Shown: positions 1-64,000 of the stretch, one piece after another | Layout of the letters: each line of letters begins with the position of its first letter | How positions within the stretch are numbered: the stretch's first letter is position 1 | NCBI RefSeq assembly: GCF_002831645.1 | Contig: NZ_CP025117.1 | Span: 3,673,001 to 3,737,000 of the forward strand | Length of the DNA stretch: 64,000 nt | Source: Olleya sp. Bg11-27 | Lineage (GTDB): Bacteria > Bacteroidota > Bacteroidia > Flavobacteriales > Flavobacteriaceae | Direction of reading: 5' to 3' | Translations under genes and position numbers: made by a program | The notes under the pieces: model-generated | The model's database searches: none | Told to the model about the DNA's origin: nothing | The model's input: only the letters and a program-made list of their open reading frames with translations

Positions 1-252
1 AATTTTTTTGATGGTCAACAAGATTTTTTACTTCGAGTAGCTTCAGAAAACAAAATCTATTTTATAGCAGAATGTCTAACCTACATGAGAATTCATGTAA
101 ATAACACCTCAAAAAAAGTCTTTTTTCAATATTATAAAGCTTATTATATTAGTGTTTTTAATTTAGCAAAAAAACATAAAATAAGTTGGTTTCAATTTTT
201 TAATGGAAGTATAAAAATCTCAATAGATTTTATAAGGCGTTTTTTTTCTTAA
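1..252 (+). CDS. Glycosyltransferase, C-terminal end (partial)
   Basis: An open frame enters from the left edge and ends at a TAA, giving 83 residues. The segment near its start (FDGQQDFLLR, then AECLTYMRIHVNNTS) resembles the end of the catalytic domain of family 2 glycosyltransferases, where an aspartate-rich D-x-x-L-x-L-R stretch is followed by a tyrosine- and arginine-containing strand and a histidine. The 3' end overlaps the convergent glf gene by 23 bp. Next to glf, a role in surface polysaccharide synthesis is likely, but the sugar donor cannot be told from this fragment. Confidence 0.6.
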   Translation, partial: NFFDGQQDFLLRVASENKIYFIAECLTYMRIHVNNTSKKVFFQYYKAYYISVFNLAKKHKISWFQFFNGSIKISIDFIRRFFS

Positions 253-1339
253 ACTTGTTTAAAGCAGATGCGATAACTTGATGCATATCATAATATTTAT
301 ACTCTGCTAATCTCCCTCCAAAAATAACATTGCTATTTTTAGATAGTTTTTTATACTTTAAATAAGAACTATTATTTTTTTCATCATTAATAGGATAAAA
401 CGCTTCTTTTTTAGTACTCCATTCTTCTGGAAATTCTTTGGTAATTATTGTTGTAGGTTGTTCACCAAACTCAAAATGTTTGTGTTCGATAATTCTTGTA
501 TAAGGAATATTAGCATCATTGTAATTAACCATTGCATTAGATTGAAAGTCCTTAACATCAAGTAGTTCCGTTTCAAACCTTAACGAACGATACTCTAGTT
601 TCCCATATTTAAAGTTATAATACTCATCGATTTTTCCAGTAAAAACAATGCAATCTGAAATAGTTTCAAAATACGCCCTGTCATCAAAAAAATTACAATT
701 CGTTTTAACCTCAATACCCTTTAACAAACCTTCAATTAGTTTATTATAACCTCCTATTGGTATACCTTGGTATTTATCATTAAAATAATTATTATCAAAA
801 GTAAATCTTACAGGAAGCCTTTTAATTATTGAAGCTGGCAAATTTTCTGCTTTTCTTCCCCATTGTTTTTCTGTAAATTGCTTAATTAATAAAAGATATA
901 AATCCTTACCAACCAACGATAAAGCTTGTTGTTCTAGGTTCTTAGGATTTTTAAAACCAAACTCATTTATTTGGTTGTTAATTATCTCAATAGCTTTTTC
1001 CGGGCTTTCCACACCCCATAATTGTTTAAAGGTATTCATGTTAAACGGTAAATTATATAAATTACCATTTGAATTAGAAACTGGAGTGTGAATGTAATTA
1101 TTAAAGGATACAAATTGGTTTACATAATCCCATATTTTTTTATCGTTAGTATGAAAAATATGTGGTCCGTATTTATGAACTGTGATGTCTTCCATTTTCT
1201 CGCAATAAACATTTCCTCCTAAATTTTTTCTACTATCAATTACTAGACACTTTTTTCCTATTTTATTAGCTTCATAAGCAAAAACAGAACCAAATAGTCC
1301 AGAACCAACAATTAGAAAATCATATTCCTTTGTACTCAT
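230..1339 (-). CDS. glf: UDP-galactopyranose mutase
   Basis: The 369-residue product interconverts UDP-galactopyranose and UDP-galactofuranose, using FAD in the cytoplasm, and so supplies galactofuranose for surface glycans. The N-terminus has the Rossmann dinucleotide motif GSGLFG (about residues 12-17), followed by NLGGNVY. HKYGPHIFHT, LYNLPFN and the later QWGRKAENLP stretch are typical of the Glf family, as is the length. It starts at an ATG and faces the glycosyltransferase fragment on its 3' side, with overlapping ends. A 243-bp divergent spacer separates it from the radical SAM gene. Confidence 0.93.
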   Translation of the reverse strand: MSTKEYDFLIVGSGLFGSVFAYEANKIGKKCLVIDSRKNLGGNVYCEKMEDITVHKYGPHIFHTNDKKIWDYVNQFVSFNNYIHTPVSNSNGNLYNLPFNMNTFKQLWGVESPEKAIEIINNQINEFGFKNPKNLEQQALSLVGKDLYLLLIKQFTEKQWGRKAENLPASIIKRLPVRFTFDNNYFNDKYQGIPIGGYNKLIEGLLKGIEVKTNCNFFDDRAYFETISDCIVFTGKIDEYYNFKYGKLEYRSLRFETELLDVKDFQSNAMVNYNDANIPYTRIIEHKHFEFGEQPTTIITKEFPEEWSTKKEAFYPINDEKNNSSYLKYKKLSKNSNVIFGGRLAEYKYYDMHQVIASALNKFKKKNAL

Positions 1340-1582
1340 TTTTTTAAATTAACTAGTGACCAAATTTGAGCTGATTCATAACTATTATACCACGAATTTA
1401 CATAAAAAAATATAAAATAAATCTAATCTATTATTATGCTTAACTTAGCAAAGTAACAAAACTAAAGTTTAATAAAATTATAATTCAATTTGCATTTAAA
1501 TCACTTATTTTCTTTTTATTTTTACATAATAACATCTAGTTAAGTAATGTTTAAGGTAATATTTCACAAAAAGCAAAAATAA

Positions 1583-2662
1583 ATGATAACCAAATTATTA
1601 AAATCTGCAAATAAAAAATTATTACCTAAAGATTATCTTTTTAGTCCTGACTGGATTGTTTTAGGAGTAAATAATGTCTGTAATTTACATTGTAAAATGT
1701 GCGATGTTGGAACTAAAACAATTGAAACAAATTTTGCTCAAAACTTAATAGGAACACATCCTATTAACATGCCTTTAGACTTAATTAAAAAAATTATAGA
1801 CCAAACGGCATTATTTTATCCGAAAGCAAAATTAGGTTATGCTTTTACAGAGCCTTTAGTATATCGCTATTTAGAAGATTCTTTAAATTATGCTAAAGAA
1901 AAAAACATAAAAACTACAATTACAACTAATGCATTAACATTAAAACAAAATGCTAAAAAATTAATTGATGCTAATTTAAACGAATTATATATTTCATTAG
2001 ATGGGCCACAAGATATTCACAACGAAATTCGAGGTCATAAAAAATCTTTTCAAAAAGCTGTTGAAGGTATTGAAGAGATTTTCAGATTAAATCCAAAGCA
2101 ATCTGTTTCTGTTTTTTGTGTTATAACGGAATGGAATATAGGCTATCTTAAAGAATTTATTGCTTTTTTTAAAGACTTCCCGCTAAAGGAAATAGGTTTT
2201 ATGCACACTAATTTTACACCTCAATCTGTAGCAGATAATCACAACATAATTTGGGGAAATAAATATAAAGCCACAGCTTCAAATATTGAAGAAATTACAA
2301 TTGATAATTATGATCTAGACCTACTTTGGAGTGAAATTAAGGCCATTAAACAAAATCAATATAGTTATAATATTTCCTTTTCTCCAGAAATTGATTCCAA
2401 AGAGAAATTAGTAGAATTCTATCATAATCCGGAAAAAATTATAGGAAAAAGATGTAATGATATTTTTTCTAATATAATGATTAAATCTGACGGAAGTGTA
2501 ATCCCTTCTCATGGCAGGTGTTATAACCTTAATCTTGGTAACATTTATGATCGTTCATTAAAACAAATATGGAATACAAAAACTTTAAAACAATTACGAT
2601 CAGATATGATAAAAAACAATGGATTACTTCCTGCTTGTAGTAGATGTTGTAGTGCCTTTTAA
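1583..2662 (+). CDS. Radical SAM protein with SPASM-type C-terminus
   Basis: This 359-residue protein has the radical SAM 4Fe-4S motif CNLHCKMC (C33, C37, C40), followed by the TNA and SLDGPQDIHNEIRG stretches seen in the family's barrel. The C-terminus carries more cysteines (GKRCND, HGRC, ACSRCC) and the phrase LGNIYDRSLKQIWN, which is characteristic of SPASM domains that bind auxiliary Fe-S clusters. SPASM enzymes modify peptides or small molecules. No precursor peptide gene was found beside it, so the substrate is unknown. It lies between glf and a second radical SAM gene, suggesting tailoring of a glycan or metabolite. Confidence 0.8.
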   Translation: MITKLLKSANKKLLPKDYLFSPDWIVLGVNNVCNLHCKMCDVGTKTIETNFAQNLIGTHPINMPLDLIKKIIDQTALFYPKAKLGYAFTEPLVYRYLEDSLNYAKEKNIKTTITTNALTLKQNAKKLIDANLNELYISLDGPQDIHNEIRGHKKSFQKAVEGIEEIFRLNPKQSVSVFCVITEWNIGYLKEFIAFFKDFPLKEIGFMHTNFTPQSVADNHNIIWGNKYKATASNIEEITIDNYDLDLLWSEIKAIKQNQYSYNISFSPEIDSKEKLVEFYHNPEKIIGKRCNDIFSNIMIKSDGSVIPSHGRCYNLNLGNIYDRSLKQIWNTKTLKQLRSDMIKNNGLLPACSRCCSAF

Positions 2663-2674
2663 ATTATAAAAAGC

Positions 2675-2930
2675 ATGAATACTAAACATAAAACCCCTTG
2701 GTTAGATGTGCTACGCACGGTCTGCTTATTTTTTTGTAGTATTACAACATTGTTTCATATATACAGATGTATTTGACCCAAAAGAAAGAAATTTCTGAAT
2801 AGCAATTCCCACCTTAGATATATTTTTTATTTTGAATATTCTTTTAATAGAAGGGCTAATTTACACCAAGCTTAGCATAAATAATGCTTTAACGAAACCT
2901 GATATGTTAATAGACTATAAAAGACGATAA
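2675..2930 (+). pseudogene. Possible decayed membrane acyltransferase fragment
   Basis: A short frame starts 12 bp after the radical SAM stop and reads MNTKHKTPWLDVLRTVCLFF before it stops at 2776. W-L-D-x-L-R followed by a hydrophobic stretch resembles the N-terminus of acyltransferase-3 family membrane proteins. In a different frame up to 2930 a hydrophobic stretch (IFFILNILLIEGLIYTKL) ends in a basic tail and TAA, interrupted upstream by a stop. I read this as a gene broken by frameshifts and deletions, but the second part is not recognised and the match is short. Confidence 0.3.
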
Positions 2931-3353
2931 TTTAAAAACATTCCGATGTAAATTATTAAAACAACAGCTTGTTTACTACTTTAAAAATCTAACTATTTCA
3001 AATTTCTTTTTTCTTCCGATTAAGCTTATATTTTATAATAAAAATTAGCATTATTTGTATTTCAATTGTGTCATCTATTATTTTATAATTCCTTTTTTTA
3101 AAGTTTAATTTTTCTTGTTTTCATGTATTTTAGGCTTCCTGTATTTCTGGAAACAAATTAACTTCTCACAGTCTTCCGTCTTATACAATATACCTTCCTC
3201 CCATCCATATCGTTTTTACATATTTCAATCCTCTTTCTAGATTAAAATCCATGATTTTATAAAATACATATATAATCCTAGCTTATTTATTCAGTTTTTT
3301 TTTATATTCATCTATTGAAAACCAATAATGGATTTGAGAGATAAATAATTAAA
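2931..3353. other. AT-rich intergenic stretch without recognised content
   Basis: About 420 bp that are very AT-rich and hold stops in all frames. I saw no RNA gene, palindrome or intact small gene. A 23-codon reverse-strand frame (about 3188-3256) begins MDFNLERGLKYVKTIWMGG but extends no further. The promoter of the following radical SAM gene must lie near its right end. Confidence 0.5.
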
Positions 3354-4877
3354 ATGAATAACAATAAAATAATTATCTTCAACCCCAAAAGCGCAAATAG
3401 TAAACATAGAATTCCAAATTCTATTTTACAAGTTGGTGCCTCCATACACAATAAATACGATTATGTCTTTGTAGATGGCAATTTAGAAAAAGATCCGTGG
3501 GTAACTATAAATAGCTATTTAAAAACAGGAGAGTATAAGTACTTTTGTAGTACAGTAATGCCCGGACCACAACTTAAACAAGCTATTCCCTTTAGTAAAA
3601 AAATTAAAGAATTATATCCTGAAAACACTATAATTTGGGGAGGATATTTCCCTTCTAATCAATATAAATCGTGTTTAAACTCTGGTTATGTAGACTATAT
3701 TGTAAATGGTCCTGGAGACAATACATTTCCTAATTTAATTGAAGCTTTAGAACAAAACAATTTAGATGAGATTTTAAATATTAAAAATCTAATTTATAAA
3801 GATAGTAATGGAGCAAACCATAAAACACCAGTAGAAGCTTTATTAAATCAAGATGATTTAGCACGGTTTCCTTATACTTATTTAAATAGTTTTTATCCTG
3901 TAAACAACTATTTAGCAAAAACATTTATGGGAAAAAAAACACTGTCTTACCATTCAAGTATGGGGTGTCCGTTTTCGTGTTCTTTTTGTGCTGTTGTGCC
4001 CATTTACAATGCAAAATGGAAAGGTATGTCTGCTAATCGAATTTACGAAGACGTTAAATATTTTAAAGACAATTATAATATTGATGCTATAGAGTTTCAT
4101 GATAATAATTTTTTTACGTCAAAAAAACGTGTATTAGAATTTTGTGAATTAATTATAGACGACAACCTCCATTTTTGGGGAGAAGGACGTATTGACACTA
4201 TCAATAAATATAGTGATGACGATTTAAAATTAATGCGAAAAGCAGGTTGTAAAATGATTTTTCTTGGAGCTGAAACAGGTAACGATGAAGTTTTAAAGCA
4301 AATGAATAAAGGAGGAACACAGACTGGACAAATGATTAAGGATTTTGTGTTACGAATGAAAAAAGCAGATATAATCCCAGAACTTTCCTTTGTTTTAGGT
4401 ATGCCTGCAGATACAGAAGCTCAAGTTTACAAACAAATACTTTGGGATATTAATTTTATAAAAGAAATAAAAACTATAAATCCTGAAGCCGAAATAATAA
4501 TCTATTTATACAGTCCTGTTCCTACTGAAGGCTCTGAATTATACCAACAAATTTTAGATGCTGGTTTTTCTTTTCCTGAAACTTTAGAAGAATGGATTGC
4601 ACCAAGTTGGGAGAAATTCGATTTACGAAAAAACCCTTTAACACCTTGGTTAAAACCTTATATGATAGATACTATAAAAAACTTTGAAACAGTATTAAAC
4701 GGTTACTATCCGACAGTTTCGGACTTTAGAATACATGGTTATAAAAAAAATATTTTAAGAACTATTTCCAAACTACGTTATAATTCTGGTTTTTATAAAT
4801 ATCCTTACGAAATAAAAGCTCTTCACAAAATATGGAAATATAGACAGCCAGAAATTGAAGGCTTCTACTCTGAGTAA
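3354..4877 (+). CDS. B12-binding-type radical SAM protein
   Basis: The 507-residue protein has an N-terminal Rossmann-like region (about residues 1-150) resembling the cobalamin-binding domain of class B radical SAM enzymes, including IIWGGYFPSNQ and VNGPGDNTFPNLIEAL. The canonical D-x-H-x-x-G cobalamin signature is not obvious. The 4Fe-4S motif is CPFSCSFC (C205, C209, C212), followed by FHDNNFF, GEGRID and FLGAETGNDEVL. Such enzymes often carry out methylation or ring chemistry in lipid or metabolite pathways. It is followed after 13 bp by a methyltransferase gene, so the two may act together. The substrate is unknown. Confidence 0.75.
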   Translation: MNNNKIIIFNPKSANSKHRIPNSILQVGASIHNKYDYVFVDGNLEKDPWVTINSYLKTGEYKYFCSTVMPGPQLKQAIPFSKKIKELYPENTIIWGGYFPSNQYKSCLNSGYVDYIVNGPGDNTFPNLIEALEQNNLDEILNIKNLIYKDSNGANHKTPVEALLNQDDLARFPYTYLNSFYPVNNYLAKTFMGKKTLSYHSSMGCPFSCSFCAVVPIYNAKWKGMSANRIYEDVKYFKDNYNIDAIEFHDNNFFTSKKRVLEFCELIIDDNLHFWGEGRIDTINKYSDDDLKLMRKAGCKMIFLGAETGNDEVLKQMNKGGTQTGQMIKDFVLRMKKADIIPELSFVLGMPADTEAQVYKQILWDINFIKEIKTINPEAEIIIYLYSPVPTEGSELYQQILDAGFSFPETLEEWIAPSWEKFDLRKNPLTPWLKPYMIDTIKNFETVLNGYYPTVSDFRIHGYKKNILRTISKLRYNSGFYKYPYEIKALHKIWKYRQPEIEGFYSE

Positions 4878-4890
4878 TTTTAAGATCAAG

Positions 4891-5547
4891 ATGCGAAATC
4901 TAATAAAAAAACTAGTGTCTCCTTTTCTTAAATTTGGAGTAGCTTACTATTTTAAAAAGGACCGAAAATATACTTATAAAGATATTCAAGTTCTAGTTAA
5001 ACCCGAAGTATTTCCACCACATTATACAATAAGCACAAAAATAATATTAGATTATATTTCTAATTTAGATTTAAATCAAAAAGAGGTCTTAGAGTTAGGT
5101 TGTGGCTCCGGTATTATCTCTTTATTTTCCAGTTCTAAGGGTGCAAACGTACTTGCTACAGATATTAATAAAATAGCTTTAGAAGCTCTTAAAAATGCTG
5201 CAACACAAAATAATTTAAAGATTACTGCGTTGTATTCCAATCTATTTGATTCTATAAAACAGACTAATTTTAACTACATCCTAATTAACCCTCCTTATTA
5301 TCCTAGTACACCTAAAAACATAAAAGAACATGCCTGGTTTTGTGGTGAAAATTTTGAATATTTCGAGAAATTATTTTTACAACTACCAAAATTCTTAGCA
5401 ATAAATACAATAATAATTTTGTCGGAAGACTGTGATATTATTAAGATTAAAGAAATTGCTCTTAAAAATAATCTAAGACTTAATCATATTTTTGAAAAGA
5501 AAGTAACCGCTGAAAAAAACTATCTTTTTAATATTAAAAAGCTTTAA
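4891..5547 (+). CDS. Class I SAM-dependent methyltransferase
   Basis: The 218-residue product has the S-adenosylmethionine-binding motif I (LELGCGSGIISLF, about residues 65-78), ATDINKIAL for motif II, and the catalytic-type NPPYY motif at about residue 133. NPPY is typical of N-methyltransferases acting on planar amino groups (HemK/RsmC-like). The open frame reaches back to a TTG at 4855 inside the upstream gene, but the ATG at 4891 gives the natural N-terminus MRNLIKKLVSP and clears the upstream stop by 13 bp. It probably shares an operon with the preceding radical SAM gene. The target is unknown. Confidence 0.75.
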   Translation: MRNLIKKLVSPFLKFGVAYYFKKDRKYTYKDIQVLVKPEVFPPHYTISTKIILDYISNLDLNQKEVLELGCGSGIISLFSSSKGANVLATDINKIALEALKNAATQNNLKITALYSNLFDSIKQTNFNYILINPPYYPSTPKNIKEHAWFCGENFEYFEKLFLQLPKFLAINTIIILSEDCDIIKIKEIALKNNLRLNHIFEKKVTAEKNYLFNIKKL

Positions 5548-5560
5548 AATAAATACCTAC

Positions 5561-5594
5561 AAAAAAAGCCTTCATTTTCATGAAGGCTTTTTTT
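5561..5594. terminator. Bidirectional terminator hairpin
   Basis: A perfect stem AAGCCTTCAT / ATGAAGGCTT around a TTTC loop is flanked by runs of A and T, so it can end transcription from the methyltransferase (plus) and from the convergent T9SS tail gene (minus). Confidence 0.85.
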
Positions 5595-5610
5595 ATATTT
5601 AAATTTTATC

Positions 5611-5967
5611 TTAAATTTTAACAAGACGTTTGGTTACCGATTTACCACCGTTAACAGGTGACATTTTCAATAAATAAACACCGTCATTCCATTCTGAAAT
5701 AGACAAACGTGTTTTTAATTGAGTAATCGTTTTTAACAACACTTTTTTTCCAAGCACATTATAAACTTCTAAAACCACTCCGCCTTTTACAGCAGTAGAG
5801 AACTCTATGTTTAACGTCGCAGATGCCGGATTAGGATACACCTTCATTGCTGTCAATTCGTCTTCAATTGTCATTCCATTTAAAGCCTTGTTTGCAACAG
5901 ATTGACTCTGCACAAACACGCTTAATGTAACCAATAATAGTAAAGTAAAAAGTAGTTTTTTCATCAT
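5611..5967 (-). CDS. Short secreted protein: signal peptide plus T9SS type A sorting domain
   Basis: The 118-residue protein begins with a signal peptide (MMKKLLFTLLLLVTLSVFVQS), has a spacer of only about 15 residues, and then a complete T9SS C-terminal sorting domain: MKVYPNPASATLNIEF, LEVYNVLGKKVL, and WNDGVYLLKM with a final KRLVKI. Such tails normally target a large cargo domain for secretion through the type IX system, but no cargo domain is present. It could be a small surface protein, a decoy or test substrate of the system, or the remnant of a larger gene. It is convergent with the methyltransferase and follows carB on the same strand after a 74-bp gap. Confidence 0.85.
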   Translation of the reverse strand: MMKKLLFTLLLLVTLSVFVQSQSVANKALNGMTIEDELTAMKVYPNPASATLNIEFSTAVKGGVVLEVYNVLGKKVLLKTITQLKTRLSISEWNDGVYLLKMSPVNGGKSVTKRLVKI

Positions 5968-6041
5968 ATAGTAAACTCTAATAATAACAAATTTAATAAA
6001 AGGAATCCAAAAACACTGTTAAAATACTGTGAATTAGAAAA

Positions 6042-8894
6042 TTACTTACTTAAATACATCTTACGTCTAGCATATAAATCATAAAACTGATCATCCTTAA
6101 GACTGTCTATAAACAAGATACTCTCTCCCGTACTCTTCATTTCTGGTCCTAGTTTTTTATTAACATTGTGAAATTTATCAAAAGAAAACACAGGTTGTTT
6201 AATAGCATACCCTTCTAATTTAGGTTTAAAATCAAAATCAGTGACTTTTTTCTCTCCTAACATTACTTTAGTTGCATAATTTACATAAGGCTCTCCGTAG
6301 GCTTTGGCTATAAACGGAACCGTTCTAGATGCTCTAGGATTGGCTTCAATAATATAAACCATATCATCCTTTATAGCAAACTGTATGTTTATTAAACCAA
6401 CAGTATTAAGTGCTAATGCAATCTTATTAGTATGATCAATAATTTGTTGCATTACTAAAGGTCCCAAATTAAAAGGTGGTAATAACGAGTTACTATCTCC
6501 AGAGTGGATTCCACAAGGTTCAATATGTTCCATTATACCAATAATGTACACATTTTCTCCATCACAAATAGCATCAGCTTCTGCTTCTATAGCACCATCT
6601 AAATAATGATCTAATAGTAATTGGTTACCTGGCATACGTCTTAATAAATCAACAACATGCTCCTCTAATTCTTGTTTATTAATTACAATTTTCATCCCTT
6701 GCCCTCCAAGTACATAAGATGGTCTTACTAAAATTGGAAAGTCTAAAACATCTGCAATGGCAGCTGCTTCATCTGCTGTAGTAGCAATATCAAATTCAGG
6801 ATAAGGAATATTATTTTCTTTCAACATATTAGAAAACAACCCTCTATCTTCTGCTAAATCTAAAGCTTCAAAACTTGTTCCTAAAATTTTAATACCATAC
6901 TTAGATAGTTTTTCTGCTAATTTTAAAGCCGTTTGCCCACCTAATTGTACGATAACACCTTCTGGTTTTTCATGTCTAATAATGTCGTAGATATGTTCCC
7001 AGAATACAGGTTCGAAATATAATTTATCCGCCGTATCAAAATCTGTAGATACCGTTTCTGGATTACAGTTAATCATGATTGTTTCATAACCACATTCTGC
7101 AGCAGCTAAAACCCCATGTACACAACAATAATCAAACTCGATACCTTGACCAATTCTATTTGGACCTGAACCTAAAACGATAACTTTTTTCTTATCAGAA
7201 ACAATACTTTCATTATGTGTATAACGCGTACCATCTGCAGTTTCTACTTCATTTTCAAATGTAGAGTAATAGTATGGCGTTTTTGCTTCAAATTCTGCAG
7301 CACACGTATCAACCAACTTAAACACACGATTGATGTTTAGTTCGTCACGTTTATTATACACTTGACTTTCTAAACAACCTAACATGTGTGCTATTTGACG
7401 GTCACCATAGCCTTTTTGTTTTGCTTCAAGTAATAAATCTCTTTCAATAGTATCAATATTAAATGTAGAAATTTCAATTTGTAATTGATGTAATTCCTCA
7501 TATTGACGTAAAAACCACATATCAATTTTTGTGATTTCATGAATACGACTTAATGGTATTCCCATTTGAATGGCATCATAAATCACAAATACACGATCCC
7601 AACTGGCATGTGTTAATTTATCGATAATTTGTTCGTAATTTTTATACCCTTTTCCATCAGCACCCAATCCATTACGCTTAATCTCTAAAGATTGTGTTGC
7701 TTTATGCAATGCTTCTTGAAACGAGCGTCCAATACCCATAACCTCTCCTACTGATTTCATTTGAAGTCCTAAAGTACGATCACTTCCTTCAAATTTATCA
7801 AAATTCCAACGTGGTATTTTTACGATAACATAATCTAAAGTCGGTTCGAATAAAGCGGACGTCGATTTTGTTATTTGATTCTCTAGTTCGTCTAAGTAAT
7901 AGCCTAATGCTAGTTTAGCTGCAATTTTAGCAATAGGATAACCTGTTGCTTTACTTGCTAATGCAGAAGATCTTGATACACGTGGGTTAATCTCGATAGC
8001 AATAATATCCTCATTTTCATCCGGACTTACAGCAAATTGCACGTTACATCCACCTGCAAAATCACCAATATTACGCATCATATGGATTGCCATATCACGC
8101 ATTTTTTGGTAGGTTTTATCACTTAAAGTCATTGCTGGAGCGACTGTAATAGAATCTCCTGTATGAATCCCAATAGGATCCATGTTTTCTATTGCACAAA
8201 TAATAACAACATTATCATTTGAATCACGTAACAACTCTAATTCATATTCTTTCCAGCCTATTAAAGCCTTATCGATCATGACTTCGTGAATTGGAGAGAT
8301 TTCAAGTCCACGTGTTAATAACTCGTCAAAATCTTCTTCTTTATGTACAAAAGAAGCGCCTGCTCCTCCTAGTGTAAAAGAAGCTCTGATAATTAAAGGA
8401 AAACCAAATTCTTGAGCAATTTCTTTTCCTTTTAAATAGGATGTTGCTGTGGCTTGAGGCGCCATAGGAACATCAATTTTAAGCATTAGCTCTCTAAATT
8501 TTTCTCTATCCTCAGTAATATTAATGGCATCTATATTTACACCAATAATTTCTACTCCAAAATCTTTCCAAATCCCTTTTTCGTCTGCTTCAATACATAA
8601 ATTTAATGCGGTCTGTCCACCCATTGTAGGTAACACGGCATCAATTTGAGGGTGTTCTTTTAATATTTGTAAAATAGACTTAGTTGTAAGAGGTAGCAAG
8701 TATACATGATCAGCCATACTTGGATCTGTCATGATAGTTGCTGGGTTAGAATTGATTAAAACCGTTTCAATTCCGTCTTCTCTTAAAGATCTTAAAGCTT
8801 GCGTACCAGAGTAATCAAACTCACAAGCTTGTCCAATAACGATAGGACCTGAACCTATAATTAATATAGATTTTAAATTAGGATTTTTTGGCAT
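6042..8894 (-). CDS. carB: Carbamoyl-phosphate synthase large subunit, short form
   Basis: The 950-residue subunit makes carbamoyl phosphate from bicarbonate, ammonia and two ATP for pyrimidine and arginine synthesis. Both duplicated halves are visible: SILIIGSGPIVIGQACEFDY begins the first synthetase and VIVLGSGPNRIGQGIEFDYC the second. Each has an ATP-grasp core (INPRVSRSSALASKATGYP and IEANPRASRTVPFIAKAYG). The protein ends about 25 residues after GPEMKSTGE, whereas the E. coli enzyme has roughly 120 more residues forming the allosteric MGS-like domain. That domain is therefore absent. The open frame extends to a TTG at 8921, but the ATG at 8894 gives the usual MPKNPN start. A terminator separates it from rpmH. 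Confidence 0.95.
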   Translation of the reverse strand: MPKNPNLKSILIIGSGPIVIGQACEFDYSGTQALRSLREDGIETVLINSNPATIMTDPSMADHVYLLPLTTKSILQILKEHPQIDAVLPTMGGQTALNLCIEADEKGIWKDFGVEIIGVNIDAINITEDREKFRELMLKIDVPMAPQATATSYLKGKEIAQEFGFPLIIRASFTLGGAGASFVHKEEDFDELLTRGLEISPIHEVMIDKALIGWKEYELELLRDSNDNVVIICAIENMDPIGIHTGDSITVAPAMTLSDKTYQKMRDMAIHMMRNIGDFAGGCNVQFAVSPDENEDIIAIEINPRVSRSSALASKATGYPIAKIAAKLALGYYLDELENQITKSTSALFEPTLDYVIVKIPRWNFDKFEGSDRTLGLQMKSVGEVMGIGRSFQEALHKATQSLEIKRNGLGADGKGYKNYEQIIDKLTHASWDRVFVIYDAIQMGIPLSRIHEITKIDMWFLRQYEELHQLQIEISTFNIDTIERDLLLEAKQKGYGDRQIAHMLGCLESQVYNKRDELNINRVFKLVDTCAAEFEAKTPYYYSTFENEVETADGTRYTHNESIVSDKKKVIVLGSGPNRIGQGIEFDYCCVHGVLAAAECGYETIMINCNPETVSTDFDTADKLYFEPVFWEHIYDIIRHEKPEGVIVQLGGQTALKLAEKLSKYGIKILGTSFEALDLAEDRGLFSNMLKENNIPYPEFDIATTADEAAAIADVLDFPILVRPSYVLGGQGMKIVINKQELEEHVVDLLRRMPGNQLLLDHYLDGAIEAEADAICDGENVYIIGIMEHIEPCGIHSGDSNSLLPPFNLGPLVMQQIIDHTNKIALALNTVGLINIQFAIKDDMVYIIEANPRASRTVPFIAKAYGEPYVNYATKVMLGEKKVTDFDFKPKLEGYAIKQPVFSFDKFHNVNKKLGPEMKSTGESILFIDSLKDDQFYDLYARRKMYLSK

Positions 8895-8940
8895 TTTAAG
8901 TTGTTTTATTTCAGTTAACAAAAATAGTAATTCTAGGACA

Positions 8941-8974
8941 CAAAAAAAGGCGTTACACCTAAGTAACGCCTTAA
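8941..8974 (-). terminator. Terminator after rpmH
   Basis: The stem AAGGCGTTAC / GTAACGCCTT around ACCTAA is followed on the minus strand by seven T residues. It sits between rpmH and carB, both on the minus strand, so it should stop or attenuate rpmH transcription before carB. Confidence 0.85.
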
Positions 8975-8996
8975 TAATATTAACAATTGTTAATCA

Positions 8997-9158
8997 TTAT
9001 CTTTTATGTCTAGTTTCTGTAGAAACAGATATTTTCTTTCTTCCTTTAGCACGACGACGAGCTAATACCTTTCTACCATTAGCAGAAGCCATTCTTTCTC
9101 TAAAACCATGTTTATTTCTTCTTTTTCTCTTTGATGGTTGAAACGTTCTTTTTGGCAT
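8997..9158 (-). CDS. rpmH: 50S ribosomal protein L34
   Basis: The 53-residue basic protein reads [20 protein letters not shown], then [20 protein letters not shown] and a short tail, which is the textbook L34 sequence. It is part of the large ribosomal subunit. The gene has its own consensus promoter upstream and a strong terminator downstream. In most bacteria rpmH sits next to rnpA and dnaA; here it lies upstream of carB and no rnpA is visible. Confidence 0.98.
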
Positions 9159-9226
9159 TGTCTTATTTTTTTAAATCTGAATAGTAAATGTTTTATTTGG
9201 CATTAGGCTTGACCTAAAACTGAGCG

Positions 9227-9257
9227 CAAATATACAACGACTTTTTTATTTCACAAA
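9227..9257 (-). promoter_or_regulatory. House-keeping promoter of rpmH
   Basis: On the minus strand TTTG, a 19-bp spacer and TATATTTG match the Bacteroidetes primary sigma consensus (TTG about -33, TAnnTTTG about -7). The -7 box lies about 70 bp upstream of the rpmH ATG. Confidence 0.75.
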
Positions 9258-9369
9258 CCTAATTTAAAAAATATTTTTAAAGATTTTTTTAGTTTCTTTG
9301 TACTCCATTAAAAAAAGCGCCTAAAAACGTTATAAATCTAGTAATTCAAGACTTTTAAACTTATAAATA

Positions 9370-9948
9370 ATGTACAATAAAGTAATAAAATTAATATTAG
9401 CAATCGGAATTTTTGGTTTTGCAATCTATCAATTTGTCGAAGGTAACATAGGTAACGGGATAATGTACATCCTTTTATCGCTAATATTTGTGTTTTTCTA
9501 TTTTAAAAATGAATTCATTTTACTTGCCTTTTTAAAACTAAGAAAACAAGATTTTCCTGGAGCAAAAAGTTGGTTAGATAAAATTAAAAATCCTGACACT
9601 GCTTTAGTAAGAAAGCAACAAGGGTATTATAACTTCTTAAATGGAATTATGGTATCTCAAGAGAATATGTCTGAAGCGGAACGTTATTTTAAGAAAGCAG
9701 AACAATTAGGTTTATCTATGGATCACGATATGGCTATGGTTAAATTAAACTTAGCTGGTGTTGCTTTATCTAAAAGAAGAAAGCAAGAAGCAACAACATT
9801 ATTAGCTGAAGCGCAAAAATTAGATAAGCAAGGGATGTTAACTGATCAGATTAAAATGATGAAAGAAAACATGAAACGCGCACAAGCACCTAAACAACAT
9901 TTTGGTCAAGGTGGTTCTGCACGTGCACAGAAAAGACGTAGTAGATAA
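9370..9948 (+). CDS. Membrane protein with DUF2892-like N-terminus and TPR-like region
   Basis: The 192-residue protein has two N-terminal membrane segments (about residues 6-22 and 30-55, with GNIGNGIMYILLSLI between and within them), which resembles the DUF2892/YgaP-type anchor. The remainder (about 55-170) is helical and alanine-rich with TPR-like spacing, for example AERYFKKAEQLGL and KLNLAGVALSKRRKQEA. The tail is basic (ARAQKRRSR). TPR domains bind proteins, so it may be a membrane-anchored adaptor. No partner is evident; it is a single gene between rpmH and a bidirectional terminator. Confidence 0.65.
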   Translation: MYNKVIKLILAIGIFGFAIYQFVEGNIGNGIMYILLSLIFVFFYFKNEFILLAFLKLRKQDFPGAKSWLDKIKNPDTALVRKQQGYYNFLNGIMVSQENMSEAERYFKKAEQLGLSMDHDMAMVKLNLAGVALSKRRKQEATTLLAEAQKLDKQGMLTDQIKMMKENMKRAQAPKQHFGQGGSARAQKRRSR

Positions 9949-9969
9949 TTACAAACTAGCACTACTAAA

Positions 9970-10010
9970 AATGTCCAACACTCTTAAAAAGTGTTGGACA
10001 TTTTTGTTTT
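9970..10010. terminator. Bidirectional terminator hairpin
   Basis: The stem TGTCCAACACT / AGTGTTGGACA is followed by TTTTTGTTTT on the plus strand and preceded by AAAAA, serving the TPR gene (plus) and cls (minus). Confidence 0.85.
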
Positions 10011-10036
10011 AAATACCTTTTATAATAGAATAACGC

Positions 10037-11494
10037 TTAAAGCAACGGTGCCCAAAGTCTGCAATAGGCTTCTTGGATTCTATTAAAATTAGATCTTTCT
10101 TCCCACGCTTTAAAATTAACTTCAATAGCATCGTCTAAATCTTTAATAAAGATAGCTTTCGCTTCTTTAGCTTTAGCCTTGCTATAGATTAACGCATTGA
10201 TTTCGAAATTAATATTAAAGCTTCTGTAATCCATATTACAAGTCCCTATGGTTGTAAAGACATCATCAACGACCATGGTTTTAGCGTGTATAAAACCTTT
10301 CTCGTACCTGTAAATTTTAATATCAGCTTTAAATAATTGCTCTAAATAAGAGTTTGTAGCATGCTTAGCGGTCCAAGAGTCGGATTGGTCTGGTATTAAC
10401 AAACGGACATCTACTCCACTTTTTGAAGCTACTTGCATAGCCGTTATGATCTGTTCATTAGGTATAAAATAGGGCGTTGTGATATACACGTATTTTTCTG
10501 CAGTAACAATTGCAAAAAAGATAGCCTCCATAATATTAGCCCAATCGGTATCAGGACCACTTGCTGCGATCTGAACAGGCTGTACTTCTTTTACTTTATT
10601 TTGTGGAAAAAAAGAACGGTTTATCTCTAAGGTTGTTTCTGCTACAAAATTCCAATTCGTTAAAAACTGGGTTTGTAATGTAAATACCGATTCGCCAATA
10701 ATTTTCAAATGTGTATCTCTCCAATACGTCTTACTTTCAGGATAATTAACATACGTATCAGAAACATTAACACCACCGACGTACCCTATTTCGCCATCAA
10801 TGATAACAATTTTTCTATGATTTCTGTAATTCATTTTACCAGTAAATCTTGGAAATAACACTGGCATAAACGCATAAAACTCAACTTTAGCTTCTGTTAG
10901 CTTTTTCTTCATTTTAGAAGAAATTTTACTACCGACATCATCAAAACTAAGTCTAACTTTAACACCTTCTTTAGATTTTTCACATAAAAGGTCTAAAAAT
11001 TGAGTCCCAATCCTATCATCTTTTAATATATAATATTCAATATGAATGTGTTGTTGTGCCTTCTCAATATCCTTAAAAAGTTTTTCAAATTTATTTTCAC
11101 CATTAATAATAATCTCAATATTATTATACTTTGTTAATGGTGATTTATCATTTTTTTGAAGCAAATGTATTAACCTAATTTGGTCTTCTTCGATATTAGC
11201 TTCGTAGTTAGATAACGCTTCTGGATCTATCTTAAGTTCTTTATTAATAGACTGTATCAAGTTATTATTGACCACATCTTTTCTATTAAAAATTTTATTT
11301 TTCCGATACTCCTGACCGAAAAAATAATAAACTATTAACCCAAAAAAAGGAAACACTAACAGGACAATAATGTATGTTAGTGTTTTTGTGGGATTAATAG
11401 ATTTAAATAATATCGTAGTCACTGCTATAATAACTAATATATAGTTAATTACAATTGCAGTAGACCACCAATATTCGCTAAAAAACTCTAGCAT
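10037..11494 (-). CDS. cls: Cardiolipin synthase, phospholipase D family
   Basis: The 485-residue membrane enzyme condenses phosphatidylglycerol to cardiolipin. Two N-terminal membrane segments (about residues 10-30 and 40-60) precede two HKD catalytic motifs: HRKIVIIDG from H226 and HAKTMVVDD from H403. The length and the NHRKIV and FIHAKTMVVDD contexts are typical of bacterial Cls. Its ATG directly follows the stop codon of the lytic transglycosylase gene with no gap, so the two are almost certainly cotranscribed. Confidence 0.93.
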   Translation of the reverse strand: MLEFFSEYWWSTAIVINYILVIIAVTTILFKSINPTKTLTYIIVLLVFPFFGLIVYYFFGQEYRKNKIFNRKDVVNNNLIQSINKELKIDPEALSNYEANIEEDQIRLIHLLQKNDKSPLTKYNNIEIIINGENKFEKLFKDIEKAQQHIHIEYYILKDDRIGTQFLDLLCEKSKEGVKVRLSFDDVGSKISSKMKKKLTEAKVEFYAFMPVLFPRFTGKMNYRNHRKIVIIDGEIGYVGGVNVSDTYVNYPESKTYWRDTHLKIIGESVFTLQTQFLTNWNFVAETTLEINRSFFPQNKVKEVQPVQIAASGPDTDWANIMEAIFFAIVTAEKYVYITTPYFIPNEQIITAMQVASKSGVDVRLLIPDQSDSWTAKHATNSYLEQLFKADIKIYRYEKGFIHAKTMVVDDVFTTIGTCNMDYRSFNINFEINALIYSKAKAKEAKAIFIKDLDDAIEVNFKAWEERSNFNRIQEAYCRLWAPLL

Positions 11495-12424
11495 TTATGG
11501 CGTTGTTTGGTAATACCCTTCTCTTGGAATGTCAATAAAATATTCCTTTCTAGAACTATTATTTAAATGTGGTTCTCTCAACCAAGGGTTGTGTAATTTT
11601 AGAATTTTGTAATTGATACCAAACTGCTTAGCAAAACCAGCAAAATCTGTCACTGCTGTATCTACAGCTACTTGATAAGTTGGTACTGTTGTGTATAAAT
11701 CTTTATCTCTAAAGTTAAAACCATACTTATCAGGATTAGACAAGATTTCTTTTAAAGCAATAATACGGAACACGTAACGTCCTGTTTCTTCTCCTAATAA
11801 TAAATCGTAATAACTAGTAACGCCTTGCGCCTCTAAACGTTTAGAGATACCATAATTACCAGCATTATAAGCAGCTGCTGCAGATGTCCAAGACCCTAAA
11901 CTTCTTTTAGCTCTGATTAAATAATCACATGCGACTTCTGTTGCTTTTTCAAGATTGTAACGCTCGTCAACATTGTCATTAACTTCTAATCCATGCTCAC
12001 GCCCTGTTGCTTTCATAATTTGCCAAAACCCGCTCGCTCCTGCTGGAGAACGTGCATCTGTCAAACCACTTTCTATTACTGCTAAGTATTTAAAGTCGTC
12101 TGGTATACCATGTTTAGCCAAAATAGGCTCTATTATTGGAAAGTATTTTTTAGCACGTTTAAACATTAACAATCCATTAGATTGCCAATAGGTATTTACC
12201 AAAAGTTCTTTATCCATACGTTCGTAAATATCCGGATTTGATAACGGAACAACTTCGCCTGCAAAGTCTAAAGAACTTGGCATTTGTATGGCATATACAT
12301 TATAATCGTTTATAATTTTCTTTTCAAAATTCTCATCAGTTGGTGCATCTTGATAGGCATTAATAAACAACATCCCTAAGGCTGCTATACCAACAATAGC
12401 TAAACTTTTTTGTACTATCTTCAT
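11495..12424 (-). CDS. Lytic murein transglycosylase, SLT domain
   Basis: The 309-residue protein has an N-terminal signal or anchor segment (about residues 5-23) and a goose-lysozyme-like SLT domain with the catalytic glutamate E118 in VIESGLTD. The motifs SPAGASGFWQIM, DERYNLEKAT and AAAAYNAGNYG follow, as in MltD-type enzymes that cleave peptidoglycan glycan chains to 1,6-anhydro products. The C-terminus (FGINYKILKLHNPWL, then YFIDIP) looks like a reduced LysM-type wall-binding module. It is the first gene of an operon with cls, both concerned with the envelope. Confidence 0.9.
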   Translation of the reverse strand: MKIVQKSLAIVGIAALGMLFINAYQDAPTDENFEKKIINDYNVYAIQMPSSLDFAGEVVPLSNPDIYERMDKELLVNTYWQSNGLLMFKRAKKYFPIIEPILAKHGIPDDFKYLAVIESGLTDARSPAGASGFWQIMKATGREHGLEVNDNVDERYNLEKATEVACDYLIRAKRSLGSWTSAAAAYNAGNYGISKRLEAQGVTSYYDLLLGEETGRYVFRIIALKEILSNPDKYGFNFRDKDLYTTVPTYQVAVDTAVTDFAGFAKQFGINYKILKLHNPWLREPHLNNSSRKEYFIDIPREGYYQTTP

Positions 12425-12476
12425 CGTCTTGTCTTTTTCTTTAAATTTAAAAATTTTTATTCAAATCGCTCTCTTT

Positions 12477-13136
12477 TTAAGCAATTAGTTTTGGCAGGTT
12501 TTCATTAAACCACTTAAACTTATTAATGATCATAATATGCGTTCCGCCTTTGACACTAATACAATCTCCCAAATTTGAAAACGGAAAGACCATATCATTA
12601 TCGCCATGAATGTGTATTATATCTTGCAAAGGTAAGTCTTGATCCCAACATACCACCTGTTCTATCGCCCAATCTAAATAGTTTTTATCACTAACGGATA
12701 AATATTTTTTATATAACTCGATACGCTTCGTTATAGTATTACCAAAGGCATATTTAGCTAATAAATCGATATTACTTAACAATTGGGTTGGCAAGATCTT
12801 ATAAGCTTTAGTTGTTCTTAATAGCTTCATCCGTTTTGGCAACTCATGTTTTGTTTTTACACTGGATACTATTACAACCTTTTTGACCGCAATAATCTTG
12901 CTTATTTCTTGAACCAAAATCCCTCCAAAAGAGACCCCAATTAAAACAGGATTATCATGTTTTATATCTTCACACATGCGTTTTGCATAGTCAGAAATGG
13001 TTTCCTTTTTGTTTGGCAATTTCCACTCTAACCAAAAGATTTGATATTGCTCTTCTGGTAGTTTTATGTGTTCAAAAATTATTGGATTGGCTGCCATTCC
13101 GGGCATTAAATAAACGGGGATTACTTGCTGATTCAT
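12477..13136 (-). CDS. Alpha/beta hydrolase
   Basis: The 219-residue cytoplasmic protein shows the alpha/beta hydrolase triad. The nucleophile elbow is GVSFGG (serine near residue 89), the acid is probably in HIHGDNDMVF, and the histidine in GGTHIMI. The start VIPVYLMPGMAANP matches the family's first strand and oxyanion loop. Small hydrolases of this kind act on esters or thioesters. The substrate cannot be told. It lies 52 bp upstream of the transglycosylase gene on the same strand and could share its transcript. Confidence 0.75.
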   Translation of the reverse strand: MNQQVIPVYLMPGMAANPIIFEHIKLPEEQYQIFWLEWKLPNKKETISDYAKRMCEDIKHDNPVLIGVSFGGILVQEISKIIAVKKVVIVSSVKTKHELPKRMKLLRTTKAYKILPTQLLSNIDLLAKYAFGNTITKRIELYKKYLSVSDKNYLDWAIEQVVCWDQDLPLQDIIHIHGDNDMVFPFSNLGDCISVKGGTHIMIINKFKWFNENLPKLIA

Positions 13137-13258
13137 AAGGTTTTAACACTATGCAAGGCTATTGCTATTAGATTTTTCGTACATTTGTAGCGTAAAGCTA
13201 TAAAATAGTTTGGTACTATTTTTGAAACTCTCCTAATAATTAATAAAACTTTATAGAT

Positions 13259-13555
13259 ATGATTGATGCAGCTGAGTTAGTTGACAATGATTTTTTACGT
13301 CAATTTGAACTTAAAATTGATGATCATTTTGCCAAAATCGAATACTCTTTACAAGAACGAAAGATTTTTTTAACAAAACTAATACTTCCGGAAGAACTTA
13401 GTAGTGAGGAATTTATATCAGAATTTTTAACTGTTGTTTTTGATAACATTGAAGAGCGTAACTTAAGTGTTGTGCCTACAAGTCCAGAAATAGCAAAGTT
13501 TATCAGGCGTAATAGACGCTATAAAAAACTATTACCTGTAGGTCTAAGAATCTGA
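13259..13555 (+). CDS. Small GNAT-fold protein (YjdJ-like) without a normal acetyl-CoA loop
   Basis: The 98-residue protein follows the layout of the short GNAT family around YjdJ: IEYSLQERKIFLTKLILPEE, then a helix, then RNLSVVPTSPEIAKFIRRN and YKKLLPVG. Active members carry a glycine-rich Q/R-x-x-G-x-G/A loop after the P-E-E turn. Here the equivalent stretch is LSSEEFISEF, with no glycine. It may have lost acetyl-CoA binding and serve another role. A TACATTTG box at 13180-13187 fits a -7 element. It is convergent with mtaB across a terminator. Confidence 0.7.
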   Translation: MIDAAELVDNDFLRQFELKIDDHFAKIEYSLQERKIFLTKLILPEELSSEEFISEFLTVVFDNIEERNLSVVPTSPEIAKFIRRNRRYKKLLPVGLRI

Positions 13556-13574
13556 TCCTCTTAAACAAATTAAC

Positions 13575-13610
13575 AAAAAAAAACCGAAGCTATACACTTC
13601 GGTTTTTTTT
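13575..13610. terminator. Bidirectional terminator hairpin
   Basis: The stem AAAACCGAAG / CTTCGGTTTT with A and T runs on its two sides lies between the convergent GNAT-like gene and mtaB. Confidence 0.85.
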
Positions 13611-14940
13611 ATGCTATATATGCTTCTACAAAATCAAATCTAACCAAACCATCATCGTCAATTTTGGTAAGTGCTACGTCATGCAACGTATTTACCAACT
13701 CTGGATTCCATGGTGATTTAACCTTAACATAGTTTTCTGTAAAACCATGAATGTAGCCTTCTTTATTTTCGGATTCAAATAATACTGTTCTATTTGTACC
13801 TATTTGACCTTCATAAAAAGCACGACGTTTTTTAGCACTTAAACCTCGTAACATTTTACTCCGTTTTGTTCTTATATTTTTTGGTACTACATTTTCCAAT
13901 GAAGCAGCGACCGTATTTGCTCTTTCAGAATACGTAAACACGTGTAAGTAAGAGATATCTAATTCATTTAAAAAATTATAAGTCTCTAAAAATTGTGCTT
14001 CAGTTTCTCCTGGAAAACCAACAATAACATCGACACCAATACAGGCGTGAGGCATGACCTCTTTTATTTTAATAACACGATCAACATATAGCTCGCGCAT
14101 ATAACGGCGACGCATTGCTTTTAAAACAGCGTTACTCCCACTTTGCAATGGAATATGAAAATGAGGTACAAATGCTCTAGATTTACTAACCACATCTATC
14201 GTTTCATTTTTAAGCAAATTAGGTTCGATAGAAGAAATACGAAGGCGTTCAATACCTTCCACTTTATCTAACGCTTCAACTAGCTCTAAAAAAGTATGTT
14301 CGTGCTTTTTATTACCAAACTCACCTTTACCGTAATCCCCGATATTTACTCCTGTTAAAACAATCTCTTTGATCCCTTTTGAAGAAATCTCTTTAGCATT
14401 ATTAAGGACATTTTGTAACTCATCACTTCGCGAAATCCCTCTTGCCAAAGGAATAGTACAATAGGTACATTTATAATCGCAACCGTCCTGTACTTTTAAA
14501 AAAGCTCTGGTACGATCACCAATAGAATAACTTCCGACGTAAAAATCGGCGTCTTCAATTTCGCAAGAATGGATTTCTCCTAAATCATTTTTAGACAAAT
14601 CATTTAGGTAGTCTGTTATCTTAAATTTTTCCGTCGCACCTAAAACTAAATCCACGCCATTAACATCCGCTAATTCTTGAGGTTTTAATTGCGCGTAACA
14701 ACCCACTGCTACAACAAAAGCTTCCGCATTAGATTTTTGCGCTTGTTTAACTACCGTTTTAAAACGCTTATCAGCATTTTCTGTAACAGAACAAGTGTTT
14801 ATAACATAAATATCTGCTGCATCATTAAAATCCACACGATCAAAACCTTCGTCTTTAAACGATCGTGCAATTGTAGATGTTTCAGAAAAATTAAGTTTAC
14901 AACCTAAAGTATAAAAGCCAACTTTCTTTTTAGTATTCAA
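13609..14940 (-). CDS. mtaB: tRNA (t6A37) C2-methylthiotransferase
   Basis: The 443-residue radical SAM enzyme adds a methylthio group to t6A at position 37 of tRNAs. The N-terminal UPF0004 domain carries its three cluster cysteines in TLGCKLN, INTCSVT and VGCYAQ. The radical SAM motif CDYKCTYC follows, with PLARGISRS, HIPLQSGS and GVDVIVGFPGE, and a C-terminal TRAM-like RNA-binding segment. TLGCKLN and the 443-residue length favour MtaB over MiaB. The start is a TTG (MNTKKKVGFY); no in-frame ATG lies closer and a stop is upstream, so the rare start seems real. Confidence 0.93.
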   Translation of the reverse strand: MNTKKKVGFYTLGCKLNFSETSTIARSFKDEGFDRVDFNDAADIYVINTCSVTENADKRFKTVVKQAQKSNAEAFVVAVGCYAQLKPQELADVNGVDLVLGATEKFKITDYLNDLSKNDLGEIHSCEIEDADFYVGSYSIGDRTRAFLKVQDGCDYKCTYCTIPLARGISRSDELQNVLNNAKEISSKGIKEIVLTGVNIGDYGKGEFGNKKHEHTFLELVEALDKVEGIERLRISSIEPNLLKNETIDVVSKSRAFVPHFHIPLQSGSNAVLKAMRRRYMRELYVDRVIKIKEVMPHACIGVDVIVGFPGETEAQFLETYNFLNELDISYLHVFTYSERANTVAASLENVVPKNIRTKRSKMLRGLSAKKRRAFYEGQIGTNRTVLFESENKEGYIHGFTENYVKVKSPWNPELVNTLHDVALTKIDDDGLVRFDFVEAYIA

Positions 14941-15074
14941 TTTAAAATAGTCTTTAATGCTAAGTTAGAATGTTTATATTTACCTAGTGTAATTACAAAT
15001 TCGTGATTGCAAAATTACGTATTTTTTTTAAGCCCTAAAAGGTGTTTTAAAGCTTAAATAACGATTAACTATTG

Positions 15075-16694
15075 ATGACTCTTTTTAACAACAACCCACT
15101 ACCCTATTTTACCTTACTTGCTTTATCTTTAATAGCTGTTTCATGCTCTAACACAACGGATACGACTAAAGAGCATCTCGTTTTTAGATATAACGAACAT
15201 AAAAATATTGGTTCTTTGGATCCCGCTTTCGCGAAAGACAATGCTGACATCTGGGCAGTAAATCAATTATTTAATGGTTTGGTACAAATGGATGACAGTT
15301 TACTAGTCCAACCAAGTATAGCAAAACAGTGGACCGTTTCCGAGAATGCTTTAGAGTATTCTTTTGTATTAAGAGACGATGTGTATTTTCATAAGCATAA
15401 TTTATTTAAAAAAGACTCGACAAGACAAGTAACAGCACATGATTTTGAATATAGCTTTAATCGTGTTTTAAACCCCAATATAGCGTCCTCCGGACGTTGG
15501 ATATTTAACAAAGTGTCTGATTTTAAAGCCATAAACGATTCTGTTTTTAAGATCACTTTAAAACAACCTTTCCCAGCATTTTTAGGATTATTAACCATGA
15601 AATACTGTAGTGTTGTACCCAAGGAAGTTACAGAACATTACGGTTCTGACTTTAGAGCACATCCCATCGGAACAGGCCCTTTTAAGTTTAAGAGGTGGGA
15701 GGAAAACGTCAAACTAGTCTTTAGAAAAAATGAACAGTATTTTGAAACTAACGCTCAAGGCGAAAAACTGCCGTATCTAGAAGCTGTTGCTATTACCTTT
15801 TTACCTGATAAGCAAAGTGAATTCATGCAATTTATTCAAGGTAACTTGGACTTTTTAAATAGCCTTGATGCCTCCTATCAAGATGAAATATTAACAACCC
15901 AAGGCGTATTAAGAGACAAATACACAGCAACTATTGATTTAATAAGAAGCCCGTATTTAAACACCGAATACCTAGCTTTTTATATGGATTCCGATGTAAA
16001 TGAAATCCAATCTGCACAAATAAGAGAAGCTGTAAACTATGGGTTTGATAAACAAAAAATGATGACCTATCTACGAAATGGTATAGGCATACCAGCTACA
16101 GGTGGATTTATACCTAAAGGTTTGCCTGGTTATAGTGCGACAATTGGCTACACCTATCAACCTAAAAAAGCCAAACAACTAATTGCAGACTATAAAGAGC
16201 AATCAGGTAATGTGACTCCGAAAATCACAATTACAACCACAAGTAATTATCTTAATTTTTGCGAATACATCCAACGCGAATTAACCAAAATCGGCTTAAC
16301 AGTTGCAGTCGATGTATTACCCGCTTCTAGTTTAAAAGAAGGAAAAGCAAATGGTAAATTAAATGTATTTAGAGCAAGTTGGGTCGCAGATTATCCAGAC
16401 GCGCAAAATTATTTATCTCTTTTTTATTCCGATAACTTTGCGCCTAATGGTCCTAATTATACGCATTTTTCAAATCCTAAATTTGACGATTGGTACAAGC
16501 AAGCATTTATAGAAACAGATGAATTAGAACGGTTAAAACTATACACTAAAATGGATAGTTTGGTATTAAAAAACACACCAATAGTTCCTTTATATTATGA
16601 TGAAGTCATTCGATTTACACAAAAAAATGTGGTTGGATTAGGTAGCAATCCTACAAATCTTCTAGAACTTAAACACGTGAGTAAAACAAATTAA
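15075..16694 (+). CDS. Peptide ABC transporter substrate-binding lipoprotein (SBP family 5)
   Basis: The 539-residue protein starts with a lipoprotein signal ending in the lipobox AVSC. It shows family 5 solute-binding features: NIGSLDPAFAKDNADIWAVN near the start, VTAHDFEYSFNRVLNP, HPIGTGPFKFKRW, and a C-terminal VPLYYDEVIRF. Such proteins bind peptides in the periplasm for an ABC importer (DppA/OppA-like). No permease or ATPase gene is adjacent, so it is an orphan. The frame extends one codon upstream to a TTG, but the ATG at 15075 is preferred. Its stop overlaps the convergent stop of the next gene by 3 bp. Confidence 0.88.
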   Translation: MTLFNNNPLPYFTLLALSLIAVSCSNTTDTTKEHLVFRYNEHKNIGSLDPAFAKDNADIWAVNQLFNGLVQMDDSLLVQPSIAKQWTVSENALEYSFVLRDDVYFHKHNLFKKDSTRQVTAHDFEYSFNRVLNPNIASSGRWIFNKVSDFKAINDSVFKITLKQPFPAFLGLLTMKYCSVVPKEVTEHYGSDFRAHPIGTGPFKFKRWEENVKLVFRKNEQYFETNAQGEKLPYLEAVAITFLPDKQSEFMQFIQGNLDFLNSLDASYQDEILTTQGVLRDKYTATIDLIRSPYLNTEYLAFYMDSDVNEIQSAQIREAVNYGFDKQKMMTYLRNGIGIPATGGFIPKGLPGYSATIGYTYQPKKAKQLIADYKEQSGNVTPKITITTTSNYLNFCEYIQRELTKIGLTVAVDVLPASSLKEGKANGKLNVFRASWVADYPDAQNYLSLFYSDNFAPNGPNYTHFSNPKFDDWYKQAFIETDELERLKLYTKMDSLVLKNTPIVPLYYDEVIRFTQKNVVGLGSNPTNLLELKHVSKTN

Positions 16695-17407
16695 ATTTTC
16701 ACTAAATTATTGTGCAAATCGTCTTGTGCAATCGTTTTCTCACTAGTTAAACCAACCACCACAAAGTACTGAAATAGGCCATAAAATAACATGACGATGA
16801 TCTCATGAAACGGAAGTCCTGGATTATAAAACGACTCCAACCCTCCCGCTGTATCCGAAATAATACTACACAGAAAAGCAAACATTATCAGATAAAAACT
16901 ACTCTTGTTAACCGCATCCTTTCTTAAAAAAATAAACAAGCCCATTAGCATTGAAGTAAATAAATAAACAATAGAGGGAACAAAAAAGCTTCCTAGATTA
17001 TCATAAATATATAGTATAATAATAATCGTATAGGTAAATACAACAACAAAAAAAGGCAGTAAGCTGGCCATTTTAAAATCATTTTGATGCGAAAAGCGCT
17101 TGCTATATAATAGCTTTCCTATACTAAAAAATAACATTCCCAAAATATATAAAATAGGGGTTTCATACAGCAATAAAAGTATATCGCCAATCCAAAAAAA
17201 TAACAAACCTAAAATATAAAATTTATCCTTTGTTTGCTTTTGATTATTACTAAAAACAAAGTACAAAAACACTATTATAATAATTAGGCTTTTAGAAAAA
17301 TATCTGAAATAAATGGGATTGTCGCTAGTCTTAAAATATAGATCTATTCCTAGAACTATAAAAAAAAAGAAAGAAAGGTATCGTTTATTTTTAAAAAATA
17401 AAGGCAT
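16691..17407 (-). CDS. YhhN-family membrane protein (lysoplasmalogenase-like), copy 3
   Basis: A 238-residue polytopic membrane protein with about eight hydrophobic segments. The core FFWIGDILLLL, then GMLFFSIGKLLYSKRF, and the later CSIISDTAGGLESFYNPG match the layout of the YhhN family, whose mammalian members TMEM86A/B hydrolyse the vinyl-ether bond of lysoplasmalogens. The conserved aspartates of G-D and S-D are present. It is the last of three tandem paralogues, 36 bp after the second. Its stop overlaps that of the convergent peptide-binding gene with no terminator hairpin between them. Confidence 0.75.
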   Translation of the reverse strand: MPLFFKNKRYLSFFFFIVLGIDLYFKTSDNPIYFRYFSKSLIIIIVFLYFVFSNNQKQTKDKFYILGLLFFWIGDILLLLYETPILYILGMLFFSIGKLLYSKRFSHQNDFKMASLLPFFVVVFTYTIIIILYIYDNLGSFFVPSIVYLFTSMLMGLFIFLRKDAVNKSSFYLIMFAFLCSIISDTAGGLESFYNPGLPFHEIIVMLFYGLFQYFVVVGLTSEKTIAQDDLHNNLVKI

Positions 17408-17443
17408 TTGAAGCAGGCACTAATTAATTATTGTTCTTAGAGA

Positions 17444-18148
17444 CTACAAGATAACACTATTTTCTCTAAGCTTCTTATTTTCAAATAACACCCCAATTAT
17501 AATTAAATACTGTCCTAAAGCGTAACAAAACATTATTAAAAAATCTTGGTACAAAACATCACCATAAAACGTTTTGATAACCATAGTTGTCTCAGAAAAA
17601 AGAAACACACCAACACCTGCGAAAACAATATAATAGCTTTTATTATTGACCGCTCCTTTTCTTATAAAAGCAAAAAGAATCATTATCAATGAAATAAAAA
17701 AATAAAGCGTAACTGGTATAAAATACAAATTTAAATTATGATAAATAAAATCATATACAATCGCTAAAAATAAAAAACAAACTATAAAAAAAGGCATCAA
17801 ACGCTTGATACTAAAATCCTCTTTATGCTTAAATTTTAAAGTATAACAGACTTTTCCTGCTACAAATAAAATCATACTTACAACAAACCTAATCGTATTT
17901 GTATGATCTATTATTAATATATCACCAATAAAAAACAGAATAAGTCCATAATACAAATAGTTAGAAGTCTTTTTATTTTTATCGTAACAATAGTACCTTG
18001 TAAAAACTAAAAGCCCTCCTAATACTATAGTCTTTGTTATATACCTATAAGGAATATCAGGCATATTTATCTTTGTATAAATATCTACTAACAACAATAG
18101 AAAATATAAAATCGAAAAGTACTTAATTTGCTTGAGCATACTTGACAT
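17444..18148 (-). CDS. YhhN-family membrane protein (lysoplasmalogenase-like), copy 2
   Basis: This 234-residue paralogue has the same plan of about eight membrane helices. It keeps LFFIGDILIID, FVAGKVCYTLKFKHKEDFSIK and FLFSETTMVIKTFYGD. In the second conserved site it has S-E where copies 1 and 3 have S-D or A-D, which may alter activity. The ATG begins right after the stop of copy 1, so translation is probably coupled. Confidence 0.72.
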   Translation of the reverse strand: MSSMLKQIKYFSILYFLLLLVDIYTKINMPDIPYRYITKTIVLGGLLVFTRYYCYDKNKKTSNYLYYGLILFFIGDILIIDHTNTIRFVVSMILFVAGKVCYTLKFKHKEDFSIKRLMPFFIVCFLFLAIVYDFIYHNLNLYFIPVTLYFFISLIMILFAFIRKGAVNNKSYYIVFAGVGVFLFSETTMVIKTFYGDVLYQDFLIMFCYALGQYLIIIGVLFENKKLRENSVIL

Positions 18149-18865
18149 TTATATTAAAGCGTTTTCCAGATTAGTTGAAGTTTTGGTTTCTTTTAAGACT
18201 CCTACTATTATCAAGTATTGTGATAAACAATAAAAAAACATAATAGTTATTTTATTATAGGCTATTTCAGGATCGTAAAACATCTTTAAGACATCTAAAC
18301 TATCTGCTATCATAGAAGCAATGACACCAAAAATAACAAACCAAAAACTTTCAGAATTAACCTCGTTTTTTCTGAGATAAGCAAATTGCATTAATAGCAT
18401 TACCACGAACAGGTAAACCAATAAAGGAATAAAAAACACCCCCAATTGATTGTAGACTATTGCCATTATAATACTCATGTAACAAAAGCAAAACAATAAG
18501 AAAGGAATAAGCTTACTGATTTTAAAGTCTTTATTGTTGGAAAACCTAACGGAATAACAAACTTTAGCGATTATAAACAAGAATGTAGCAAACATAAAGT
18601 GCCACATATTTCCGCCATCACCCGCGATAAAAAATAAATCCCCAACTGCAAAACAGCATAGTGCTATTACTATTAATTTTCTCTTACCAGAATCCTCTTG
18701 AGTGGTATTTAATAAATAGAAAATTAACAAACTAAAACTTAGCAAGGTTTTAGATATATATCGGTAAGGTAACAGCTCTAGATAATTCTTAAAAAAAGAA
18801 TCCAATACATACAGAGAAAAATATAAAATAGAGAATTTAAGGATGTTTTTAAACAAAAGCGTCAT
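18149..18865 (-). CDS. YhhN-family membrane protein (lysoplasmalogenase-like), copy 1
   Basis: The first gene of the trio encodes 238 residues with about eight membrane segments, including CFAVGDLFFIAGDG, IIAKVCYSVRFSNNKDFKIS and ASMIADSLDVLKMFYDPE. These are the two conserved aspartate sites of YhhN proteins. The three copies share the turn KxF..K.LY/CYS.RF and a YRYISKTL motif near the N-terminus, which points to local duplication followed by divergence. Confidence 0.75.
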   Translation of the reverse strand: MTLLFKNILKFSILYFSLYVLDSFFKNYLELLPYRYISKTLLSFSLLIFYLLNTTQEDSGKRKLIVIALCCFAVGDLFFIAGDGGNMWHFMFATFLFIIAKVCYSVRFSNNKDFKISKLIPFLLFCFCYMSIIMAIVYNQLGVFFIPLLVYLFVVMLLMQFAYLRKNEVNSESFWFVIFGVIASMIADSLDVLKMFYDPEIAYNKITIMFFYCLSQYLIIVGVLKETKTSTNLENALI

Positions 18866-18960
18866 TATAGGATATTGGAAAACCTAATATAGAATTTTAA
18901 TTTAAAATTAACAAAAAAAGTCCTACAAATCAACGTTAATTATTGATAATCAGCAAACAA

Positions 18961-20136
18961 CTATTCTTTTCTATATTTTTTTGTATCCTCAAAAACCTGT
19001 ATTAAAATAGCTTCGTCTTGACTTGAAAATTCAATTCCTCTTCTAGCCATAACTACTTTTGCCACCTCAAAAGCTTTGGATGTTAAATACGTTGTAAAAC
19101 CTGAAGCGCCACCCCAACTATAACTCGGTACAAAATTTCTTGGAAATCCGCTTCCAAATATATTAGCATTAACTCCTATAACTGTTCCTGTATTAAACAT
19201 CGTGTTTATACCACATTTACTATGATCACCCATCATTAAACCACAAAACTGTAATCCCGTTTTTGCAAAGCGTTCTGTCTCATAATCCCAAAGTTTAACC
19301 TCTACATAATTATTTTTAAGGTTAGAATTATTAGTGTCAGCACCTAAATTACACCATTCTCCAATAACCGAATTCCCTAAAAACCCATCATGTCCCTTAT
19401 TTGAATATCCAAATAAAACCGAATTATTAACTTCTCCTCCGACTTTACTATGTGGTCCAACCGTCGTTGGTCCATATATTTTTGTTCCTAGTTTTAAAGT
19501 AGCATTATCACACAACGCTAAAGGACCTCTAACAAGACTTCCCTCCATGATTTCGGCATTTTTACCAATATAAATTGGACCTGCACTTGCATTTAATGTT
19601 GTAAATTCAAGTTTAGCACCTTCTTCTAAAAAAATATTCTCTGGCGCAATTACATTATTACTTGCTGGAATAGGTTGTGATTTTCGACCATCAGTTAGTA
19701 AATCAAAATCTTGCTGAATAACCTCTCCGTTTTTAGAAAAGATATCCCAGGTGTGTTCTATTTTTGCAATATCGTTATCAAACTCTATAGCATCGTACGT
19801 GTCAAAATCTATGGCATCCTGCGCATCTGTAGTATAAAAAGCAATAACGTCCTCATCTTTAAATATAGCCTGATTATCTTTCAGCCCCAGTATTAATTCT
19901 ACCAACTCACTATTAGGTAAATAAGCCGCATTAAGCATAACGTTTTCTTCCAATTCTACCATTGGATATTTTTCCGACAAATAATCTTCTGTAACCGTTG
20001 TCGTTGTTGTATCTAGATATAATTCCCACTTTTCTCTTATCGTTAAAATACCAACTCTAATGTCTGCAACTGGCCTAGTATAAGTAAATGGAAGTAATTG
20101 ATTACGTACTGTTCCGTCAAAAAGGATATAATTCAT
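18961..20136 (-). CDS. GlmU-like bifunctional sugar-1-P nucleotidyl/acetyltransferase (Bacteroidetes type)
   Basis: The 391-residue protein starts MNYILFDGTVRNQLLPFTYT and has a left-handed beta-helix C-terminal half rich in hexapeptide repeats (IYIGKNAEIMEGSLVRGP, IGEWCNLGADTNNSNLKNNY). This is the alternative GlmU family of Bacteroidetes (TIGR03991), proposed to replace classical GlmU in making UDP-N-acetylglucosamine for peptidoglycan and LPS. The sugar-nucleotide domain is shorter than in E. coli GlmU and lacks the usual LAAGxGTR loop. An AT-rich imperfect repeat lies just upstream. Confidence 0.85.
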   Translation of the reverse strand: MNYILFDGTVRNQLLPFTYTRPVADIRVGILTIREKWELYLDTTTTTVTEDYLSEKYPMVELEENVMLNAAYLPNSELVELILGLKDNQAIFKDEDVIAFYTTDAQDAIDFDTYDAIEFDNDIAKIEHTWDIFSKNGEVIQQDFDLLTDGRKSQPIPASNNVIAPENIFLEEGAKLEFTTLNASAGPIYIGKNAEIMEGSLVRGPLALCDNATLKLGTKIYGPTTVGPHSKVGGEVNNSVLFGYSNKGHDGFLGNSVIGEWCNLGADTNNSNLKNNYVEVKLWDYETERFAKTGLQFCGLMMGDHSKCGINTMFNTGTVIGVNANIFGSGFPRNFVPSYSWGGASGFTTYLTSKAFEVAKVVMARRGIEFSSQDEAILIQVFEDTKKYRKE

Positions 20137-20235
20137 CGTTAAAGTTATAAGTTAAAAGTTAAAAACTCAAGCATTCCACTCTGCATCTAACATCTTTAAT
20201 AGTTATGGTATCAAAAGTAAAGTAATTACTAAAAA

Positions 20236-20269
20236 TAAAAAAGCCTTTCATAAAATGAAAGGCTTTAAA
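20236..20269 (-). terminator. Terminator after rpmE
   Basis: The stem AAAGCCTTTCAT / ATGAAAGGCTTT is followed on the minus strand by a T-rich run, 20 bp downstream of the rpmE stop. Confidence 0.8.
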
Positions 20270-20287
20270 ATATAATATTCGCTTCGT

Positions 20288-20539
20288 TTATTTTTTAAAC
20301 TTTGCGTATTTTGTTTTGAATTTATCGATACGACCAGCGGTATCAATTAATTTAGACTTACCTGTATAAAATGGGTGAGACGTTCTAGAAATCTCCATTT
20401 TTATTACTGGATATTCAACACCGTCAACTTCTAAAGTTTCGCTTGTGTTTGCAGTAGATTTTGTTAAAAACACGTCATCATTTGACATATCTTTAAATGC
20501 TACCATTCTATAATTTTCTGGATGTATACCTTTTTTCAT
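20288..20539 (-). CDS. rpmE: 50S ribosomal protein L31, type B
   Basis: The 83-residue protein begins MKKGIHPENYRMVAFKDMSN and ends in RIDKFKTKYAKFKK. It has SRTSHPFYTGKSKLIDT and no cysteines, so it is the zinc-independent type B form of L31. It is a single gene with its own promoter and terminator. Confidence 0.96.
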   Translation of the reverse strand: MKKGIHPENYRMVAFKDMSNDDVFLTKSTANTSETLEVDGVEYPVIKMEISRTSHPFYTGKSKLIDTAGRIDKFKTKYAKFKK

Positions 20540-20576
20540 CGCTAAATGCTTTTTTATCTTAACTAAATTCGAGGTG

Positions 20577-20606
20577 CAAATTTAAGTGTTTTTTACAAAC
20601 TAACAA
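20577..20606 (-). promoter_or_regulatory. House-keeping promoter of rpmE
   Basis: On the minus strand TTG, an exact 19-bp spacer and TAAATTTG match the Bacteroidetes primary sigma consensus, with the -7 box 37 bp upstream of the rpmE ATG. Confidence 0.75.
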
Positions 20607-20698
20607 CATATTTTCGAAAAAACTTTTATAGTTATTTTTTGTAACGTTTTGTTGTACTTTTATACTAACAAGTAATTAACTAACTTAAATAATTTAAA

Positions 20699-21208
20699 AT
20701 GGAAAACGAAAACACACCTATTAAACCTATTGCAACCAACTATGGTCTTTATTACGCTCTTTTTTCTATAGCAGTAATTGTAATCTTATATGTTACAAAT
20801 ATGCAAAAGAACCTTGTAATTGGTACTATAAACGTATTAGGAACAGTAGCTGTATTTGTTTTAGCGATTATAGCTTATAAAAAAACAAACAATAATTATT
20901 TAACACTTGGTCAAGCATTAAAAGTAGGATTGGGTACTGCTGCTATTGGTGGTATACTAATAGCGCTTTACACTTATCTTCATTATACTTATATCCAACC
21001 TGAATTTATTGAGGCAATGAGACAAGTTCAAATAGTAGAATTACAAAAACAAGCAGCTAACATGAGTTCTGAAGATGCAGACATGGCAATGAGTATGCTT
21101 GACACTTTCAGTTCTCCTGGTTTTATAAGTACAATAAGTGTTATTGGATCTCTAATTTTTGGATTAATCGTTTCTTTAATAGCAGGATTGGTACTTAAAA
21201 GCGAATAA
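20699..21208 (+). CDS. DUF4199-type membrane protein
   Basis: The 169-residue protein has four hydrophobic segments (about residues 15-32, 40-58, 75-95 and 145-165). The layout NYGLYYALFSIAVIVILY, then YLTLGQALKVGLG and a final FGLIVSLIAGLVLK resembles the DUF4199 family common in Bacteroidetes. Its function is unknown. It sits 36 bp upstream of the glycosyltransferase gene, but a TATCTTTG box at 21215-21222 suggests that gene has its own promoter too. Confidence 0.7.
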   Translation: MENENTPIKPIATNYGLYYALFSIAVIVILYVTNMQKNLVIGTINVLGTVAVFVLAIIAYKKTNNNYLTLGQALKVGLGTAAIGGILIALYTYLHYTYIQPEFIEAMRQVQIVELQKQAANMSSEDADMAMSMLDTFSSPGFISTISVIGSLIFGLIVSLIAGLVLKSE

Positions 21209-21244
21209 TAATTTTATCTTTGAAAATATATTTCAAATTAAATT

Positions 21245-22210
21245 ATGGACATATCTGTAGTCATACCACTACTTAACGAAGAAGACTCTTTAACAGAATT
21301 ACACCATTGGATTGCAAATGTCATGCAATCCAATGGTTTTTCTTATGAAATACTTTTTATTGACGACGGTAGTACAGACCTATCCTGGAAAACCATAGAA
21401 ACACTTCAAATAAAAGATAAAAACGTTAAGGGAATACGATTCTTAAAAAACTTTGGAAAATCCCAAGCGTTACATGCTGGTTTTGCTCAAGCAATCGGTG
21501 ATGTTATTATTACCATGGATGCTGATTTGCAAGATAATCCAGAAGAAATCCCTGAATTATACAGTATGATTACCAAACATGGCTTTGATTTAGTCTCAGG
21601 TTGGAAAAAGAAACGTTTTGATAATAAAATAACCAAAAACCTACCTTCAAAATTATTTAATTGGGCGGCACGTAAAACGTCTGGTGTCAAACTAAACGAT
21701 TTTAATTGTGGATTAAAAGCCTACCATAATAATGTGGTAAAAAACATTGATGTTAATGGCGAAATGCACAGATATATTCCCGTATTAGCAAAAAATGCTG
21801 GTTTCTCAAAAATTGGAGAAAAGGTTGTACAACATCAGGCTAGAAAATATGGCGAAACAAAATTTGGTATGGATCGCTTCATTAATGGCTTTTTAGACCT
21901 AATTACAATTTGGTTTTTATCAAAATTTGCCAAACGCCCCATGCACTTATTTGGAGCACTTGGTGTTATTATGCTTGGTATAGGTTTTATGTTTGCTATT
22001 TATTTAGGAATTGATAAACTATTTTTTAACACGACTGGCAGACTAATTACACAACGACCACAATTTTATTTAGCGTTAGTCACTATGATATTAGGTTCTC
22101 AATTTTTTGTTGCAGGATTTTTAGGCGAAATAATTTTACGTCAAAGAACAGAAACAAAACGATACTTAATAAAAGAATCCCTAAATTTAGAAGCCCAAGC
22201 TATTAAATAA
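21245..22210 (+). CDS. Membrane-anchored family 2 glycosyltransferase (GtrB/DPM-like)
   Basis: The 321-residue enzyme has a GT-A domain (residues 1-225): VVIPLLNEEDSL, LFIDDGSTDLSW, and the metal-binding DADLQDNPEEIP. Two C-terminal membrane helices follow (about 235-255 and 270-295). This is the plan of polyprenyl-phosphate glycosyltransferases such as GtrB, ArnC and dolichol-phosphate mannose synthase, which load a sugar onto a lipid carrier at the inner membrane. The next gene is a phosphohexomutase, which could supply its sugar phosphate. Confidence 0.88.
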   Translation: MDISVVIPLLNEEDSLTELHHWIANVMQSNGFSYEILFIDDGSTDLSWKTIETLQIKDKNVKGIRFLKNFGKSQALHAGFAQAIGDVIITMDADLQDNPEEIPELYSMITKHGFDLVSGWKKKRFDNKITKNLPSKLFNWAARKTSGVKLNDFNCGLKAYHNNVVKNIDVNGEMHRYIPVLAKNAGFSKIGEKVVQHQARKYGETKFGMDRFINGFLDLITIWFLSKFAKRPMHLFGALGVIMLGIGFMFAIYLGIDKLFFNTTGRLITQRPQFYLALVTMILGSQFFVAGFLGEIILRQRTETKRYLIKESLNLEAQAIK

Positions 22211-22270
22211 CAGCTTCTTAAATATTAACCTTTTTGCAATTCCTTATTTTTGCAATCAATACTTATAACA

Positions 22271-24001
22271 ATGAGACACATAGATCCAGAACTTTTAGAA
22301 AGAGTCAATACTTGGCTAACACCAGCTTTTGATAAAGACACACAAGATTATATAAAAAACCTTATTGCGGTACAACCTACAGAACTTAAAGAAAGTTTTT
22401 ATAAAAACTTAGAGTTTGGTACTGGTGGTATGCGTGGCGTTATGGGTATTGGAACCAACAGAATTAACAAATATACTTTAGGTAAAAACACACAAGGAAT
22501 CAGCAATTATATGCACCAAGTTTTTCATGGAGAAACACTTAAAGTCGCCATTGCTTTTGACTGTAGACATAATAGTAAGAGCTTAGCAAAAGTTGTTGCA
22601 GATGTCTTTTCTGCAAACAATATTAAGGTCTATTTATTTGAAGACCTACGCCCTACTCCCGAGTTATCCTTTGCTTTAAAACATTTAGGATGTCACTGTG
22701 GTATTGTACTAACAGCATCACATAACCCACCAGAATATAATGGTTATAAAGTGTATTGGCAAGATGGAGGGCAATTAGTACCACCACAAGATGCTGAAAT
22801 TATTAACCTAATTAATGCGCTTGATTATGCCGAAATTAAATTTGAAGCAAAACCTGATTTAATTGAATATATAGGTGAAGCTGTAGATAACGTATTTATT
22901 GACGCAGCAGTAAAAAATGGAAGTTTTGACACGCCTCAAAAAGATAAAGACAATTTAAACGTTGTATTTACATCGTTACACGGGACGTCAATCACCACTA
23001 TTCCAGAAACTTTTAAACGTGCTGGATACAAAAATGTACATATTGTTGAAGAACAACGAGAACCTAATGGCGATTTCCCAACAGTAAAATCTCCAAACCC
23101 AGAAGAACCTGAAGCACTTAAAATGGCTTTAGATTTGGCTGAGAAGGTTGATGGTGACATTGTTATTGGTACTGACCCTGACAGTGACAGAGTTGGTGTT
23201 GCAGTAAGAGGCCTTGATAATAAAATGATTTTATTAAACGGAAATCAAACCATGGTTATGATGACCGAATTTTTATTACAACAATGGAAAAGCAATAACA
23301 AAATAAATGAGAATCAATTTATAGGAAGTACTATTGTATCTACTCCAATGATGTCTGCTTTGGCAGATGCCTTTAACGTCGAATGTAAAATTGGTCTGAC
23401 CGGTTTTAAATGGATTGCCAAAATGATTAAAGACTTTCCTAACCAAGAGTTTATTGGTGGTGGAGAAGAAAGTTTTGGGTTTATGGTTGGTGACTTTGTA
23501 AGAGACAAAGATGCTGTGACCTCTGCTTTACTTGCTTGCGAAATTGCAGCCCAAGCTAAAGCAAAAGGAAGTTCTTTTTATAAAGAGTTAATACAGCTTT
23601 ATACCAAACATGGCTTTTATAAAGAGCGTTTGATATCTATTACTAAAAAAGGTATTGAAGGTGCTCAAGAAATCAAACAAATGATGATTGATGCTAGAGA
23701 AAATCCACTAACAACAGTTAATGGCTCTAAAGTCATCAAAATTGAAGACTACCAATTATCGGAAGCAAAAAATACGCTAGACAATACTACAACTGTAATA
23801 GACATACCTAAATCTAATGTTTTAATTTACTATACAGAAGATGGTAGTAAAATTGCTTTACGACCAAGTGGCACAGAACCTAAAATAAAATTCTATATCA
23901 GCGTCTATACAACTTTGGACAATGTGTCTGATTTTGAAACTACGGAACAAAAATTGGAAACAAAGATTGATGCAATATTAAAAAACATGCAACTAAATTA
24001 A
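22271..24001 (+). CDS. Phosphoglucomutase/phosphomannomutase
   Basis: The 576-residue enzyme interconverts hexose 1- and 6-phosphates. It has the phosphoserine loop [16 protein letters not shown], the metal-binding loop [10 protein letters not shown], the sugar-binding GGGEESFGF and the phosphate-binding [12 protein letters not shown], in the usual order, plus the early [12 protein letters not shown]. Length and motifs place it in the phosphopentomutase/phosphoglucomutase-2-like branch of the alpha-D-phosphohexomutases. The frame extends to a TTG at 22250, but the ATG at 22271 starts [10 protein letters not shown]. The exporter gene starts immediately after the stop. Confidence 0.92.
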
Positions 24002-25843
24002 ATGGATCAAAATCTAAAAAAAATAATTCCTTATATTAAACCCTACAAGTTTAATATCGTAATGAACGTTATTTTTAACGTTCTCTATGCTCTTTTTAGC
24101 ACGTTATCTTTTATTACCATGTTTCCTTTATTAGAGGTACTATTTCAAAAAAAACAAGAAGCCACAACAGAAATAATAAAAGAACCAATTTACACAGGTT
24201 TCTGGAATATAGTTGATTATTTAAAAGATTCTTTTTTTTACGAAATAGGAAAACTTAATGAAGTTCATGGCCCTCAATATTCATTATTACTAGCTGTGTG
24301 TTTAGTCATAACAACTTTTTTACTCAAAAATTTATTTAACTACCTAGCATCCTATCATATGATGCATTTAAAAAATGGAGTACTTAGTGATTTGCGTAAA
24401 AAAATGTACACCAAAATTATTAGCCTACCTATTCCTTTTTATTCGAAACGTTCAAAAGGAGATATAATGGCTAGAATGTTAGGGGATATTAGTCAAGTAC
24501 AAACTTCATTTTTTGTTATACTGGAACTTATAGTTAGAGAGCCATTAACTATATTATTTACGATATATGCAATGCTTAAAATAAGTACAAACTTAACGCT
24601 CTTTGTTTTTATTTTCATGCCTATCTCTGGATTTGTTATTTCTAGGATTGGAAAAAATTTAAAATCAAAATCAACCAAAGCTCAACAAGAATCGGGCAAA
24701 TTGATATCTATCGTAGAAGAAAGCTTAACCGGTCTAAAAGTTATAAAAAGTTATAATGCTGAAACTAGTTTTGGTCAAAAATTCAATAGTTCCGTAAACC
24801 GCTTACTCAAACTATCTAACAGTATAGGTAATAAGAATAACTTAGCTTCTCCAATGAGTGAATTCATGGGTATTGTTACAATAGCAGTACTTTTATGGTA
24901 TGGGGGTAATTTAGTTTTAGTCGAAAAAACTCTGGAAGGCGAATTATTTCTAGTTTATTTACTATTAGCTTATAACATTTTAACTCCAGCTAAGGCCATA
25001 TCAAAAGCTTCTTATTCTGTTAAAAATGGTTTAGCAGCAGCAGAACGTGTTTTTGAAATATTAGAGCAAGAAGAAACAATAATCACTAAAAGTGACGCAA
25101 TAAATATCACAGAATTTACTAAGGGTATTACAATTGAAAATATTAATTTTAGATATGAAGCAGAAAATGTTCTAAAAAACTTTAGTATAAATATACCCAA
25201 AGGAAAATCGGTAGCACTAGTAGGGCAATCTGGAAGTGGAAAAAGTACAATTGCAAATTTACTAACTCGTTTTTATGATGTTAACGAAGGTACTATTTCT
25301 ATTGATGGAAATAATATCAAAAATGTTTCAAAAAAATCATTAAGAGGCCTAATGGGTTTAGTTACACAGGACTCGATCTTATTTAATGATACTATAAAAA
25401 ACAATCTACTAATAGGTAAAGAAAATGCAACAGAACAAGAGGTTATTGAAGCGTTAAAAATAGCAAATGCTTGGGAATTTGTTAACGAGCTACCAAATGG
25501 TATTGAAACAAACGTCGGTGATGCAGGTAACAACTTTTCTGGAGGACAAAAACAACGTTTAAGCATTGCTCGCGCGGTACTTAAAAATCCTCCGATTATG
25601 ATTTTGGATGAAGCGACCTCAGCTTTAGATACAGAAAGCGAGCGTTTGGTGCAAGTTGCATTAGAAAATATGATGAAAAATAGAACGTCTATTGTAATCG
25701 CGCATAGACTCTCTACTATTCAAAATGCAGATGAAATTATAGTCATGCAGAAAGGCCAAATTGTAGAACAAGGTACACATTCTGAACTCTTAAATAAAAA
25801 CGGAATGTATAAAAAACTAGTAGATATGCAGAGTTTTGAATAA
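24002..25843 (+). CDS. ABC exporter, fused permease and ATPase (MsbA-like)
   Basis: The 613-residue half-transporter has six membrane helices (about residues 15-345) and an ATP-binding domain with Walker A GQSGSGKST, signature FSGGQKQRL, Walker B IMILDEATSAL and the H-loop IAHRLST. Homodimers of this type flip lipids or export drugs or lipid-linked intermediates. The N-terminal region has an extra loop of about 60 residues between helices 1 and 2. The ATG follows the mutase stop with no gap, so the genes are coupled. Together with the upstream lipid-carrier glycosyltransferase, a role in envelope lipid or glycan export is plausible. Confidence 0.9.
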   Translation: MDQNLKKIIPYIKPYKFNIVMNVIFNVLYALFSTLSFITMFPLLEVLFQKKQEATTEIIKEPIYTGFWNIVDYLKDSFFYEIGKLNEVHGPQYSLLLAVCLVITTFLLKNLFNYLASYHMMHLKNGVLSDLRKKMYTKIISLPIPFYSKRSKGDIMARMLGDISQVQTSFFVILELIVREPLTILFTIYAMLKISTNLTLFVFIFMPISGFVISRIGKNLKSKSTKAQQESGKLISIVEESLTGLKVIKSYNAETSFGQKFNSSVNRLLKLSNSIGNKNNLASPMSEFMGIVTIAVLLWYGGNLVLVEKTLEGELFLVYLLLAYNILTPAKAISKASYSVKNGLAAAERVFEILEQEETIITKSDAINITEFTKGITIENINFRYEAENVLKNFSINIPKGKSVALVGQSGSGKSTIANLLTRFYDVNEGTISIDGNNIKNVSKKSLRGLMGLVTQDSILFNDTIKNNLLIGKENATEQEVIEALKIANAWEFVNELPNGIETNVGDAGNNFSGGQKQRLSIARAVLKNPPIMILDEATSALDTESERLVQVALENMMKNRTSIVIAHRLSTIQNADEIIVMQKGQIVEQGTHSELLNKNGMYKKLVDMQSFE

Positions 25844-25862
25844 TGCTTAAACGGTATAAATC

Positions 25863-25895
25863 AAAAAGGATAAACATTAGTTTATCCTTTTTTTA
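25863..25895 (+). terminator. Terminator after the ABC exporter
   Basis: The stem AAAAGGATAAAC / GTTTATCCTTTT is followed by a T run, 20 bp past the exporter stop. Confidence 0.85.
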
Positions 25896-26116
25896 TACAT
25901 AGTTAGATTTGGGGCTAACAACATAAATATGCTTATGGGACAAATTTAACATAAATTTTAATCGTAAACAAGTAGAATTTGCTTTTAATCGATAAAAACA
26001 AACTCTTTGTCGGTATTTAACAAAATGAATACATTAAAAAGAAGGGTTTGCACAATTTATTAAATAATATGTTTTTTAATTAAACTATTAATCTATTTTA
26101 GAGTCTAAGTTTATGT

Positions 26117-26662
26117 ATGTCAGACAACGAAACCATTTTAATAAAGCAACTACAATCTGATAGAGATAAAAATGCTGCTTTTAAAACTCTAATAACACGC
26201 TATAAAGAGCGATTATATTGGCACATCAGACATATTGTAAAGTCTCACGACGATGCTGACGATGTTTTACAGAATACATTTATTAAAGTCTTTAAAAATA
26301 TCAGTAAATTTAAAGGAGACAGTCAATTATATTCTTGGATTTATAGAATTGCGACTAACGAAGCTTTAACCCATTTAAAAAGAAATTCAAAATTAAAAAA
26401 TATTAATAATGAAGAGGTTCAGGATCTATTAATTAATAATTTAGAATCTGATGTTTATTTTGAAGGAGAGGCTATTCAATTAAAATTACAAAAAGCAATA
26501 GCGACGCTTCCAGAAAAGCAACAATTAGTTTTTAATATGAAATATTTTCAGGACTTAAAATACAGTGAATTATCTGAAATATTAGAAACCAGCGAAGGTG
26601 CACTTAAAGCATCTTATCATATAGCCTCTAAAAAAATTGAAGCATATTTAAAAGCAAATTAA
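26117..26662 (+). CDS. ECF-type RNA polymerase sigma factor
   Basis: The 181-residue protein has sigma region 2 (HDDADDVLQNTFIKVF, FKGDSQLYSWIYRIATNEAL) and region 4 (TLPEKQQLVFNMKYFQDLKY, SELSEILETSEGALK), and lacks regions 1 and 3 as ECF factors do. It heads a three-gene set with a small membrane protein and a Spy-like periplasmic protein, probably its regulators. It is not closely similar to the second sigma factor at 39.7-40.3 kb. The ATG at 26117 is used; another ATG 4 bp upstream is out of frame. No copy of the 31-bp element described at 31-40 kb lies upstream. Confidence 0.92.
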   Translation: MSDNETILIKQLQSDRDKNAAFKTLITRYKERLYWHIRHIVKSHDDADDVLQNTFIKVFKNISKFKGDSQLYSWIYRIATNEALTHLKRNSKLKNINNEEVQDLLINNLESDVYFEGEAIQLKLQKAIATLPEKQQLVFNMKYFQDLKYSELSEILETSEGALKASYHIASKKIEAYLKAN

Positions 26663-26695
26663 ACCATTTAAGATTTTGATAGTCTTACTAGTACA

Positions 26696-27178
26696 ATGAA
26701 AAAAGAAAATCTAAATACAATTAATACTTCTGGATTTAAAGTCCCAAATGACTATTTTGAAGGATTAGAAGATGCTATTCTAACACAAGCACTATTAGAG
26801 ACGCACACTAAAGCTTCAGGTTTTAAAACTCCAGAAAATTACTTTGACACGCTCGATTCTGCTATCTTATCTAAAATAGATAAACCAGAACCAAAAGTAT
26901 TTAACCTATTTAGCAAAAAAACAATATTATCTATATCAAGTGCTGCTGCAGCAATCGTTTTATTATTTAATTTAAATTTATTTAAAACAACACCAACTTT
27001 AGACGCCTTAGATACGGTAACAGTAGAAAACTATATTTTAGATGAAATAGAGATTAATGATCTTAACTTATTAATTGGCGATTCTGAATTATCACAAACA
27101 GATTTTATTAATTATGATTTAATAGAAATCGATGACTATATAGACGATATAGACTTAAACGACTTATATCAAGACTAA
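26696..27178 (+). CDS. Single-pass membrane protein, probable sigma regulator, with duplicated motif
   Basis: The 160-residue protein has an N-terminal cytoplasmic part holding two copies of an 18-residue motif (residues 12-29 SGFKVPNDYFEGLEDAIL and 41-58 SGFKTPENYFDTLDSAIL), 29 residues apart. One membrane helix follows (about 75-95) and then an acidic C-terminal part rich in D, E and L. Its place right after the sigma gene suggests an anti-sigma function, but it has no recognisable zinc-binding anti-sigma domain. The duplicated motif could be the sigma-binding element. This is inference. Confidence 0.6.
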   Translation: MKKENLNTINTSGFKVPNDYFEGLEDAILTQALLETHTKASGFKTPENYFDTLDSAILSKIDKPEPKVFNLFSKKTILSISSAAAAIVLLFNLNLFKTTPTLDALDTVTVENYILDEIEINDLNLLIGDSELSQTDFINYDLIEIDDYIDDIDLNDLYQD

Positions 27179-27189
27179 AAAACAAAACA

Positions 27190-27636
27190 ATGAAGACACC
27201 TATAATAACATTACTTGTTTTACTCCTATCTTTTAGTGCTATTGCACAAAAAGACAGAGCAAAACAGCATGAAAAATTAAAAGCATTAAAAGTAGCCCAC
27301 ATAACAGAACAATTAAGTTTTACACCTAAAGAAGCTGAAGCCTTTTGGCCTATTTATAATAAGTTTGATGAAGAAAAACACATCTTACGAGATGTGTCTC
27401 AAGCTAAAAGAAACAATATTGATGTTAAGAAATTAACCGATAGTGAAGCTAAAGCTTTAATAAAAGACATGCAAGACTTGGAAGAAGCCAAAGTTAAGAG
27501 CTATAAAGTATATATAGACAAACTCTCCCAAATAATAAGTTATAAAAAAATAGTCTTATTATTTAATGCAGAACGCTCCTTTAAAAGAAAAATGATTGAA
27601 GAGTTTAGAGGTAGGCATAAAGACAATAAAAAATAA
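27190..27636 (+). CDS. Spy/CpxP-like periplasmic protein
   Basis: The 148-residue protein has a signal peptide (MKTPIITLLVLLLSFSAIAQ) and an all-helical mature part with LSFTPKEAEAFWPIYNKFDEE and a long charged helix, resembling the LTxxQ (Spy/CpxP) fold and the flavobacterial proteins annotated as sensors of ECF sigma factors. It begins 11 bp after the membrane protein gene. It probably senses envelope stress or chaperones periplasmic proteins for the sigma module. Confidence 0.65.
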   Translation: MKTPIITLLVLLLSFSAIAQKDRAKQHEKLKALKVAHITEQLSFTPKEAEAFWPIYNKFDEEKHILRDVSQAKRNNIDVKKLTDSEAKALIKDMQDLEEAKVKSYKVYIDKLSQIISYKKIVLLFNAERSFKRKMIEEFRGRHKDNKK

Positions 27637-27667
27637 AAAAAAGAAGCCAATTGGCTTCTTTTTTTTG
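27637..27667 (+). terminator. Terminator of the first sigma module
   Basis: The palindrome AAAAGAAGCCAATTGGCTTC with a following T run lies directly after the stop codon of the Spy-like gene. Confidence 0.8.
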
Positions 27668-27702
27668 CTCTGATTTAACTTCTTTTAGTTTTACATCATT
27701 TG

Positions 27703-27741
<39 letters not shown>

Positions 27742-27743
27742 TG

Positions 27744-27770
27744 ATTCTGAAATAAATTCAGAATGACGCT
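27744..27770. repeat. Dispersed-type palindrome (TTCTGAA-ATAAA-TTCAGAA)
   Basis: The inverted repeat ATTCTGAAATAAATTCAGAA, followed by TGACG, resembles the short palindromes that occur many times between genes in Bacteroidota genomes. Only one such copy was seen here. Confidence 0.6.
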
Positions 27771-27791
27771 GTTTATACTATTAAAAACAGT

Positions 27792-28889
27792 CTATTTAAA
27801 AGTTAATTTACTAATTTTCTTATTACCTGCTGCATACGCTGTAGTCTCATTTATAAACCTAAGCGTATAATACCCATCATCGCTTAAATGCGTCCAAGTA
27901 TTACCAGCATCACTACTGTAATCAATACCCTTAAAACCAATAGCCACTAATTGCTGCGCATTACTATTTGGCACGTATTGCACACAACTTCTGTAACCAG
28001 GTCCAGAGCCATCAGACATAATTTGCCATGTTTTTCCGCCATCAGTAGTCTTTATTTTATTAGCCAAATTAGCATCTGCTTTAGTATAATCTCCCCCTAC
28101 AGCAAAGCCATTATTTTCATCATAAAAATCTAGACTATAGATCCCTGTTGTTTCAAGACCTTGTATCATTGGTGTATCAAAGACCTCCCAACTACTTCCT
28201 TTATCAGGAGAATATAAAATACGACTAGCCTTACCACCTGTGGCTACCCAAGTTTTATCGCCTACAATAGCTATATTAGTATCACTTGCAGCAAATGCAG
28301 CTTCACCCTCTTTTGCTTTTGGTAAAACATCACACGATAGTTTTGTCCAAGTTTTTCCTCTATCTCTAGTAATAATAACACTTAAACAATCGTCTGTAGG
28401 ATCTCCGATCGCAATACCTTCACTGTCATTCCAAAACTCCATAGAATCATAAAATGCTTTCTCATGATTTTCTTGATACACCACCGTATTTTTATGCAAA
28501 TCAACATCCAAATTAAATACTAATGCAGGTGACCCAATGCTTAATCCAAAACCTTTATTATCCGTAACAGCTAATGCTCTAAAGTTTGGAATAATTGTAT
28601 CATGTTTTATTTGAATGGGAAACGTGCTTTTAATGGCATTAAACTCTGACGCATCATTATGGAAATACATACCAAATTTACCCTTTGAGGTTAAATAAGC
28701 TAAGCCAATAGTATCAATAATTTCAATAGCTCTAACATTAAGTGCTTCATCTTCTATTAACGTTGCAATAGAGACATCAGTAAAGGTGGTTTTTATTGGC
28801 TTTGGCACCGTTTTATATTTACCAACACCACAACTTCCTAATCCTATTATTAGCGAAAGACTAAACGCAAGGCATATTACTTTTTTCAT
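27792..28889 (-). CDS. Lipoprotein with Ycf48/BNR-type beta-propeller
   Basis: The 365-residue protein has a lipoprotein signal ending in GLGSC. The mature part has repeated BNR/Asp-box-like blades: SVIITRDRGKTWTKLSC, ILYSPDKGSSWEVFDTP, KIKTTDGGKTWQIMS and DYSSDAGNTWTHLSDDG, with SLDFYDENNGFAVG between them. This is the plan of Ycf48/HCF136-like propellers, often called oxidoreductases in flavobacterial annotation without evidence. It probably sits on the outer membrane or periplasmic face. It lies downstream of the Sco gene but a hairpin separates them. Confidence 0.75.
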   Translation of the reverse strand: MKKVICLAFSLSLIIGLGSCGVGKYKTVPKPIKTTFTDVSIATLIEDEALNVRAIEIIDTIGLAYLTSKGKFGMYFHNDASEFNAIKSTFPIQIKHDTIIPNFRALAVTDNKGFGLSIGSPALVFNLDVDLHKNTVVYQENHEKAFYDSMEFWNDSEGIAIGDPTDDCLSVIITRDRGKTWTKLSCDVLPKAKEGEAAFAASDTNIAIVGDKTWVATGGKASRILYSPDKGSSWEVFDTPMIQGLETTGIYSLDFYDENNGFAVGGDYTKADANLANKIKTTDGGKTWQIMSDGSGPGYRSCVQYVPNSNAQQLVAIGFKGIDYSSDAGNTWTHLSDDGYYTLRFINETTAYAAGNKKISKLTFK

Positions 28890-28914
28890 AAGTTTTAATA
28901 TTTCTATAAAAATA

Positions 28915-28945
28915 GAAAAGCTCCACCATTACAGCGAAGCTTTTC
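28915..28945 (-). terminator. Possible terminator after the Sco gene
   Basis: An 8-bp stem GAAAAGCT / AGCTTTTC with a 15-nt loop is followed on the minus strand by TTTTCTATTTTT. The long loop makes it a weaker candidate than the other terminators here. Confidence 0.45.
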
Positions 28946-28970
28946 GAAAAAAATAATCAACCAAAATTAT

Positions 28971-29639
28971 TTACCCTTCTATTTTTAATGCTTTAATATC
29001 TATAATTAATTGTGCTATTGAAGCCCTGTTTAATCCATTATAGATTCCTCTTATGTGTTTGTATTTATCAATCAACAGAAAGTTTTCAGTGTGTAAAAAA
29101 TCATCAATACTTTTTACTTCCCCCAAATCACTTTCAATAAAATAATGATCTCTTCCAAGAGCATATATTTCTTGTCTATCTCCTGTTACTAAATGCCACT
29201 TGTTATCTATCACATCATTATTTTCAGCATACGCCTGTAAAACAGAAACTGAATCTGTACTTGGCATTACCGAATGTGATAATAATAAAACATCCTTGTC
29301 ATTTTTAAATTCTTCTTGAATTTTTGACATATTACCAGTCATTTTAGGACATATCCCTGGACAGGTTGTAAAAAAGAAATCAGTAATATATATTTTATTA
29401 TCAAACGTATTTTGAGTAACTATTTCTCCTAATTGATTTGTTAATGAGAAATCAGGAATTTTATGAAACGCTTTTTCTTCTTCCGTATTTGGAGTTAACC
29501 AATGCGGCGTAAAAGAGTCATCGTTGTAATATGGCAAATAATCTACTCTGCTGTTTTCAACGACTTTAATATTTTCTTTTTTCACGTCTTTCTTACAGCT
29601 TGTAAAAACTAGCACTACTATAATACATAGATATTTCAT
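28971..29639 (-). CDS. Sco family protein (copper chaperone/thioredoxin fold), lipoprotein
   Basis: The 222-residue protein has a lipoprotein signal ending in FTSC and the Sco thioredoxin-like domain: DFSLTNQLGEIVT, FFFTTCPGICPKMTGNM with the C-x3-C copper site, LLLSHSVMP, and a distal histidine region (FLHTENFLLIDKYKHIRG). Sco proteins deliver copper to cytochrome oxidase or protect against thiol oxidation. Its ATG overlaps the stop of the upstream YwqK-like gene by 4 bp. It is the last gene of the sigma-controlled locus. Confidence 0.9.
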   Translation of the reverse strand: MKYLCIIVVLVFTSCKKDVKKENIKVVENSRVDYLPYYNDDSFTPHWLTPNTEEEKAFHKIPDFSLTNQLGEIVTQNTFDNKIYITDFFFTTCPGICPKMTGNMSKIQEEFKNDKDVLLLSHSVMPSTDSVSVLQAYAENNDVIDNKWHLVTGDRQEIYALGRDHYFIESDLGEVKSIDDFLHTENFLLIDKYKHIRGIYNGLNRASIAQLIIDIKALKIEG

Positions 29640-30262
29640 AAAACTATTTTTTTTCTAATAACGACTTCATCTTCTAATCGAACACATGAATTAGCTCTTC
29701 TCATCCCAAAAATACGTCCATTTTTGGCTTCATAATTAACATATAATTTACCATTGGCTAACCAAGCTTTTTGAAAACCATGCTCTTTTCCATCCGCAAA
29801 ATTTCTTAATTTAAACAATTGTCCATCTGAAAACCATTTTTTTTCAACGCCTTGTTTAACACCGTTCACGTAGAATGATTCTCCTGATAAAGCACCATTC
29901 TCCCACCATGTTTTATAAACACCATCTAACCTATTATTTTTATAATAAGATTCAAGCTGAAGTTGTGCATTCTTAGTCCAACGCCTAGCAACACCTTCTC
30001 TTTTCCCATTAAAAAAGCCCCATTTTTCTTCTAAAGTTCCATTTGGGTGATACTTTAAAGAATAACCAGTAAACGGTTTATCTTTATAATACCATCTCCC
30101 TTTACTTCCATTAAGAATCAATTCTTTTTTTAAAACCTCAACACTATCTACAATAATAGTTTGCACTTCTAGAGTAGCAGTATTGTTTCTTTTACTTACA
30201 GAAGTATCCTTACAACCTGTTATTGAAAATGTTATAAATATTAAAAAAAGAATTGGTCTCAT
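29636..30262 (-). CDS. YwqK-like repeat lipoprotein
   Basis: The 208-residue lipoprotein (lipobox SITGC) carries at least five MORN-like/YwqK repeats: YHPNGTLEEKWGFFNGKREG, WTKNAQLQLESYYKNNRLDG, WWENGALSGESFYVNGVKQG, WFSDGQLFKLRNFADGKEHG and WLANGKLYVNYEAKNGRIFG. The C-terminus ends in RRANSCVRLEDE with a lone cysteine. The family is often labelled a YwqK antitoxin, but a signal peptide and this context argue against a toxin-antitoxin role. It lies between a YHYH gene (11 bp upstream) and the Sco gene (4-bp overlap). Confidence 0.78.
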   Translation of the reverse strand: MRPILFLIFITFSITGCKDTSVSKRNNTATLEVQTIIVDSVEVLKKELILNGSKGRWYYKDKPFTGYSLKYHPNGTLEEKWGFFNGKREGVARRWTKNAQLQLESYYKNNRLDGVYKTWWENGALSGESFYVNGVKQGVEKKWFSDGQLFKLRNFADGKEHGFQKAWLANGKLYVNYEAKNGRIFGMRRANSCVRLEDEVVIRKKIVL

Positions 30263-30273
30263 GTTGTTATAGT

Positions 30274-31071
30274 TTAGTATCCTTGGAATGGTCCTGCAAA
30301 AAGAACATATGCTGGTGAATATGCATAATTACCTGTAGTATAAACTTCATTAATAATATGATAATGATACTCCTCTACTCCATCTGTATACTGGGTAGTA
30401 GATGTGTGACCACCAGAAGCATCTAAACCTGTAGGATTTGTTCCTGTTGAACTACACTGTCTTCCATAAATAAATACACCATCTAATAATATTCCAACTA
30501 AATTATCATCATCGCTAGTAATTGGTGTAGGCTCTAAGTGATAATGATATACACCAGGACCTTTATGCGCTCCTGCCCAGTCTAAACTTCCAGCAGCTTG
30601 ATCTAAATCTCCCATACCTTCTTGATCATTAAAGATAGACGCTCCACTGACAGCGATACCTATAGTATTTAACTGTGTAGTAACTGTAGCACCCGTTAAA
30701 TCAGGAGTTGCATCAACTGTAAAACTTGCAGCTTCACCTTGCCCTCCTCCTATATAAGTATCTTCAGTTGTTTTTGTTACACCCGGCTCATCAATATAAA
30801 GTGCATTATCTGGCTCCCAATAAATTGAGCTATGATCTGGAAATCCTGTAGTTTCAATATTTACTTCAGTACCATCATCAGATAATATAACAGTAACTGC
30901 ATCTGTATTAAATGCTGCAAATGCCGCGTGTAATTCTGTTACAGCCACTTCCTCGTCGTCAATACCATCATCACTTACTGAATCATCACTTACCGAATCA
31001 TCACTATTGCAAGCAAATAAGCCGAAAGCAACAATTGTTAAGTAAGTTAAAGGTTTAAAAAAAAATTTCAT
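30274..31071 (-). CDS. YHYH domain lipoprotein
   Basis: The 265-residue protein has a lipobox (GLFAC), an acidic linker with DDSVS repeats, and a YHYH domain. The domain includes GVYHYHLEPTP, DNLVGILLDGVFIYGRQ, LDASGGHTS and EEYHYHIINEV. The YHYH family has no known activity; the histidine pairs suggest metal binding. Its start lies 27 bp downstream of a copy of the 31-bp element at 31099-31129, so it heads a transcript with the YwqK-like and Sco genes. Confidence 0.85.
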   Translation of the reverse strand: MKFFFKPLTYLTIVAFGLFACNSDDSVSDDSVSDDGIDDEEVAVTELHAAFAAFNTDAVTVILSDDGTEVNIETTGFPDHSSIYWEPDNALYIDEPGVTKTTEDTYIGGGQGEAASFTVDATPDLTGATVTTQLNTIGIAVSGASIFNDQEGMGDLDQAAGSLDWAGAHKGPGVYHYHLEPTPITSDDDNLVGILLDGVFIYGRQCSSTGTNPTGLDASGGHTSTTQYTDGVEEYHYHIINEVYTTGNYAYSPAYVLFAGPFQGY

Positions 31072-31098
31072 ACTATTAGTGTTTTAAGATTATTTAAT

Positions 31099-31129
31099 AT
31101 TTAGATGCTGTATTATAAAATAACTTGCG
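31099..31129 (-). promoter_or_regulatory. ECF-type promoter, site A
   Basis: On the minus strand CGCAAGTT, 14 bp, CATCTAAAT. It is 27 bp upstream of the YHYH ATG at 31071. Four more copies with the same spacing lie at 36109, 38796, 39695 and 40331. Confidence 0.8.
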
Positions 31130-31141
31130 TTTTTTTATAAA

Positions 31142-32272
31142 TTAATTTCTTCCGCCTTGAGAAGGCTCTCTTCGCGGTCCTTGATCTCCAACTTTTGACG
31201 CTTTTTGCAACTCTTCTTTAGTAATAAAACCATTTGAATTGGCGTCTATTTTAGAAAAGTCTTCTTTTAAAGGCCCTTTAACTTCCTTTAATGAAAGTTT
31301 CCCATCCTTATTAGCATCCATTTGTTCTATTATTTGAGCTGAATCAGGACGATCACCTTGTCCGTTTGGTGGCCCTTGTTGTTCTGCTTCAACTTCCCCC
31401 ATAACGCAACGCCCAACATAAGGAAACTGGCTAGTCACTAAATACATATACTTGCCAGCTACAGTAATACCATTACACTCATCTAAATCTCCATAACCAG
31501 CGACATACTCGTAATCTGAGCCATATGTCCCGTCATGATGCCCTCCAACAGAAATATCCATATGTTGTTTTGGATTGTCATAAGTACAATCTTCTCCTGC
31601 TCTTGTCCCATCTAATAATTTAAAACTTGGTTTGTATTGTCCACTTTTAGAATAGTACATAGGAAAACCATCATGTGCAAATCCAATATGAACTAAATCT
31701 TGCCCACTATCAAATTTAGAAATCATTGATGTTGGTGTTCCATGATAATGATACGCTCCGGTAGGTTGTACGTGTGCATGGTTAAAATCTAAACCAAGAT
31801 CTATAACATCTTGAATAGCCTCGACACGATAATTTTCTCCTGTGTCACAAACAACGACCTCAGCAGTTTGAGGTTCAAATTTAATTCCGTTTAAAGCGAC
31901 TCCTGGCTCTCTCATCCATTGTGCTTTCCCTGTATACTTTGGTGTTACAGGAAATTCATAGGTGATGTCTTGCGATGCTATAATGTTAGGATTTCCAGGA
32001 TTTGGAAAGGTTCCCGTTTCATGGTTTGGTAATGAGTTAGTCACCATAACACGTGTATCCCCAACAACTGTTACTTTAGTTTTTGTTCCAAAAGCACTAT
32101 CCTCTAGATCGTAACTTCCGTAATAATCATCTATTGTTTCAACACCGGGCTCTACATCATGCGAATGCTCTTCTGAACCATCATGACTATGAGTTGTTGA
32201 CTTTTTTTGACTATTACATCCAAACAAAAAGCCTATAGCTATGCCTGCTAATATTTTAAATATAGTTTTCAT
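31142..32272 (-). CDS. YHYH domain lipoprotein with C-terminal EF-hand pair
   Basis: The 376-residue lipoprotein (lipobox GFLFGC) has a histidine-rich linker after the lipid site (THSHDGSEEHSHD). Its YHYH domain includes GAYHYHGTP, HIGFAHDGFPMYY, VGGHHDG and LDECNGITV. Residues about 320-365 hold two EF-hands (DANKDGKLSLKE and DANSNGFITKEE) separated by KGPLKEDFSKID. The EF pair closely resembles the stand-alone EF-hand protein at 38.5 kb. It probably binds calcium. It is the last gene of the transcript from site B, and site A lies immediately after it. Confidence 0.85.
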   Translation of the reverse strand: MKTIFKILAGIAIGFLFGCNSQKKSTTHSHDGSEEHSHDVEPGVETIDDYYGSYDLEDSAFGTKTKVTVVGDTRVMVTNSLPNHETGTFPNPGNPNIIASQDITYEFPVTPKYTGKAQWMREPGVALNGIKFEPQTAEVVVCDTGENYRVEAIQDVIDLGLDFNHAHVQPTGAYHYHGTPTSMISKFDSGQDLVHIGFAHDGFPMYYSKSGQYKPSFKLLDGTRAGEDCTYDNPKQHMDISVGGHHDGTYGSDYEYVAGYGDLDECNGITVAGKYMYLVTSQFPYVGRCVMGEVEAEQQGPPNGQGDRPDSAQIIEQMDANKDGKLSLKEVKGPLKEDFSKIDANSNGFITKEELQKASKVGDQGPRREPSQGGRN

Positions 32273-32295
32273 CTGTTAGTTTCAATTAATTAAAA

Positions 32296-32820
32296 TTAGT
32301 CCTTGTTTTTACGTTTAGGTTTGTCCTGATTACTATAAAATACTTTTAGCTCCTCTAAGTCAAGTTCACCATCACTATTAGTATCTATCTTACTAAAATT
32401 GTCCATTAAATCTAGTTTCTTTTCTACAGCAACTTCTAACTCGTTTAATGTTCCGTCTCCATTATCGTCGACTTCTTTAAGTATTTTTTTAGCTGAAATC
32501 TTTTTAGGTTTTCTAGTATCCAATGACGCTTTAAGTTCATCTAAATCTATGACACCATCTTCATTAGCATCAATAACATCAAAATCCTCCGCTATTTTTC
32601 CTCTTTTATCATTTGCTGCTTCGTCTTTGTCTATAACCTCATCTTTATTTGTGTCTAATTTGGAAAGGATCTCCGATGCATCCGGTTTACTACCTCGATC
32701 TTGGCCTTTTCCGCCACCTCTTCCGCCTTGACCACCGCCACCCGGAGGTCCTTGAGCAAATACGCTAAAACACAATAGCATAGAAAAGACTGTAAGTACT
32801 GTTTTAAGATTGTTTTTCAT
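32296..32820 (-). CDS. Secreted EF-hand protein with four calcium loops
   Basis: The 174-residue protein has a signal peptide, a glycine-rich linker (GGGGQGGRGGGKGQ), and four EF-hand loops: DTNKDEVIDKDE, DANEDGVIDLDE, DDNGDGTLNELE and DTNSDGELDLEE. All keep acidic residues at positions 1 and 12, as expected for calcium binding. The tail is basic. It overlaps the upstream gene by 17 bp and lies 23 bp before the YHYH/EF gene, so the three are cotranscribed. Confidence 0.88.
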   Translation of the reverse strand: MKNNLKTVLTVFSMLLCFSVFAQGPPGGGGQGGRGGGKGQDRGSKPDASEILSKLDTNKDEVIDKDEAANDKRGKIAEDFDVIDANEDGVIDLDELKASLDTRKPKKISAKKILKEVDDNGDGTLNELEVAVEKKLDLMDNFSKIDTNSDGELDLEELKVFYSNQDKPKRKNKD

Positions 32821-33421
32821 TTTGGTTTGATTTTTTTATATAATTATTTGTAACGATTACTACCGGAATCAGAAAAAGAACAAACAGATAACTTTTATTA
32901 ATTTTTTCCTTTTTTAATACCGCTTTATTATCACTAAATTCTAGTGCTACTTTATAGTTATTTTCTTTATTTAAAATAACTCTGCTTGTTTTATTATCTA
33001 TAACAATTGAAAACACCGATTGATGCTCATTATTTTCTTTAAAAGCGTCAATCTGCACATCCAAAGTATTGATGTGTTTAGGAAAAAGATCTATAATAAA
33101 TTTCAAATCAGTTTCATGGTTTCCTAATTTTATCCCGCCTTCTAAAAGCTTAATTGTAACCCCATTTACAATTAAATTAAAATTATCTTTTATATACCCA
33201 ATTGCTTTTTGTTTATAATCCGTTGCTGATAGTGTTTCCAGATTTAAATCACTAAAATGTTTTTTTAAAGCTTCATTTAAACCGTTTTGACTTAAACTGA
33301 TATTTAATATATTAATATCTTGGTTCACCTCTAAATAATACATTGCTGACAATGGATTATGCGCCTTAACCGCTGTAACCACGGTGAATAATATTAGCAG
33401 TATAATGGTCTTTTTTTTCAT
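32804..33421 (-). CDS. Membrane-anchored envelope protein, paralogue 2 (DUF6702-like)
   Basis: The 205-residue protein has a signal peptide (MKKKTIILLILFTVVTAVKA) whose likely cleavage leaves a mature N-terminus HNPLSAMYYLEV. A beta-rich region follows (QNGLNEALKKHF; NFNLIVNGVTIKLLEGGIKLGNHET), then a C-terminal membrane helix (about 178-195). Layout and motifs match the gene at 34.4-35.0 kb. The family resembles DUF6702; the function is unknown. An exposed N-terminal histidine could bind copper, in keeping with the Sco gene in the locus, but that is inference. Confidence 0.6.
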   Translation of the reverse strand: MKKKTIILLILFTVVTAVKAHNPLSAMYYLEVNQDINILNISLSQNGLNEALKKHFSDLNLETLSATDYKQKAIGYIKDNFNLIVNGVTIKLLEGGIKLGNHETDLKFIIDLFPKHINTLDVQIDAFKENNEHQSVFSIVIDNKTSRVILNKENNYKVALEFSDNKAVLKKEKINKSYLFVLFLIPVVIVTNNYIKKSNQNEKQS

Positions 33422-33424
33422 AAT

Positions 33425-34405
33425 TTATTGGAATGAAAAACTATTAACCGCTGCGACACCTTTTAAACATTTTGGTACATTAGGCGCGTCTGTTGTACTT
33501 GCTACATAATGATAAACACCATCAGGATATTCTGTAGTACTTGCAGTAATACCACCACACTCATCTAAATCAGAAGGTTCTACTTGATAAGCATAAATTG
33601 GAAATCCGTCTTTAGCAAAACCTATTAACTGACTTCCTGACACTTGGTTAATTAATGTACAAGCAACATCATCTATACCGTTAGCTTCTAAAACTTGATT
33701 CATTACTTCTGGCACAAAATGCCAATGGTAATAACCTGCAGGATCATGATGACCACCACAAGGATCTAAAGAAGGAATATTACCACCAGAGATCCCAGGA
33801 ACACCGGGACCATTAACTACAGATGGTGGATCTCCATTAATTGGCACGCCATCTAAAGACAAACCAACCAATTCTACCGTATCAATCACATTGTTACTTG
33901 ATGCTAAAACTGGCGTCGCTGGAATTAAAAAAGTTAGCAATAAATTATTATTAGGAGCAGCTTCTAAACAATACGCAAAATCTGGATTTGTAGCTCCAGA
34001 ATTGAAATCATCGATATGTATATCGCCATTATCATCCACAATATCATAGCCATCAGCTTCCATTGCATTAAACAAACTAGCTTTCATGACTTGAAATCCC
34101 GCATTTGTCGCGCCGTCATAAATCCCTAATCCTCCAACATCATCAATAGTTGTTGGACAGTATGGACCATTTTCTACCGGATTACTGGTAAACACTAATT
34201 GATAACAGTCCCCTTGCGAGCCATCTTCCAATGTACAATCGACTTTCTCATAGGACACCATTGATGTCGCATTAAAAAAAGATTCTTGGATTATATCGTC
34301 ACTTTGATCTCCTGCACCTATACTATCACTATCATCACTGCTACAGCTAATAAAAGAAAATACAACCGATACTATTAATCCAAAAATTAGAGTTTTATTT
34401 TTCAT
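33425..34405 (-). CDS. YHYH domain lipoprotein
   Basis: The 326-residue lipoprotein (lipobox FISC) has an acidic linker and a YHYH domain. In the first site one tyrosine is replaced (GYYHWHFVPE), and the second is GVYHYVAST. The supporting motifs GLSLDGVPING, GGHHDPAG, QLIGFAKDGFPIYAY and LDECGGITA match the other family members. It overlaps the upstream membrane-anchored gene by 11 bp and is separated from the next by 3 bp, a tight operon. Confidence 0.83.
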   Translation of the reverse strand: MKNKTLIFGLIVSVVFSFISCSSDDSDSIGAGDQSDDIIQESFFNATSMVSYEKVDCTLEDGSQGDCYQLVFTSNPVENGPYCPTTIDDVGGLGIYDGATNAGFQVMKASLFNAMEADGYDIVDDNGDIHIDDFNSGATNPDFAYCLEAAPNNNLLLTFLIPATPVLASSNNVIDTVELVGLSLDGVPINGDPPSVVNGPGVPGISGGNIPSLDPCGGHHDPAGYYHWHFVPEVMNQVLEANGIDDVACTLINQVSGSQLIGFAKDGFPIYAYQVEPSDLDECGGITASTTEYPDGVYHYVASTTDAPNVPKCLKGVAAVNSFSFQ

Positions 34406-35012
34406 ATTGTATTTTTTTTGAGATTACTGCTTTTAATAAAAACCCTAAACCTAAAACCATTAATAAAGCAGCAAGTATTAAAGGAGAAAAGAAGCTAGCT
34501 TCATTTACTGTAACTACAACAAACTTGTTATCCTTACTTGTTAACTTTAGTCTATGATTATTTTTTTTATTTAAAACGAAATGTTCTTTATTAAAGCCAT
34601 CTTTTAACAGGACTAAAGCACTTTTATTATTATAAATATCTTTAAATGCTGTGTTTTGAACAGAAACAGTCTTTATAACTGAAGGCACTCCAAGTATTTC
34701 ATAAACCACTTTTGTTTCATGCCCTAATTTGACAATACCCTTACTAAGTGTAATGTTTTGGTTATCGTTAAATGTAATTACCAAATTATTTTTAATGTGT
34801 TCTAAGACCATTTCCTGAAATTCTTCTGGAGTTTTATATTCAGGAAAATGTGTTCTGACTTCTTTTTGAAATGCTGTTAAAGACGCACTAATTTGTAGTA
34901 CCCAAACGTTATTTTCGTTTTGAACCAACATAGTCGTAGAAACTTCTGGCTGATGCGCTTTCGCTGAAACACCAATCAGTAAAAAAAGAATTAATATAAA
35001 TTTATTTAGCAT
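34395..35012 (-). CDS. Membrane-anchored envelope protein, paralogue 1 (DUF6702-like)
   Basis: The 205-residue protein has a signal peptide (MLNKFILILFLLIGVSAKA) with likely cleavage before HQPEVSTTMLV, an internal LTAFQKEVRTHFPEY and SKGIVKLGHETKVVYE, and a C-terminal membrane helix (about 172-192) with a short basic tail. It shares its layout and the mature A-H-x-P start with the protein at 32.8-33.4 kb. Each of the two is followed by a different partner gene (a YHYH gene here, an EF-hand gene there), so the operon may have grown by block duplication. Confidence 0.6.
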   Translation of the reverse strand: MLNKFILILFLLIGVSAKAHQPEVSTTMLVQNENNVWVLQISASLTAFQKEVRTHFPEYKTPEEFQEMVLEHIKNNLVITFNDNQNITLSKGIVKLGHETKVVYEILGVPSVIKTVSVQNTAFKDIYNNKSALVLLKDGFNKEHFVLNKKNNHRLKLTSKDNKFVVVTVNEASFFSPLILAALLMVLGLGFLLKAVISKKIQYEK

Positions 35013-35042
35013 AATTATATGTTTTAACTCAAAGCGTTGAAA

Positions 35043-36065
35043 CTATTCGCTTACGGCGTAAGCTCCTTTTAACCCATTGATAAAATTATTATTACCAGCT
35101 TCATCTACATGATAATGGTATCCTCTAGTATCATCTGTATGACCTCTTAACTCGTCTAAATCCGAAGGTAAGTTACCAGCTTCATCTTCTAACTCAAAAA
35201 TACCATGACCATCTAAAGCATAACCTATTAAAGCAGAATGACCATCGTCTTGCACTATTTTAGTACTAAACCCTGTAGCTGCATGATAGTGATATCCTTG
35301 ATTTACGTTAATATGTCCACCTGCATCATCAAAAGGTGCTAATGTATATGCTGCAAGAATATTATCTGTAGGTGCCGGTGCAGAAAACTCTATACCATTT
35401 AATGCTAGCCCACGTGTTGATGGGACTTCGTCTACAGGTTCTCCACCAGGTCCTCCTGCGCCGCCTGCTGTAGCAAATAGTACCGCTTCATCTTGAAGTA
35501 CTGGAGTAATAGGTATTAACCATGTTTGCGTTAAATCCGCGATGTAAGACGGAAGACACTCTACACAAAAATTTGCATACTCCTCGCCTACATTTGGATT
35601 TGCTGCATTAATACAATCATCTTCTGTTGCTGTGATATAAACATCTCCATTGGCATCATACATCATCCAATTATCGTCATTATAAAAAGTGGCAAGGTTT
35701 TCTATAAAAGCACCATCGACATCGTAAACAGTCCCACCTTCTAACCAAATCCCACCATTGTCTGCGGTATCACTTATATTATCCGGACACCAAGGCCCCA
35801 TGGCATGATCTGAAGGCACACTACTAGTTACAATTTGATAACAATCTGTTATTGTACCATCTGATAATGTACAAGGCACTGTAGTAATAGTAACAGAACC
35901 ACTATCTGTAGTAAAGTAAGTTGCATCCACTGTCACCACCTGAGAATCTGTATCTGTATCTGTATCTGTTGCACTAGTATTATCATCGCTACTGCAAGAA
36001 ATAAAACTGATAACAATTACTATTAGAGCAGAGATTAAAGCCCCCTTAATTAATGTATTTTTCAT
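35043..36065 (-). CDS. YHYH domain lipoprotein
   Basis: The 340-residue lipoprotein (lipobox FISC) has a TDTDTDTD linker and a YHYH domain with GLALNGIEF, QGYHYHAATG, LIGYALDGHGIFEL, LDELRGHTDD and RGYHYHVDEAG. Both histidine sites are intact. It heads the transcript running to 31142. A copy of the 31-bp element lies 43 bp upstream of its ATG. Confidence 0.85.
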   Translation of the reverse strand: MKNTLIKGALISALIVIVISFISCSSDDNTSATDTDTDTDSQVVTVDATYFTTDSGSVTITTVPCTLSDGTITDCYQIVTSSVPSDHAMGPWCPDNISDTADNGGIWLEGGTVYDVDGAFIENLATFYNDDNWMMYDANGDVYITATEDDCINAANPNVGEEYANFCVECLPSYIADLTQTWLIPITPVLQDEAVLFATAGGAGGPGGEPVDEVPSTRGLALNGIEFSAPAPTDNILAAYTLAPFDDAGGHINVNQGYHYHAATGFSTKIVQDDGHSALIGYALDGHGIFELEDEAGNLPSDLDELRGHTDDTRGYHYHVDEAGNNNFINGLKGAYAVSE

Positions 36066-36108
36066 GCTATTTATTACTTTTAAATTGTTTTTATTAAATT
36101 GAATTACT

Positions 36109-36139
36109 ATTTAGATGACTTATCTAAACAAAACTTGCG
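36109..36139 (-). promoter_or_regulatory. ECF-type promoter, site B
   Basis: On the minus strand CGCAAGTT, 14 bp, CATCTAAAT, upstream of the YHYH gene starting at 36065. It would drive the six-gene run down to 31142. Confidence 0.8.
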
Positions 36140-36158
36140 CTTGTAAAGCACTTTATCT

Positions 36159-36908
36159 TTAATTATCTATCTCCTTATTTAGTTTATAAGACATCGTCTG
36201 CGTTTTTACTCTTAAAATCTTACTATTTAATAGTTGGTTTTCTGTTTGCAAAAGCCTATCTACCAAAGCATTTTGATAGGCTCGACTATTTAAAAGATCC
36301 ATATAATTAGAGGTTCTAGTAAACGTTTTAGTTTTTTTATAACTTAAACCTCGCTCCGATATAATATCTATTAAGGATATGTGAGATTCGATAGCTGGTT
36401 GTAAGCGATTAATAATTATGTTTTCGATTTTATTTTCTTGACTTTCAAAACTATCAAGCTCATTTGGATAGGAAGCAATTAGATCTTTTAATAAAACACT
36501 TTCTATAAACTCAAATTTATTAGTACTATTAATCGAGTTTACTGCCCCATTATGAAGTTGAGTTGGTTTATAATTAACTTCTAGAATACCTTTTTTAATT
36601 TTATCCGTTAATTGTTCTTTCTCTAAACCAATACTTTTAATAGTCTGATTAATATTTTTTACATCTAAGGTGTATCTATCAATCGACGAGTCTAAAAGTG
36701 TCAAATTAGCATCTAATTCTTCATTTAAGGTTTGGTATATTTTTAGTTCTACAATCCTGTTTTTTCTTATTTCATTCATACTATTAATCTTCCACGCTAT
36801 TAATATCCCAATAACAATTAATAGTATCTCTCCCAAAGCATACACCATATAGCTTTTTATTTTTCCTGAGAAGACTAATGAAAGTCTAATTTTCCTGAAT
36901 ACTTTCAT
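36159..36908 (-). CDS. DUF6090-like membrane protein with coiled-coil
   Basis: The 249-residue protein starts with a basic amphipathic segment (MKVFRKIRLSLVF), one membrane helix (about 22-40, MVYALGEILLIVIGILIAWK), then INSMNEIRKNR and a long helical, coiled-coil-like part. This is the plan of the DUF6090 family common in Flavobacteriia. Its role is unknown. It lies between a hairpin and site B and has no copy of the 31-bp element upstream, so it may not belong to the regulon. Confidence 0.65.
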   Translation of the reverse strand: MKVFRKIRLSLVFSGKIKSYMVYALGEILLIVIGILIAWKINSMNEIRKNRIVELKIYQTLNEELDANLTLLDSSIDRYTLDVKNINQTIKSIGLEKEQLTDKIKKGILEVNYKPTQLHNGAVNSINSTNKFEFIESVLLKDLIASYPNELDSFESQENKIENIIINRLQPAIESHISLIDIISERGLSYKKTKTFTRTSNYMDLLNSRAYQNALVDRLLQTENQLLNSKILRVKTQTMSYKLNKEIDN

Positions 36909-36953
36909 TATTATTTATGTTTTAAAAGTTCAAAATTCATCCTATTTAAAGAG

Positions 36954-36990
36954 AAAAGGCCTCATGAGTTTTACCTCATGAAGCCTTTAA
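36954..36990 (-). terminator. Terminator after the CotH-like gene
   Basis: Arms AAAGGCCTCATGAG and CTCATGAAGCCTTT pair with one mismatch around a short loop. On the minus strand TTTTCTCTTT follows. It should end the EF-hand/CotH transcript. Confidence 0.65.
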
Positions 36991-37022
36991 CTACCAATCA
37001 ACCAAAACTTATCATTCTATAT

Positions 37023-38453
37023 TTAATCTAAATAATCACTCACTGCTGCAGCACGCGTTGTAACGTGTGTATTCAACTCGTTAACTGCATTTTGAAAGTC
37101 TGAACTATTTTCTAAAAAGCTATATCCTGAAACTTCCGATGTTGCATAAGGCTCAATTAAAGCTGCATAAGTTCCATATTGAGATTGCATTGTACTGACA
37201 CTAAAAGCATCATCCACCACTTCTTGTACATATGTATCATATTGCGTTTTATATACTACATCTTGATATAAATAGCCAATTAATGGCCATTCTGAACTAT
37301 TTAATCCAGAAAAGTCTAATGGTAACGACCCTCCCATTTTTCCTAACTCTAAGGCTTCATTATTATCCCAAGGAATCCATGTTAATTTACTCGTATCAGG
37401 ATTATTATATAAAAAATAATTATGTGTCATTCTACCATACGTATCCCAATTTTGAACCACTGTATTTACTGCTAAGTATTTTAAAAACACATCCGTATCT
37501 AATACAGCATCAAGGTTTGTTCTCCAAGTCTCAGGATCCGATGTTCTAGATCCATCATTTACGATAGCTAACAAACTAGCCACATCATTAAAATCACCTT
37601 CATCTTCGTTTGTTTTTTTAACGTATTCACTTTCATTATAAGATCCCAATGCAAAACTAGCGGCATCACCATCTGGCTTGTATAAATTACCATCGTCATC
37701 AGAAAACTGTGTATCTAAAACCGTATCATCCACTTCTTCTACCATAGTGTACACTCCAAAATACTGTGGTCCATCTCCATGATCCACATACACTGTATAA
37801 AATGCGGTATGTGATGCTACTAACCCTGCATTTCTAAAAACATCTGTAGCTACTTTTTCGCGTAACATAGACTTGTCATCAAAATTATTTTTAAGACTTA
37901 ATTTTTTGAAGCCATAAAAACGTTGGTTATCTATTTGTGGATAATCATCTTCAAACTCGTCAAAATCTAATTTAAGAGATAGTTTCAAAATCCCATTTTG
38001 CCAACTCGTTTGCAAGCTAGAATTCCCTTTAAATCTAACACCTACGCGATACCATTCTTTACCATTATAAAATACTTCTGCAGGTACAAAAATTGGATCT
38101 TCATCAGTTTCGGTTAAGCCGCCACCTCCACCTCCAGCTCCAAATGCTCCGTAAAGATTTGTCATATCATCCAGCATACTTTGCCAGCGTGCTTCTGTAA
38201 CAACAATATCCAATCGCTTGACTGCATTATCTTCAAAAACTTCATCAAAATTGGGATCCGCATCTTTACTATGCGTTTCTGCTGTCCAATCTGGAGTTTC
38301 AAAATCAGAATCGTCAGTATCTACAACCACTTCACCTTCTTCTGTTGTTGTTACGACATCATCATCGTTATTACAAGAACTAAAGGTTACTAACGTTATA
38401 CTAAATACTACTGCGACTACTAATAGATTTAATTTGCTTTTTATGTATTTCAT
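37023..38453 (-). CDS. CotH-like kinase family lipoprotein
   Basis: The 476-residue lipoprotein (lipobox TFSSC) matches the CotH family, which includes atypical protein kinases first known from spore coats. Typical stretches are RVGVRFKGNSSLQ, FYGFKKLSLKNNFDD, LREKVATDVFRNAGL, YFGVYTMVEEVDD, HNYFLYNN and TWIPWDNNEAL, where CotH proteins carry the PWD metal-binding motif. A glycine run (GAGGGGGG) occurs near residue 115. If active it would phosphorylate extracytoplasmic proteins, with EF-hand or YHYH neighbours as possible substrates (inference). It starts 32 bp after the EF-hand gene. Confidence 0.85.
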   Translation of the reverse strand: MKYIKSKLNLLVVAVVFSITLVTFSSCNNDDDVVTTTEEGEVVVDTDDSDFETPDWTAETHSKDADPNFDEVFEDNAVKRLDIVVTEARWQSMLDDMTNLYGAFGAGGGGGGLTETDEDPIFVPAEVFYNGKEWYRVGVRFKGNSSLQTSWQNGILKLSLKLDFDEFEDDYPQIDNQRFYGFKKLSLKNNFDDKSMLREKVATDVFRNAGLVASHTAFYTVYVDHGDGPQYFGVYTMVEEVDDTVLDTQFSDDDGNLYKPDGDAASFALGSYNESEYVKKTNEDEGDFNDVASLLAIVNDGSRTSDPETWRTNLDAVLDTDVFLKYLAVNTVVQNWDTYGRMTHNYFLYNNPDTSKLTWIPWDNNEALELGKMGGSLPLDFSGLNSSEWPLIGYLYQDVVYKTQYDTYVQEVVDDAFSVSTMQSQYGTYAALIEPYATSEVSGYSFLENSSDFQNAVNELNTHVTTRAAAVSDYLD

Positions 38454-38485
38454 ATTGTCTTTGGTTTAATGGTTATAATAAAAAA

Positions 38486-38770
38486 TTAGTTACGTGATTT
38501 TCTTTCTGGTTTAGGCGCTTTTTTAAATTCGGCTTCAGAAATAAACCCATCCTCATCTGTATCAATTTTATCAAAATCATTCTTTAAAGGTCCTTTGATT
38601 TCTGATTTAGATAATTTACCATCCTCGTCCTTATCCATTTCTTCTAATAACTGGCTAAATGTTGGCGGTTCTTTTTTCTGTCTATCATTAGATTGTGCGT
38701 TAATACTATTTACACTTAAAACTGTTACTCCAAAAACTAAAACGGCTGTACTGAATATGTTCTTTTTCAT
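38486..38770 (-). CDS. Small secreted EF-hand protein
   Basis: The 94-residue protein has a signal peptide ending near SINAQS and two EF-hand loops (DKDEDGKLSKSE and DTDEDGFISEAE) separated by IKGPLKNDFDKID. That linker is nearly the same as in the C-terminal module of the YHYH protein at 31.1-32.3 kb, so the two modules are paralogous. A copy of the 31-bp element lies 25 bp upstream. The CotH-like gene follows on the same transcript. Confidence 0.87.
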   Translation of the reverse strand: MKKNIFSTAVLVFGVTVLSVNSINAQSNDRQKKEPPTFSQLLEEMDKDEDGKLSKSEIKGPLKNDFDKIDTDEDGFISEAEFKKAPKPERKSRN

Positions 38771-38795
38771 ATCTAAATAATTTATTTGTTATGGT

Positions 38796-38826
38796 ATTTA
38801 GATGTCTAGTTTTAAAATAACTTGTG
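38796..38826 (-). promoter_or_regulatory. ECF-type promoter, site C
   Basis: On the minus strand CACAAGTT, 14 bp, CATCTAAAT; one base differs from the other four copies. It is 25 bp upstream of the EF-hand ATG and would drive the EF-hand and CotH-like genes. Confidence 0.78.
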
Positions 38827-38849
38827 CTTAGTTATGTTAAACAAAACAC

Positions 38850-38886
38850 AAAAAAAAGACCTTCATTTTACTGAAGGTCTTTTAAT
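38850..38886 (-). terminator. Terminator after the CpxP-like gene
   Basis: The stem AAAAGACCTTCA / TGAAGGTCTTTT is followed on the minus strand by eight T residues. It closes the sigma/anti-sigma/CpxP-like transcript just before site C. Confidence 0.85.
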
Positions 38887-38906
38887 AATTATTTTAATGT
38901 TGCACT

Positions 38907-39368
38907 TTATTCTGGTCTTCCTGGATGTTCTGGACCAGGCATATCAAATCGTCGTGCTTTTTTTATAATACTTTTAAACTGCTCTTTTTGAGTATCATCG
39001 CACAACTGATAAATACCTCTTAGTCTTTTAAATAATTCATTTTCCTTTAAAATAACTTTACCAGCTATAGATGTCGTTAAATTATTTATGTCCTGTTGAT
39101 TTACAGAGTCAGCGGTGATATTATTAAACAGTTGATCTTTTAATGATCTAATTTCATCTCCTACAGCGCGCATCTTCGCATGATGCTTAGCTTCTAAACG
39201 TTTAAACTGTTCTAACTGTGTGTCATTAAACTTTAATTCTGTAGCAATAAAATTACCCGACTCCTTTGGTCCATTCTGACCAGGACGTCCTATATAATTG
39301 AATAGAAAAAAACCATTCATTATAATTAAAACAATTAATAAGAGATATAAAACTGTATTTTTTTTCAT
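38907..39368 (-). CDS. CpxP/Spy-like membrane-anchored periplasmic sensor
   Basis: The 153-residue protein has an N-terminal membrane anchor (about residues 5-26) and a helical periplasmic part: LKFNDTQLEQFKRLEAKHHA, MRAVGDEIRSLKDQLF, and LCDDTQKEQFKSIIKKARRF. The repeated D-T-Q-x-E-Q-F fits the LTxxQ-type signature of Spy/CpxP/heavy-metal-sensor proteins. It starts 2 bp after the anti-sigma stop. It probably senses the signal that frees the sigma factor. Confidence 0.75.
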   Translation of the reverse strand: MKKNTVLYLLLIVLIIMNGFFLFNYIGRPGQNGPKESGNFIATELKFNDTQLEQFKRLEAKHHAKMRAVGDEIRSLKDQLFNNITADSVNQQDINNLTTSIAGKVILKENELFKRLRGIYQLCDDTQKEQFKSIIKKARRFDMPGPEHPGRPE

Positions 39369-39370
39369 GA

Positions 39371-39685
39371 TTATAAATTGATTAATGAGCCGTCCGTATC
39401 TGAGTTTAACCCGTAATCTGAGGCAAAACTAGAAATAGCTTCATTATATTTTGTACTTTTTATTTGTTGTATTGCATATACATTTAACACAACTACGCAA
39501 ACCAATGTTGCTAACTGTAATTGTGGCGTAAACCAACTCCATGTCTTAGATACTACTTCTTTTTGTGTAAATAAGCGTTGCATTGTTTTGTCTTTAAAAA
39601 AAGGAGAGACAGTAACGGCATTGATATTTTCAGAAGCATTAAGAGTCTGATCTATTTTATCTTGTATGTTTGTATTTGTTTTCAT
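39371..39685 (-). CDS. Probable anti-sigma factor, single-pass membrane protein
   Basis: The 104-residue protein has a cytoplasmic N-terminal part (about 1-65), one membrane helix (LQLATLVCVVVLNVYAI, about 70-86) and a short periplasmic tail. Its place between sigma and CpxP-like genes is that of an anti-sigma factor; no known anti-sigma domain is obvious. The open frame reaches a TTG at 39715, but that would start inside the promoter element of site D, so the ATG at 39685 is chosen. It lies only 9 bp after the -10 box, so its own mRNA would be almost leaderless. Confidence 0.65.
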   Translation of the reverse strand: MKTNTNIQDKIDQTLNASENINAVTVSPFFKDKTMQRLFTQKEVVSKTWSWFTPQLQLATLVCVVVLNVYAIQQIKSTKYNEAISSFASDYGLNSDTDGSLINL

Positions 39686-39694
39686 AATTCTTAG

Positions 39695-39725
39695 TTTTAG
39701 ATGTTTTATTTTCAAAAAACTTGCG
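39695..39725 (-). promoter_or_regulatory. ECF-type promoter, site D
   Basis: On the minus strand CGCAAGTT, 14 bp, CATCTAAAA. It fills almost the whole 41-bp gap between the sigma and anti-sigma genes, so the anti-sigma gene gets a promoter of its own. Confidence 0.75.
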
Positions 39726-39726
39726 T

Positions 39727-40305
39727 CTAATTATGGTTTTTATAAAATTCTTTTAAAATAATTTGTAAATTCTTTTTAGCTCTAAACAATAAAGACTCTA
39801 TGGAACCGATACTCTTTTTTGTTATTTCACTTATTTCTTTATAACTTTTATCATCAATTTTATTTAATGTAAAAACAATACGCTGTGCTTTTGGCAGTTT
39901 ATTAATGGCTAAAAATAGTGTTTCACTAGTTTCTTTTTGCTCCATGACTAATCCAGGATGATTAATCTCTGTAAAATAGCTGGCTTTATCTAAGTTATAA
40001 TCGTTTCCTGATAGCGATTGTAAAAAGGCAAAACGCTTCTTAGCTTTTCCTTTCCTGATAAACTCTAAACATTTATTGGTTGCTATTCTATAAATCCAAG
40101 TAGACAATTTAGACTGTCCTTTAAATTTATTTATAGAATTAAAAACCTCCACAAACACCTCCTGCGCAATGTCTTCTGCATCCTGTTTATTGGGCACAAA
40201 TGACAAGCACGTCCCAAACACCTTTTGTTGGAAATCGTCCAAAAGCTTACCATAAGCAGCACTGGTTTGGTTTTTAAGTTGTTCTATAAATTCAGTTTCG
40301 GTCAA
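39727..40305 (-). CDS. ECF-type RNA polymerase sigma factor, probable master of the locus
   Basis: The 192-residue protein has sigma region 2 (QDAEDIAQEVFVEVFNSINK, STWIYRIATNKCLEF) and region 4 (INKLPKAQRIVFTLNKIDDK, SYKEISEITKKSIGSIESLL). The start is a TTG giving MTETEFIEQLKN, the N-terminus expected for this family. The frame has a stop four codons upstream and no in-frame ATG before region 2, so the weak start codon seems real. A copy of the 31-bp element lies 25 bp upstream, consistent with autoregulation. Confidence 0.92.
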   Translation of the reverse strand: MTETEFIEQLKNQTSAAYGKLLDDFQQKVFGTCLSFVPNKQDAEDIAQEVFVEVFNSINKFKGQSKLSTWIYRIATNKCLEFIRKGKAKKRFAFLQSLSGNDYNLDKASYFTEINHPGLVMEQKETSETLFLAINKLPKAQRIVFTLNKIDDKSYKEISEITKKSIGSIESLLFRAKKNLQIILKEFYKNHN

Positions 40306-40330
40306 AAAAAGTAATTATTGTGTTAACAAT

Positions 40331-40361
40331 ATTTAGATGCATTAGTTAAAAAAAACTTGCG
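40331..40361 (-). promoter_or_regulatory. ECF-type promoter, site E (autoregulatory)
   Basis: On the minus strand CGCAAGTT, 14 bp, CATCTAAAT. It is 25 bp upstream of the sigma gene's TTG start and points away from the divergent rsmB gene. Confidence 0.8.
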
Positions 40362-40470
40362 TTTATTTTTAAAATATTTTTTCAAAAGGTAAAACTATAT
40401 ATCTTAATACAAAAAAGCATCAAAAATTAGTGTTATTTAAGTAACTTTGCACGTTATTAAATACAAAAAA

Positions 40471-41682
40471 ATGCGCTTACACAAAAATTTATGCTTTGCA
40501 ACAGTTGATGGTTTATTATTAATCTTTAACGAAGGTCATTATGCTGATAAAGTTGTACAACAATTACTTAAACGTGACAAACGTTGGGGAAGTCGTGACA
40601 GAGGTTTTGTTGCCGAAACGACTTACGATATAGTACGTTGGAAACGTCTTTATGCAGAAATTGCTGAAGTAAAAGAACCATTTAACAGAGACGAAATCTG
40701 GCGTATGTTTGCGGTTTGGGCTACTTTAAAAGGAATTACACTTCCAGACTGGAAGTATTTTGAAAATACACCAACAAGAAAAATTAAAGGTCGTTTTGAC
40801 GAGTTATCTAAAACTAGAAAGATTAAAGAATCTTTTCCAGATTGGATGGATGCGTTAGCCGAAAAAGAATTAGGTGATAAAGTTTGGTCTAAAGAAGCAA
40901 CTGCTTTAAACCAACAAGCTGATGTTGTCCTAAGAGTAAACACTCTTAAAACCACTAAAGAGAAATTAAAAGAAGAATTATTCGATTTAGATATTGAAAC
41001 TGAAGAAGTACCAAAGCATGTTAATGCTTTAAAACTTGTTGAGCGTGCCAATGTATTTACAACGGACATGTTTCAAAAAGGACATTTTGAAGTTCAAGAT
41101 GGATCGTCGCAATTGGTCGCTGAATATTTAGAGGTAGAACCAGGAATGCGTGTTGTGGACACTTGTGCTGGTGCTGGAGGTAAAACACTACACCTTGCAT
41201 CCATAATGGAAAATAAAGGTCAAATTATAGCTTTAGATATCTACGCTAATAAATTAAAAGAACTAAAGCGTCGTGCAAAAAGAGCTGGCGCGCATAATAT
41301 CGAGCCAAGACATATTGACTCTACAAAGGTTATCAAAAAATTATACGATCAAGCGGATCGTGTATTAATTGATGCGCCCTGTTCTGGATTAGGTGTTTTA
41401 AGACGTAACCCTGATGCGAAATGGAAAATGCAACCTGAATTTATTGAAAAAATCAAGGAAACACAAGCTGAAATTTTAAATAGCTACTCTAGAATGGTTA
41501 AATCTGGAGGAAAACTAGTGTATGCAACATGCTCTATCTTACCTTCTGAAAACCAAGAACAAGTCGCTAAATTCTTAGCTTCAGAAAACGGAAAAGAATT
41601 TTCTTTAGTAAAAGATAAGAAAATTTTATCGCATCAATCTGGCTTCGATGGTTTTTATATGGCTTTATTAGAAAGAAAATAA
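40471..41682 (+). CDS. rsmB: 16S rRNA cytosine-C5 methyltransferase
   Basis: The 403-residue RsmB/NSUN-type enzyme methylates a cytosine in 16S rRNA. An N-terminal NusB-like helical region (DKRWGSRDRGFVAETTYDIV) precedes the Rossmann methyltransferase domain: VVDTCAGAGGKTLHLA for motif I, the catalytic-loop DAPCSGLGVLRRNPDAKW, and YATCSILPSENQEQV with the second cysteine. The frame reaches a TTG at 40447, but the ATG at 40471 is chosen. A TAACTTTG box at 40442-40449 fits a house-keeping -7 element. It is divergent from the sigma locus. Confidence 0.9.
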   Translation: MRLHKNLCFATVDGLLLIFNEGHYADKVVQQLLKRDKRWGSRDRGFVAETTYDIVRWKRLYAEIAEVKEPFNRDEIWRMFAVWATLKGITLPDWKYFENTPTRKIKGRFDELSKTRKIKESFPDWMDALAEKELGDKVWSKEATALNQQADVVLRVNTLKTTKEKLKEELFDLDIETEEVPKHVNALKLVERANVFTTDMFQKGHFEVQDGSSQLVAEYLEVEPGMRVVDTCAGAGGKTLHLASIMENKGQIIALDIYANKLKELKRRAKRAGAHNIEPRHIDSTKVIKKLYDQADRVLIDAPCSGLGVLRRNPDAKWKMQPEFIEKIKETQAEILNSYSRMVKSGGKLVYATCSILPSENQEQVAKFLASENGKEFSLVKDKKILSHQSGFDGFYMALLERK

Positions 41683-41703
41683 TTATAATTAAACACAACT
41701 ACT

Positions 41704-43542
41704 ATGAAACACTTTTACTTACTTTTTTCATTTTTAATCTCTGCATTAAGTTATGCACAACTAGCACCACCGACTGAGCTTCAAGCGTATTACAGTGGCG
41801 TTGACTTTACAAAAACACAACTAGATTTGTTTAATGATTTAGCGGTAACAACAGCTGTAAAACATACAAACGGTTTAAGTTATACTCCTGGGATTTGGGA
41901 AGCTAGTAAAATGACGGATGAGGATATCGACAACCCAAACAATGTTATTTTATTTTACGGATATAGTGATACAGACGGAAACGGTGTAACTGACAGATCT
42001 AGAAATAAAAATTTAAACGGTGGTGGTAACGGAGATTGGAACAGAGAACATGTTTTTCCAAACTCGTTAGCTAACCCAAGTTTAAACACTTCTGGTACAT
42101 CTGGCCCTCCATATGCGGATGGTCATAACTTAAGACCGTCTGACGTGCAAATGAACTCCAATCGTGGAAACAAAAAGTTTGCTGCTGGTTCCGGTAACGC
42201 AGGTAACACTAGTACTAATACAAGCTTATGGTATGCGGGAGACGAGTTTAAAGGTGATGCTGCAAGAATAATTATGTACATGTACACTAGATATGGTACA
42301 CAATGTCTACCTTATTTTGCTGTTTCAGGAACAACTAATAGTATTGATCCTAATATGATTGATTTATTATTAGAATGGAATGCTGAAGATCCTGTATCTT
42401 TAATTGAAGATAACAGAAATGCTTATCATGGTGATGTATCAAACACTTATGCACAAGGTAACCGTAACCCTTTTATTGACAACCCTTATTTAGCAACTGT
42501 TATTTGGGGAGGTACTCCTGCAGAAAACAGATGGGGAGCACAACCACCAGTAGATACAGAAGCGCCAACAGTTCCTGCAGGATTAGTTGCAAGTAATCCA
42601 ACGGAAGATACTGTTGATTTAACTTGGACGGCTTCTACAGATAATACTGCTGTCGTAACTTACATTATATACGTAGATGGTATTTTATATACTTCTACAA
42701 ACGGAACAGCAACGACATATACAGTTACAGGATTAGATCCAGAAACAACCTATGCTTTTACAGTTTTAGCTAAAGATGCAGCTAATAACTCTTCAGCACA
42801 AAGTACATCAGATTCTGCAACTACGTTAGCAGGTACACCTGCAGGAACAAGTTGTGTTACCCCTGTTGAACAAGATTTTGAATCTATGCCAGCTAACAGC
42901 AACTCATACTCTTCAAGAACTTGGACAGATAGCTACGGAGAATGGAATGCTACTAGAGCTAGAACAGACCAAATGATAGATGGTTCTAGAGCAATAGTAC
43001 TTGATATGAGAACTAACAGCGCAGGTAGCTTAACCTCTCCACTTATCTCCGGAGGTATTGCAGATCTTACATTAACAACACAACAAGCATTTTCAGGATC
43101 AGGAGGTACACTTAGTATTTATGTGAATGGTGTTTTAAAAGGAGACGTCACTTATGACTCTACTGAACAAACAACCACTATTTCGGATATTGATACTGAA
43201 GGAAACATTACCGTAGTTATTCAAGATGACAATACTTCTAATGGTGCAAGAGTAGCTATTGACAATTTATTTTGGACATGTTATTCAACATTAAGTACTC
43301 GTAAATTTGAGTTAAATCAAGTAAAGATATATCCAAATCCCTTAAACGGAACACTTTTAAATATTGAAGTAAAAGAAGCTACTGCTTTTAAGATCTTTGA
43401 TCTTTTAGGTAAAAAAATATTAACTGGTAACGTTACACCAACTAACAAAGAAGTAAATGTATCGCGTCTTAGTAAAGGTGTTTACATCATGAAATTAGAT
43501 TCTGATAATGGAACGATCACAAAAAAAATAATTAAAAATTAA
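41704..43542 (+). CDS. Secreted endonuclease I with fibronectin III domain and T9SS tail
   Basis: The 612-residue protein has a signal peptide (ending LSYAQ) and an endonuclease I domain (about 25-280) with the active-site context GDWNREHVFPNSLA and HNLRPSDVQMNSNRGN. One fibronectin type III domain follows (about 290-375; PTVPAGLVASNPTEDTVDLT). Next comes a jelly-roll-like region (about 385-525) and a T9SS type A sorting domain (VKIYPNPLNGTLLNIEV; LSKGVYIMKLD). It should be exported to the surface and degrade extracellular DNA for nutrients. It lies 21 bp after rsmB, perhaps by chance. Confidence 0.92.
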   Translation: MKHFYLLFSFLISALSYAQLAPPTELQAYYSGVDFTKTQLDLFNDLAVTTAVKHTNGLSYTPGIWEASKMTDEDIDNPNNVILFYGYSDTDGNGVTDRSRNKNLNGGGNGDWNREHVFPNSLANPSLNTSGTSGPPYADGHNLRPSDVQMNSNRGNKKFAAGSGNAGNTSTNTSLWYAGDEFKGDAARIIMYMYTRYGTQCLPYFAVSGTTNSIDPNMIDLLLEWNAEDPVSLIEDNRNAYHGDVSNTYAQGNRNPFIDNPYLATVIWGGTPAENRWGAQPPVDTEAPTVPAGLVASNPTEDTVDLTWTASTDNTAVVTYIIYVDGILYTSTNGTATTYTVTGLDPETTYAFTVLAKDAANNSSAQSTSDSATTLAGTPAGTSCVTPVEQDFESMPANSNSYSSRTWTDSYGEWNATRARTDQMIDGSRAIVLDMRTNSAGSLTSPLISGGIADLTLTTQQAFSGSGGTLSIYVNGVLKGDVTYDSTEQTTTISDIDTEGNITVVIQDDNTSNGARVAIDNLFWTCYSTLSTRKFELNQVKIYPNPLNGTLLNIEVKEATAFKIFDLLGKKILTGNVTPTNKEVNVSRLSKGVYIMKLDSDNGTITKKIIKN

Positions 43543-43557
43543 TTTTTTAATTTCTAA

Positions 43558-43591
43558 AAAAAGCGACTCATTTCTGAGTCGCTTTTTTTTT
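43558..43591 (+). terminator. Terminator after endonuclease I
   Basis: The stem AAAAAGCGACTCA / TGAGTCGCTTTTT has a TTTC loop and ends in a T run. Confidence 0.88.
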
Positions 43592-43704
43592 GTTCAAAAC
43601 CTAGTGAATAACTCTTAAATTAAGCCACAATTATTAGCTACAATTACCACTAAAAAAACTAAATTTGTTCCTTTATAAAAAACAACACTCAAACTAAAAA
43701 TATA

Positions 43705-46700
43705 ATGATTCATTTCTTCGGAAACCAAAACAGTAAAGTATTTGCTGTTCAAGCAACAAAAGAATTATCAACTCAAACCATCTCAAAGTTGACATGGTTG
43801 TTTGGCGACCAGCCAAAAATAGAACAAGCATCTCTGGATGCTTTTTTTGTTGGTCCCAGAGCTGCTATGATTACACCTTGGAGTACTAATGCTGTAGAAA
43901 TCACCCAAAATATGGGTATTGAAGACATCATCAGAATTGAAGAATTTGAAACTTCTAATCAAGAATTCGACGCCTTTGATCCCATGATCTCTGAAAAGTA
44001 TAATGGATTAAATCAAGAGTCCTTTACGATAGACATTAAACCTGAACCAATATTAAATATTGAAGATATCGCAGCATATAACCAGCAGGAAGGTTTAGCT
44101 TTAAATGACGAAGAAATAGACTACTTAGAAGGTGTCTCTAAAAAAATTGATCGACCACTAACGGATTCTGAAGTTTTTGGATTTTCTCAGGTCAACTCAG
44201 AACATTGTCGTCATAAAATATTTAACGGTACTTTTATTATTGATGGTGAAGAAAAACCAACGTCGCTTTTTAAGTTAATTAAAGAAACATCAAAACAATA
44301 TCCTGACAACATAGTCTCAGCATATAAAGATAATGTTGCTTTTATAAAAGGTCCAAAAGTCGAGCAGTTTGCACCTACACGTGCCGATATCCCTGATTTT
44401 TACACCAAAAAAGATTACGACTCTGTTATTTCGCTTAAAGCGGAAACACATAACTTCCCAACCACTGTAGAGCCTTTTAACGGTGCTGCAACAGGTTCTG
44501 GAGGAGAAATCAGAGATAGACTTGCTGGAGGAAAAGGTTCTTTACCGTTAGCCGGAACCGCTGTTTACATGACGTCTTATTCTAGACTAGAAGATAATAG
44601 ACCTTGGGAACAAGGTATGAATGCTCGTCCTTGGTTATACCAAACACCAATGGATATCTTAATAAAAGCGAGTAATGGTGCTTCAGATTTTGGAAATAAA
44701 TTTGGACAACCTTTAATTTGTGGTTCTGTATTAACTTTTGAACATGACGAAAATAAAGATGCCACTCTGAGCGCAGCCGAAGGGTCGCAACGTAAATTAG
44801 GTTACGATAAAGTAATCATGCAAGCTGGAGGTATTGGTTACGGTAAAGCCGACCAAGCACTAAAAGATACGCCTAAAAAAGGCGACAAAATAGTAATTTT
44901 AGGAGGAGAAAACTATCGTATTGGTATGGGTGGTGCTGCAGTATCATCTGCTGATACAGGAGAACTTGCATCAGGTATAGAACTTAATGCCGTACAACGT
45001 TCTAACCCCGAAATGCAAAAGCGTGCCGCTAATGCAGTTCGTGGAATGGTCGAAAGTGAAGAAAACTTTATAGTATCTATACATGATCACGGTGCTGGTG
45101 GACACTTAAATTGTCTATCAGAATTAGTAGAGGATACCGGAGGAACTATAGACTTAGATGCTTTACCTGTCGGTGATCCGACATTATCTGCTAAAGAAAT
45201 TATTGGTAACGAATCTCAAGAACGAATGGGCCTAGTTATTGCTGAAGAACATTTAGACTATTTAAACCGTATTGCAGATCGTGAGCGTTCTCCAATGTAT
45301 ACTGTTGGTGAAGTTACCGAAAACCATAGATTTACATTTCAATCTAAAACCAAAGGCGATAAACCTATGGATTTAGCCTTAGAAGATATGTTTGGAAGTT
45401 CTCCAAAAACAATACTAACAGATACCACCATTGATAGAAATTATGGTGATATATCTTATAATACAACTGATTTTAACACCTATTTAGACCAAGTACTACA
45501 ATTAGAAGCTGTGGCTTGTAAAGATTGGTTAACTAACAAAGTAGACCGTTGTGTTGGTGGTAAAGTAGCCAAACAACAATGTGTTGGAACGTTACAAATC
45601 CCATTAAATAATCTAGGTGTAATGGCCTTAGATTACAATGGTAAAGAAGGTATTGCAACCTCTATTGGCCACTCTCCTATTTCTGGTTTAATTAATCCAA
45701 TTGCAGGAAGTAGAAATAGTATCACAGAAGCTTTAACTAATATAATGTGGGCCCCTTTAGAGGAAGGTTTACAAAGTGTATCTCTATCTGCAAACTGGAT
45801 GTGGCCTTGTAAAAACGAGGGGGAAGATGCGCGTTTATATGAAGCTGTTAAAGCTATATCGCAATATGCTATAGATTTAGGAATCAATGTTCCAACAGGA
45901 AAGGATTCATTGTCTATGAAACAGAAATATCCTAATGAAGATGTTATATCTCCCGGAACGGTAATTATTTCTGCAGCAGCACATTGTAACAATATTAAAA
46001 ATGTAATTGAACCTGTTTTTAAAACTAACGGAGGTGACATTTATTACATAAACATATCTCAAGACGACTTTAAATTAGGTGGTAGTAGTTTTGCTCAAAT
46101 ACTTAATAAAATAGGAAACAGCGCTCCTAATACTAAGGATGCTAAATATGTAAAAACAGTATTTAATACAATACAACAGCTAATAAAAGACAACCAAATT
46201 AGTGCTGGTCATGATGTGGCTTCGGGTGGGTTAATCACTACTTTATTAGAATTATGTTTTGCTGACACTAATCTTGGCGCGACATTAGATATTACTGCTT
46301 TAAATGAAAAAGACTCATGCAAAGTATTATTTTCTGAAAATTCTGGTATTGTTTTTCAATCTAAAGATGCCTCGATAGAAAAAGTACTTTCTAATGCGAA
46401 TATCACATTCTATAACATTGGAAAAGTAACTACTAGTGATACTTTAAATATTACAAACGGAACAGAAAAATTATCTTTGACCATCTCTAAATCAAGAGAT
46501 ACATGGTACAAAACCTCTTTCTTATTAGATCAAAAGCAAACAGCTAATGGTTTAGCAAAAGCACGTTTTGATAATTTTAAAAACCAACCATTACATTATA
46601 AATTCCCTGAGCATTTTACAGGAAAACTACCAAATATAGACACCACAAAAGCAAGACCTAAAGCTGCAATTTTACGTGAAAAAGGAAGTAATTCGGAACG

Positions 46701-47403
46701 TGAAATGGCAAATGCTATGTATTTAGCAGGTTTTGATGTTAAAGATGTACACATGACTGATTTAATTTCTGGTCGCGAAACATTGGAAGACATTCAGTTT
46801 TTAGGTGCTGTAGGAGGATTTTCTAATAGTGACGTTTTAGGATCAGCAAAAGGTTGGGCTGGAGCCATAAAATACAACGAAAACGCTAACAAGGTAATTA
46901 ACAACTTCTTCAAAAGAGAAGATACTCTTTCAGTTGGTATTTGCAATGGTTGTCAATTATTTATGGAATTAGAACTGATTAACCCGGAGCATGATGTACA
47001 TGGCAAAATGCTACATAACGATTCAAAAAAACACGAAAGTGCGTTTACATCAGTAACCGTTCAAGACAATAATTCTGTAATGCTTTCTTCTTTAAAAGAC
47101 AGTACTTTAGGGGTGTGGATAAGTCACGGAGAAGGTAAATTTAACTTACCTAAATCAGAACAAGACTACAATATAGTTGCAAAATATGGTTATGATAGCT
47201 ACCCATCAAATCCAAATGGGTCAGACTTTAATACCGCTATGTTATGTGATAAAACAGGACGCCATTTAGTTATGATGCCACATATTGAACGTTCTACATT
47301 CCAATGGAATTGGGCTAATTATCCAGAAAACAGAACAGACGATGTATCCCCTTGGATAGAAGCTTTTGTAAATGCCAGGCAATGGATAGATAATAAAAAG
47401 TAA
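43705..47403 (+). CDS. purL: Phosphoribosylformylglycinamidine synthase
   Basis: The 1232-residue large-type PurL makes FGAM from FGAR, glutamine and ATP in purine synthesis. It has the N-terminal PurS-like region, FGSVs-type synthetase motifs (QVNSEHCRHKIF, ETHNFPTTVEPFNGAATGSG, GHDVASGGL), and a C-terminal glutamine amidotransferase with nucleophile C1080 in VGICNGCQ. Residues 353-362 (ATLSAAEGSQ) are encoded by a DNA stretch matching a dispersed repeat and look like an insertion relative to the family. A TAAATTTG box at 43660-43667 fits the -7 element. Confidence 0.96.
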   Translation: MIHFFGNQNSKVFAVQATKELSTQTISKLTWLFGDQPKIEQASLDAFFVGPRAAMITPWSTNAVEITQNMGIEDIIRIEEFETSNQEFDAFDPMISEKYNGLNQESFTIDIKPEPILNIEDIAAYNQQEGLALNDEEIDYLEGVSKKIDRPLTDSEVFGFSQVNSEHCRHKIFNGTFIIDGEEKPTSLFKLIKETSKQYPDNIVSAYKDNVAFIKGPKVEQFAPTRADIPDFYTKKDYDSVISLKAETHNFPTTVEPFNGAATGSGGEIRDRLAGGKGSLPLAGTAVYMTSYSRLEDNRPWEQGMNARPWLYQTPMDILIKASNGASDFGNKFGQPLICGSVLTFEHDENKDATLSAAEGSQRKLGYDKVIMQAGGIGYGKADQALKDTPKKGDKIVILGGENYRIGMGGAAVSSADTGELASGIELNAVQRSNPEMQKRAANAVRGMVESEENFIVSIHDHGAGGHLNCLSELVEDTGGTIDLDALPVGDPTLSAKEIIGNESQERMGLVIAEEHLDYLNRIADRERSPMYTVGEVTENHRFTFQSKTKGDKPMDLALEDMFGSSPKTILTDTTIDRNYGDISYNTTDFNTYLDQVLQLEAVACKDWLTNKVDRCVGGKVAKQQCVGTLQIPLNNLGVMALDYNGKEGIATSIGHSPISGLINPIAGSRNSITEALTNIMWAPLEEGLQSVSLSANWMWPCKNEGEDARLYEAVKAISQYAIDLGINVPTGKDSLSMKQKYPNEDVISPGTVIISAAAHCNNIKNVIEPVFKTNGGDIYYINISQDDFKLGGSSFAQILNKIGNSAPNTKDAKYVKTVFNTIQQLIKDNQISAGHDVASGGLITTLLELCFADTNLGATLDITALNEKDSCKVLFSENSGIVFQSKDASIEKVLSNANITFYNIGKVTTSDTLNITNGTEKLSLTISKSRDTWYKTSFLLDQKQTANGLAKARFDNFKNQPLHYKFPEHFTGKLPNIDTTKARPKAAILREKGSNSEREMANAMYLAGFDVKDVHMTDLISGRETLEDIQFLGAVGGFSNSDVLGSAKGWAGAIKYNENANKVINNFFKREDTLSVGICNGCQLFMELELINPEHDVHGKMLHNDSKKHESAFTSVTVQDNNSVMLSSLKDSTLGVWISHGEGKFNLPKSEQDYNIVAKYGYDSYPSNPNGSDFNTAMLCDKTGRHLVMMPHIERSTFQWNWANYPENRTDDVSPWIEAFVNARQWIDNKK
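44763..44788 (+). repeat. Dispersed repeat (GAGCGCAG type) embedded in purL
   Basis: The stretch contains CTGAGCGCAGCCGAAGGGT, which matches short elements elsewhere in this window (CAGAGCGCAGCGAAGACT at 61367 and 61752; TCGAGCGCAGTCGAGACC at 54648) that lie between genes. Here it is in frame inside the purL coding region. Confidence 0.65.
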
Positions 47404-47408
47404 GATTA

Positions 47409-47449
47409 TACACCATAAACGTTAATATTTTTCTTACGTTTATGGTGTA
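47409..47449. other. 14-bp inverted repeat upstream of the AraC gene
   Basis: The arms TACACCATAAACGT and ACGTTTATGGTGTA pair perfectly around a 13-nt spacer. No strong T run follows on either strand, so it is not a standard terminator. It could be a weak purL terminator or an operator for the AraC-type regulator starting 24 bp downstream. Confidence 0.6.
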
Positions 47450-47473
47450 ATAATTTAGAACATAAAGCTATTA

Positions 47474-48280
47474 ATGAATTTTAGATATATTGAATGCACT
47501 AGCACTAACCAGTTAGTACAAAATTTTTATGAACTTAATGTTGGAGACAAAAGAATTCCATTGAGTTCAAAGATATTACCTACTGCGCAATCGCATATTT
47601 TATTTATCGACACAGCGTCTGATTTAGAAACTAACTTTAAAAATGCCACCTTTAAAAACAAAGGCGTAGTCATTTTGGGGCAGTCCTATAAATCGTATGC
47701 GCTAAAGGCTGATAAGCCTTTTTTTGCTTTTGGAATCAACTTTCACCCAACTGCACTATATAAAATTTTGGAAACAGATATTTCCAAATTAACAGATAAA
47801 CATATTAATCTTTCACAGATTAACAATAAATTATTTGAACTTTTAGAACCTATTTTTAAGGAAAATATTAAAGGTGAAACATTAGCAGAAAGAATAGAAA
47901 TACAACTTTCTAAACTAGATCTTTACGAAAATAAAAACACAATACTTGTAGATGACGTTATAAAAGTAATCTACGATAAGGAAGGTAAAGTTAATGTTGA
48001 AGAACTACTCAAACTCTTTCCTATATCACAAAAAAACTTAGAAATTCAGTTTAAAAAAATCGTTGGACTTACCCCTATAAAATTTATCAAACTATATAAA
48101 TTTTTAAGCTTAATGAAACAATATGAATCTAAAAAATCAACTATAGCAAGGCTAGTTGACTATTATGACTATTACGACCTATCACATTTTTCGAAAGACT
48201 TTAAGTTATTCATGAATCAAAAACCATCGGATTACTTTAAATCTGATAACGAATTATTGAATAATTACTTAAAAGTTTAA
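47474..48280 (+). CDS. AraC family transcriptional regulator
   Basis: The 268-residue protein has an N-terminal ligand-like domain (about 1-110, with FFAFGINFHPTALYKILE) and a C-terminal AraC/XylS double helix-turn-helix (about 165-260; EELLKLFPISQKNLEIQFKK, VGLTPIKFIKLYKF, DYYDLSHFSKDFKLFMNQKP). The second helix keeps the Y-x-D-x-S-H-F-x-K-x-F signature. The N-terminal domain resembles that of DUF6597-type regulators. Its target is unknown; the palindrome just upstream may be its own operator. Confidence 0.85.
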   Translation: MNFRYIECTSTNQLVQNFYELNVGDKRIPLSSKILPTAQSHILFIDTASDLETNFKNATFKNKGVVILGQSYKSYALKADKPFFAFGINFHPTALYKILETDISKLTDKHINLSQINNKLFELLEPIFKENIKGETLAERIEIQLSKLDLYENKNTILVDDVIKVIYDKEGKVNVEELLKLFPISQKNLEIQFKKIVGLTPIKFIKLYKFLSLMKQYESKKSTIARLVDYYDYYDLSHFSKDFKLFMNQKPSDYFKSDNELLNNYLKV

Positions 48281-48446
48281 TATTTACGATTATTTACAAT
48301 TCATTTTAACAGATTTTACATAATTTAGCTAAGGATTTATGTGTTTTATTTAATTTAAATGAAAGTTAAGGGATTCATTTAGATAATAGTTAGTTATTAA
48401 ATAAAAATCAACAAAGCATTTATTCACGCTATCAATCAGTTAGCTT
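48281..48446 (+). ncRNA. Unassigned transcript region ending in a strong terminator
   Basis: This AT-rich stretch holds no convincing frame but ends in a strong terminator more than 160 bp after the AraC stop. It could be a long 3' untranslated region or a small RNA of its own. Confidence 0.2.
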
Positions 48447-48477
48447 AGGAGCTGTTTAATTACAGCTCCTTTTTTTT
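48447..48477 (+). terminator. Strong terminator
   Basis: The perfect stem AGGAGCTGT / ACAGCTCCT with a TTAATT loop is followed by seven T residues. Confidence 0.9.
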
Positions 48478-48543
48478 ACTTATGTTTGAATTGGGCTCAA
48501 AATTTCATACTTTGCAATACTTATTAACTTCGCAAACTAACAA

Positions 48544-50313
48544 ATGATAGAAATAACTAGACTCTTCGATTTTCCGTACTATCAACTTGAGAAATACAAT
48601 CTTCAAAATTCTTTATCAACAAAATATGATGGTAAGTGGGTATCTATTTCTACAAAAGAATACCTAGAAAAGGCCAATACCATTAGTAGAGGTCTACTAA
48701 AACTAGGTGTTGCTAAAAACGATAAAATTGCAGTAATATCATCCACTAACCGTACAGAATGGAATATAATGGATATTGGTATATTACAACTAGGTGCTCA
48801 AAATGTACCCGTATATCCTACCATATCTCAAGAAGATTATGCGTACGTACTTAATCACGCTGGAGCAAAATATTGTTTTATTTCATGCCAAGAAGTGTAT
48901 GAAAAAGTAAAAAAAATTAAAGATCAAGTGCCTTCTTTACAGGAAGTTTACTGTTTTGACCAAGTAGAGGGGTGCAAAAATTGGAATGAAGTTTTAGCCC
49001 TAGGTAAAGACGAATCCAGTCAAAACGAAATTGAAACTTTAAAAAATAACGTTAAAGCAAGCGACTTAGCGACCTTAATATACACATCAGGAACTACTGG
49101 AAGGCCAAAAGGAGTAATGCTATCACATGACAACCTTGTAAGTAATGCGCTAGAAAGTTTTAAAAGAATACCAATAGAACTAGGAAGTTCTAGAGCTCTA
49201 AGTTTCTTGCCATTATGCCACGTGTATGAGCGTATGCTAATCTATTTATATCAATATTGCGGTGCATCTATACACTACGCCCCTATCGATCAAATAAGCG
49301 AATACGCGCAAGAAATTAAACCTCAAGTTATGACTGCCGTACCAAGGCTTTTAGAAAAAGTGTACGACAAGATTATTGCTAAAGGTGCTGCCTTAACTGG
49401 AATAAAGAAAAAATTATTCTTTTGGGCTGTGGACGTAGGATTGCAATATAAACCCTATGGAGAAAATGGATGGTGGTATACACAAAAATTAAATCTTGCT
49501 AACAAATTAATTTTTAGCAAATGGAAAGCTGCTCTTGGTGGAGAAGTCGCTGTAATGGCCTCAGGTAGCGCAGCGTTACAACCTAGATTAGCACGCGTTT
49601 TTAATGCTGCCGGTTTTGGAGTTATGGAAGGCTATGGTTTGACAGAAACCTCTCCAGTTGTGTCTGTAAACGATATGCGTAATGGCGGATTCAAAATTGG
49701 TACTGTAGGAAAACTATTAGATCGTACAGAAGTTAAAATTGCTGAAGATGGAGAAATCTGTGTAAAAGGACCGCAAGTTATGATGGGCTATTACAAAGAT
49801 GACGCTAAGACTGCTGAAGTTATCAAAGATGGTTATTTTCATACCGGTGACATTGGAGTTATTGATAATGAAGGGTTTTTAAAAATAACAGATCGTAAGA
49901 AAGAAATGTTCAAAACCTCTGGTGGTAAATATGTTGCGCCTCAATTATTAGAAAACAGATGTAAACAATCTAGATTTATTGATCAAATAATGGTGGTCGG
50001 TGAAGGCGAAAAAATGCCTGCTGCCCTAGTACAACCTGATTTCGATTTTCTTAGAGAATGGGCGAAAATCCATAACAAGTCTCTGGGTACCAATGAAGAA
50101 TTAGTAACTAACCCTGAAGTGATCGCTCGTTTTCAAGAAGAAGTCGATGCTGCAAACGAAAACTTTGCAAAATGGGAAAAAATAAAACAGTTTAGACTTA
50201 CTGCCGAAGCTTGGACAGTTGAAGGAGGTCACTTAACACCTACTTTAAAACTTAAACGTAAAATAATAAAAGAAAAATATAAAGCATTATATAATGACAT
50301 TTATGGTTATTAA
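48544..50313 (+). CDS. Long-chain acyl-CoA synthetase (AMP-binding)
   Basis: The 589-residue enzyme activates fatty acids to acyl-CoA via acyl-AMP. It has the AMP-binding P-loop IYTSGTTGRPKGVMLSHDN, EGYGLTETSPVVS, and YFHTGDIGVID then ITDRKKEMFKTSGGKYVAPQ near the C-terminus. This plan matches the FadD15/ACSL-like long-chain ligases. The operon for beta-oxidation begins 175 bp downstream after a terminator, so it supplies that pathway with substrate though it is separately transcribed. Confidence 0.93.
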   Translation: MIEITRLFDFPYYQLEKYNLQNSLSTKYDGKWVSISTKEYLEKANTISRGLLKLGVAKNDKIAVISSTNRTEWNIMDIGILQLGAQNVPVYPTISQEDYAYVLNHAGAKYCFISCQEVYEKVKKIKDQVPSLQEVYCFDQVEGCKNWNEVLALGKDESSQNEIETLKNNVKASDLATLIYTSGTTGRPKGVMLSHDNLVSNALESFKRIPIELGSSRALSFLPLCHVYERMLIYLYQYCGASIHYAPIDQISEYAQEIKPQVMTAVPRLLEKVYDKIIAKGAALTGIKKKLFFWAVDVGLQYKPYGENGWWYTQKLNLANKLIFSKWKAALGGEVAVMASGSAALQPRLARVFNAAGFGVMEGYGLTETSPVVSVNDMRNGGFKIGTVGKLLDRTEVKIAEDGEICVKGPQVMMGYYKDDAKTAEVIKDGYFHTGDIGVIDNEGFLKITDRKKEMFKTSGGKYVAPQLLENRCKQSRFIDQIMVVGEGEKMPAALVQPDFDFLREWAKIHNKSLGTNEELVTNPEVIARFQEEVDAANENFAKWEKIKQFRLTAEAWTVEGGHLTPTLKLKRKIIKEKYKALYNDIYGY

Positions 50314-50370
50314 TAATTCAATACCACTAAAAATAATGGTTATATATTAATTAAAAATATTTTCTATTTC

Positions 50371-50407
50371 AAAAAAAGCTATCTAAATTTAGGTAGCTTT
50401 TTTTTAT
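50371..50407 (+). terminator. Terminator after the acyl-CoA synthetase
   Basis: The near-palindrome AGCTATCTAAATTTAGGTAG with flanking A and T runs lies 58 bp after the stop. Confidence 0.78.
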
Positions 50408-50487
50408 GCACAAATTCTAAATTTACTATGCGTGCATAATAAATTTTTACTATCTTTGGAATATAACTAAATAATTGAGTTTTCAAT

Positions 50488-50943
50488 ATGAAGGACAAAA
50501 CCATAGATTATGTACTTAGAACCACATGGTTAGCAGTCAATAAAATGTACAATGAAGAGGCTGCTAAATTTGGGACTACGATGGCTACTGGTTTCACTTT
50601 ATTAAGTATTGACCAAGAGGAAGGGACGCCTTCCACCTCATTAGGTCCAATAATGGGTATGGAAGCAACAAGTTTGTCTCGTATCTTAAAACGAATGGAA
50701 GAGTTAAATTTAATAGTCCGTAAACCAAATCCAAATGATGGACGTGGTGTACTTATCTATTTAACAGAGTTTGGAAAACAAAAACGTAAAGACGCAAAGG
50801 AACGCGTATTGGTTTTTAATGAAGCTATAAAAAAACATGTTTCTGATGACAAGCTAAAACACTTTTATGAAGTTTCTGATACTATCAACGAATTGATTTC
50901 GAATAAAAAAATATACAACCAAAAAGAACACATTTTAAAATAA
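50488..50943 (+). CDS. MarR family transcriptional regulator
   Basis: The 151-residue protein has the winged-helix MarR core: GPIMGMEATSLSRILKRMEE (recognition helix) and LNLIVRKPNPNDGRGVLIYL (wing with the conserved D-x-R). It begins the beta-oxidation operon and its stop is 1 bp before the next start. It probably represses the operon and responds to fatty acids or acyl-CoA. A TATCTTTG box at 50451-50458 fits the -7 element. Confidence 0.9.
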   Translation: MKDKTIDYVLRTTWLAVNKMYNEEAAKFGTTMATGFTLLSIDQEEGTPSTSLGPIMGMEATSLSRILKRMEELNLIVRKPNPNDGRGVLIYLTEFGKQKRKDAKERVLVFNEAIKKHVSDDKLKHFYEVSDTINELISNKKIYNQKEHILK

Positions 50944-50944
50944 T

Positions 50945-53353
50945 ATGAGCAAACGTAGAATTAAAAAAGTTGCGATTATAGGTTCCGGTATTATGGGATC
51001 TGGTATCGCGTGTCACTTCGCCAATATTGGTGTAGATGTATTACTATTAGACATTGTTCCTAGAGAACTAAACGACAAAGAGAAAGCTAAAGGATTTACT
51101 TTAGAAGACAAAGTCGTAAGAAACAGATTAGTAAACGATGCCTTAACAGCATCTTTAAAATCTAAACCATCACCAATTTATAGTCAAGCTTTTGCTAGTC
51201 GTATCACTACAGGTAACTTAGAGGACGATATTGCTAAAGTTGCAGATGTAGATTGGATTATGGAAGTTGTAGTCGAAAGACTAGACATCAAAAAAATGGT
51301 GTTTGAAAACTTAGAAAAATACAGAACTCCAGGAACGTTAATTACGTCAAACACGTCTGGAATTCCGATTAATTTTATGAGTGAAGGTCGTAGTGAAGAT
51401 TTCCAGAGGCATTTCTGCGGAACGCACTTCTTTAACCCTGCACGTTACTTAAAATTATTTGAAATCATTCCTGGACCAAAAACAGATCCTGCTGTTTTAG
51501 AGTTTTTAAATGAATACGGTGAGAAATTCTTAGGAAAAACATCTGTTGTTGCTAAAGACACACCTGCTTTTATCGGAAACAGAGTTGGTATTTTTAGTAT
51601 CCAAAGTTTATTTCACGCCGTTAAAGATTTAGATTTAACTATCGAGGAAGTAGATAAATTATCAGGACCAGTAATTGGTCGTCCAAAATCGGCAACCTTC
51701 CGTACGGTTGATGTTGTAGGTTTAGATACTTTAGTTCACGTGGCGAACGGAATTAGAGAAAACTGTCCTAAAGACGAACGTTTAGAGTTATTTGAATTAC
51801 CTGACTTCATCAATACAATGATGGAGAACAAATGGTTAGGAAGTAAAACTGGACAAGGTTTTTACAAAAAAACGGTCTCTGCTGAAGGTAAAAAAGAAAT
51901 TTTATCTCTTGACTTAAACACTTTAGAATACCGTGCTGCTAAACGTGCAAAATTTGCAACTTTAGAATTAACGAAAACGATTGATAAAGTTGTTGACCGT
52001 TTTAAAGTACTAGTAAAAGGAAAAGATAAAGCAGGTGAGTTTTACAGAAAAAGCTTCACTGCATTATTTGCTTACGTATCTAATCGTATTCCTGAAATTT
52101 CAGACGAGCTTTACAAGATTGATGATGCCATGAAAGCTGGTTTTGGTTGGGAACACGGACCTTTCCAAATATGGGATGCTATTGGCGTAGAAAAAGGAAT
52201 TGAATTAATGAAAGCGGAAGGTTTAGAACCTGCTGCTTGGGTTAATGATATGGTTGCTTCTGGTAACACCTCGTTTTATTCTGTAAAAGAAGGAGCTTCT
52301 TTCTTTTATGATATCGCGTCTAAAAAACAAACTAAAATACCTGGTCAAGACAGTTTCATTATCCTTGATAATATTAGAAAAACAAACGAAGTGTTTAAAA
52401 ACTCTGGTGTTGTTATCGAAGATATCGGAGATGGCATCCTTAACCTAGAATTCCAATCTAAAATGAACACTATTGGTGGGGACGTTTTAGCGGGATTAAA
52501 TAAAGCTATTGATTTAGCCGAAAAAGATTTTGCTGGTTTAGTAGTTGGTAACCAAGCTGCAAATTTCTCTGTTGGTGCAAACATCGGAATGATTTTCATG
52601 ATGGCTGCAGAGCAAGAATATGATGAGCTTAACATGGCTATCAAATATTTCCAAGATTCTATGATGCGCATGCGTTATTCTTCTATCCCAACTATCTCTG
52701 CTCCTCACGGAATGGCTTTAGGTGGTGGATGTGAATTATCATTACACGCAGATAAAGTAGTTGCAGCAGCAGAAACTTACATGGGACTTGTAGAGTTTGG
52801 TGTTGGTGTTATTCCTGGTGGTGGAGGTTCTAAAGAAATGGCTTTAAGAGCGCAAGACCTTTTTCATAAAGGTGATGTACAATTAAACGTTTTACAAGAG
52901 CATTTCTTAACTATTGGTATGGCTAAAGTATCGACTTCTGCTTATGAAGCATTCGACTTAAACTTATTACAAAAAGGAAAAGATGTTGTTGTTGTAAACA
53001 AAGACCGTCAAATAGCAGTTGCAAAACAACACGCTATGTTAATGGCTAATTCTGGCTACACACAACCCGTAAAAAGAGATGACGTTTTAGTGCTTGGTAA
53101 ACAAGCATTAGGAATGTTTATGGTCGGGACAGACTCTATGGAAGACTCTAACTACATTTCTGAACACGATATGAAAATCGCTAATAAATTAGCTTACGTA
53201 ATGGCTGGTGGAGATTTATCTGAACCAACACGTGTAACAGAACAATATTTATTGGATTTAGAGCGTGAAGCTTTCTTAAGTTTATGTACAGAACGTAAAA
53301 CTTTAGAACGTATTCAGCATATGTTAACAAAAGGTAAACCTCTTAGAAATTAG
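50945..53353 (+). CDS. 3-hydroxyacyl-CoA dehydrogenase/enoyl-CoA hydratase fusion
   Basis: The 802-residue bifunctional enzyme carries out the second and third steps of beta-oxidation. Unlike E. coli FadB, the NAD-binding dehydrogenase comes first (GSGIMGSG, residues 13-20; GTHFFNPARYLKLFEIIPG; the GNRVG loop) and the enoyl-CoA hydratase/crotonase part follows (about 480-700; ANFSVGANIGMIFMM, ISAPHGMALGGGCELSLHAD, VIPGGGGSKEMALR). This order and length are those of the common Bacteroidota type. It is cotranscribed with the MarR gene and, 80 bp downstream, the thiolase. Confidence 0.93.
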   Translation: MSKRRIKKVAIIGSGIMGSGIACHFANIGVDVLLLDIVPRELNDKEKAKGFTLEDKVVRNRLVNDALTASLKSKPSPIYSQAFASRITTGNLEDDIAKVADVDWIMEVVVERLDIKKMVFENLEKYRTPGTLITSNTSGIPINFMSEGRSEDFQRHFCGTHFFNPARYLKLFEIIPGPKTDPAVLEFLNEYGEKFLGKTSVVAKDTPAFIGNRVGIFSIQSLFHAVKDLDLTIEEVDKLSGPVIGRPKSATFRTVDVVGLDTLVHVANGIRENCPKDERLELFELPDFINTMMENKWLGSKTGQGFYKKTVSAEGKKEILSLDLNTLEYRAAKRAKFATLELTKTIDKVVDRFKVLVKGKDKAGEFYRKSFTALFAYVSNRIPEISDELYKIDDAMKAGFGWEHGPFQIWDAIGVEKGIELMKAEGLEPAAWVNDMVASGNTSFYSVKEGASFFYDIASKKQTKIPGQDSFIILDNIRKTNEVFKNSGVVIEDIGDGILNLEFQSKMNTIGGDVLAGLNKAIDLAEKDFAGLVVGNQAANFSVGANIGMIFMMAAEQEYDELNMAIKYFQDSMMRMRYSSIPTISAPHGMALGGGCELSLHADKVVAAAETYMGLVEFGVGVIPGGGGSKEMALRAQDLFHKGDVQLNVLQEHFLTIGMAKVSTSAYEAFDLNLLQKGKDVVVVNKDRQIAVAKQHAMLMANSGYTQPVKRDDVLVLGKQALGMFMVGTDSMEDSNYISEHDMKIANKLAYVMAGGDLSEPTRVTEQYLLDLEREAFLSLCTERKTLERIQHMLTKGKPLRN

Positions 53354-53433
53354 AAACAAGAAGCAAGACTTAAAGATTCAAGATAACAAACTTGTCTCAT
53401 GCCTCTTGATTCTATTAATCTTAAAGAAAAAAT
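53354..53433. repeat. Imperfect inverted repeat in the beta-oxidation operon
   Basis: The left part (AGAAACAAGAAGCAAGAC) is roughly the reverse complement of the right part (CTCATGCCTCTTGATTCT). Such CAAGA-rich spacers recur in flavobacterial genomes. It may form an RNA hairpin within the operon. Confidence 0.45.
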
Positions 53434-54624
53434 ATGAAAACAGCATATATAGTAAAAGCATATAGAACCGCAGTTGGTAAAGCACCAAAAGGCGTGTTCC
53501 GTTTTAAAAGAACAGATGAATTAGCTGCAGAAACCATCAAATATATGATGAAGGAGCTTCCTGGTTTAGATCCTAAACGTATCGACGATGTTATTGTTGG
53601 TAATGCGATGCCAGAAGGTGCTCAAGGTTTAAATATGGCACGTTTAATCTCTTTAATGGGATTAGATATTGTTGATGTTCCTGGTGTAACTGTAAACCGT
53701 TTTTGCTCTTCTGGAGTAGAAACCATCGGTATGGCAACTGCAAAAATACAAGCTGGAATGGCAGATTGTATTATTGCTGGTGGTGCCGAAAGTATGAGTA
53801 GCGTACCAATGACTGGTTTTAAACCAGAATTGAACTACGATATCGTAAAATCTGGTCATGAAGATTATTATTGGGGAATGGGAAATACTGCAGAAGCTGT
53901 TGCAAAACAGTTTAAAGTATCTCGTGAAGACCAAGATGAATTTGCATTTAATTCTCATATGAAAGCATTAAAAGCGCAAGCTGAAAATCGTTTTCAAGAT
54001 CAAATAGTACCAATTGAAGTAGAACAAACTTACATTGATGCTAACGGAAAGAAAGCGACTAAATCTTACACAGTAACTAAAGATGAAGGACCTCGTGCAG
54101 GAACAAGCAAAGAAGCTTTAGCTAAACTTAGAGCAGTATTTGCTGCTGGAGGAAGTGTTACAGCTGGTAACTCGTCACAAATGAGTGATGGTGCCGCTTT
54201 TGTAATGGTTATGAGTGAAGACATGGTTAAAGAATTAGGTTTAGAGCCAATTGCAAGAATGGTAAACTATGCTGCAGCAGGTGTTGAGCCTCGTATCATG
54301 GGTATTGGACCAGTAAAAGCTATTCCAAAATCATTAAAACAAGCAGGATTAAAACAAGACGATTTATCTTTAATTGAGTTAAATGAAGCTTTTGCTTCTC
54401 AATCTTTAGCAGTAATTAGAGAATTAGGTCTTAACCCAGATATTATTAACGTAAATGGTGGTGCAATTGCATTGGGTCACCCATTAGGATGCACAGGTGC
54501 AAAATTATCTGTACAACTTTTTGACGAAATGCGTAAGCGTGACATGCAAGGCAAATATGGTGCAGTTACCATGTGTGTTGGAACAGGTCAAGGGGCTTGC
54601 GGAATATTTGAATTCCTTAATTAA
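53434..54624 (+). CDS. Acetyl-CoA acyltransferase (thiolase)
   Basis: The 396-residue thiolase cleaves 3-ketoacyl-CoA. It has the active cysteine in VNRFCSSGVETI, the second site NGGAIALGHPLGCTGAK, and VGTGQGACG near the C-terminus, with the NEAFA motif. Length and context match FadA of the beta-oxidation complex, working with the preceding fusion protein. Confidence 0.94.
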   Translation: MKTAYIVKAYRTAVGKAPKGVFRFKRTDELAAETIKYMMKELPGLDPKRIDDVIVGNAMPEGAQGLNMARLISLMGLDIVDVPGVTVNRFCSSGVETIGMATAKIQAGMADCIIAGGAESMSSVPMTGFKPELNYDIVKSGHEDYYWGMGNTAEAVAKQFKVSREDQDEFAFNSHMKALKAQAENRFQDQIVPIEVEQTYIDANGKKATKSYTVTKDEGPRAGTSKEALAKLRAVFAAGGSVTAGNSSQMSDGAAFVMVMSEDMVKELGLEPIARMVNYAAAGVEPRIMGIGPVKAIPKSLKQAGLKQDDLSLIELNEAFASQSLAVIRELGLNPDIINVNGGAIALGHPLGCTGAKLSVQLFDEMRKRDMQGKYGAVTMCVGTGQGACGIFEFLN

Positions 54625-54640
54625 TAAAATACATGATTTC

Positions 54641-54717
54641 TGTCCGGTCGAGCGCAGTCGAGACCTTTTAAATCGGATAGTTTAAAAAATAGTACTCGAC
54701 TACGCTTGAACAGACAA
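54641..54717. repeat. Dispersed palindromic element (GAGCGCAGTCGAG type)
   Basis: The left arm TGTCCGGTCGAGCGCAGTCG and the right arm CTCGACTACGCTTGAACAGA are imperfect inverted copies around an AT-rich middle. The arm belongs to a repeat family very common in Bacteroidota intergenic DNA. It lies between two genes of the operon. Confidence 0.75.
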
Positions 54718-54751
54718 ACAATAATAAGTATAACAAGATTATAATATAGTT

Positions 54752-56560
54752 ATGGCAACAGAAGAAAAAGATATATTAAGAGGAGGTCAGTTCCTTGTAA
54801 AAGAAACAAAATGTGAAGATGTGTTTACTCCTGAAGATTTTTCAGAAGAGCAAGCAATGATGAAAGATTCTGTAATGGAATTTAATGATCGTGAGATCAT
54901 TCCTCATAAAGCACGTTTTGAAGCTAAAGATTATGCATTAACTGAAGAAGTTATGCGTAAAGCTGGAGATATGGGGTTTTTAAGTGTTGCAGTACCTGAA
55001 GCTTTTGGTGGAATGGGAATGGGATTTGTTTCTACAGTATTAACATGTGATTATATTTCTTCTGGAACAGGATCATTTAGTACTGCTTTTGGTGCCCATA
55101 CAGGGATTGGTACTATGCCAATTACTTTATATGGTACAGAAGAACAAAAACAAAAATATGTACCAAAATTAGCATCTGGTGAGTGGTTTGGAGCTTACTG
55201 TTTAACAGAGCCTGGAGCTGGTTCTGATGCAAATTCTGGTAAAACAACTGCTGAGCTTTCTGCAGATGGAAAATCATATAAAATTAATGGTCAAAAAATG
55301 TGGATCTCAAATGCAGGGTTCTGTAGTGTGATGATTGTTTTTGCTCGTATTGAAGGTGATAAAAATATTACTGGATTTATAGTGGAATATAATGGAGACA
55401 CACCAAACGGGATTACTTTAGGTGAAGAAGAACATAAATTAGGTATTCGTGCCTCTTCTACACGTCAAGTCTTTTTTAACGATACTGTTGTTCCTGTTGA
55501 AAATATGTTAGCGGGTCGTGGTGAAGGATTTAAAATCGCCATGAATGCCCTTAACGTTGGTCGTATCAAATTAGCTGCTGCTTGTTTAGATTCTCAAAGA
55601 AGAATTATATCTACAGCTGTAAATTATGCTCAAGAACGTAAACAATTTAACACACCTATCGCAAACTTCGGAGCTATCAAAGTAAAGTTAGCTGAAATGG
55701 CTGCAAGTGCTTATGCTGGTGAATCTGCAACTTATAGAGCTGCAAAAAATATTGAAGATCGTATTGCAATGCGTGAAGCATCTGGAAATACACATCAAGA
55801 AGCAGAATTAAAAGGTGTTGAGGAATATGCAATTGAATGTTCTATCTTAAAAGTTGCGGTTTCTGAAGATGTACAAAACTGTGCTGATGAAGGTATCCAA
55901 ATTTTTGGAGGAATGGGATTCTCTGAGGAAACGCCAATGGAATCTGCTTGGAGAGATGCTAGAATTGCTCGTATATACGAAGGAACTAATGAGATTAACA
56001 GAATGTTATCTGTTGGTATGCTAGTTAAAAAAGCAATGAAAGGTCATGTTGATTTATTAGGTCCTGCTTCAAAAGTTCAAGAAGAACTAATGGGTATTCC
56101 TTCTTTTGAAACTCCTGATTATTCTGAATTATTTTCAGAAGAAAAAGAAATGATTAAGAAATTGAAAAAGACATTCTTAATGGTTGCTGGTGGAGCTGTT
56201 CAAAAATATGGTCCTCAATTGGAAGATCATCAACAATTATTAATTGCAGCTGCAGATATCTTAATTGAAATCTATATGGCAGAATCTGCAATTTTAAGAA
56301 CAGAGAAAAACGTGAAACGTACTAGCGAAAAAGAGCAATCTGCTCAAATCGCTATGGCTAAATTATATTTATATCACGCTGTAGATATCGTTGAAGAAAA
56401 AGGAAAAGAAAGTATTATTTCTTTTGCTGAAGGAGACGAACAACGTATGATGTTAATGGGACTTAAACGTTTTACCAAATATGCAAACTATCCAGATATC
56501 GTAGATTTACGTATCGAGATTGCTGAAAAAGTAAAAGCAGAAAATAAGTACTGTTTCTAA
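54752..56560 (+). CDS. Acyl-CoA dehydrogenase, long C-terminal form
   Basis: The 602-residue flavoprotein performs the first oxidation step of beta-oxidation. It has the FAD-binding CLTEPGAGSDA and KMWISNAGFC motifs, GIRASSTRQV, GQER-like YAQERKQFNTPI, and QIFGGMGFSEETPMESAWRD then YEGTNEI. The C-terminus is about 170 residues longer than in the usual 390-residue enzymes, as in VLCAD-like bacterial forms. It is the last gene of the MarR-led operon. Confidence 0.93.
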   Translation: MATEEKDILRGGQFLVKETKCEDVFTPEDFSEEQAMMKDSVMEFNDREIIPHKARFEAKDYALTEEVMRKAGDMGFLSVAVPEAFGGMGMGFVSTVLTCDYISSGTGSFSTAFGAHTGIGTMPITLYGTEEQKQKYVPKLASGEWFGAYCLTEPGAGSDANSGKTTAELSADGKSYKINGQKMWISNAGFCSVMIVFARIEGDKNITGFIVEYNGDTPNGITLGEEEHKLGIRASSTRQVFFNDTVVPVENMLAGRGEGFKIAMNALNVGRIKLAAACLDSQRRIISTAVNYAQERKQFNTPIANFGAIKVKLAEMAASAYAGESATYRAAKNIEDRIAMREASGNTHQEAELKGVEEYAIECSILKVAVSEDVQNCADEGIQIFGGMGFSEETPMESAWRDARIARIYEGTNEINRMLSVGMLVKKAMKGHVDLLGPASKVQEELMGIPSFETPDYSELFSEEKEMIKKLKKTFLMVAGGAVQKYGPQLEDHQQLLIAAADILIEIYMAESAILRTEKNVKRTSEKEQSAQIAMAKLYLYHAVDIVEEKGKESIISFAEGDEQRMMLMGLKRFTKYANYPDIVDLRIEIAEKVKAENKYCF

Positions 56561-56581
56561 AACAGAAAAGTTTAATTAGTT

Positions 56582-56616
56582 AAAAACCACTTCAAATTGA
56601 AGTGGTTTTTTATTTT
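56582..56616 (+). terminator. Terminator of the beta-oxidation operon
   Basis: The palindrome ACCACTTCAAATTGAAGTGG, flanked by A runs and a T-rich tail, lies 22 bp past the acyl-CoA dehydrogenase stop. Confidence 0.85.
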
Positions 56617-56643
56617 TCATTAATTTAGAGAAAAATTAAAACT

Positions 56644-57390
56644 ATGAAACAACCTTTTGTTCTGCTGGTTACTATATTTCTATTTATAGGCTGTAAAGAC
56701 ACTAAAATTCAGCACATAAAGCCAAATAAAGAACCTAAAGTTGTACATAAAACTAATACAAGTCCTACAATTGATGGAAAAGCTACCGAAGCTATTTGGC
56801 ACGCTTCACAATGGTATCAAATTGACCAAAAATGGTTGGGAGAAACGTATTCTGAAGCTGATTTTAAAGGCCAATATAAATTAACTTGGGACGCTAATGC
56901 CTTGTATGCATTAGTAGAAATACAAGATGACACACTTACAACACAACATAGAGACCCTTTAAAATTATGGTGGGATAATGATTGTGTCGAAGTTTTTATT
57001 GACGAAGATAATAGTGGTGGCGAGCATCAATACAACCATAATGCGTTTGCTTATCACGTCGCTTTAGACGGTAATGTTGTCGATATTGCTCCTAATAATA
57101 TCCCTACCCTTTATAATAATCACGTGATATCTAAACGCACTACTGTTGGAAATACATCTATTTGGGAACTTAAAATAAATATTTTTGACGCTAGTTTTGT
57201 TGATGGAAAGCAAAACAATCCTGTGGTATTAAATCCTAACAAAAAGATGGGTTTCGCTATTGCCTATTGCGATAACGATACTAGTACAGCACGTGAAAAT
57301 TTTATTGGATCTGAAATTATAGAAGGAGAAGATAAAAACAGAGGATGGATAGACGCTTCCGTATTCGGAACTTTAATTTTAAAAGAATAA
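56644..57390 (+). CDS. CBM9-like lipoprotein
   Basis: The 248-residue lipoprotein (lipobox FIGC) has a family 9 carbohydrate-binding-like domain: SPTIDGKATEAIWHASQW at the start, then FKGQYKLTWDANALYALVEI, DNDCVEVFIDEDNSG and IDASVFGTLIL at the end. Such domains bind sugars or sit in outer-membrane proteins. It is followed 2 bp later by the M28 peptidase gene, so it may belong to an envelope nutrient-uptake set. Confidence 0.82.
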   Translation: MKQPFVLLVTIFLFIGCKDTKIQHIKPNKEPKVVHKTNTSPTIDGKATEAIWHASQWYQIDQKWLGETYSEADFKGQYKLTWDANALYALVEIQDDTLTTQHRDPLKLWWDNDCVEVFIDEDNSGGEHQYNHNAFAYHVALDGNVVDIAPNNIPTLYNNHVISKRTTVGNTSIWELKINIFDASFVDGKQNNPVVLNPNKKMGFAIAYCDNDTSTARENFIGSEIIEGEDKNRGWIDASVFGTLILKE

Positions 57391-57392
57391 GT

Positions 57393-58727
57393 ATGAAAAA
57401 AATAAGCTTAATTATAAGTTTCCTAACTTTTAATATAATTACATCTGCACAAACTAGCCAAAAAATATATGATATTATTGACGCCGTTTCCGCAGAACGC
57501 ATTGAAAAAAACATTCAAAAATTAGTTGATTTTGGTACTCGAAACACCTTTAGTGATACTATTTCAGAAACTAGAGGAATTGGTGCTGCACGACGTTGGA
57601 TAAAATCAGAATTTGAAACCATCTCTTCGGACTGTAAAAATTGTTTAGACGTCACGTATCAAAAAGACTTTGTTACTAAAGAAGGTAACAAACGTGTACC
57701 ACACGATGCTTGGATTGTTAATGTTGTGGCTATTCAAAAAGGAACGAAATATCCAAATCGTTATATTATAATGAGTGGTGATATCGATTCTCGTGGAAGT
57801 GATACAATGGAGTTTACAAAAGATGCACCTGGAGCAAATGACAATGCGTCTGGCATGGCCGGAACTATTGAAGCCGCTCGCGTATTATCTAAATACAAAT
57901 TTGAAAACAGCATTGTTTATGTTGGGTTATCTGGAGAAGAGCAAGGTCTTTTTGGCGGTGGTGGTTTAGCAAAATATGCTAAAGCGCAAGGTTGGGATAT
58001 TATCGGAATACTTAACAATGACATGATTGGAAACATTAAAGGTGTTGATGGTGTTATTGATAACCGTACGTTTAGAATATTCTCGGAACCCGTTCCTGCT
58101 AACGAAACTAAAAAAGCACGTACACTTAGACGGTTTTATGGTGGTGAAGTCGATGGCATTTCTCGTCAATTAGCCCGTTACATACATAAAACGGTAAAAA
58201 CATACATGCCAGAAATGAATCCGATGATGGTTTATAGATTAGATCGTTTTGGACGCGGTGGACACCATAGACCTTTTAACGACTTAGGTTTTGCAGGAAT
58301 CCGTATTATGGAGGCACACGAAAACTATGTCCAGCAACACCAAGATATTAGAGAAGAAAACGGTGTAAAATATGGCGATATTATAGAGCACGTCAATTTT
58401 GAATACGCAAAAAAACTAACGACTGTAAACGCCATAAATATGGCTAATTTAGCTTGGGCACCTCCTGCTCCAAAAACAGTCGCTATTGGTGGTATTGTAG
58501 AACCTTCCGTTAAATTTAAATGGGATAAAGTTGAAGGTGCAGTCGGTTATAAAATTTACTGGAGAGATACCACGTCTCCAACTTGGGACCACAGTCGTTA
58601 TGTTGGTGATGTCTCAGAATTTATGCTAGATGGCATCGTTATTGACAACTATTTCTTCGGGATTGCTTCTGTTGGAAAAGACGGTTTTGAAAGTCCTGTG
58701 GTATTTCCTAATAAAATAATAAGATAA
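57393..58727 (+). CDS. M28 family metallopeptidase
   Basis: The 444-residue exported protein has a signal peptide ending near TSAQ and an M28 zinc peptidase domain with PGANDNASG, LSGEEQGLFG (catalytic and zinc glutamates), ILNNDMIG and GGHHRPF. The first zinc-site motif, usually H-x-D, reads SGDIDSRG, with D130 where histidine is expected. A fibronectin-like segment (about 360-440) ends the protein. The frame reaches a TTG at 57345, but the ATG at 57393, 2 bp after the CBM9 stop, begins a proper signal peptide. It may be an aminopeptidase. Confidence 0.88.
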   Translation: MKKISLIISFLTFNIITSAQTSQKIYDIIDAVSAERIEKNIQKLVDFGTRNTFSDTISETRGIGAARRWIKSEFETISSDCKNCLDVTYQKDFVTKEGNKRVPHDAWIVNVVAIQKGTKYPNRYIIMSGDIDSRGSDTMEFTKDAPGANDNASGMAGTIEAARVLSKYKFENSIVYVGLSGEEQGLFGGGGLAKYAKAQGWDIIGILNNDMIGNIKGVDGVIDNRTFRIFSEPVPANETKKARTLRRFYGGEVDGISRQLARYIHKTVKTYMPEMNPMMVYRLDRFGRGGHHRPFNDLGFAGIRIMEAHENYVQQHQDIREENGVKYGDIIEHVNFEYAKKLTTVNAINMANLAWAPPAPKTVAIGGIVEPSVKFKWDKVEGAVGYKIYWRDTTSPTWDHSRYVGDVSEFMLDGIVIDNYFFGIASVGKDGFESPVVFPNKIIR

Positions 58728-58735
58728 ATTTCAGA

Positions 58736-60382
58736 ATGAATAAAACACTAATTTCAACTTTAGTTTTAGTTCTTACGCTCTGTGCTAATGCAAATGCACA
58801 AGGGTTACTTCAAGAAAAAAACAAGTTTACTCATCAAGACACTTTACGAGGAAGTATCACTCCAGAACGGGAATGGTGGGATTTGACCTATTATCATTTA
58901 GACATTCAGGTTAATCCAGATACCAGAACAATTGCTGGTAAAAACACAATCCAGTATACCGTTTTAAAACCGAACCAAGTATTACAAATCGATTTACAAG
59001 AACCGTTGCTACTTACTAAAGTCACTCAAAACGACAAAGTATTAGAGATAAATCACCATGGAAATGCACATTTTGTCACACTTAAAGACCAACAAAATAT
59101 AGGCGAAACAAATACTATTATTGCCTATTACCAAGGTAAACCTCGTGAAGCCATTAGAGCACCTTGGGATGGCGGAATCTCTTGGAAAAAAGACACCAGT
59201 GGCAATCATTTTGTAGCCTCATCATGTCAAGGACTTGGAGCAAGTGTTTGGTGGCCAAACAAAGACCACATGTACGACGAAGTAGACAGCATGTTAATTA
59301 GTATAAACGTACCAAAAGGGTTAACAAACGTCTCTAATGGACGATTGAGAAGTGTTGAAGAAAAAGAAAATACCACCACCTTTAATTGGTTTGTAAGTAA
59401 CCCAATTAACAATTATGGGGTCAATATAAATATAGGTAACTATGCTAATTTTTCAGAGGTCTTTAAAGGCGAAAAAGGTGATTTAGAGATGAATTACTAC
59501 GTTTTAAAAGAAAACCTAGATAAAGCTAAAGTGCATTTTAAAGATGCTCCTAAAATGATGAAAGCATTCGAGCATTGGTTTGGCCCTTACCCTTTTTACG
59601 AAGATAGCTTTAAGTTAGTCGAAGTCCCTTATTTAGGAATGGAGCATCAAAGCTCTGTAACTTACGGAAACAAATATATGAATGGCTATTTAGGGGATGA
59701 TTTATCAGGAACTGGTTGGGGTTTAAAATTTGATTTTATAATTATTCATGAATCTGGACATGAGTGGTTTGCTAATAATATTACCAATATAGATATTGCC
59801 GATATGTGGATTCATGAGAGTTTTACATCTTATTCTGAAAATCTATTTTTAGATTATTATTACGGAAAAGAAGCTGCTGCAGATTATGTCATTGGTAAAA
59901 GAAAAAACATAAGAAACGATAGACCCTTAATAGGCCAATATAATGTGAACAATGAAGGCTCTGGAGATATGTATTATAAAGGTGAAAATATGTTACACAC
60001 CTTACGTCAATTAGTTAATGACGACGAAAAATGGAGACAAATACTACGTACGCTAAATAGTAAGTTTTATCATCAAACAGTAACAACACAACAAATTGAA
60101 GATTGTTTAGCAGAAAAATCTGGTTTAGATTTAAAAGGCTTTTTTAATCAGTATTTGAGAAGTATTAAAATTCCTGTATTAGAATATAAAGTTGAAGACA
60201 AAAAATTGCACTACAAATGGACTAATACCGTTGATAACTTTGTAATGCCTATTCAAATTGAAATTAATGGTCAGTCGCGATGGGTTTCACCAACTTCAAA
60301 AAATCAAACTTTAAAATTAAAGTCTAAAAATTCTAAAATCGTTGTTGATAGAGACTTTTATATTACAGTAAAAGCTCTTTAA
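58736..60382 (+). CDS. M1 family metallopeptidase
   Basis: The 548-residue exported protein has a signal peptide (ending ANANAQ) and the M1 zinc site HESGH (H338, E339, H342) with the third ligand E361, that is H-E-x2-H-x18-E. The substrate motif GMEHQSS stands in for GAMEN. It resembles aminopeptidase N/LTA4 hydrolase-like proteins of Bacteroidota that lack the large C-terminal helical domain. It begins 8 bp after the M28 gene, so the two peptidases are cotranscribed. Confidence 0.92.
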   Translation: MNKTLISTLVLVLTLCANANAQGLLQEKNKFTHQDTLRGSITPEREWWDLTYYHLDIQVNPDTRTIAGKNTIQYTVLKPNQVLQIDLQEPLLLTKVTQNDKVLEINHHGNAHFVTLKDQQNIGETNTIIAYYQGKPREAIRAPWDGGISWKKDTSGNHFVASSCQGLGASVWWPNKDHMYDEVDSMLISINVPKGLTNVSNGRLRSVEEKENTTTFNWFVSNPINNYGVNINIGNYANFSEVFKGEKGDLEMNYYVLKENLDKAKVHFKDAPKMMKAFEHWFGPYPFYEDSFKLVEVPYLGMEHQSSVTYGNKYMNGYLGDDLSGTGWGLKFDFIIIHESGHEWFANNITNIDIADMWIHESFTSYSENLFLDYYYGKEAAADYVIGKRKNIRNDRPLIGQYNVNNEGSGDMYYKGENMLHTLRQLVNDDEKWRQILRTLNSKFYHQTVTTQQIEDCLAEKSGLDLKGFFNQYLRSIKIPVLEYKVEDKKLHYKWTNTVDNFVMPIQIEINGQSRWVSPTSKNQTLKLKSKNSKIVVDRDFYITVKAL

Positions 60383-60384
60383 AA

Positions 60385-60957
60385 ATGAATTTAGAAGAAT
60401 ACTATTTTAAATCAGACACAGCATGGCGAGAATGGTTGCACATCAATCACGACAGTGATGATGGTATCTACCTCATCTTTTACAAAGTAAACCACAAAAA
60501 CGAAAGTATGCGTTGGGAAGAAGCTGTAAAAGTAGCCTTGTGCTATGGTTGGATAGATAGTACTGTCAAGAGTTTAGGAGATGGAAAACGAAGGCAATAC
60601 TTTTGTAAACGTAATCCTAAAAGTGTGTGGAGTGCACTTAACAAAAGACATATAAAAACCTTACTTGCCGAAGATTTAATGCATCCAAAAGGCTTAGAAA
60701 TAATTAAAACAGGTAAGAAAAACGGAAGTTGGACCGCTTTAGATGCTGTTGAAAAAGGTATCATTCCAGAAGCATTACAATTGGCATTTGATCAAAACCC
60801 CAAAGCTTTTGAAAACTACAACAACTTTGCCCCTTCTTACAAAAAACATTATTTGTATTGGCTAAATCAAGCAAAACGAGAAGCTACAAAACAAAAGAGA
60901 ATTGTAGAAATTATTAAATTTTGCGAAGCGAATATTAAGTCTAGAGATACTTGGTAG
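60385..60957 (+). CDS. YdeI/OmpD-associated family protein
   Basis: The 190-residue protein matches the YdeI family plan: WREWLHINHDSDDGIYLIFY, WEEAVKVALCYGWIDSTVKS, KRNPKSVWSALNKRHI, and a C-terminal FAPSYKKHYLYWLNQAKRE then RIVEIIKF. The molecular function is unknown; some members are linked to resistance to antimicrobial peptides. It begins 2 bp after the M1 peptidase gene and is probably the operon's last gene. Confidence 0.85.
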   Translation: MNLEEYYFKSDTAWREWLHINHDSDDGIYLIFYKVNHKNESMRWEEAVKVALCYGWIDSTVKSLGDGKRRQYFCKRNPKSVWSALNKRHIKTLLAEDLMHPKGLEIIKTGKKNGSWTALDAVEKGIIPEALQLAFDQNPKAFENYNNFAPSYKKHYLYWLNQAKREATKQKRIVEIIKFCEANIKSRDTW

Positions 60958-60990
60958 AATATAAGTAAGGTTTTACAACTGTCTTTTTTT

Positions 60991-61363
60991 ATTCAGAGTT
61001 TATCAAAGAATCTTAACAGGAACAGAAGTTACTTAGGTCTAAAAACAGCTCCGCGTTTTAGGCAAACTCTCCAATTTTGATTACAACCAAAACCACCTCT
61101 CTTTAACTAAAGAGAGGAGCGCCATGCTATTAAAAACAGTAGTTATAAGGCTTTAGTTTTCCTATGCTAAATATTGCTATTGATCTTTATCTCTCAAGTT
61201 TCAAATGGTTTTTAATTATTGTCATTAAGAGTGCATTGAAAACCTCTTCAACTTCACCCTTTTTTCTTATAGATACTTCAGTCCAATCTCCTTCTGAAGG
61301 ATAATATATTATAATATCATTCTTCCTAAACAGCTTCAATCTAAATAAAAACAAATTCCTATC
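60991..61363. repeat. Non-coding direct repeat, copy 1 (diverged)
   Basis: First of three imperfect units. It starts ATTCAGAG and holds a GGCAAACTCTCC segment, a partial TTGATTACAACCAAAA stem, the hairpin CCTCTCTTTAACTAAAGAGA at 61096-61117, and a final CAGCTTCAATCT block. Its first 45 bp are more diverged than in the other copies. No frame is conserved. Confidence 0.8.
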
Positions 61364-61749
61364 ATTCAGAGCGCAGCGAAGACTATCAAATAGAATAGAG
61401 CTTACTTAACGTCAAAAAACTGCTCCGCGCTTTAGGCAAACTCTCCGATTTTGGTTACAACCAAAACCACCTCTCTTTAACTAAAGAGAGGAACGCCATG
61501 CTATTAAAAACAGTAATCATACGACTTTATTTTTCCTATGTCAATTATTGTTATTGTTATTGATCTTTATCTCTCAAGTTTCAAATGGTTTTTAATTATT
61601 ATCATGAGGAATGCAACGGAGATTCTCTTTAACCTCACCCCATTTTCTACTTTTTAGATGCTTCAGTCGTATCTCCTTCTGAAGGATAATATATTATAAT
61701 ATCATTCTTCCTAAACAGCTTCAATCTCTATAAAAAATAAACTTCTGTC
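61364..61749. repeat. Non-coding direct repeat, copy 2
   Basis: This 386-bp unit starts with ATTCAGAGCGCAGCGAAGAC, has the hairpins TTTTGGTTACAACCAAAA and CCTCTCTTTAACTAAAGAGA (61470-61491), and ends with the CAGCTTCAATCT block. It is very close to copy 3. Confidence 0.9.
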
Positions 61750-62077
61750 ATTCAGAGCGCAGCGAAGACTATCAAATAGAATAGAGCTTACTTAACGTCA
61801 AAAAACTGCTCCGCGTTTTAGGCAAACTCTCCGATTTTGGTTACAACCAAAACCACCTCTCTTTAACTAAAGAGAGGAACGCCATGCTATTAAAAACAGT
61901 AATCATACGGCTTTAGTTTACCTATGCTAAATATTGTTATTGTTATTGATCTTTATCTCTCCAGTTTCAAATGATTCTTAAGTATTGTCATTTAGACTGT
62001 AATGAAGATTCTTTTTAACCTCACCATTTTTATACTTTTTAGATGCTTCAGTCGTATCTCCTTCTGAATGACAACTG
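61750..62077. repeat. Non-coding direct repeat, copy 3 (truncated)
   Basis: This unit carries the same first 250 bp as copy 2, with its hairpin at 61856-61877, but ends at CTTCTGAATGACAACTGG where copy 2 continues for another 65 bp. The rest of the gap, up to the hydrolase gene at 62233, shows nothing recognisable. Confidence 0.88.
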
Positions 62078-62232
62078 GTGATAATTTATTTTGTTATTCA
62101 AAGTAATATCGGGAATCACCTTAAATAATAGCTTTATATTTATATGATGTTTATGCTCTCTAAAAAAGACAGTAATGACTCAAAACTGAAAGGCTTTCAC
62201 TTTTTTTCGACTTAATATAAAATCGCAACACA

Positions 62233-63444
62233 ATGAATATTCAAAAAATAAATTTTACTAATGCAGAAGGGCAACAATTGATTGGTCGTTTAGAGCTTCC
62301 AATAAATCAACACCCTCATAACTTCACTATATTTGCGCATTGTTTTACTTGCAATAAAAACTTATCTGCAGTAAAAAATATTACTCGCGAATTAACCTCT
62401 AATGGCTTTGGTGTATTACGTTTTGATTTTACTGGATTAGGAGAAAGTGAAGGTGATTTTGAAAACACTAATTTTTCAGGAAATGTGGATGATTTAATTA
62501 GTGCTTCTAATTATTTAAAAGAAAACTATACTGCTCCTACCCTTTTAATTGGACATTCTTTAGGTGGTGCAGCAGTCATTTTTGCTGCGTCAAAAATAGA
62601 CTCTGTAAAAGCAGTCGCTACTATTGGCGCTCCTTCTAACCCTAAACATGTTCAAAATTTAATACAAAGTAGTGTTGACGAAATAAAAGCTACAGGAAAA
62701 GCAAATGTGAGTATTGGCGGGCGTCCGTTTACGATCAAAAAACAGTTTTTAGACGATATAGAAACTAAGTCACTACCAGATGTAGCTAAAAATTTACGTA
62801 AAGCTTTGTTAGTCATGCATTCTCCTCAAGACACAACCGTTGGGATTGAAAATGCCGAAGAAATTTATATCGCTGCAAGACATCCAAAAAGTTTTGTAAC
62901 GCTTGATGGTGCCGATCATTTATTAATGAAAAAAGAAGATTCTGTTTACGTCGGAAGTGTAATTGCTACTTGGGCAAAACGTTATATTTCTATTCCTAAA
63001 ACAGACACCATTTCCACAACACACCAAGCGGTTGCAAGCTTAGATGCTGAGGATGGTTTTACCACACAAATGACTGTAGGAAGTCATACTATGATGGCAG
63101 ATGAGCCTACCAGTTTTGGTGGAAATGATTTTGGACCTTCGCCTTATGAGTTTGTTTCTGCGGGATTATCTGCTTGTACAGCAATGACTGTTCAGATGTA
63201 TGTTAAGCGCAAAGGTTGGGATTTACAAAACATTGAAGTGCACACCTCACATACTAAAGTAGCGAAGCCAATTGCTGAAAATGGTGAACAAAAAGAAATT
63301 AAAGTAGATACCTTTAATAGAGAAATCAAACTAAAAGGAAATTTAGACGAAAAACAGATACAACGTATTCTTCAAATTGCTGATAAATGTCCTGTGCACA
63401 AAACGTTGCATAGCGAAATACAAGTGGTCACGACATTGGTTTAG
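62233..63444 (+). CDS. Alpha/beta hydrolase-OsmC fusion protein
   Basis: The 403-residue protein joins an alpha/beta hydrolase (residues about 1-255; nucleophile in IGHSLGGAAV, HSPQDTTVG and GADHLLM for acid and histidine) to an OsmC/Ohr-type domain (about 275-403) with the two cysteines C315 (LSACTAM) and C386 (DKCPVHKTL). OsmC proteins reduce organic hydroperoxides. The fusion is known in many bacteria and may couple ester cleavage to peroxide reduction. It stands alone after the repeat array. Confidence 0.9.
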   Translation: MNIQKINFTNAEGQQLIGRLELPINQHPHNFTIFAHCFTCNKNLSAVKNITRELTSNGFGVLRFDFTGLGESEGDFENTNFSGNVDDLISASNYLKENYTAPTLLIGHSLGGAAVIFAASKIDSVKAVATIGAPSNPKHVQNLIQSSVDEIKATGKANVSIGGRPFTIKKQFLDDIETKSLPDVAKNLRKALLVMHSPQDTTVGIENAEEIYIAARHPKSFVTLDGADHLLMKKEDSVYVGSVIATWAKRYISIPKTDTISTTHQAVASLDAEDGFTTQMTVGSHTMMADEPTSFGGNDFGPSPYEFVSAGLSACTAMTVQMYVKRKGWDLQNIEVHTSHTKVAKPIAENGEQKEIKVDTFNREIKLKGNLDEKQIQRILQIADKCPVHKTLHSEIQVVTTLV

Positions 63445-63560
63445 ATGAATGTATCTAAGGTTCTTTTTTACGATTTTTGAAATTAAGCAACATTAAAATT
63501 AACTAATTTTTAAGAAATCTTATTATTTTAAATCTTCAGAATAGTTGTTTATTATGTTCC

Positions 63561-64000
63561 GTGAAACAAAAGAATAAAAATCTTGCAAAATCCACACGTT
63601 GGTATCGTAAAATGCATAGCCTTGTAGCTATCTCATTATTAATTTTTATTACTATTATGAGCGCTACAGGCTTGTTATTAGCATGGAAAGATCAACTAGG
63701 TTTTAAACCAGCAACAGTAAAGATCAGCGCCAATACTAAACCTTTGATTTCTTTAAGTCAAATTGAATACAATGCCATACACTACATTGATAGTCTCAAG
63801 CTTTCAAATACAATAAATAGAATAGATTATAGACCAAGAAAAGGAATTGCTAAAGTTAGATTTGAAGAGCATTTTACCGAATTACAAATAGACTGCTATA
63901 CAGGCGCTATTATTTCAGAAAAAACAAGAACCGCCGATATCATTGAAATGATTCACGACGGTTCTATTGTAGATTATTTGTTTAATTTAAAAAGTAATCC
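63561..64000 (+). CDS. PepSY-associated membrane protein, N-terminal part (partial)
   Basis: The frame starts at a GTG and runs off the right edge, giving 146 residues. A basic segment STRWYRKMHSLVAIS leads into a membrane helix (SLLIFITIMSATGLLLAWKD), then a periplasmic PepSY-like part (YRPRKGIAKVRFEEHFTELQ, YTGAIISEKTRTADIIEMIH). This is the layout of PepSY_TM proteins linked to siderophore uptake or ferric reduction. The GTG is used because the family needs the basic N-terminus; the next ATG at 63612 would remove most of it. Confidence 0.78.
   Translation, partial: MKQKNKNLAKSTRWYRKMHSLVAISLLIFITIMSATGLLLAWKDQLGFKPATVKISANTKPLISLSQIEYNAIHYIDSLKLSNTINRIDYRPRKGIAKVRFEEHFTELQIDCYTGAIISEKTRTADIIEMIHDGSIVDYLFNLKSN

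Follow-up and report, generated by a model that had tools for sequence, protein, structure and literature searches.

The CnrH-CnrY-CnrX system of Cupriavidus metallidurans comprises an ECF sigma factor, a small anti-sigma factor and a periplasmic metal sensor, and controls the RND metal efflux pump cnrCBA. CnrY binds the sigma factor through its N-terminus in the cytoplasm and has a single membrane helix. In one survey, class I anti-sigma factors adjoined only 6% of the ECF factors of Bacteroidetes, and the control of these factors was left open (PMC7406223). A Bacteroidota ECF sigma factor with a non-classical anti-sigma factor is known from Dma/Das (ECF21) of Bacteroides; Dma spans both membranes and has a C-terminal barrel (PMC13088901). 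MbnP/MbnH pairs adjoin ECF sigma genes in methanobactin-type loci, with FecI/FecR-like MbnI/MbnR (PMC3621798); in these loci, the partners of the sigma factor are a TonB-dependent receptor and a sensor of the FecR kind. In the open-licence literature, we found no paper pairing YHYH proteins with CotH, none joining MbnP, a sigma factor and Bacteroidetes, and none that combined the terms "promoter motif", "ECF sigma factor" and Flavobacteriaceae.

The window analysed here, a 64-kb stretch of the genome of Olleya sp. Bg11-27, encodes together what appear to be the same three kinds of protein as the Cnr system (Table 1). In contrast to Dma, the predicted anti-sigma factor has about 104 aa and is accompanied by a separate sensor, which is Spy/CnrX-like and not FecR-like as in the methanobactin-type loci. 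A second ECF gene is located at 26117-26662.

Table 1. Promoter copies and genes of the cluster, in window coordinates and in descending order.
Feature	Coordinates	Strand	Remarks
Promoter copy 1	40331..40361	-	-35 CGCAAGTT 40354-40361, -10 CATCTAAAT 40331-40339; 0 mismatches; 25 bp before start codon of sigma gene; matrix 38.7
ECF sigma factor, 192 aa	39727..40305	-	TTG start 40305; Pfam Sigma70_r2 3.6e-17, Sigma70_r4_2 3.9e-15
Promoter copy 2	39695..39725	-	1 mismatch; directly 3' of sigma gene, 9 bp before anti-sigma ATG
Predicted anti-sigma factor, 104 aa	39371..39685	-	By eye, a single hydrophobic segment
Predicted membrane-anchored periplasmic sensor, Spy/CpxP/CnrX-like, 153 aa	38907..39368	-	LTXXQ, Metal_resist just below cut-offs
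Promoter copy 3	38796..38826	-	1 mismatch; 25 bp before small EF-hand gene
Small EF-hand protein, 94 aa	38486..38770	-	PF13202 3e-10; probably secreted
CotH kinase-family protein, 476 aa	37023..38453	-	PF08757 1e-72
249-aa protein	36159..36908	-	No Pfam match; probably same transcript
Promoter copy 4	36109..36139	-	0 mismatches; 43 bp before YHYH340 gene
YHYH protein, 340 aa (YHYH340)	35043..36065	-	PF14240 7.4e-9; heads six-gene run
205-aa protein	34395..35012	-	No Pfam match
YHYH protein, 326 aa	33425..34405	-	PF14240 9e-24
205-aa protein	32804..33421	-	No Pfam match
EF-hand protein, 174 aa	32296..32820	-	PF13202 2.3e-15
YHYH protein, C-terminal EF-hands, 376 aa	31142..32272	-	PF14240 3.3e-53, PF13202 3.9e-11
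Promoter copy 5	31099..31129	-	0 mismatches; 27 bp before YHYH265 gene
YHYH protein, 265 aa (YHYH265)	30274..31071	-	PF14240 4.6e-8; two YHYH motifs invariant in 37 aligned rows
MORN_2-repeat protein	29636..30262	-	PF07661 1e-9; in YHYH265 run
SCO1/SenC protein	28971..29639	-	PF02630 1.9e-24; in YHYH265 run

The element, CGCAAGTT-N14-CATCTAAAT, can be divided into a -35 box, CAAGTT(TTT), a 16-bp spacer and a -10 box, TCTAAA, within GCATCTAAA. A preliminary description had reported five copies with identical N14 spacing, 9-43 bp upstream of start codons, and no clear copy elsewhere in the window. All five were recovered on the minus strand with at most one mismatch each and at these distances; spacers of 11-18 with up to 3 mismatches gave no match besides N14, and with a weight matrix built from 133 sites of other genera, the copies reached 31-39 bits, whereas the runner-up in the window had 5.3. 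When the window was shuffled 100 times with its dinucleotides preserved, no shuffle contained five copies (mean 0.27, largest 3). The genome scan (4.31 Mb) with up to 2 mismatches returned six matches against one for a backwards-read control pattern, and not the chance frequency named beforehand as the outcome that would speak against the motif. With up to 3 mismatches there were 16 matches against 15 in the control, so that nothing but noise was detected beyond the six copies. The sixth (G000:C1:3792307-3792337) lies 55 kb beyond the window, before an operon for a small protein, MbnP and a di-haem (MbnH-like) protein; the regulon as first described thus retains its five copies but is not limited to the window. 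Near-identical short copies within 9 kb could also be a dispersed repeat or mobile element, a candidate we rejected as having practically no chance of being correct: it is contradicted by copies that stand ahead of genes and are oriented with them, and by spacers and flanks that differ between the copies, and the exact core is present in 28 of 237 sampled genera.

The comparative sample comprised 397 genomes of the family, 48 with an orthologue of the sigma factor and 349 without it. The exact core was found at 117 sites in 40 genomes (reversed control, 1), all of them among the 48; none of the 349 sigma-negative genomes has the element, and 8 of the 48 sigma-positive ones are missing an exact site (Fisher p 3e-47, calculated over genomes that are not independent). 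In the window's own genus, G000 and G346 have both sigma factor and element, and G171 neither. YHYH265 had a match in 86 genomes, of which the 30 best loci were fetched. Among these, a site (up to 2 mismatches) was present within 500 bp in 17 of the 18 sigma-positive and in 0 of the 12 sigma-negative loci, the latter even at up to 4 mismatches; four of the 17 sites are 386-415 bp upstream, where they probably sit before a preceding EF-hand gene. The motif is kept before counterparts of the downstream genes: anti-sigma/sensor in 46 of the 48 genomes (a script found 45, and G335 was added), EF-hand in 22 of 28, YHYH340 in 6 of 6 and YHYH265 in 29 of 39. The element might instead serve another ECF factor, such as the one encoded by the second ECF gene, which is found in the fetched cluster of 32 of the 48 sigma-positive genomes. 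We consider this very unlikely, since the site precedes none of these 32 genes, the element is confined to genomes with an orthologue of the first sigma factor, and it starts 0-2 bp past the stop codon of that sigma gene in 44 of the 49 named loci that have a site there.

The preliminary description had called the regulon self-regulated. In this genome, the promoter indeed stands before both the sigma and the anti-sigma gene, and the anti-sigma message from copy 2 is predicted to be near-leaderless. Across the 48 genomes, however, only 19 have a site before the sigma gene; similarly, of 50 named loci, 16 have it before the sigma gene and, according to a script, 49 have it between the sigma and anti-sigma genes, always with N14. 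Judged from these positions, it is the promoter before the anti-sigma and sensor genes that forms the conserved loop, and not the sigma gene's own promoter.

According to the ORF calls, a same-strand start lies within 400 bp downstream of all 117 exact sites, within 60 bp of 103 and within 34 bp of 95; the only site inside an ORF of at least 130 aa falls in an over-extended YHYH340 frame. Downstream of most sites lies a member of a few recurring gene families, in the orientation of the site, and the element occurs at the first genes of runs and almost never at internal ones. A 31-bp box that is asymmetric, strongly conserved and found upstream of many operons would also suit an operator for an ordinary activator or repressor beside a housekeeping promoter, which we regard as very improbable: because the box ends within 34 bp of the start codon in 95 of 117 cases, there is no space for a full downstream housekeeping promoter, and the -7 box of such promoters, with the consensus TAnnTTTG, is not clearly enriched downstream of the box (6 of 117 sites, 3.5 expected). 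Furthermore, the box consists of two conserved blocks and a poorly conserved spacer fixed at 14, and its presence follows the sigma gene. The element, its place and orientation, and its tie to the sigma orthologue and the target families are established by sequence statistics. They argue strongly for the initial reading of the element as an ECF promoter, which very probably is read by the sigma factor of 39727-40305 and controls the regulon of the cluster.

The label of the sigma gene was upheld by TIGR02937 (sigma70-ECF, 94.8 bits, cut-off 42.9) and by Pfam regions 2 and 4_2 with no region 3 model, the domain composition of ECF (group 4) factors; likewise typical of this group are promoters in which two boxes, a constant distance apart, precede genes of the sigma factor's own operon. 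Its best PDB matches were E. coli sigma-E (6.5e-22) and SigW (1.3e-21), and the two-box promoter with 16 bp between CAAGTT and TCTAAA is a further likeness to RpoE/SigW-type systems. Unlike these, the element has A at -11 (CATC), and many distant relatives keep the -35 box with CGTC or TGTC as the -10 core. Among 28 distant sigma relatives (41-51% identity), 11 have GCAAGT (1 mismatch)-N14-17-[CT][AG]TC immediately downstream of the sigma gene, against an expectation of 0.12, with the cores TGTC in 7, CGTC in 2 and CATC in 2. In Mtb sigma-H, Asn92 makes contact with base pair -11 (PMC6411747), and we equated this residue with residue 81 by residue spacing (W/Y/I/N/I,L/N,E). Among 55 loci with E81 sigma factors, a core was found in 52, and it was CATC in all 52; with N at this residue, it was TGTC in 7 and CGTC in 1, and A at -11 persists in 3 of 20 non-E81 sigma factors. 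This suggests that residue 81 tends to vary with base -11, a covariation with only three independent contrasts, for which significance is out of reach.

The label of the anti-sigma gene stood in a weaker form, since it derives from the synteny, the size and a single hydrophobic stretch of the protein and not from a family match. The protein is a conserved partner (31-58% identity in 16 relatives) that matched no Pfam or NCBIfam family, including the RseA-type (class I) and zinc anti-sigma models. Its size and hydrophobic stretch fit CnrY by eye, but a profile search of the PDB gave no CnrY match, and CnrH is a weak relative of the sigma factor (1.8e-6). The model of the sensor (pLDDT 82) has a helix at 4-25 followed by four helices, and is predicted to fold like CnrX, Spy and CpxP. 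Foldseek returned CpxP, Spy, ZraP and CnrX, with CpxP and Spy first and no E-value below 0.001; against CnrX structures, target TM-scores were 0.69-0.84 with E-values of 0.06-0.4, so the likeness to this membrane-anchored periplasmic four-helix sensor holds at the fold level only. Whereas the usual order here is sigma, anti-sigma, sensor, one distant locus (L240) has the order anti-sigma, sensor, sigma, and its sensor is above the Metal_resist cut-off (1.7e-14). No RND efflux pump was seen among the targets: the five runs of the window encode proteins of up to 476 aa and the MbnP operon of up to 360 aa, and none of the first genes after the 117 exact sites was recognised as a pump. We therefore describe the system as working like CnrYXH and not as a member; its targets are YHYH, CotH, EF-hand and MbnP genes.

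Of 30 fetched MbnP loci, 5 have a site (up to 3 mismatches) 9-54 bp upstream of the gene that opens the MbnP operon; the other 25 are without one there (L263 has a chance-like match inside the di-haem gene), which makes MbnP a regulon member in some genomes only. MbnP is also encoded in the sigma-sensor gene run of four distant relatives (L236, L245, L248 and L254), in L254 alongside a multicopper oxidase. A copper regulon is suggested only through guilt by association with MbnP, MbnH-like cytochromes, SCO1 and a multicopper oxidase, which recur in the runs. In 45 aligned sensors, H62 (93%), M66 (77%) and C123 (95%) are conserved and are possible metal ligands. A metal, perhaps copper, is a plausible signal. 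The signal could alternatively be envelope or protein-folding stress perceived through a Spy/CpxP-like chaperone, the regulon being a cell-surface stress response. The sequence profile of the sensor is nearest to Spy (4.4e-4), in line with the Foldseek ranking, many targets resemble lipoproteins or secreted proteins, and we know of no copper tie for the EF-hand, CotH, sulfatase and VTC targets. Against it are the recurring copper-related genes, the conserved residues, the fold shared with CnrX and the L240 sensor, and we give the stress reading a minority but substantial chance.

In the mechanism that we propose, RNA polymerase with the sigma factor would transcribe from the element. Transcription of the anti-sigma and sensor genes would constitute a conserved negative feedback and, in Olleya sp. 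Bg11-27, that of the sigma gene a positive one. The EF-hand/CotH, YHYH/EF-hand and YHYH-MORN-SCO1 runs would also be transcribed, as would the distant MbnP/MbnH-like operon. The product of 39371-39685 would act as the anti-sigma factor, and the sensor would bind a periplasmic ligand, at a guess a transition metal such as copper, whose binding would free the sigma factor as in CnrH/CnrY/CnrX. This is the least certain step; that the ligand is a metal and acts in this way falls somewhat short of an even chance, and for copper the chance is lower.

The sigma factor, the element, the likely anti-sigma factor and sensor, and the targets were all derived from the sequences of 48 genomes. As a tentative proposal, which we hold with clearly less than even confidence, they could belong to an ECF system that extends across the Bacteroidota and responds to a metal, most likely copper. 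With a new short anti-sigma factor and a Spy/CnrX-like sensor, this system would switch on a set of proteins at the cell surface, namely MbnP/MbnH, YHYH, SCO1, CotH-kinase and EF-hand proteins, in which YHYH would be a new extracellular metal-binding class and E81 would mark a natural -10 change from G to A at -11. Through the link between base -11 and residue 81, the ECF promoter code could be tested directly and on a small scale. To our knowledge, the roles of YHYH (PF14240), CotH, small EF-hand and MbnP/MbnH proteins in these bacteria are largely unknown; a common regulator would provide a handle on them, as their functions would become testable once the inducer is found.

All five copies of the candidate ECF promoter (−35 CAAGTT, −10 TCTAAA) listed in the preliminary description were confirmed: all lie on the minus strand, with 14 bases between the two conserved blocks, three are perfect and two have one mismatch, and each precedes a start codon as had been claimed. 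A scoring matrix trained without the window's own genus scored these copies at 31–39 bits, and no other place in the window exceeded 5.3 bits, in agreement with the earlier impression that no further copy lies there. The genome-wide scan proposed at that stage (4.31 Mb, ≤2 mismatches) yielded six matches, versus one for a control pattern read backwards; the sixth stands ahead of an operon that includes MbnP. With three mismatches allowed, the totals were 16 versus 15 in the control, and the ten 3-mismatch matches were discarded because their frequency equals the control's. For the logo and the matrix, we used sites with ≤1 mismatch and ≤80 bp from a start (139 and 133 sites, respectively); the consensus of the 139 sites is RCRCAAGTTTTT, an A/T-rich spacer and GCATCTAAA. 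Readings of the five copies as a mobile repeat, and of the element as an operator, were rejected.

The sites split the minus-strand genes into five runs, the first of which is an ordinary ECF sigma factor. Relatives of the neighboring rRNA methyltransferase (Up404) were found in 35/48 clusters, with the element before none of them, and an orthologue of the second ECF sigma factor lies nearby in 32/48 sigma-positive genomes, with the element at 0/32. A structure model of the YHYH protein (37 sequences) was of low confidence (mean pLDDT 42.8) and supports no claim of a fold or metal site.

Positions and gene content of the features discussed (window positions, or fetched loci of relatives, L)
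Feature	Position (strand)	Content
Element copy	31099 (−)	27 bp before YHYH gene
Element copy	36109 (−)	43 bp before YHYH gene
Element copy	38796 (−)	25 bp before EF-hand gene
Element copy	39695 (−)	9 bp before anti-sigma gene
Element copy	40331 (−)	25 bp before sigma gene
Run 1	39727-40305 (−)	sigma
Run 2	39371-39685, 38907-39368 (−)	predicted anti-sigma, predicted sensor
Run 3		EF-hand, CotH, protein without assigned family
Run 4		YHYH, no-family protein, YHYH, no-family protein, EF-hand, YHYH-EF-hand
Run 5		YHYH, MORN, SCO1
Sixth-copy operon		118-aa protein of no known family (gene 1); MbnP (PF20243, 9e-45); di-haem CCP/MauG protein (PF03150, 8e-51); 328-aa protein
Sigma neighbor	40447-41682 (+)	RsmB/F-type rRNA methyltransferase (PF01189, 4.9e-47), divergent from sigma
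Second ECF locus	26117-27636 (+)	ECF sigma (26117-26662), then two small genes; convergent to cluster
VTC loci	L047:5121-8809, L252:9770-13322	element and VTC gene, then DUF4956, DUF2490, CotH genes
Lacinutrix venerupis contig	L206:8001-8573	sigma frame stopping after ~18 codons from match start; promoter sites present
CnrY-X-H-like order	L240:7072-8555	element, anti-sigma, sensor, sigma
zf-HC2 gene after sigma	L247:8683-9138	4.7e-5
zf-HC2 gene after sigma	L260:8621-9064	2e-10
Sigma-sensor run	L236	MbnP, di-haem, YHYH (Pfam)
Sigma-sensor run	L245	YHYH, MbnP, di-haem (Pfam)
Sigma-sensor run	L248	MbnP, contig ends (Pfam)
Sigma-sensor run	L254	MbnP, multicopper oxidase, redoxin, di-haem, YHYH (Pfam)

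The element and the sigma factor occur together across the family. In 397 Flavobacteriaceae genomes, the core CRCAAGTT-N14-CATCTAAA, searched with zero mismatches, gave 117 sites in 40 genomes, versus one for the reversed control. A sigma profile search of the same genomes recovered 48 orthologues with E 4e-94 or better; the next match was at 2e-51, and the weaker matches in G076, G122, G287, G364 and G375 (E 2e-51 to 2e-43) were classed as sigma-negative. All 40 element-bearing genomes belong to the 48 sigma-positive ones, and the element was found in 0/349 of the others. An earlier survey at ≤2 mismatches matched at least 113/199 genomes; this pattern is unspecific, since many of the matching genomes are sigma-negative. 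Loci L066, L068, L069, L071, L072, L074–L077 and L079 were singletons among the matches listed and were taken as chance or unproven. In G171, a genome of the window's own genus, the sigma factor, the element and the YHYH265 protein are all missing.

Inspection of all 117 sites showed that the genes following them mostly belong to recurrent families: anti-sigma (31), YHYH265 (20), EF94 (18), sigma (15), YHYH340 (6), CCP/MauG (5), CotH (4), VTC (3), EF174 (3) and sulfatase (3), with single sites before YHYH_EF, YHYH326, p420, BNR and small118 (MbnP operon). The remaining four sites lie ahead of a short, probably spurious frame preceding the YHYH265 operon (L049 and L050), a CotH gene (L179) and a gene for a Cthe_2159 protein (L172). 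Counted per gene (≤2 mismatches, ≤250 bp upstream), a site was present before anti-sigma in 45/48 cases (46 including G335, which has an over-extended start), sigma in 19/48, EF94 in 22/28, YHYH340 in 6/6 and VTC in 4/4, and less commonly before CotH (4/21) and sulfatase (2/10); internal genes gave 0/40 for MORN and 1/46 for the sensor, and unassigned frames 6/649. Placement ahead of a VTC-domain gene is seen in some genera.

Orthologues of YHYH265 are present in 86/397 genomes. Among the best 30 of these 86 loci, the element was located within 500 bp in 17/18 from sigma-positive genomes (386–415 bp upstream in 4 of the 17), and in 0/12 from sigma-negative genomes, even with four mismatches (L291, L295, L296, L298, L302, L303, L305, L308, L309, L311, L315 and L316). 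This absence suggests that a different regulator may control YHYH265 in these 12 genomes.

A distant set of 28 sigma loci (41–51% identity; other Bacteroidota and one Ignavibacteriota) was also analyzed, from which L234 and L252 were excluded as close orthologues. An anti-sigma or sensor homologue lies beside sigma in most of them, though not every match in each. The pattern GCAAGT-N14-17-[CT][AG]TC, with one −35 mismatch allowed, follows the sigma stop immediately in 11/28 loci versus 0.12 expected, with −10 cores TGTC (7), CGTC (2) and CATC (2). A regular-expression search found a core in 64/79 loci and none in 15/79. When sigma residue 81 is E, the core is CATC in 52/52 loci in which one was found; N81 goes with TGTC (7) and CGTC (1), D81 with CGTC (2) and CATC (1), and G81 with TATC (1). 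Because of the loci in which this search detected no core, the −10 bases for the tree and contrasts (36 rows) were partly read by eye, and for L254 and L256 the core was taken from upstream of sigma. The spacing of W70, Y72, I74, N77, L80 and E81 equals that of W81, Y83, I85, N88, I91 and N92 of Mtb sigma-H, whose N92 touches base pair −11 (PMC6411747). The E81 state requires at least three changes on the tree; because there are only three independent contrasts, the covariation of residue 81 with the −11 base is suggestive and carries no claim of significance. In the N81 clade (2/8 members tested), the gene after sigma encodes a zf-HC2 protein, in contrast to the short anti-sigma of Olleya sp. 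Bg11-27, so the sigma family seems to have switched anti-sigma type.

In the predicted sensor structure (pLDDT 82), a single helix at the N-terminus is followed by a domain of four helices. Among solved structures, the closest folds are those of CpxP, Spy, ZraP and CnrX; target TM-scores reached 0.84 for CnrX, although none of the fold matches had an E-value below 0.001. Profile searches placed Spy closest, and the counterpart in L240 is a Metal_resist protein above the cut-off (1.7e-14). An anti-sigma profile found no sigma regulator in the PDB. On ligand binding, CnrX frees CnrH from CnrY. Binding by CnrY is described in PMC7406223. Based on the sensor fold, the Spy profile and the Metal_resist match, we propose a CnrX-like release: at rest the sensor would be bound to the anti-sigma, and binding of a periplasmic ligand would alter the sensor and free sigma, by analogy with CnrX/CnrY/CnrH. 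The system is of a known type: the regulon of an ECF sigma factor, whose control set resembles CnrYXH. It was not placed among the CnrYXH systems themselves, since no efflux target was seen and no relation of the anti-sigma was detected. We found no published description of the element, target set or control logic in the open-licence library searched, outside which most subscription papers lie.

Copper would be the favored ligand, given the MbnP genes in sigma-sensor runs, the MbnP-operon sites and SCO1 in a YHYH run; envelope stress is a serious alternative signal. MbnP gave 42 matches, in 33/48 sigma-positive genomes, and of the 30 loci examined out of these 42, five had a site 9–54 bp before the operon's first gene, with 1–3 mismatches to a slightly longer pattern (the Olleya sp. 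Bg11-27 genome, its congener G346, G335, G168, and G188, where it directly precedes MbnP). According to PMC3621798, copper lowers the expression of the loosely similar pair CorA/CorB (and of MopE) in methanotrophs, whereas for close MbnP homologues there were, as of 2013, no data linking them to copper.

The regulon had been described as self-regulated. Among 50 named close orthologues (e.g., from Olleya, Lacinutrix, Psychroserpens, Winogradskyella, Polaribacter, Kordia, Maribacter and Flagellimonas), a site between sigma and anti-sigma was detected by script in 49, and the fiftieth, L206, also has one there. The description fits Olleya sp. Bg11-27, whose sigma gene has its own site, but such a site was found in only 16/50 of these orthologues. 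The −10 box lies 8–10 bp from the anti-sigma start in 16/31 exact sites, 3–5 bp in four more and 15–25 bp in the other 11; where it is 3–10 bp, the anti-sigma message would be almost leaderless. The counts of 50/50 before anti-sigma versus 16/50 before sigma suggest that the constant design is a sigma factor driving its own inhibitor and sensor, to which self-driving would have been added in some species, including Olleya sp. Bg11-27.
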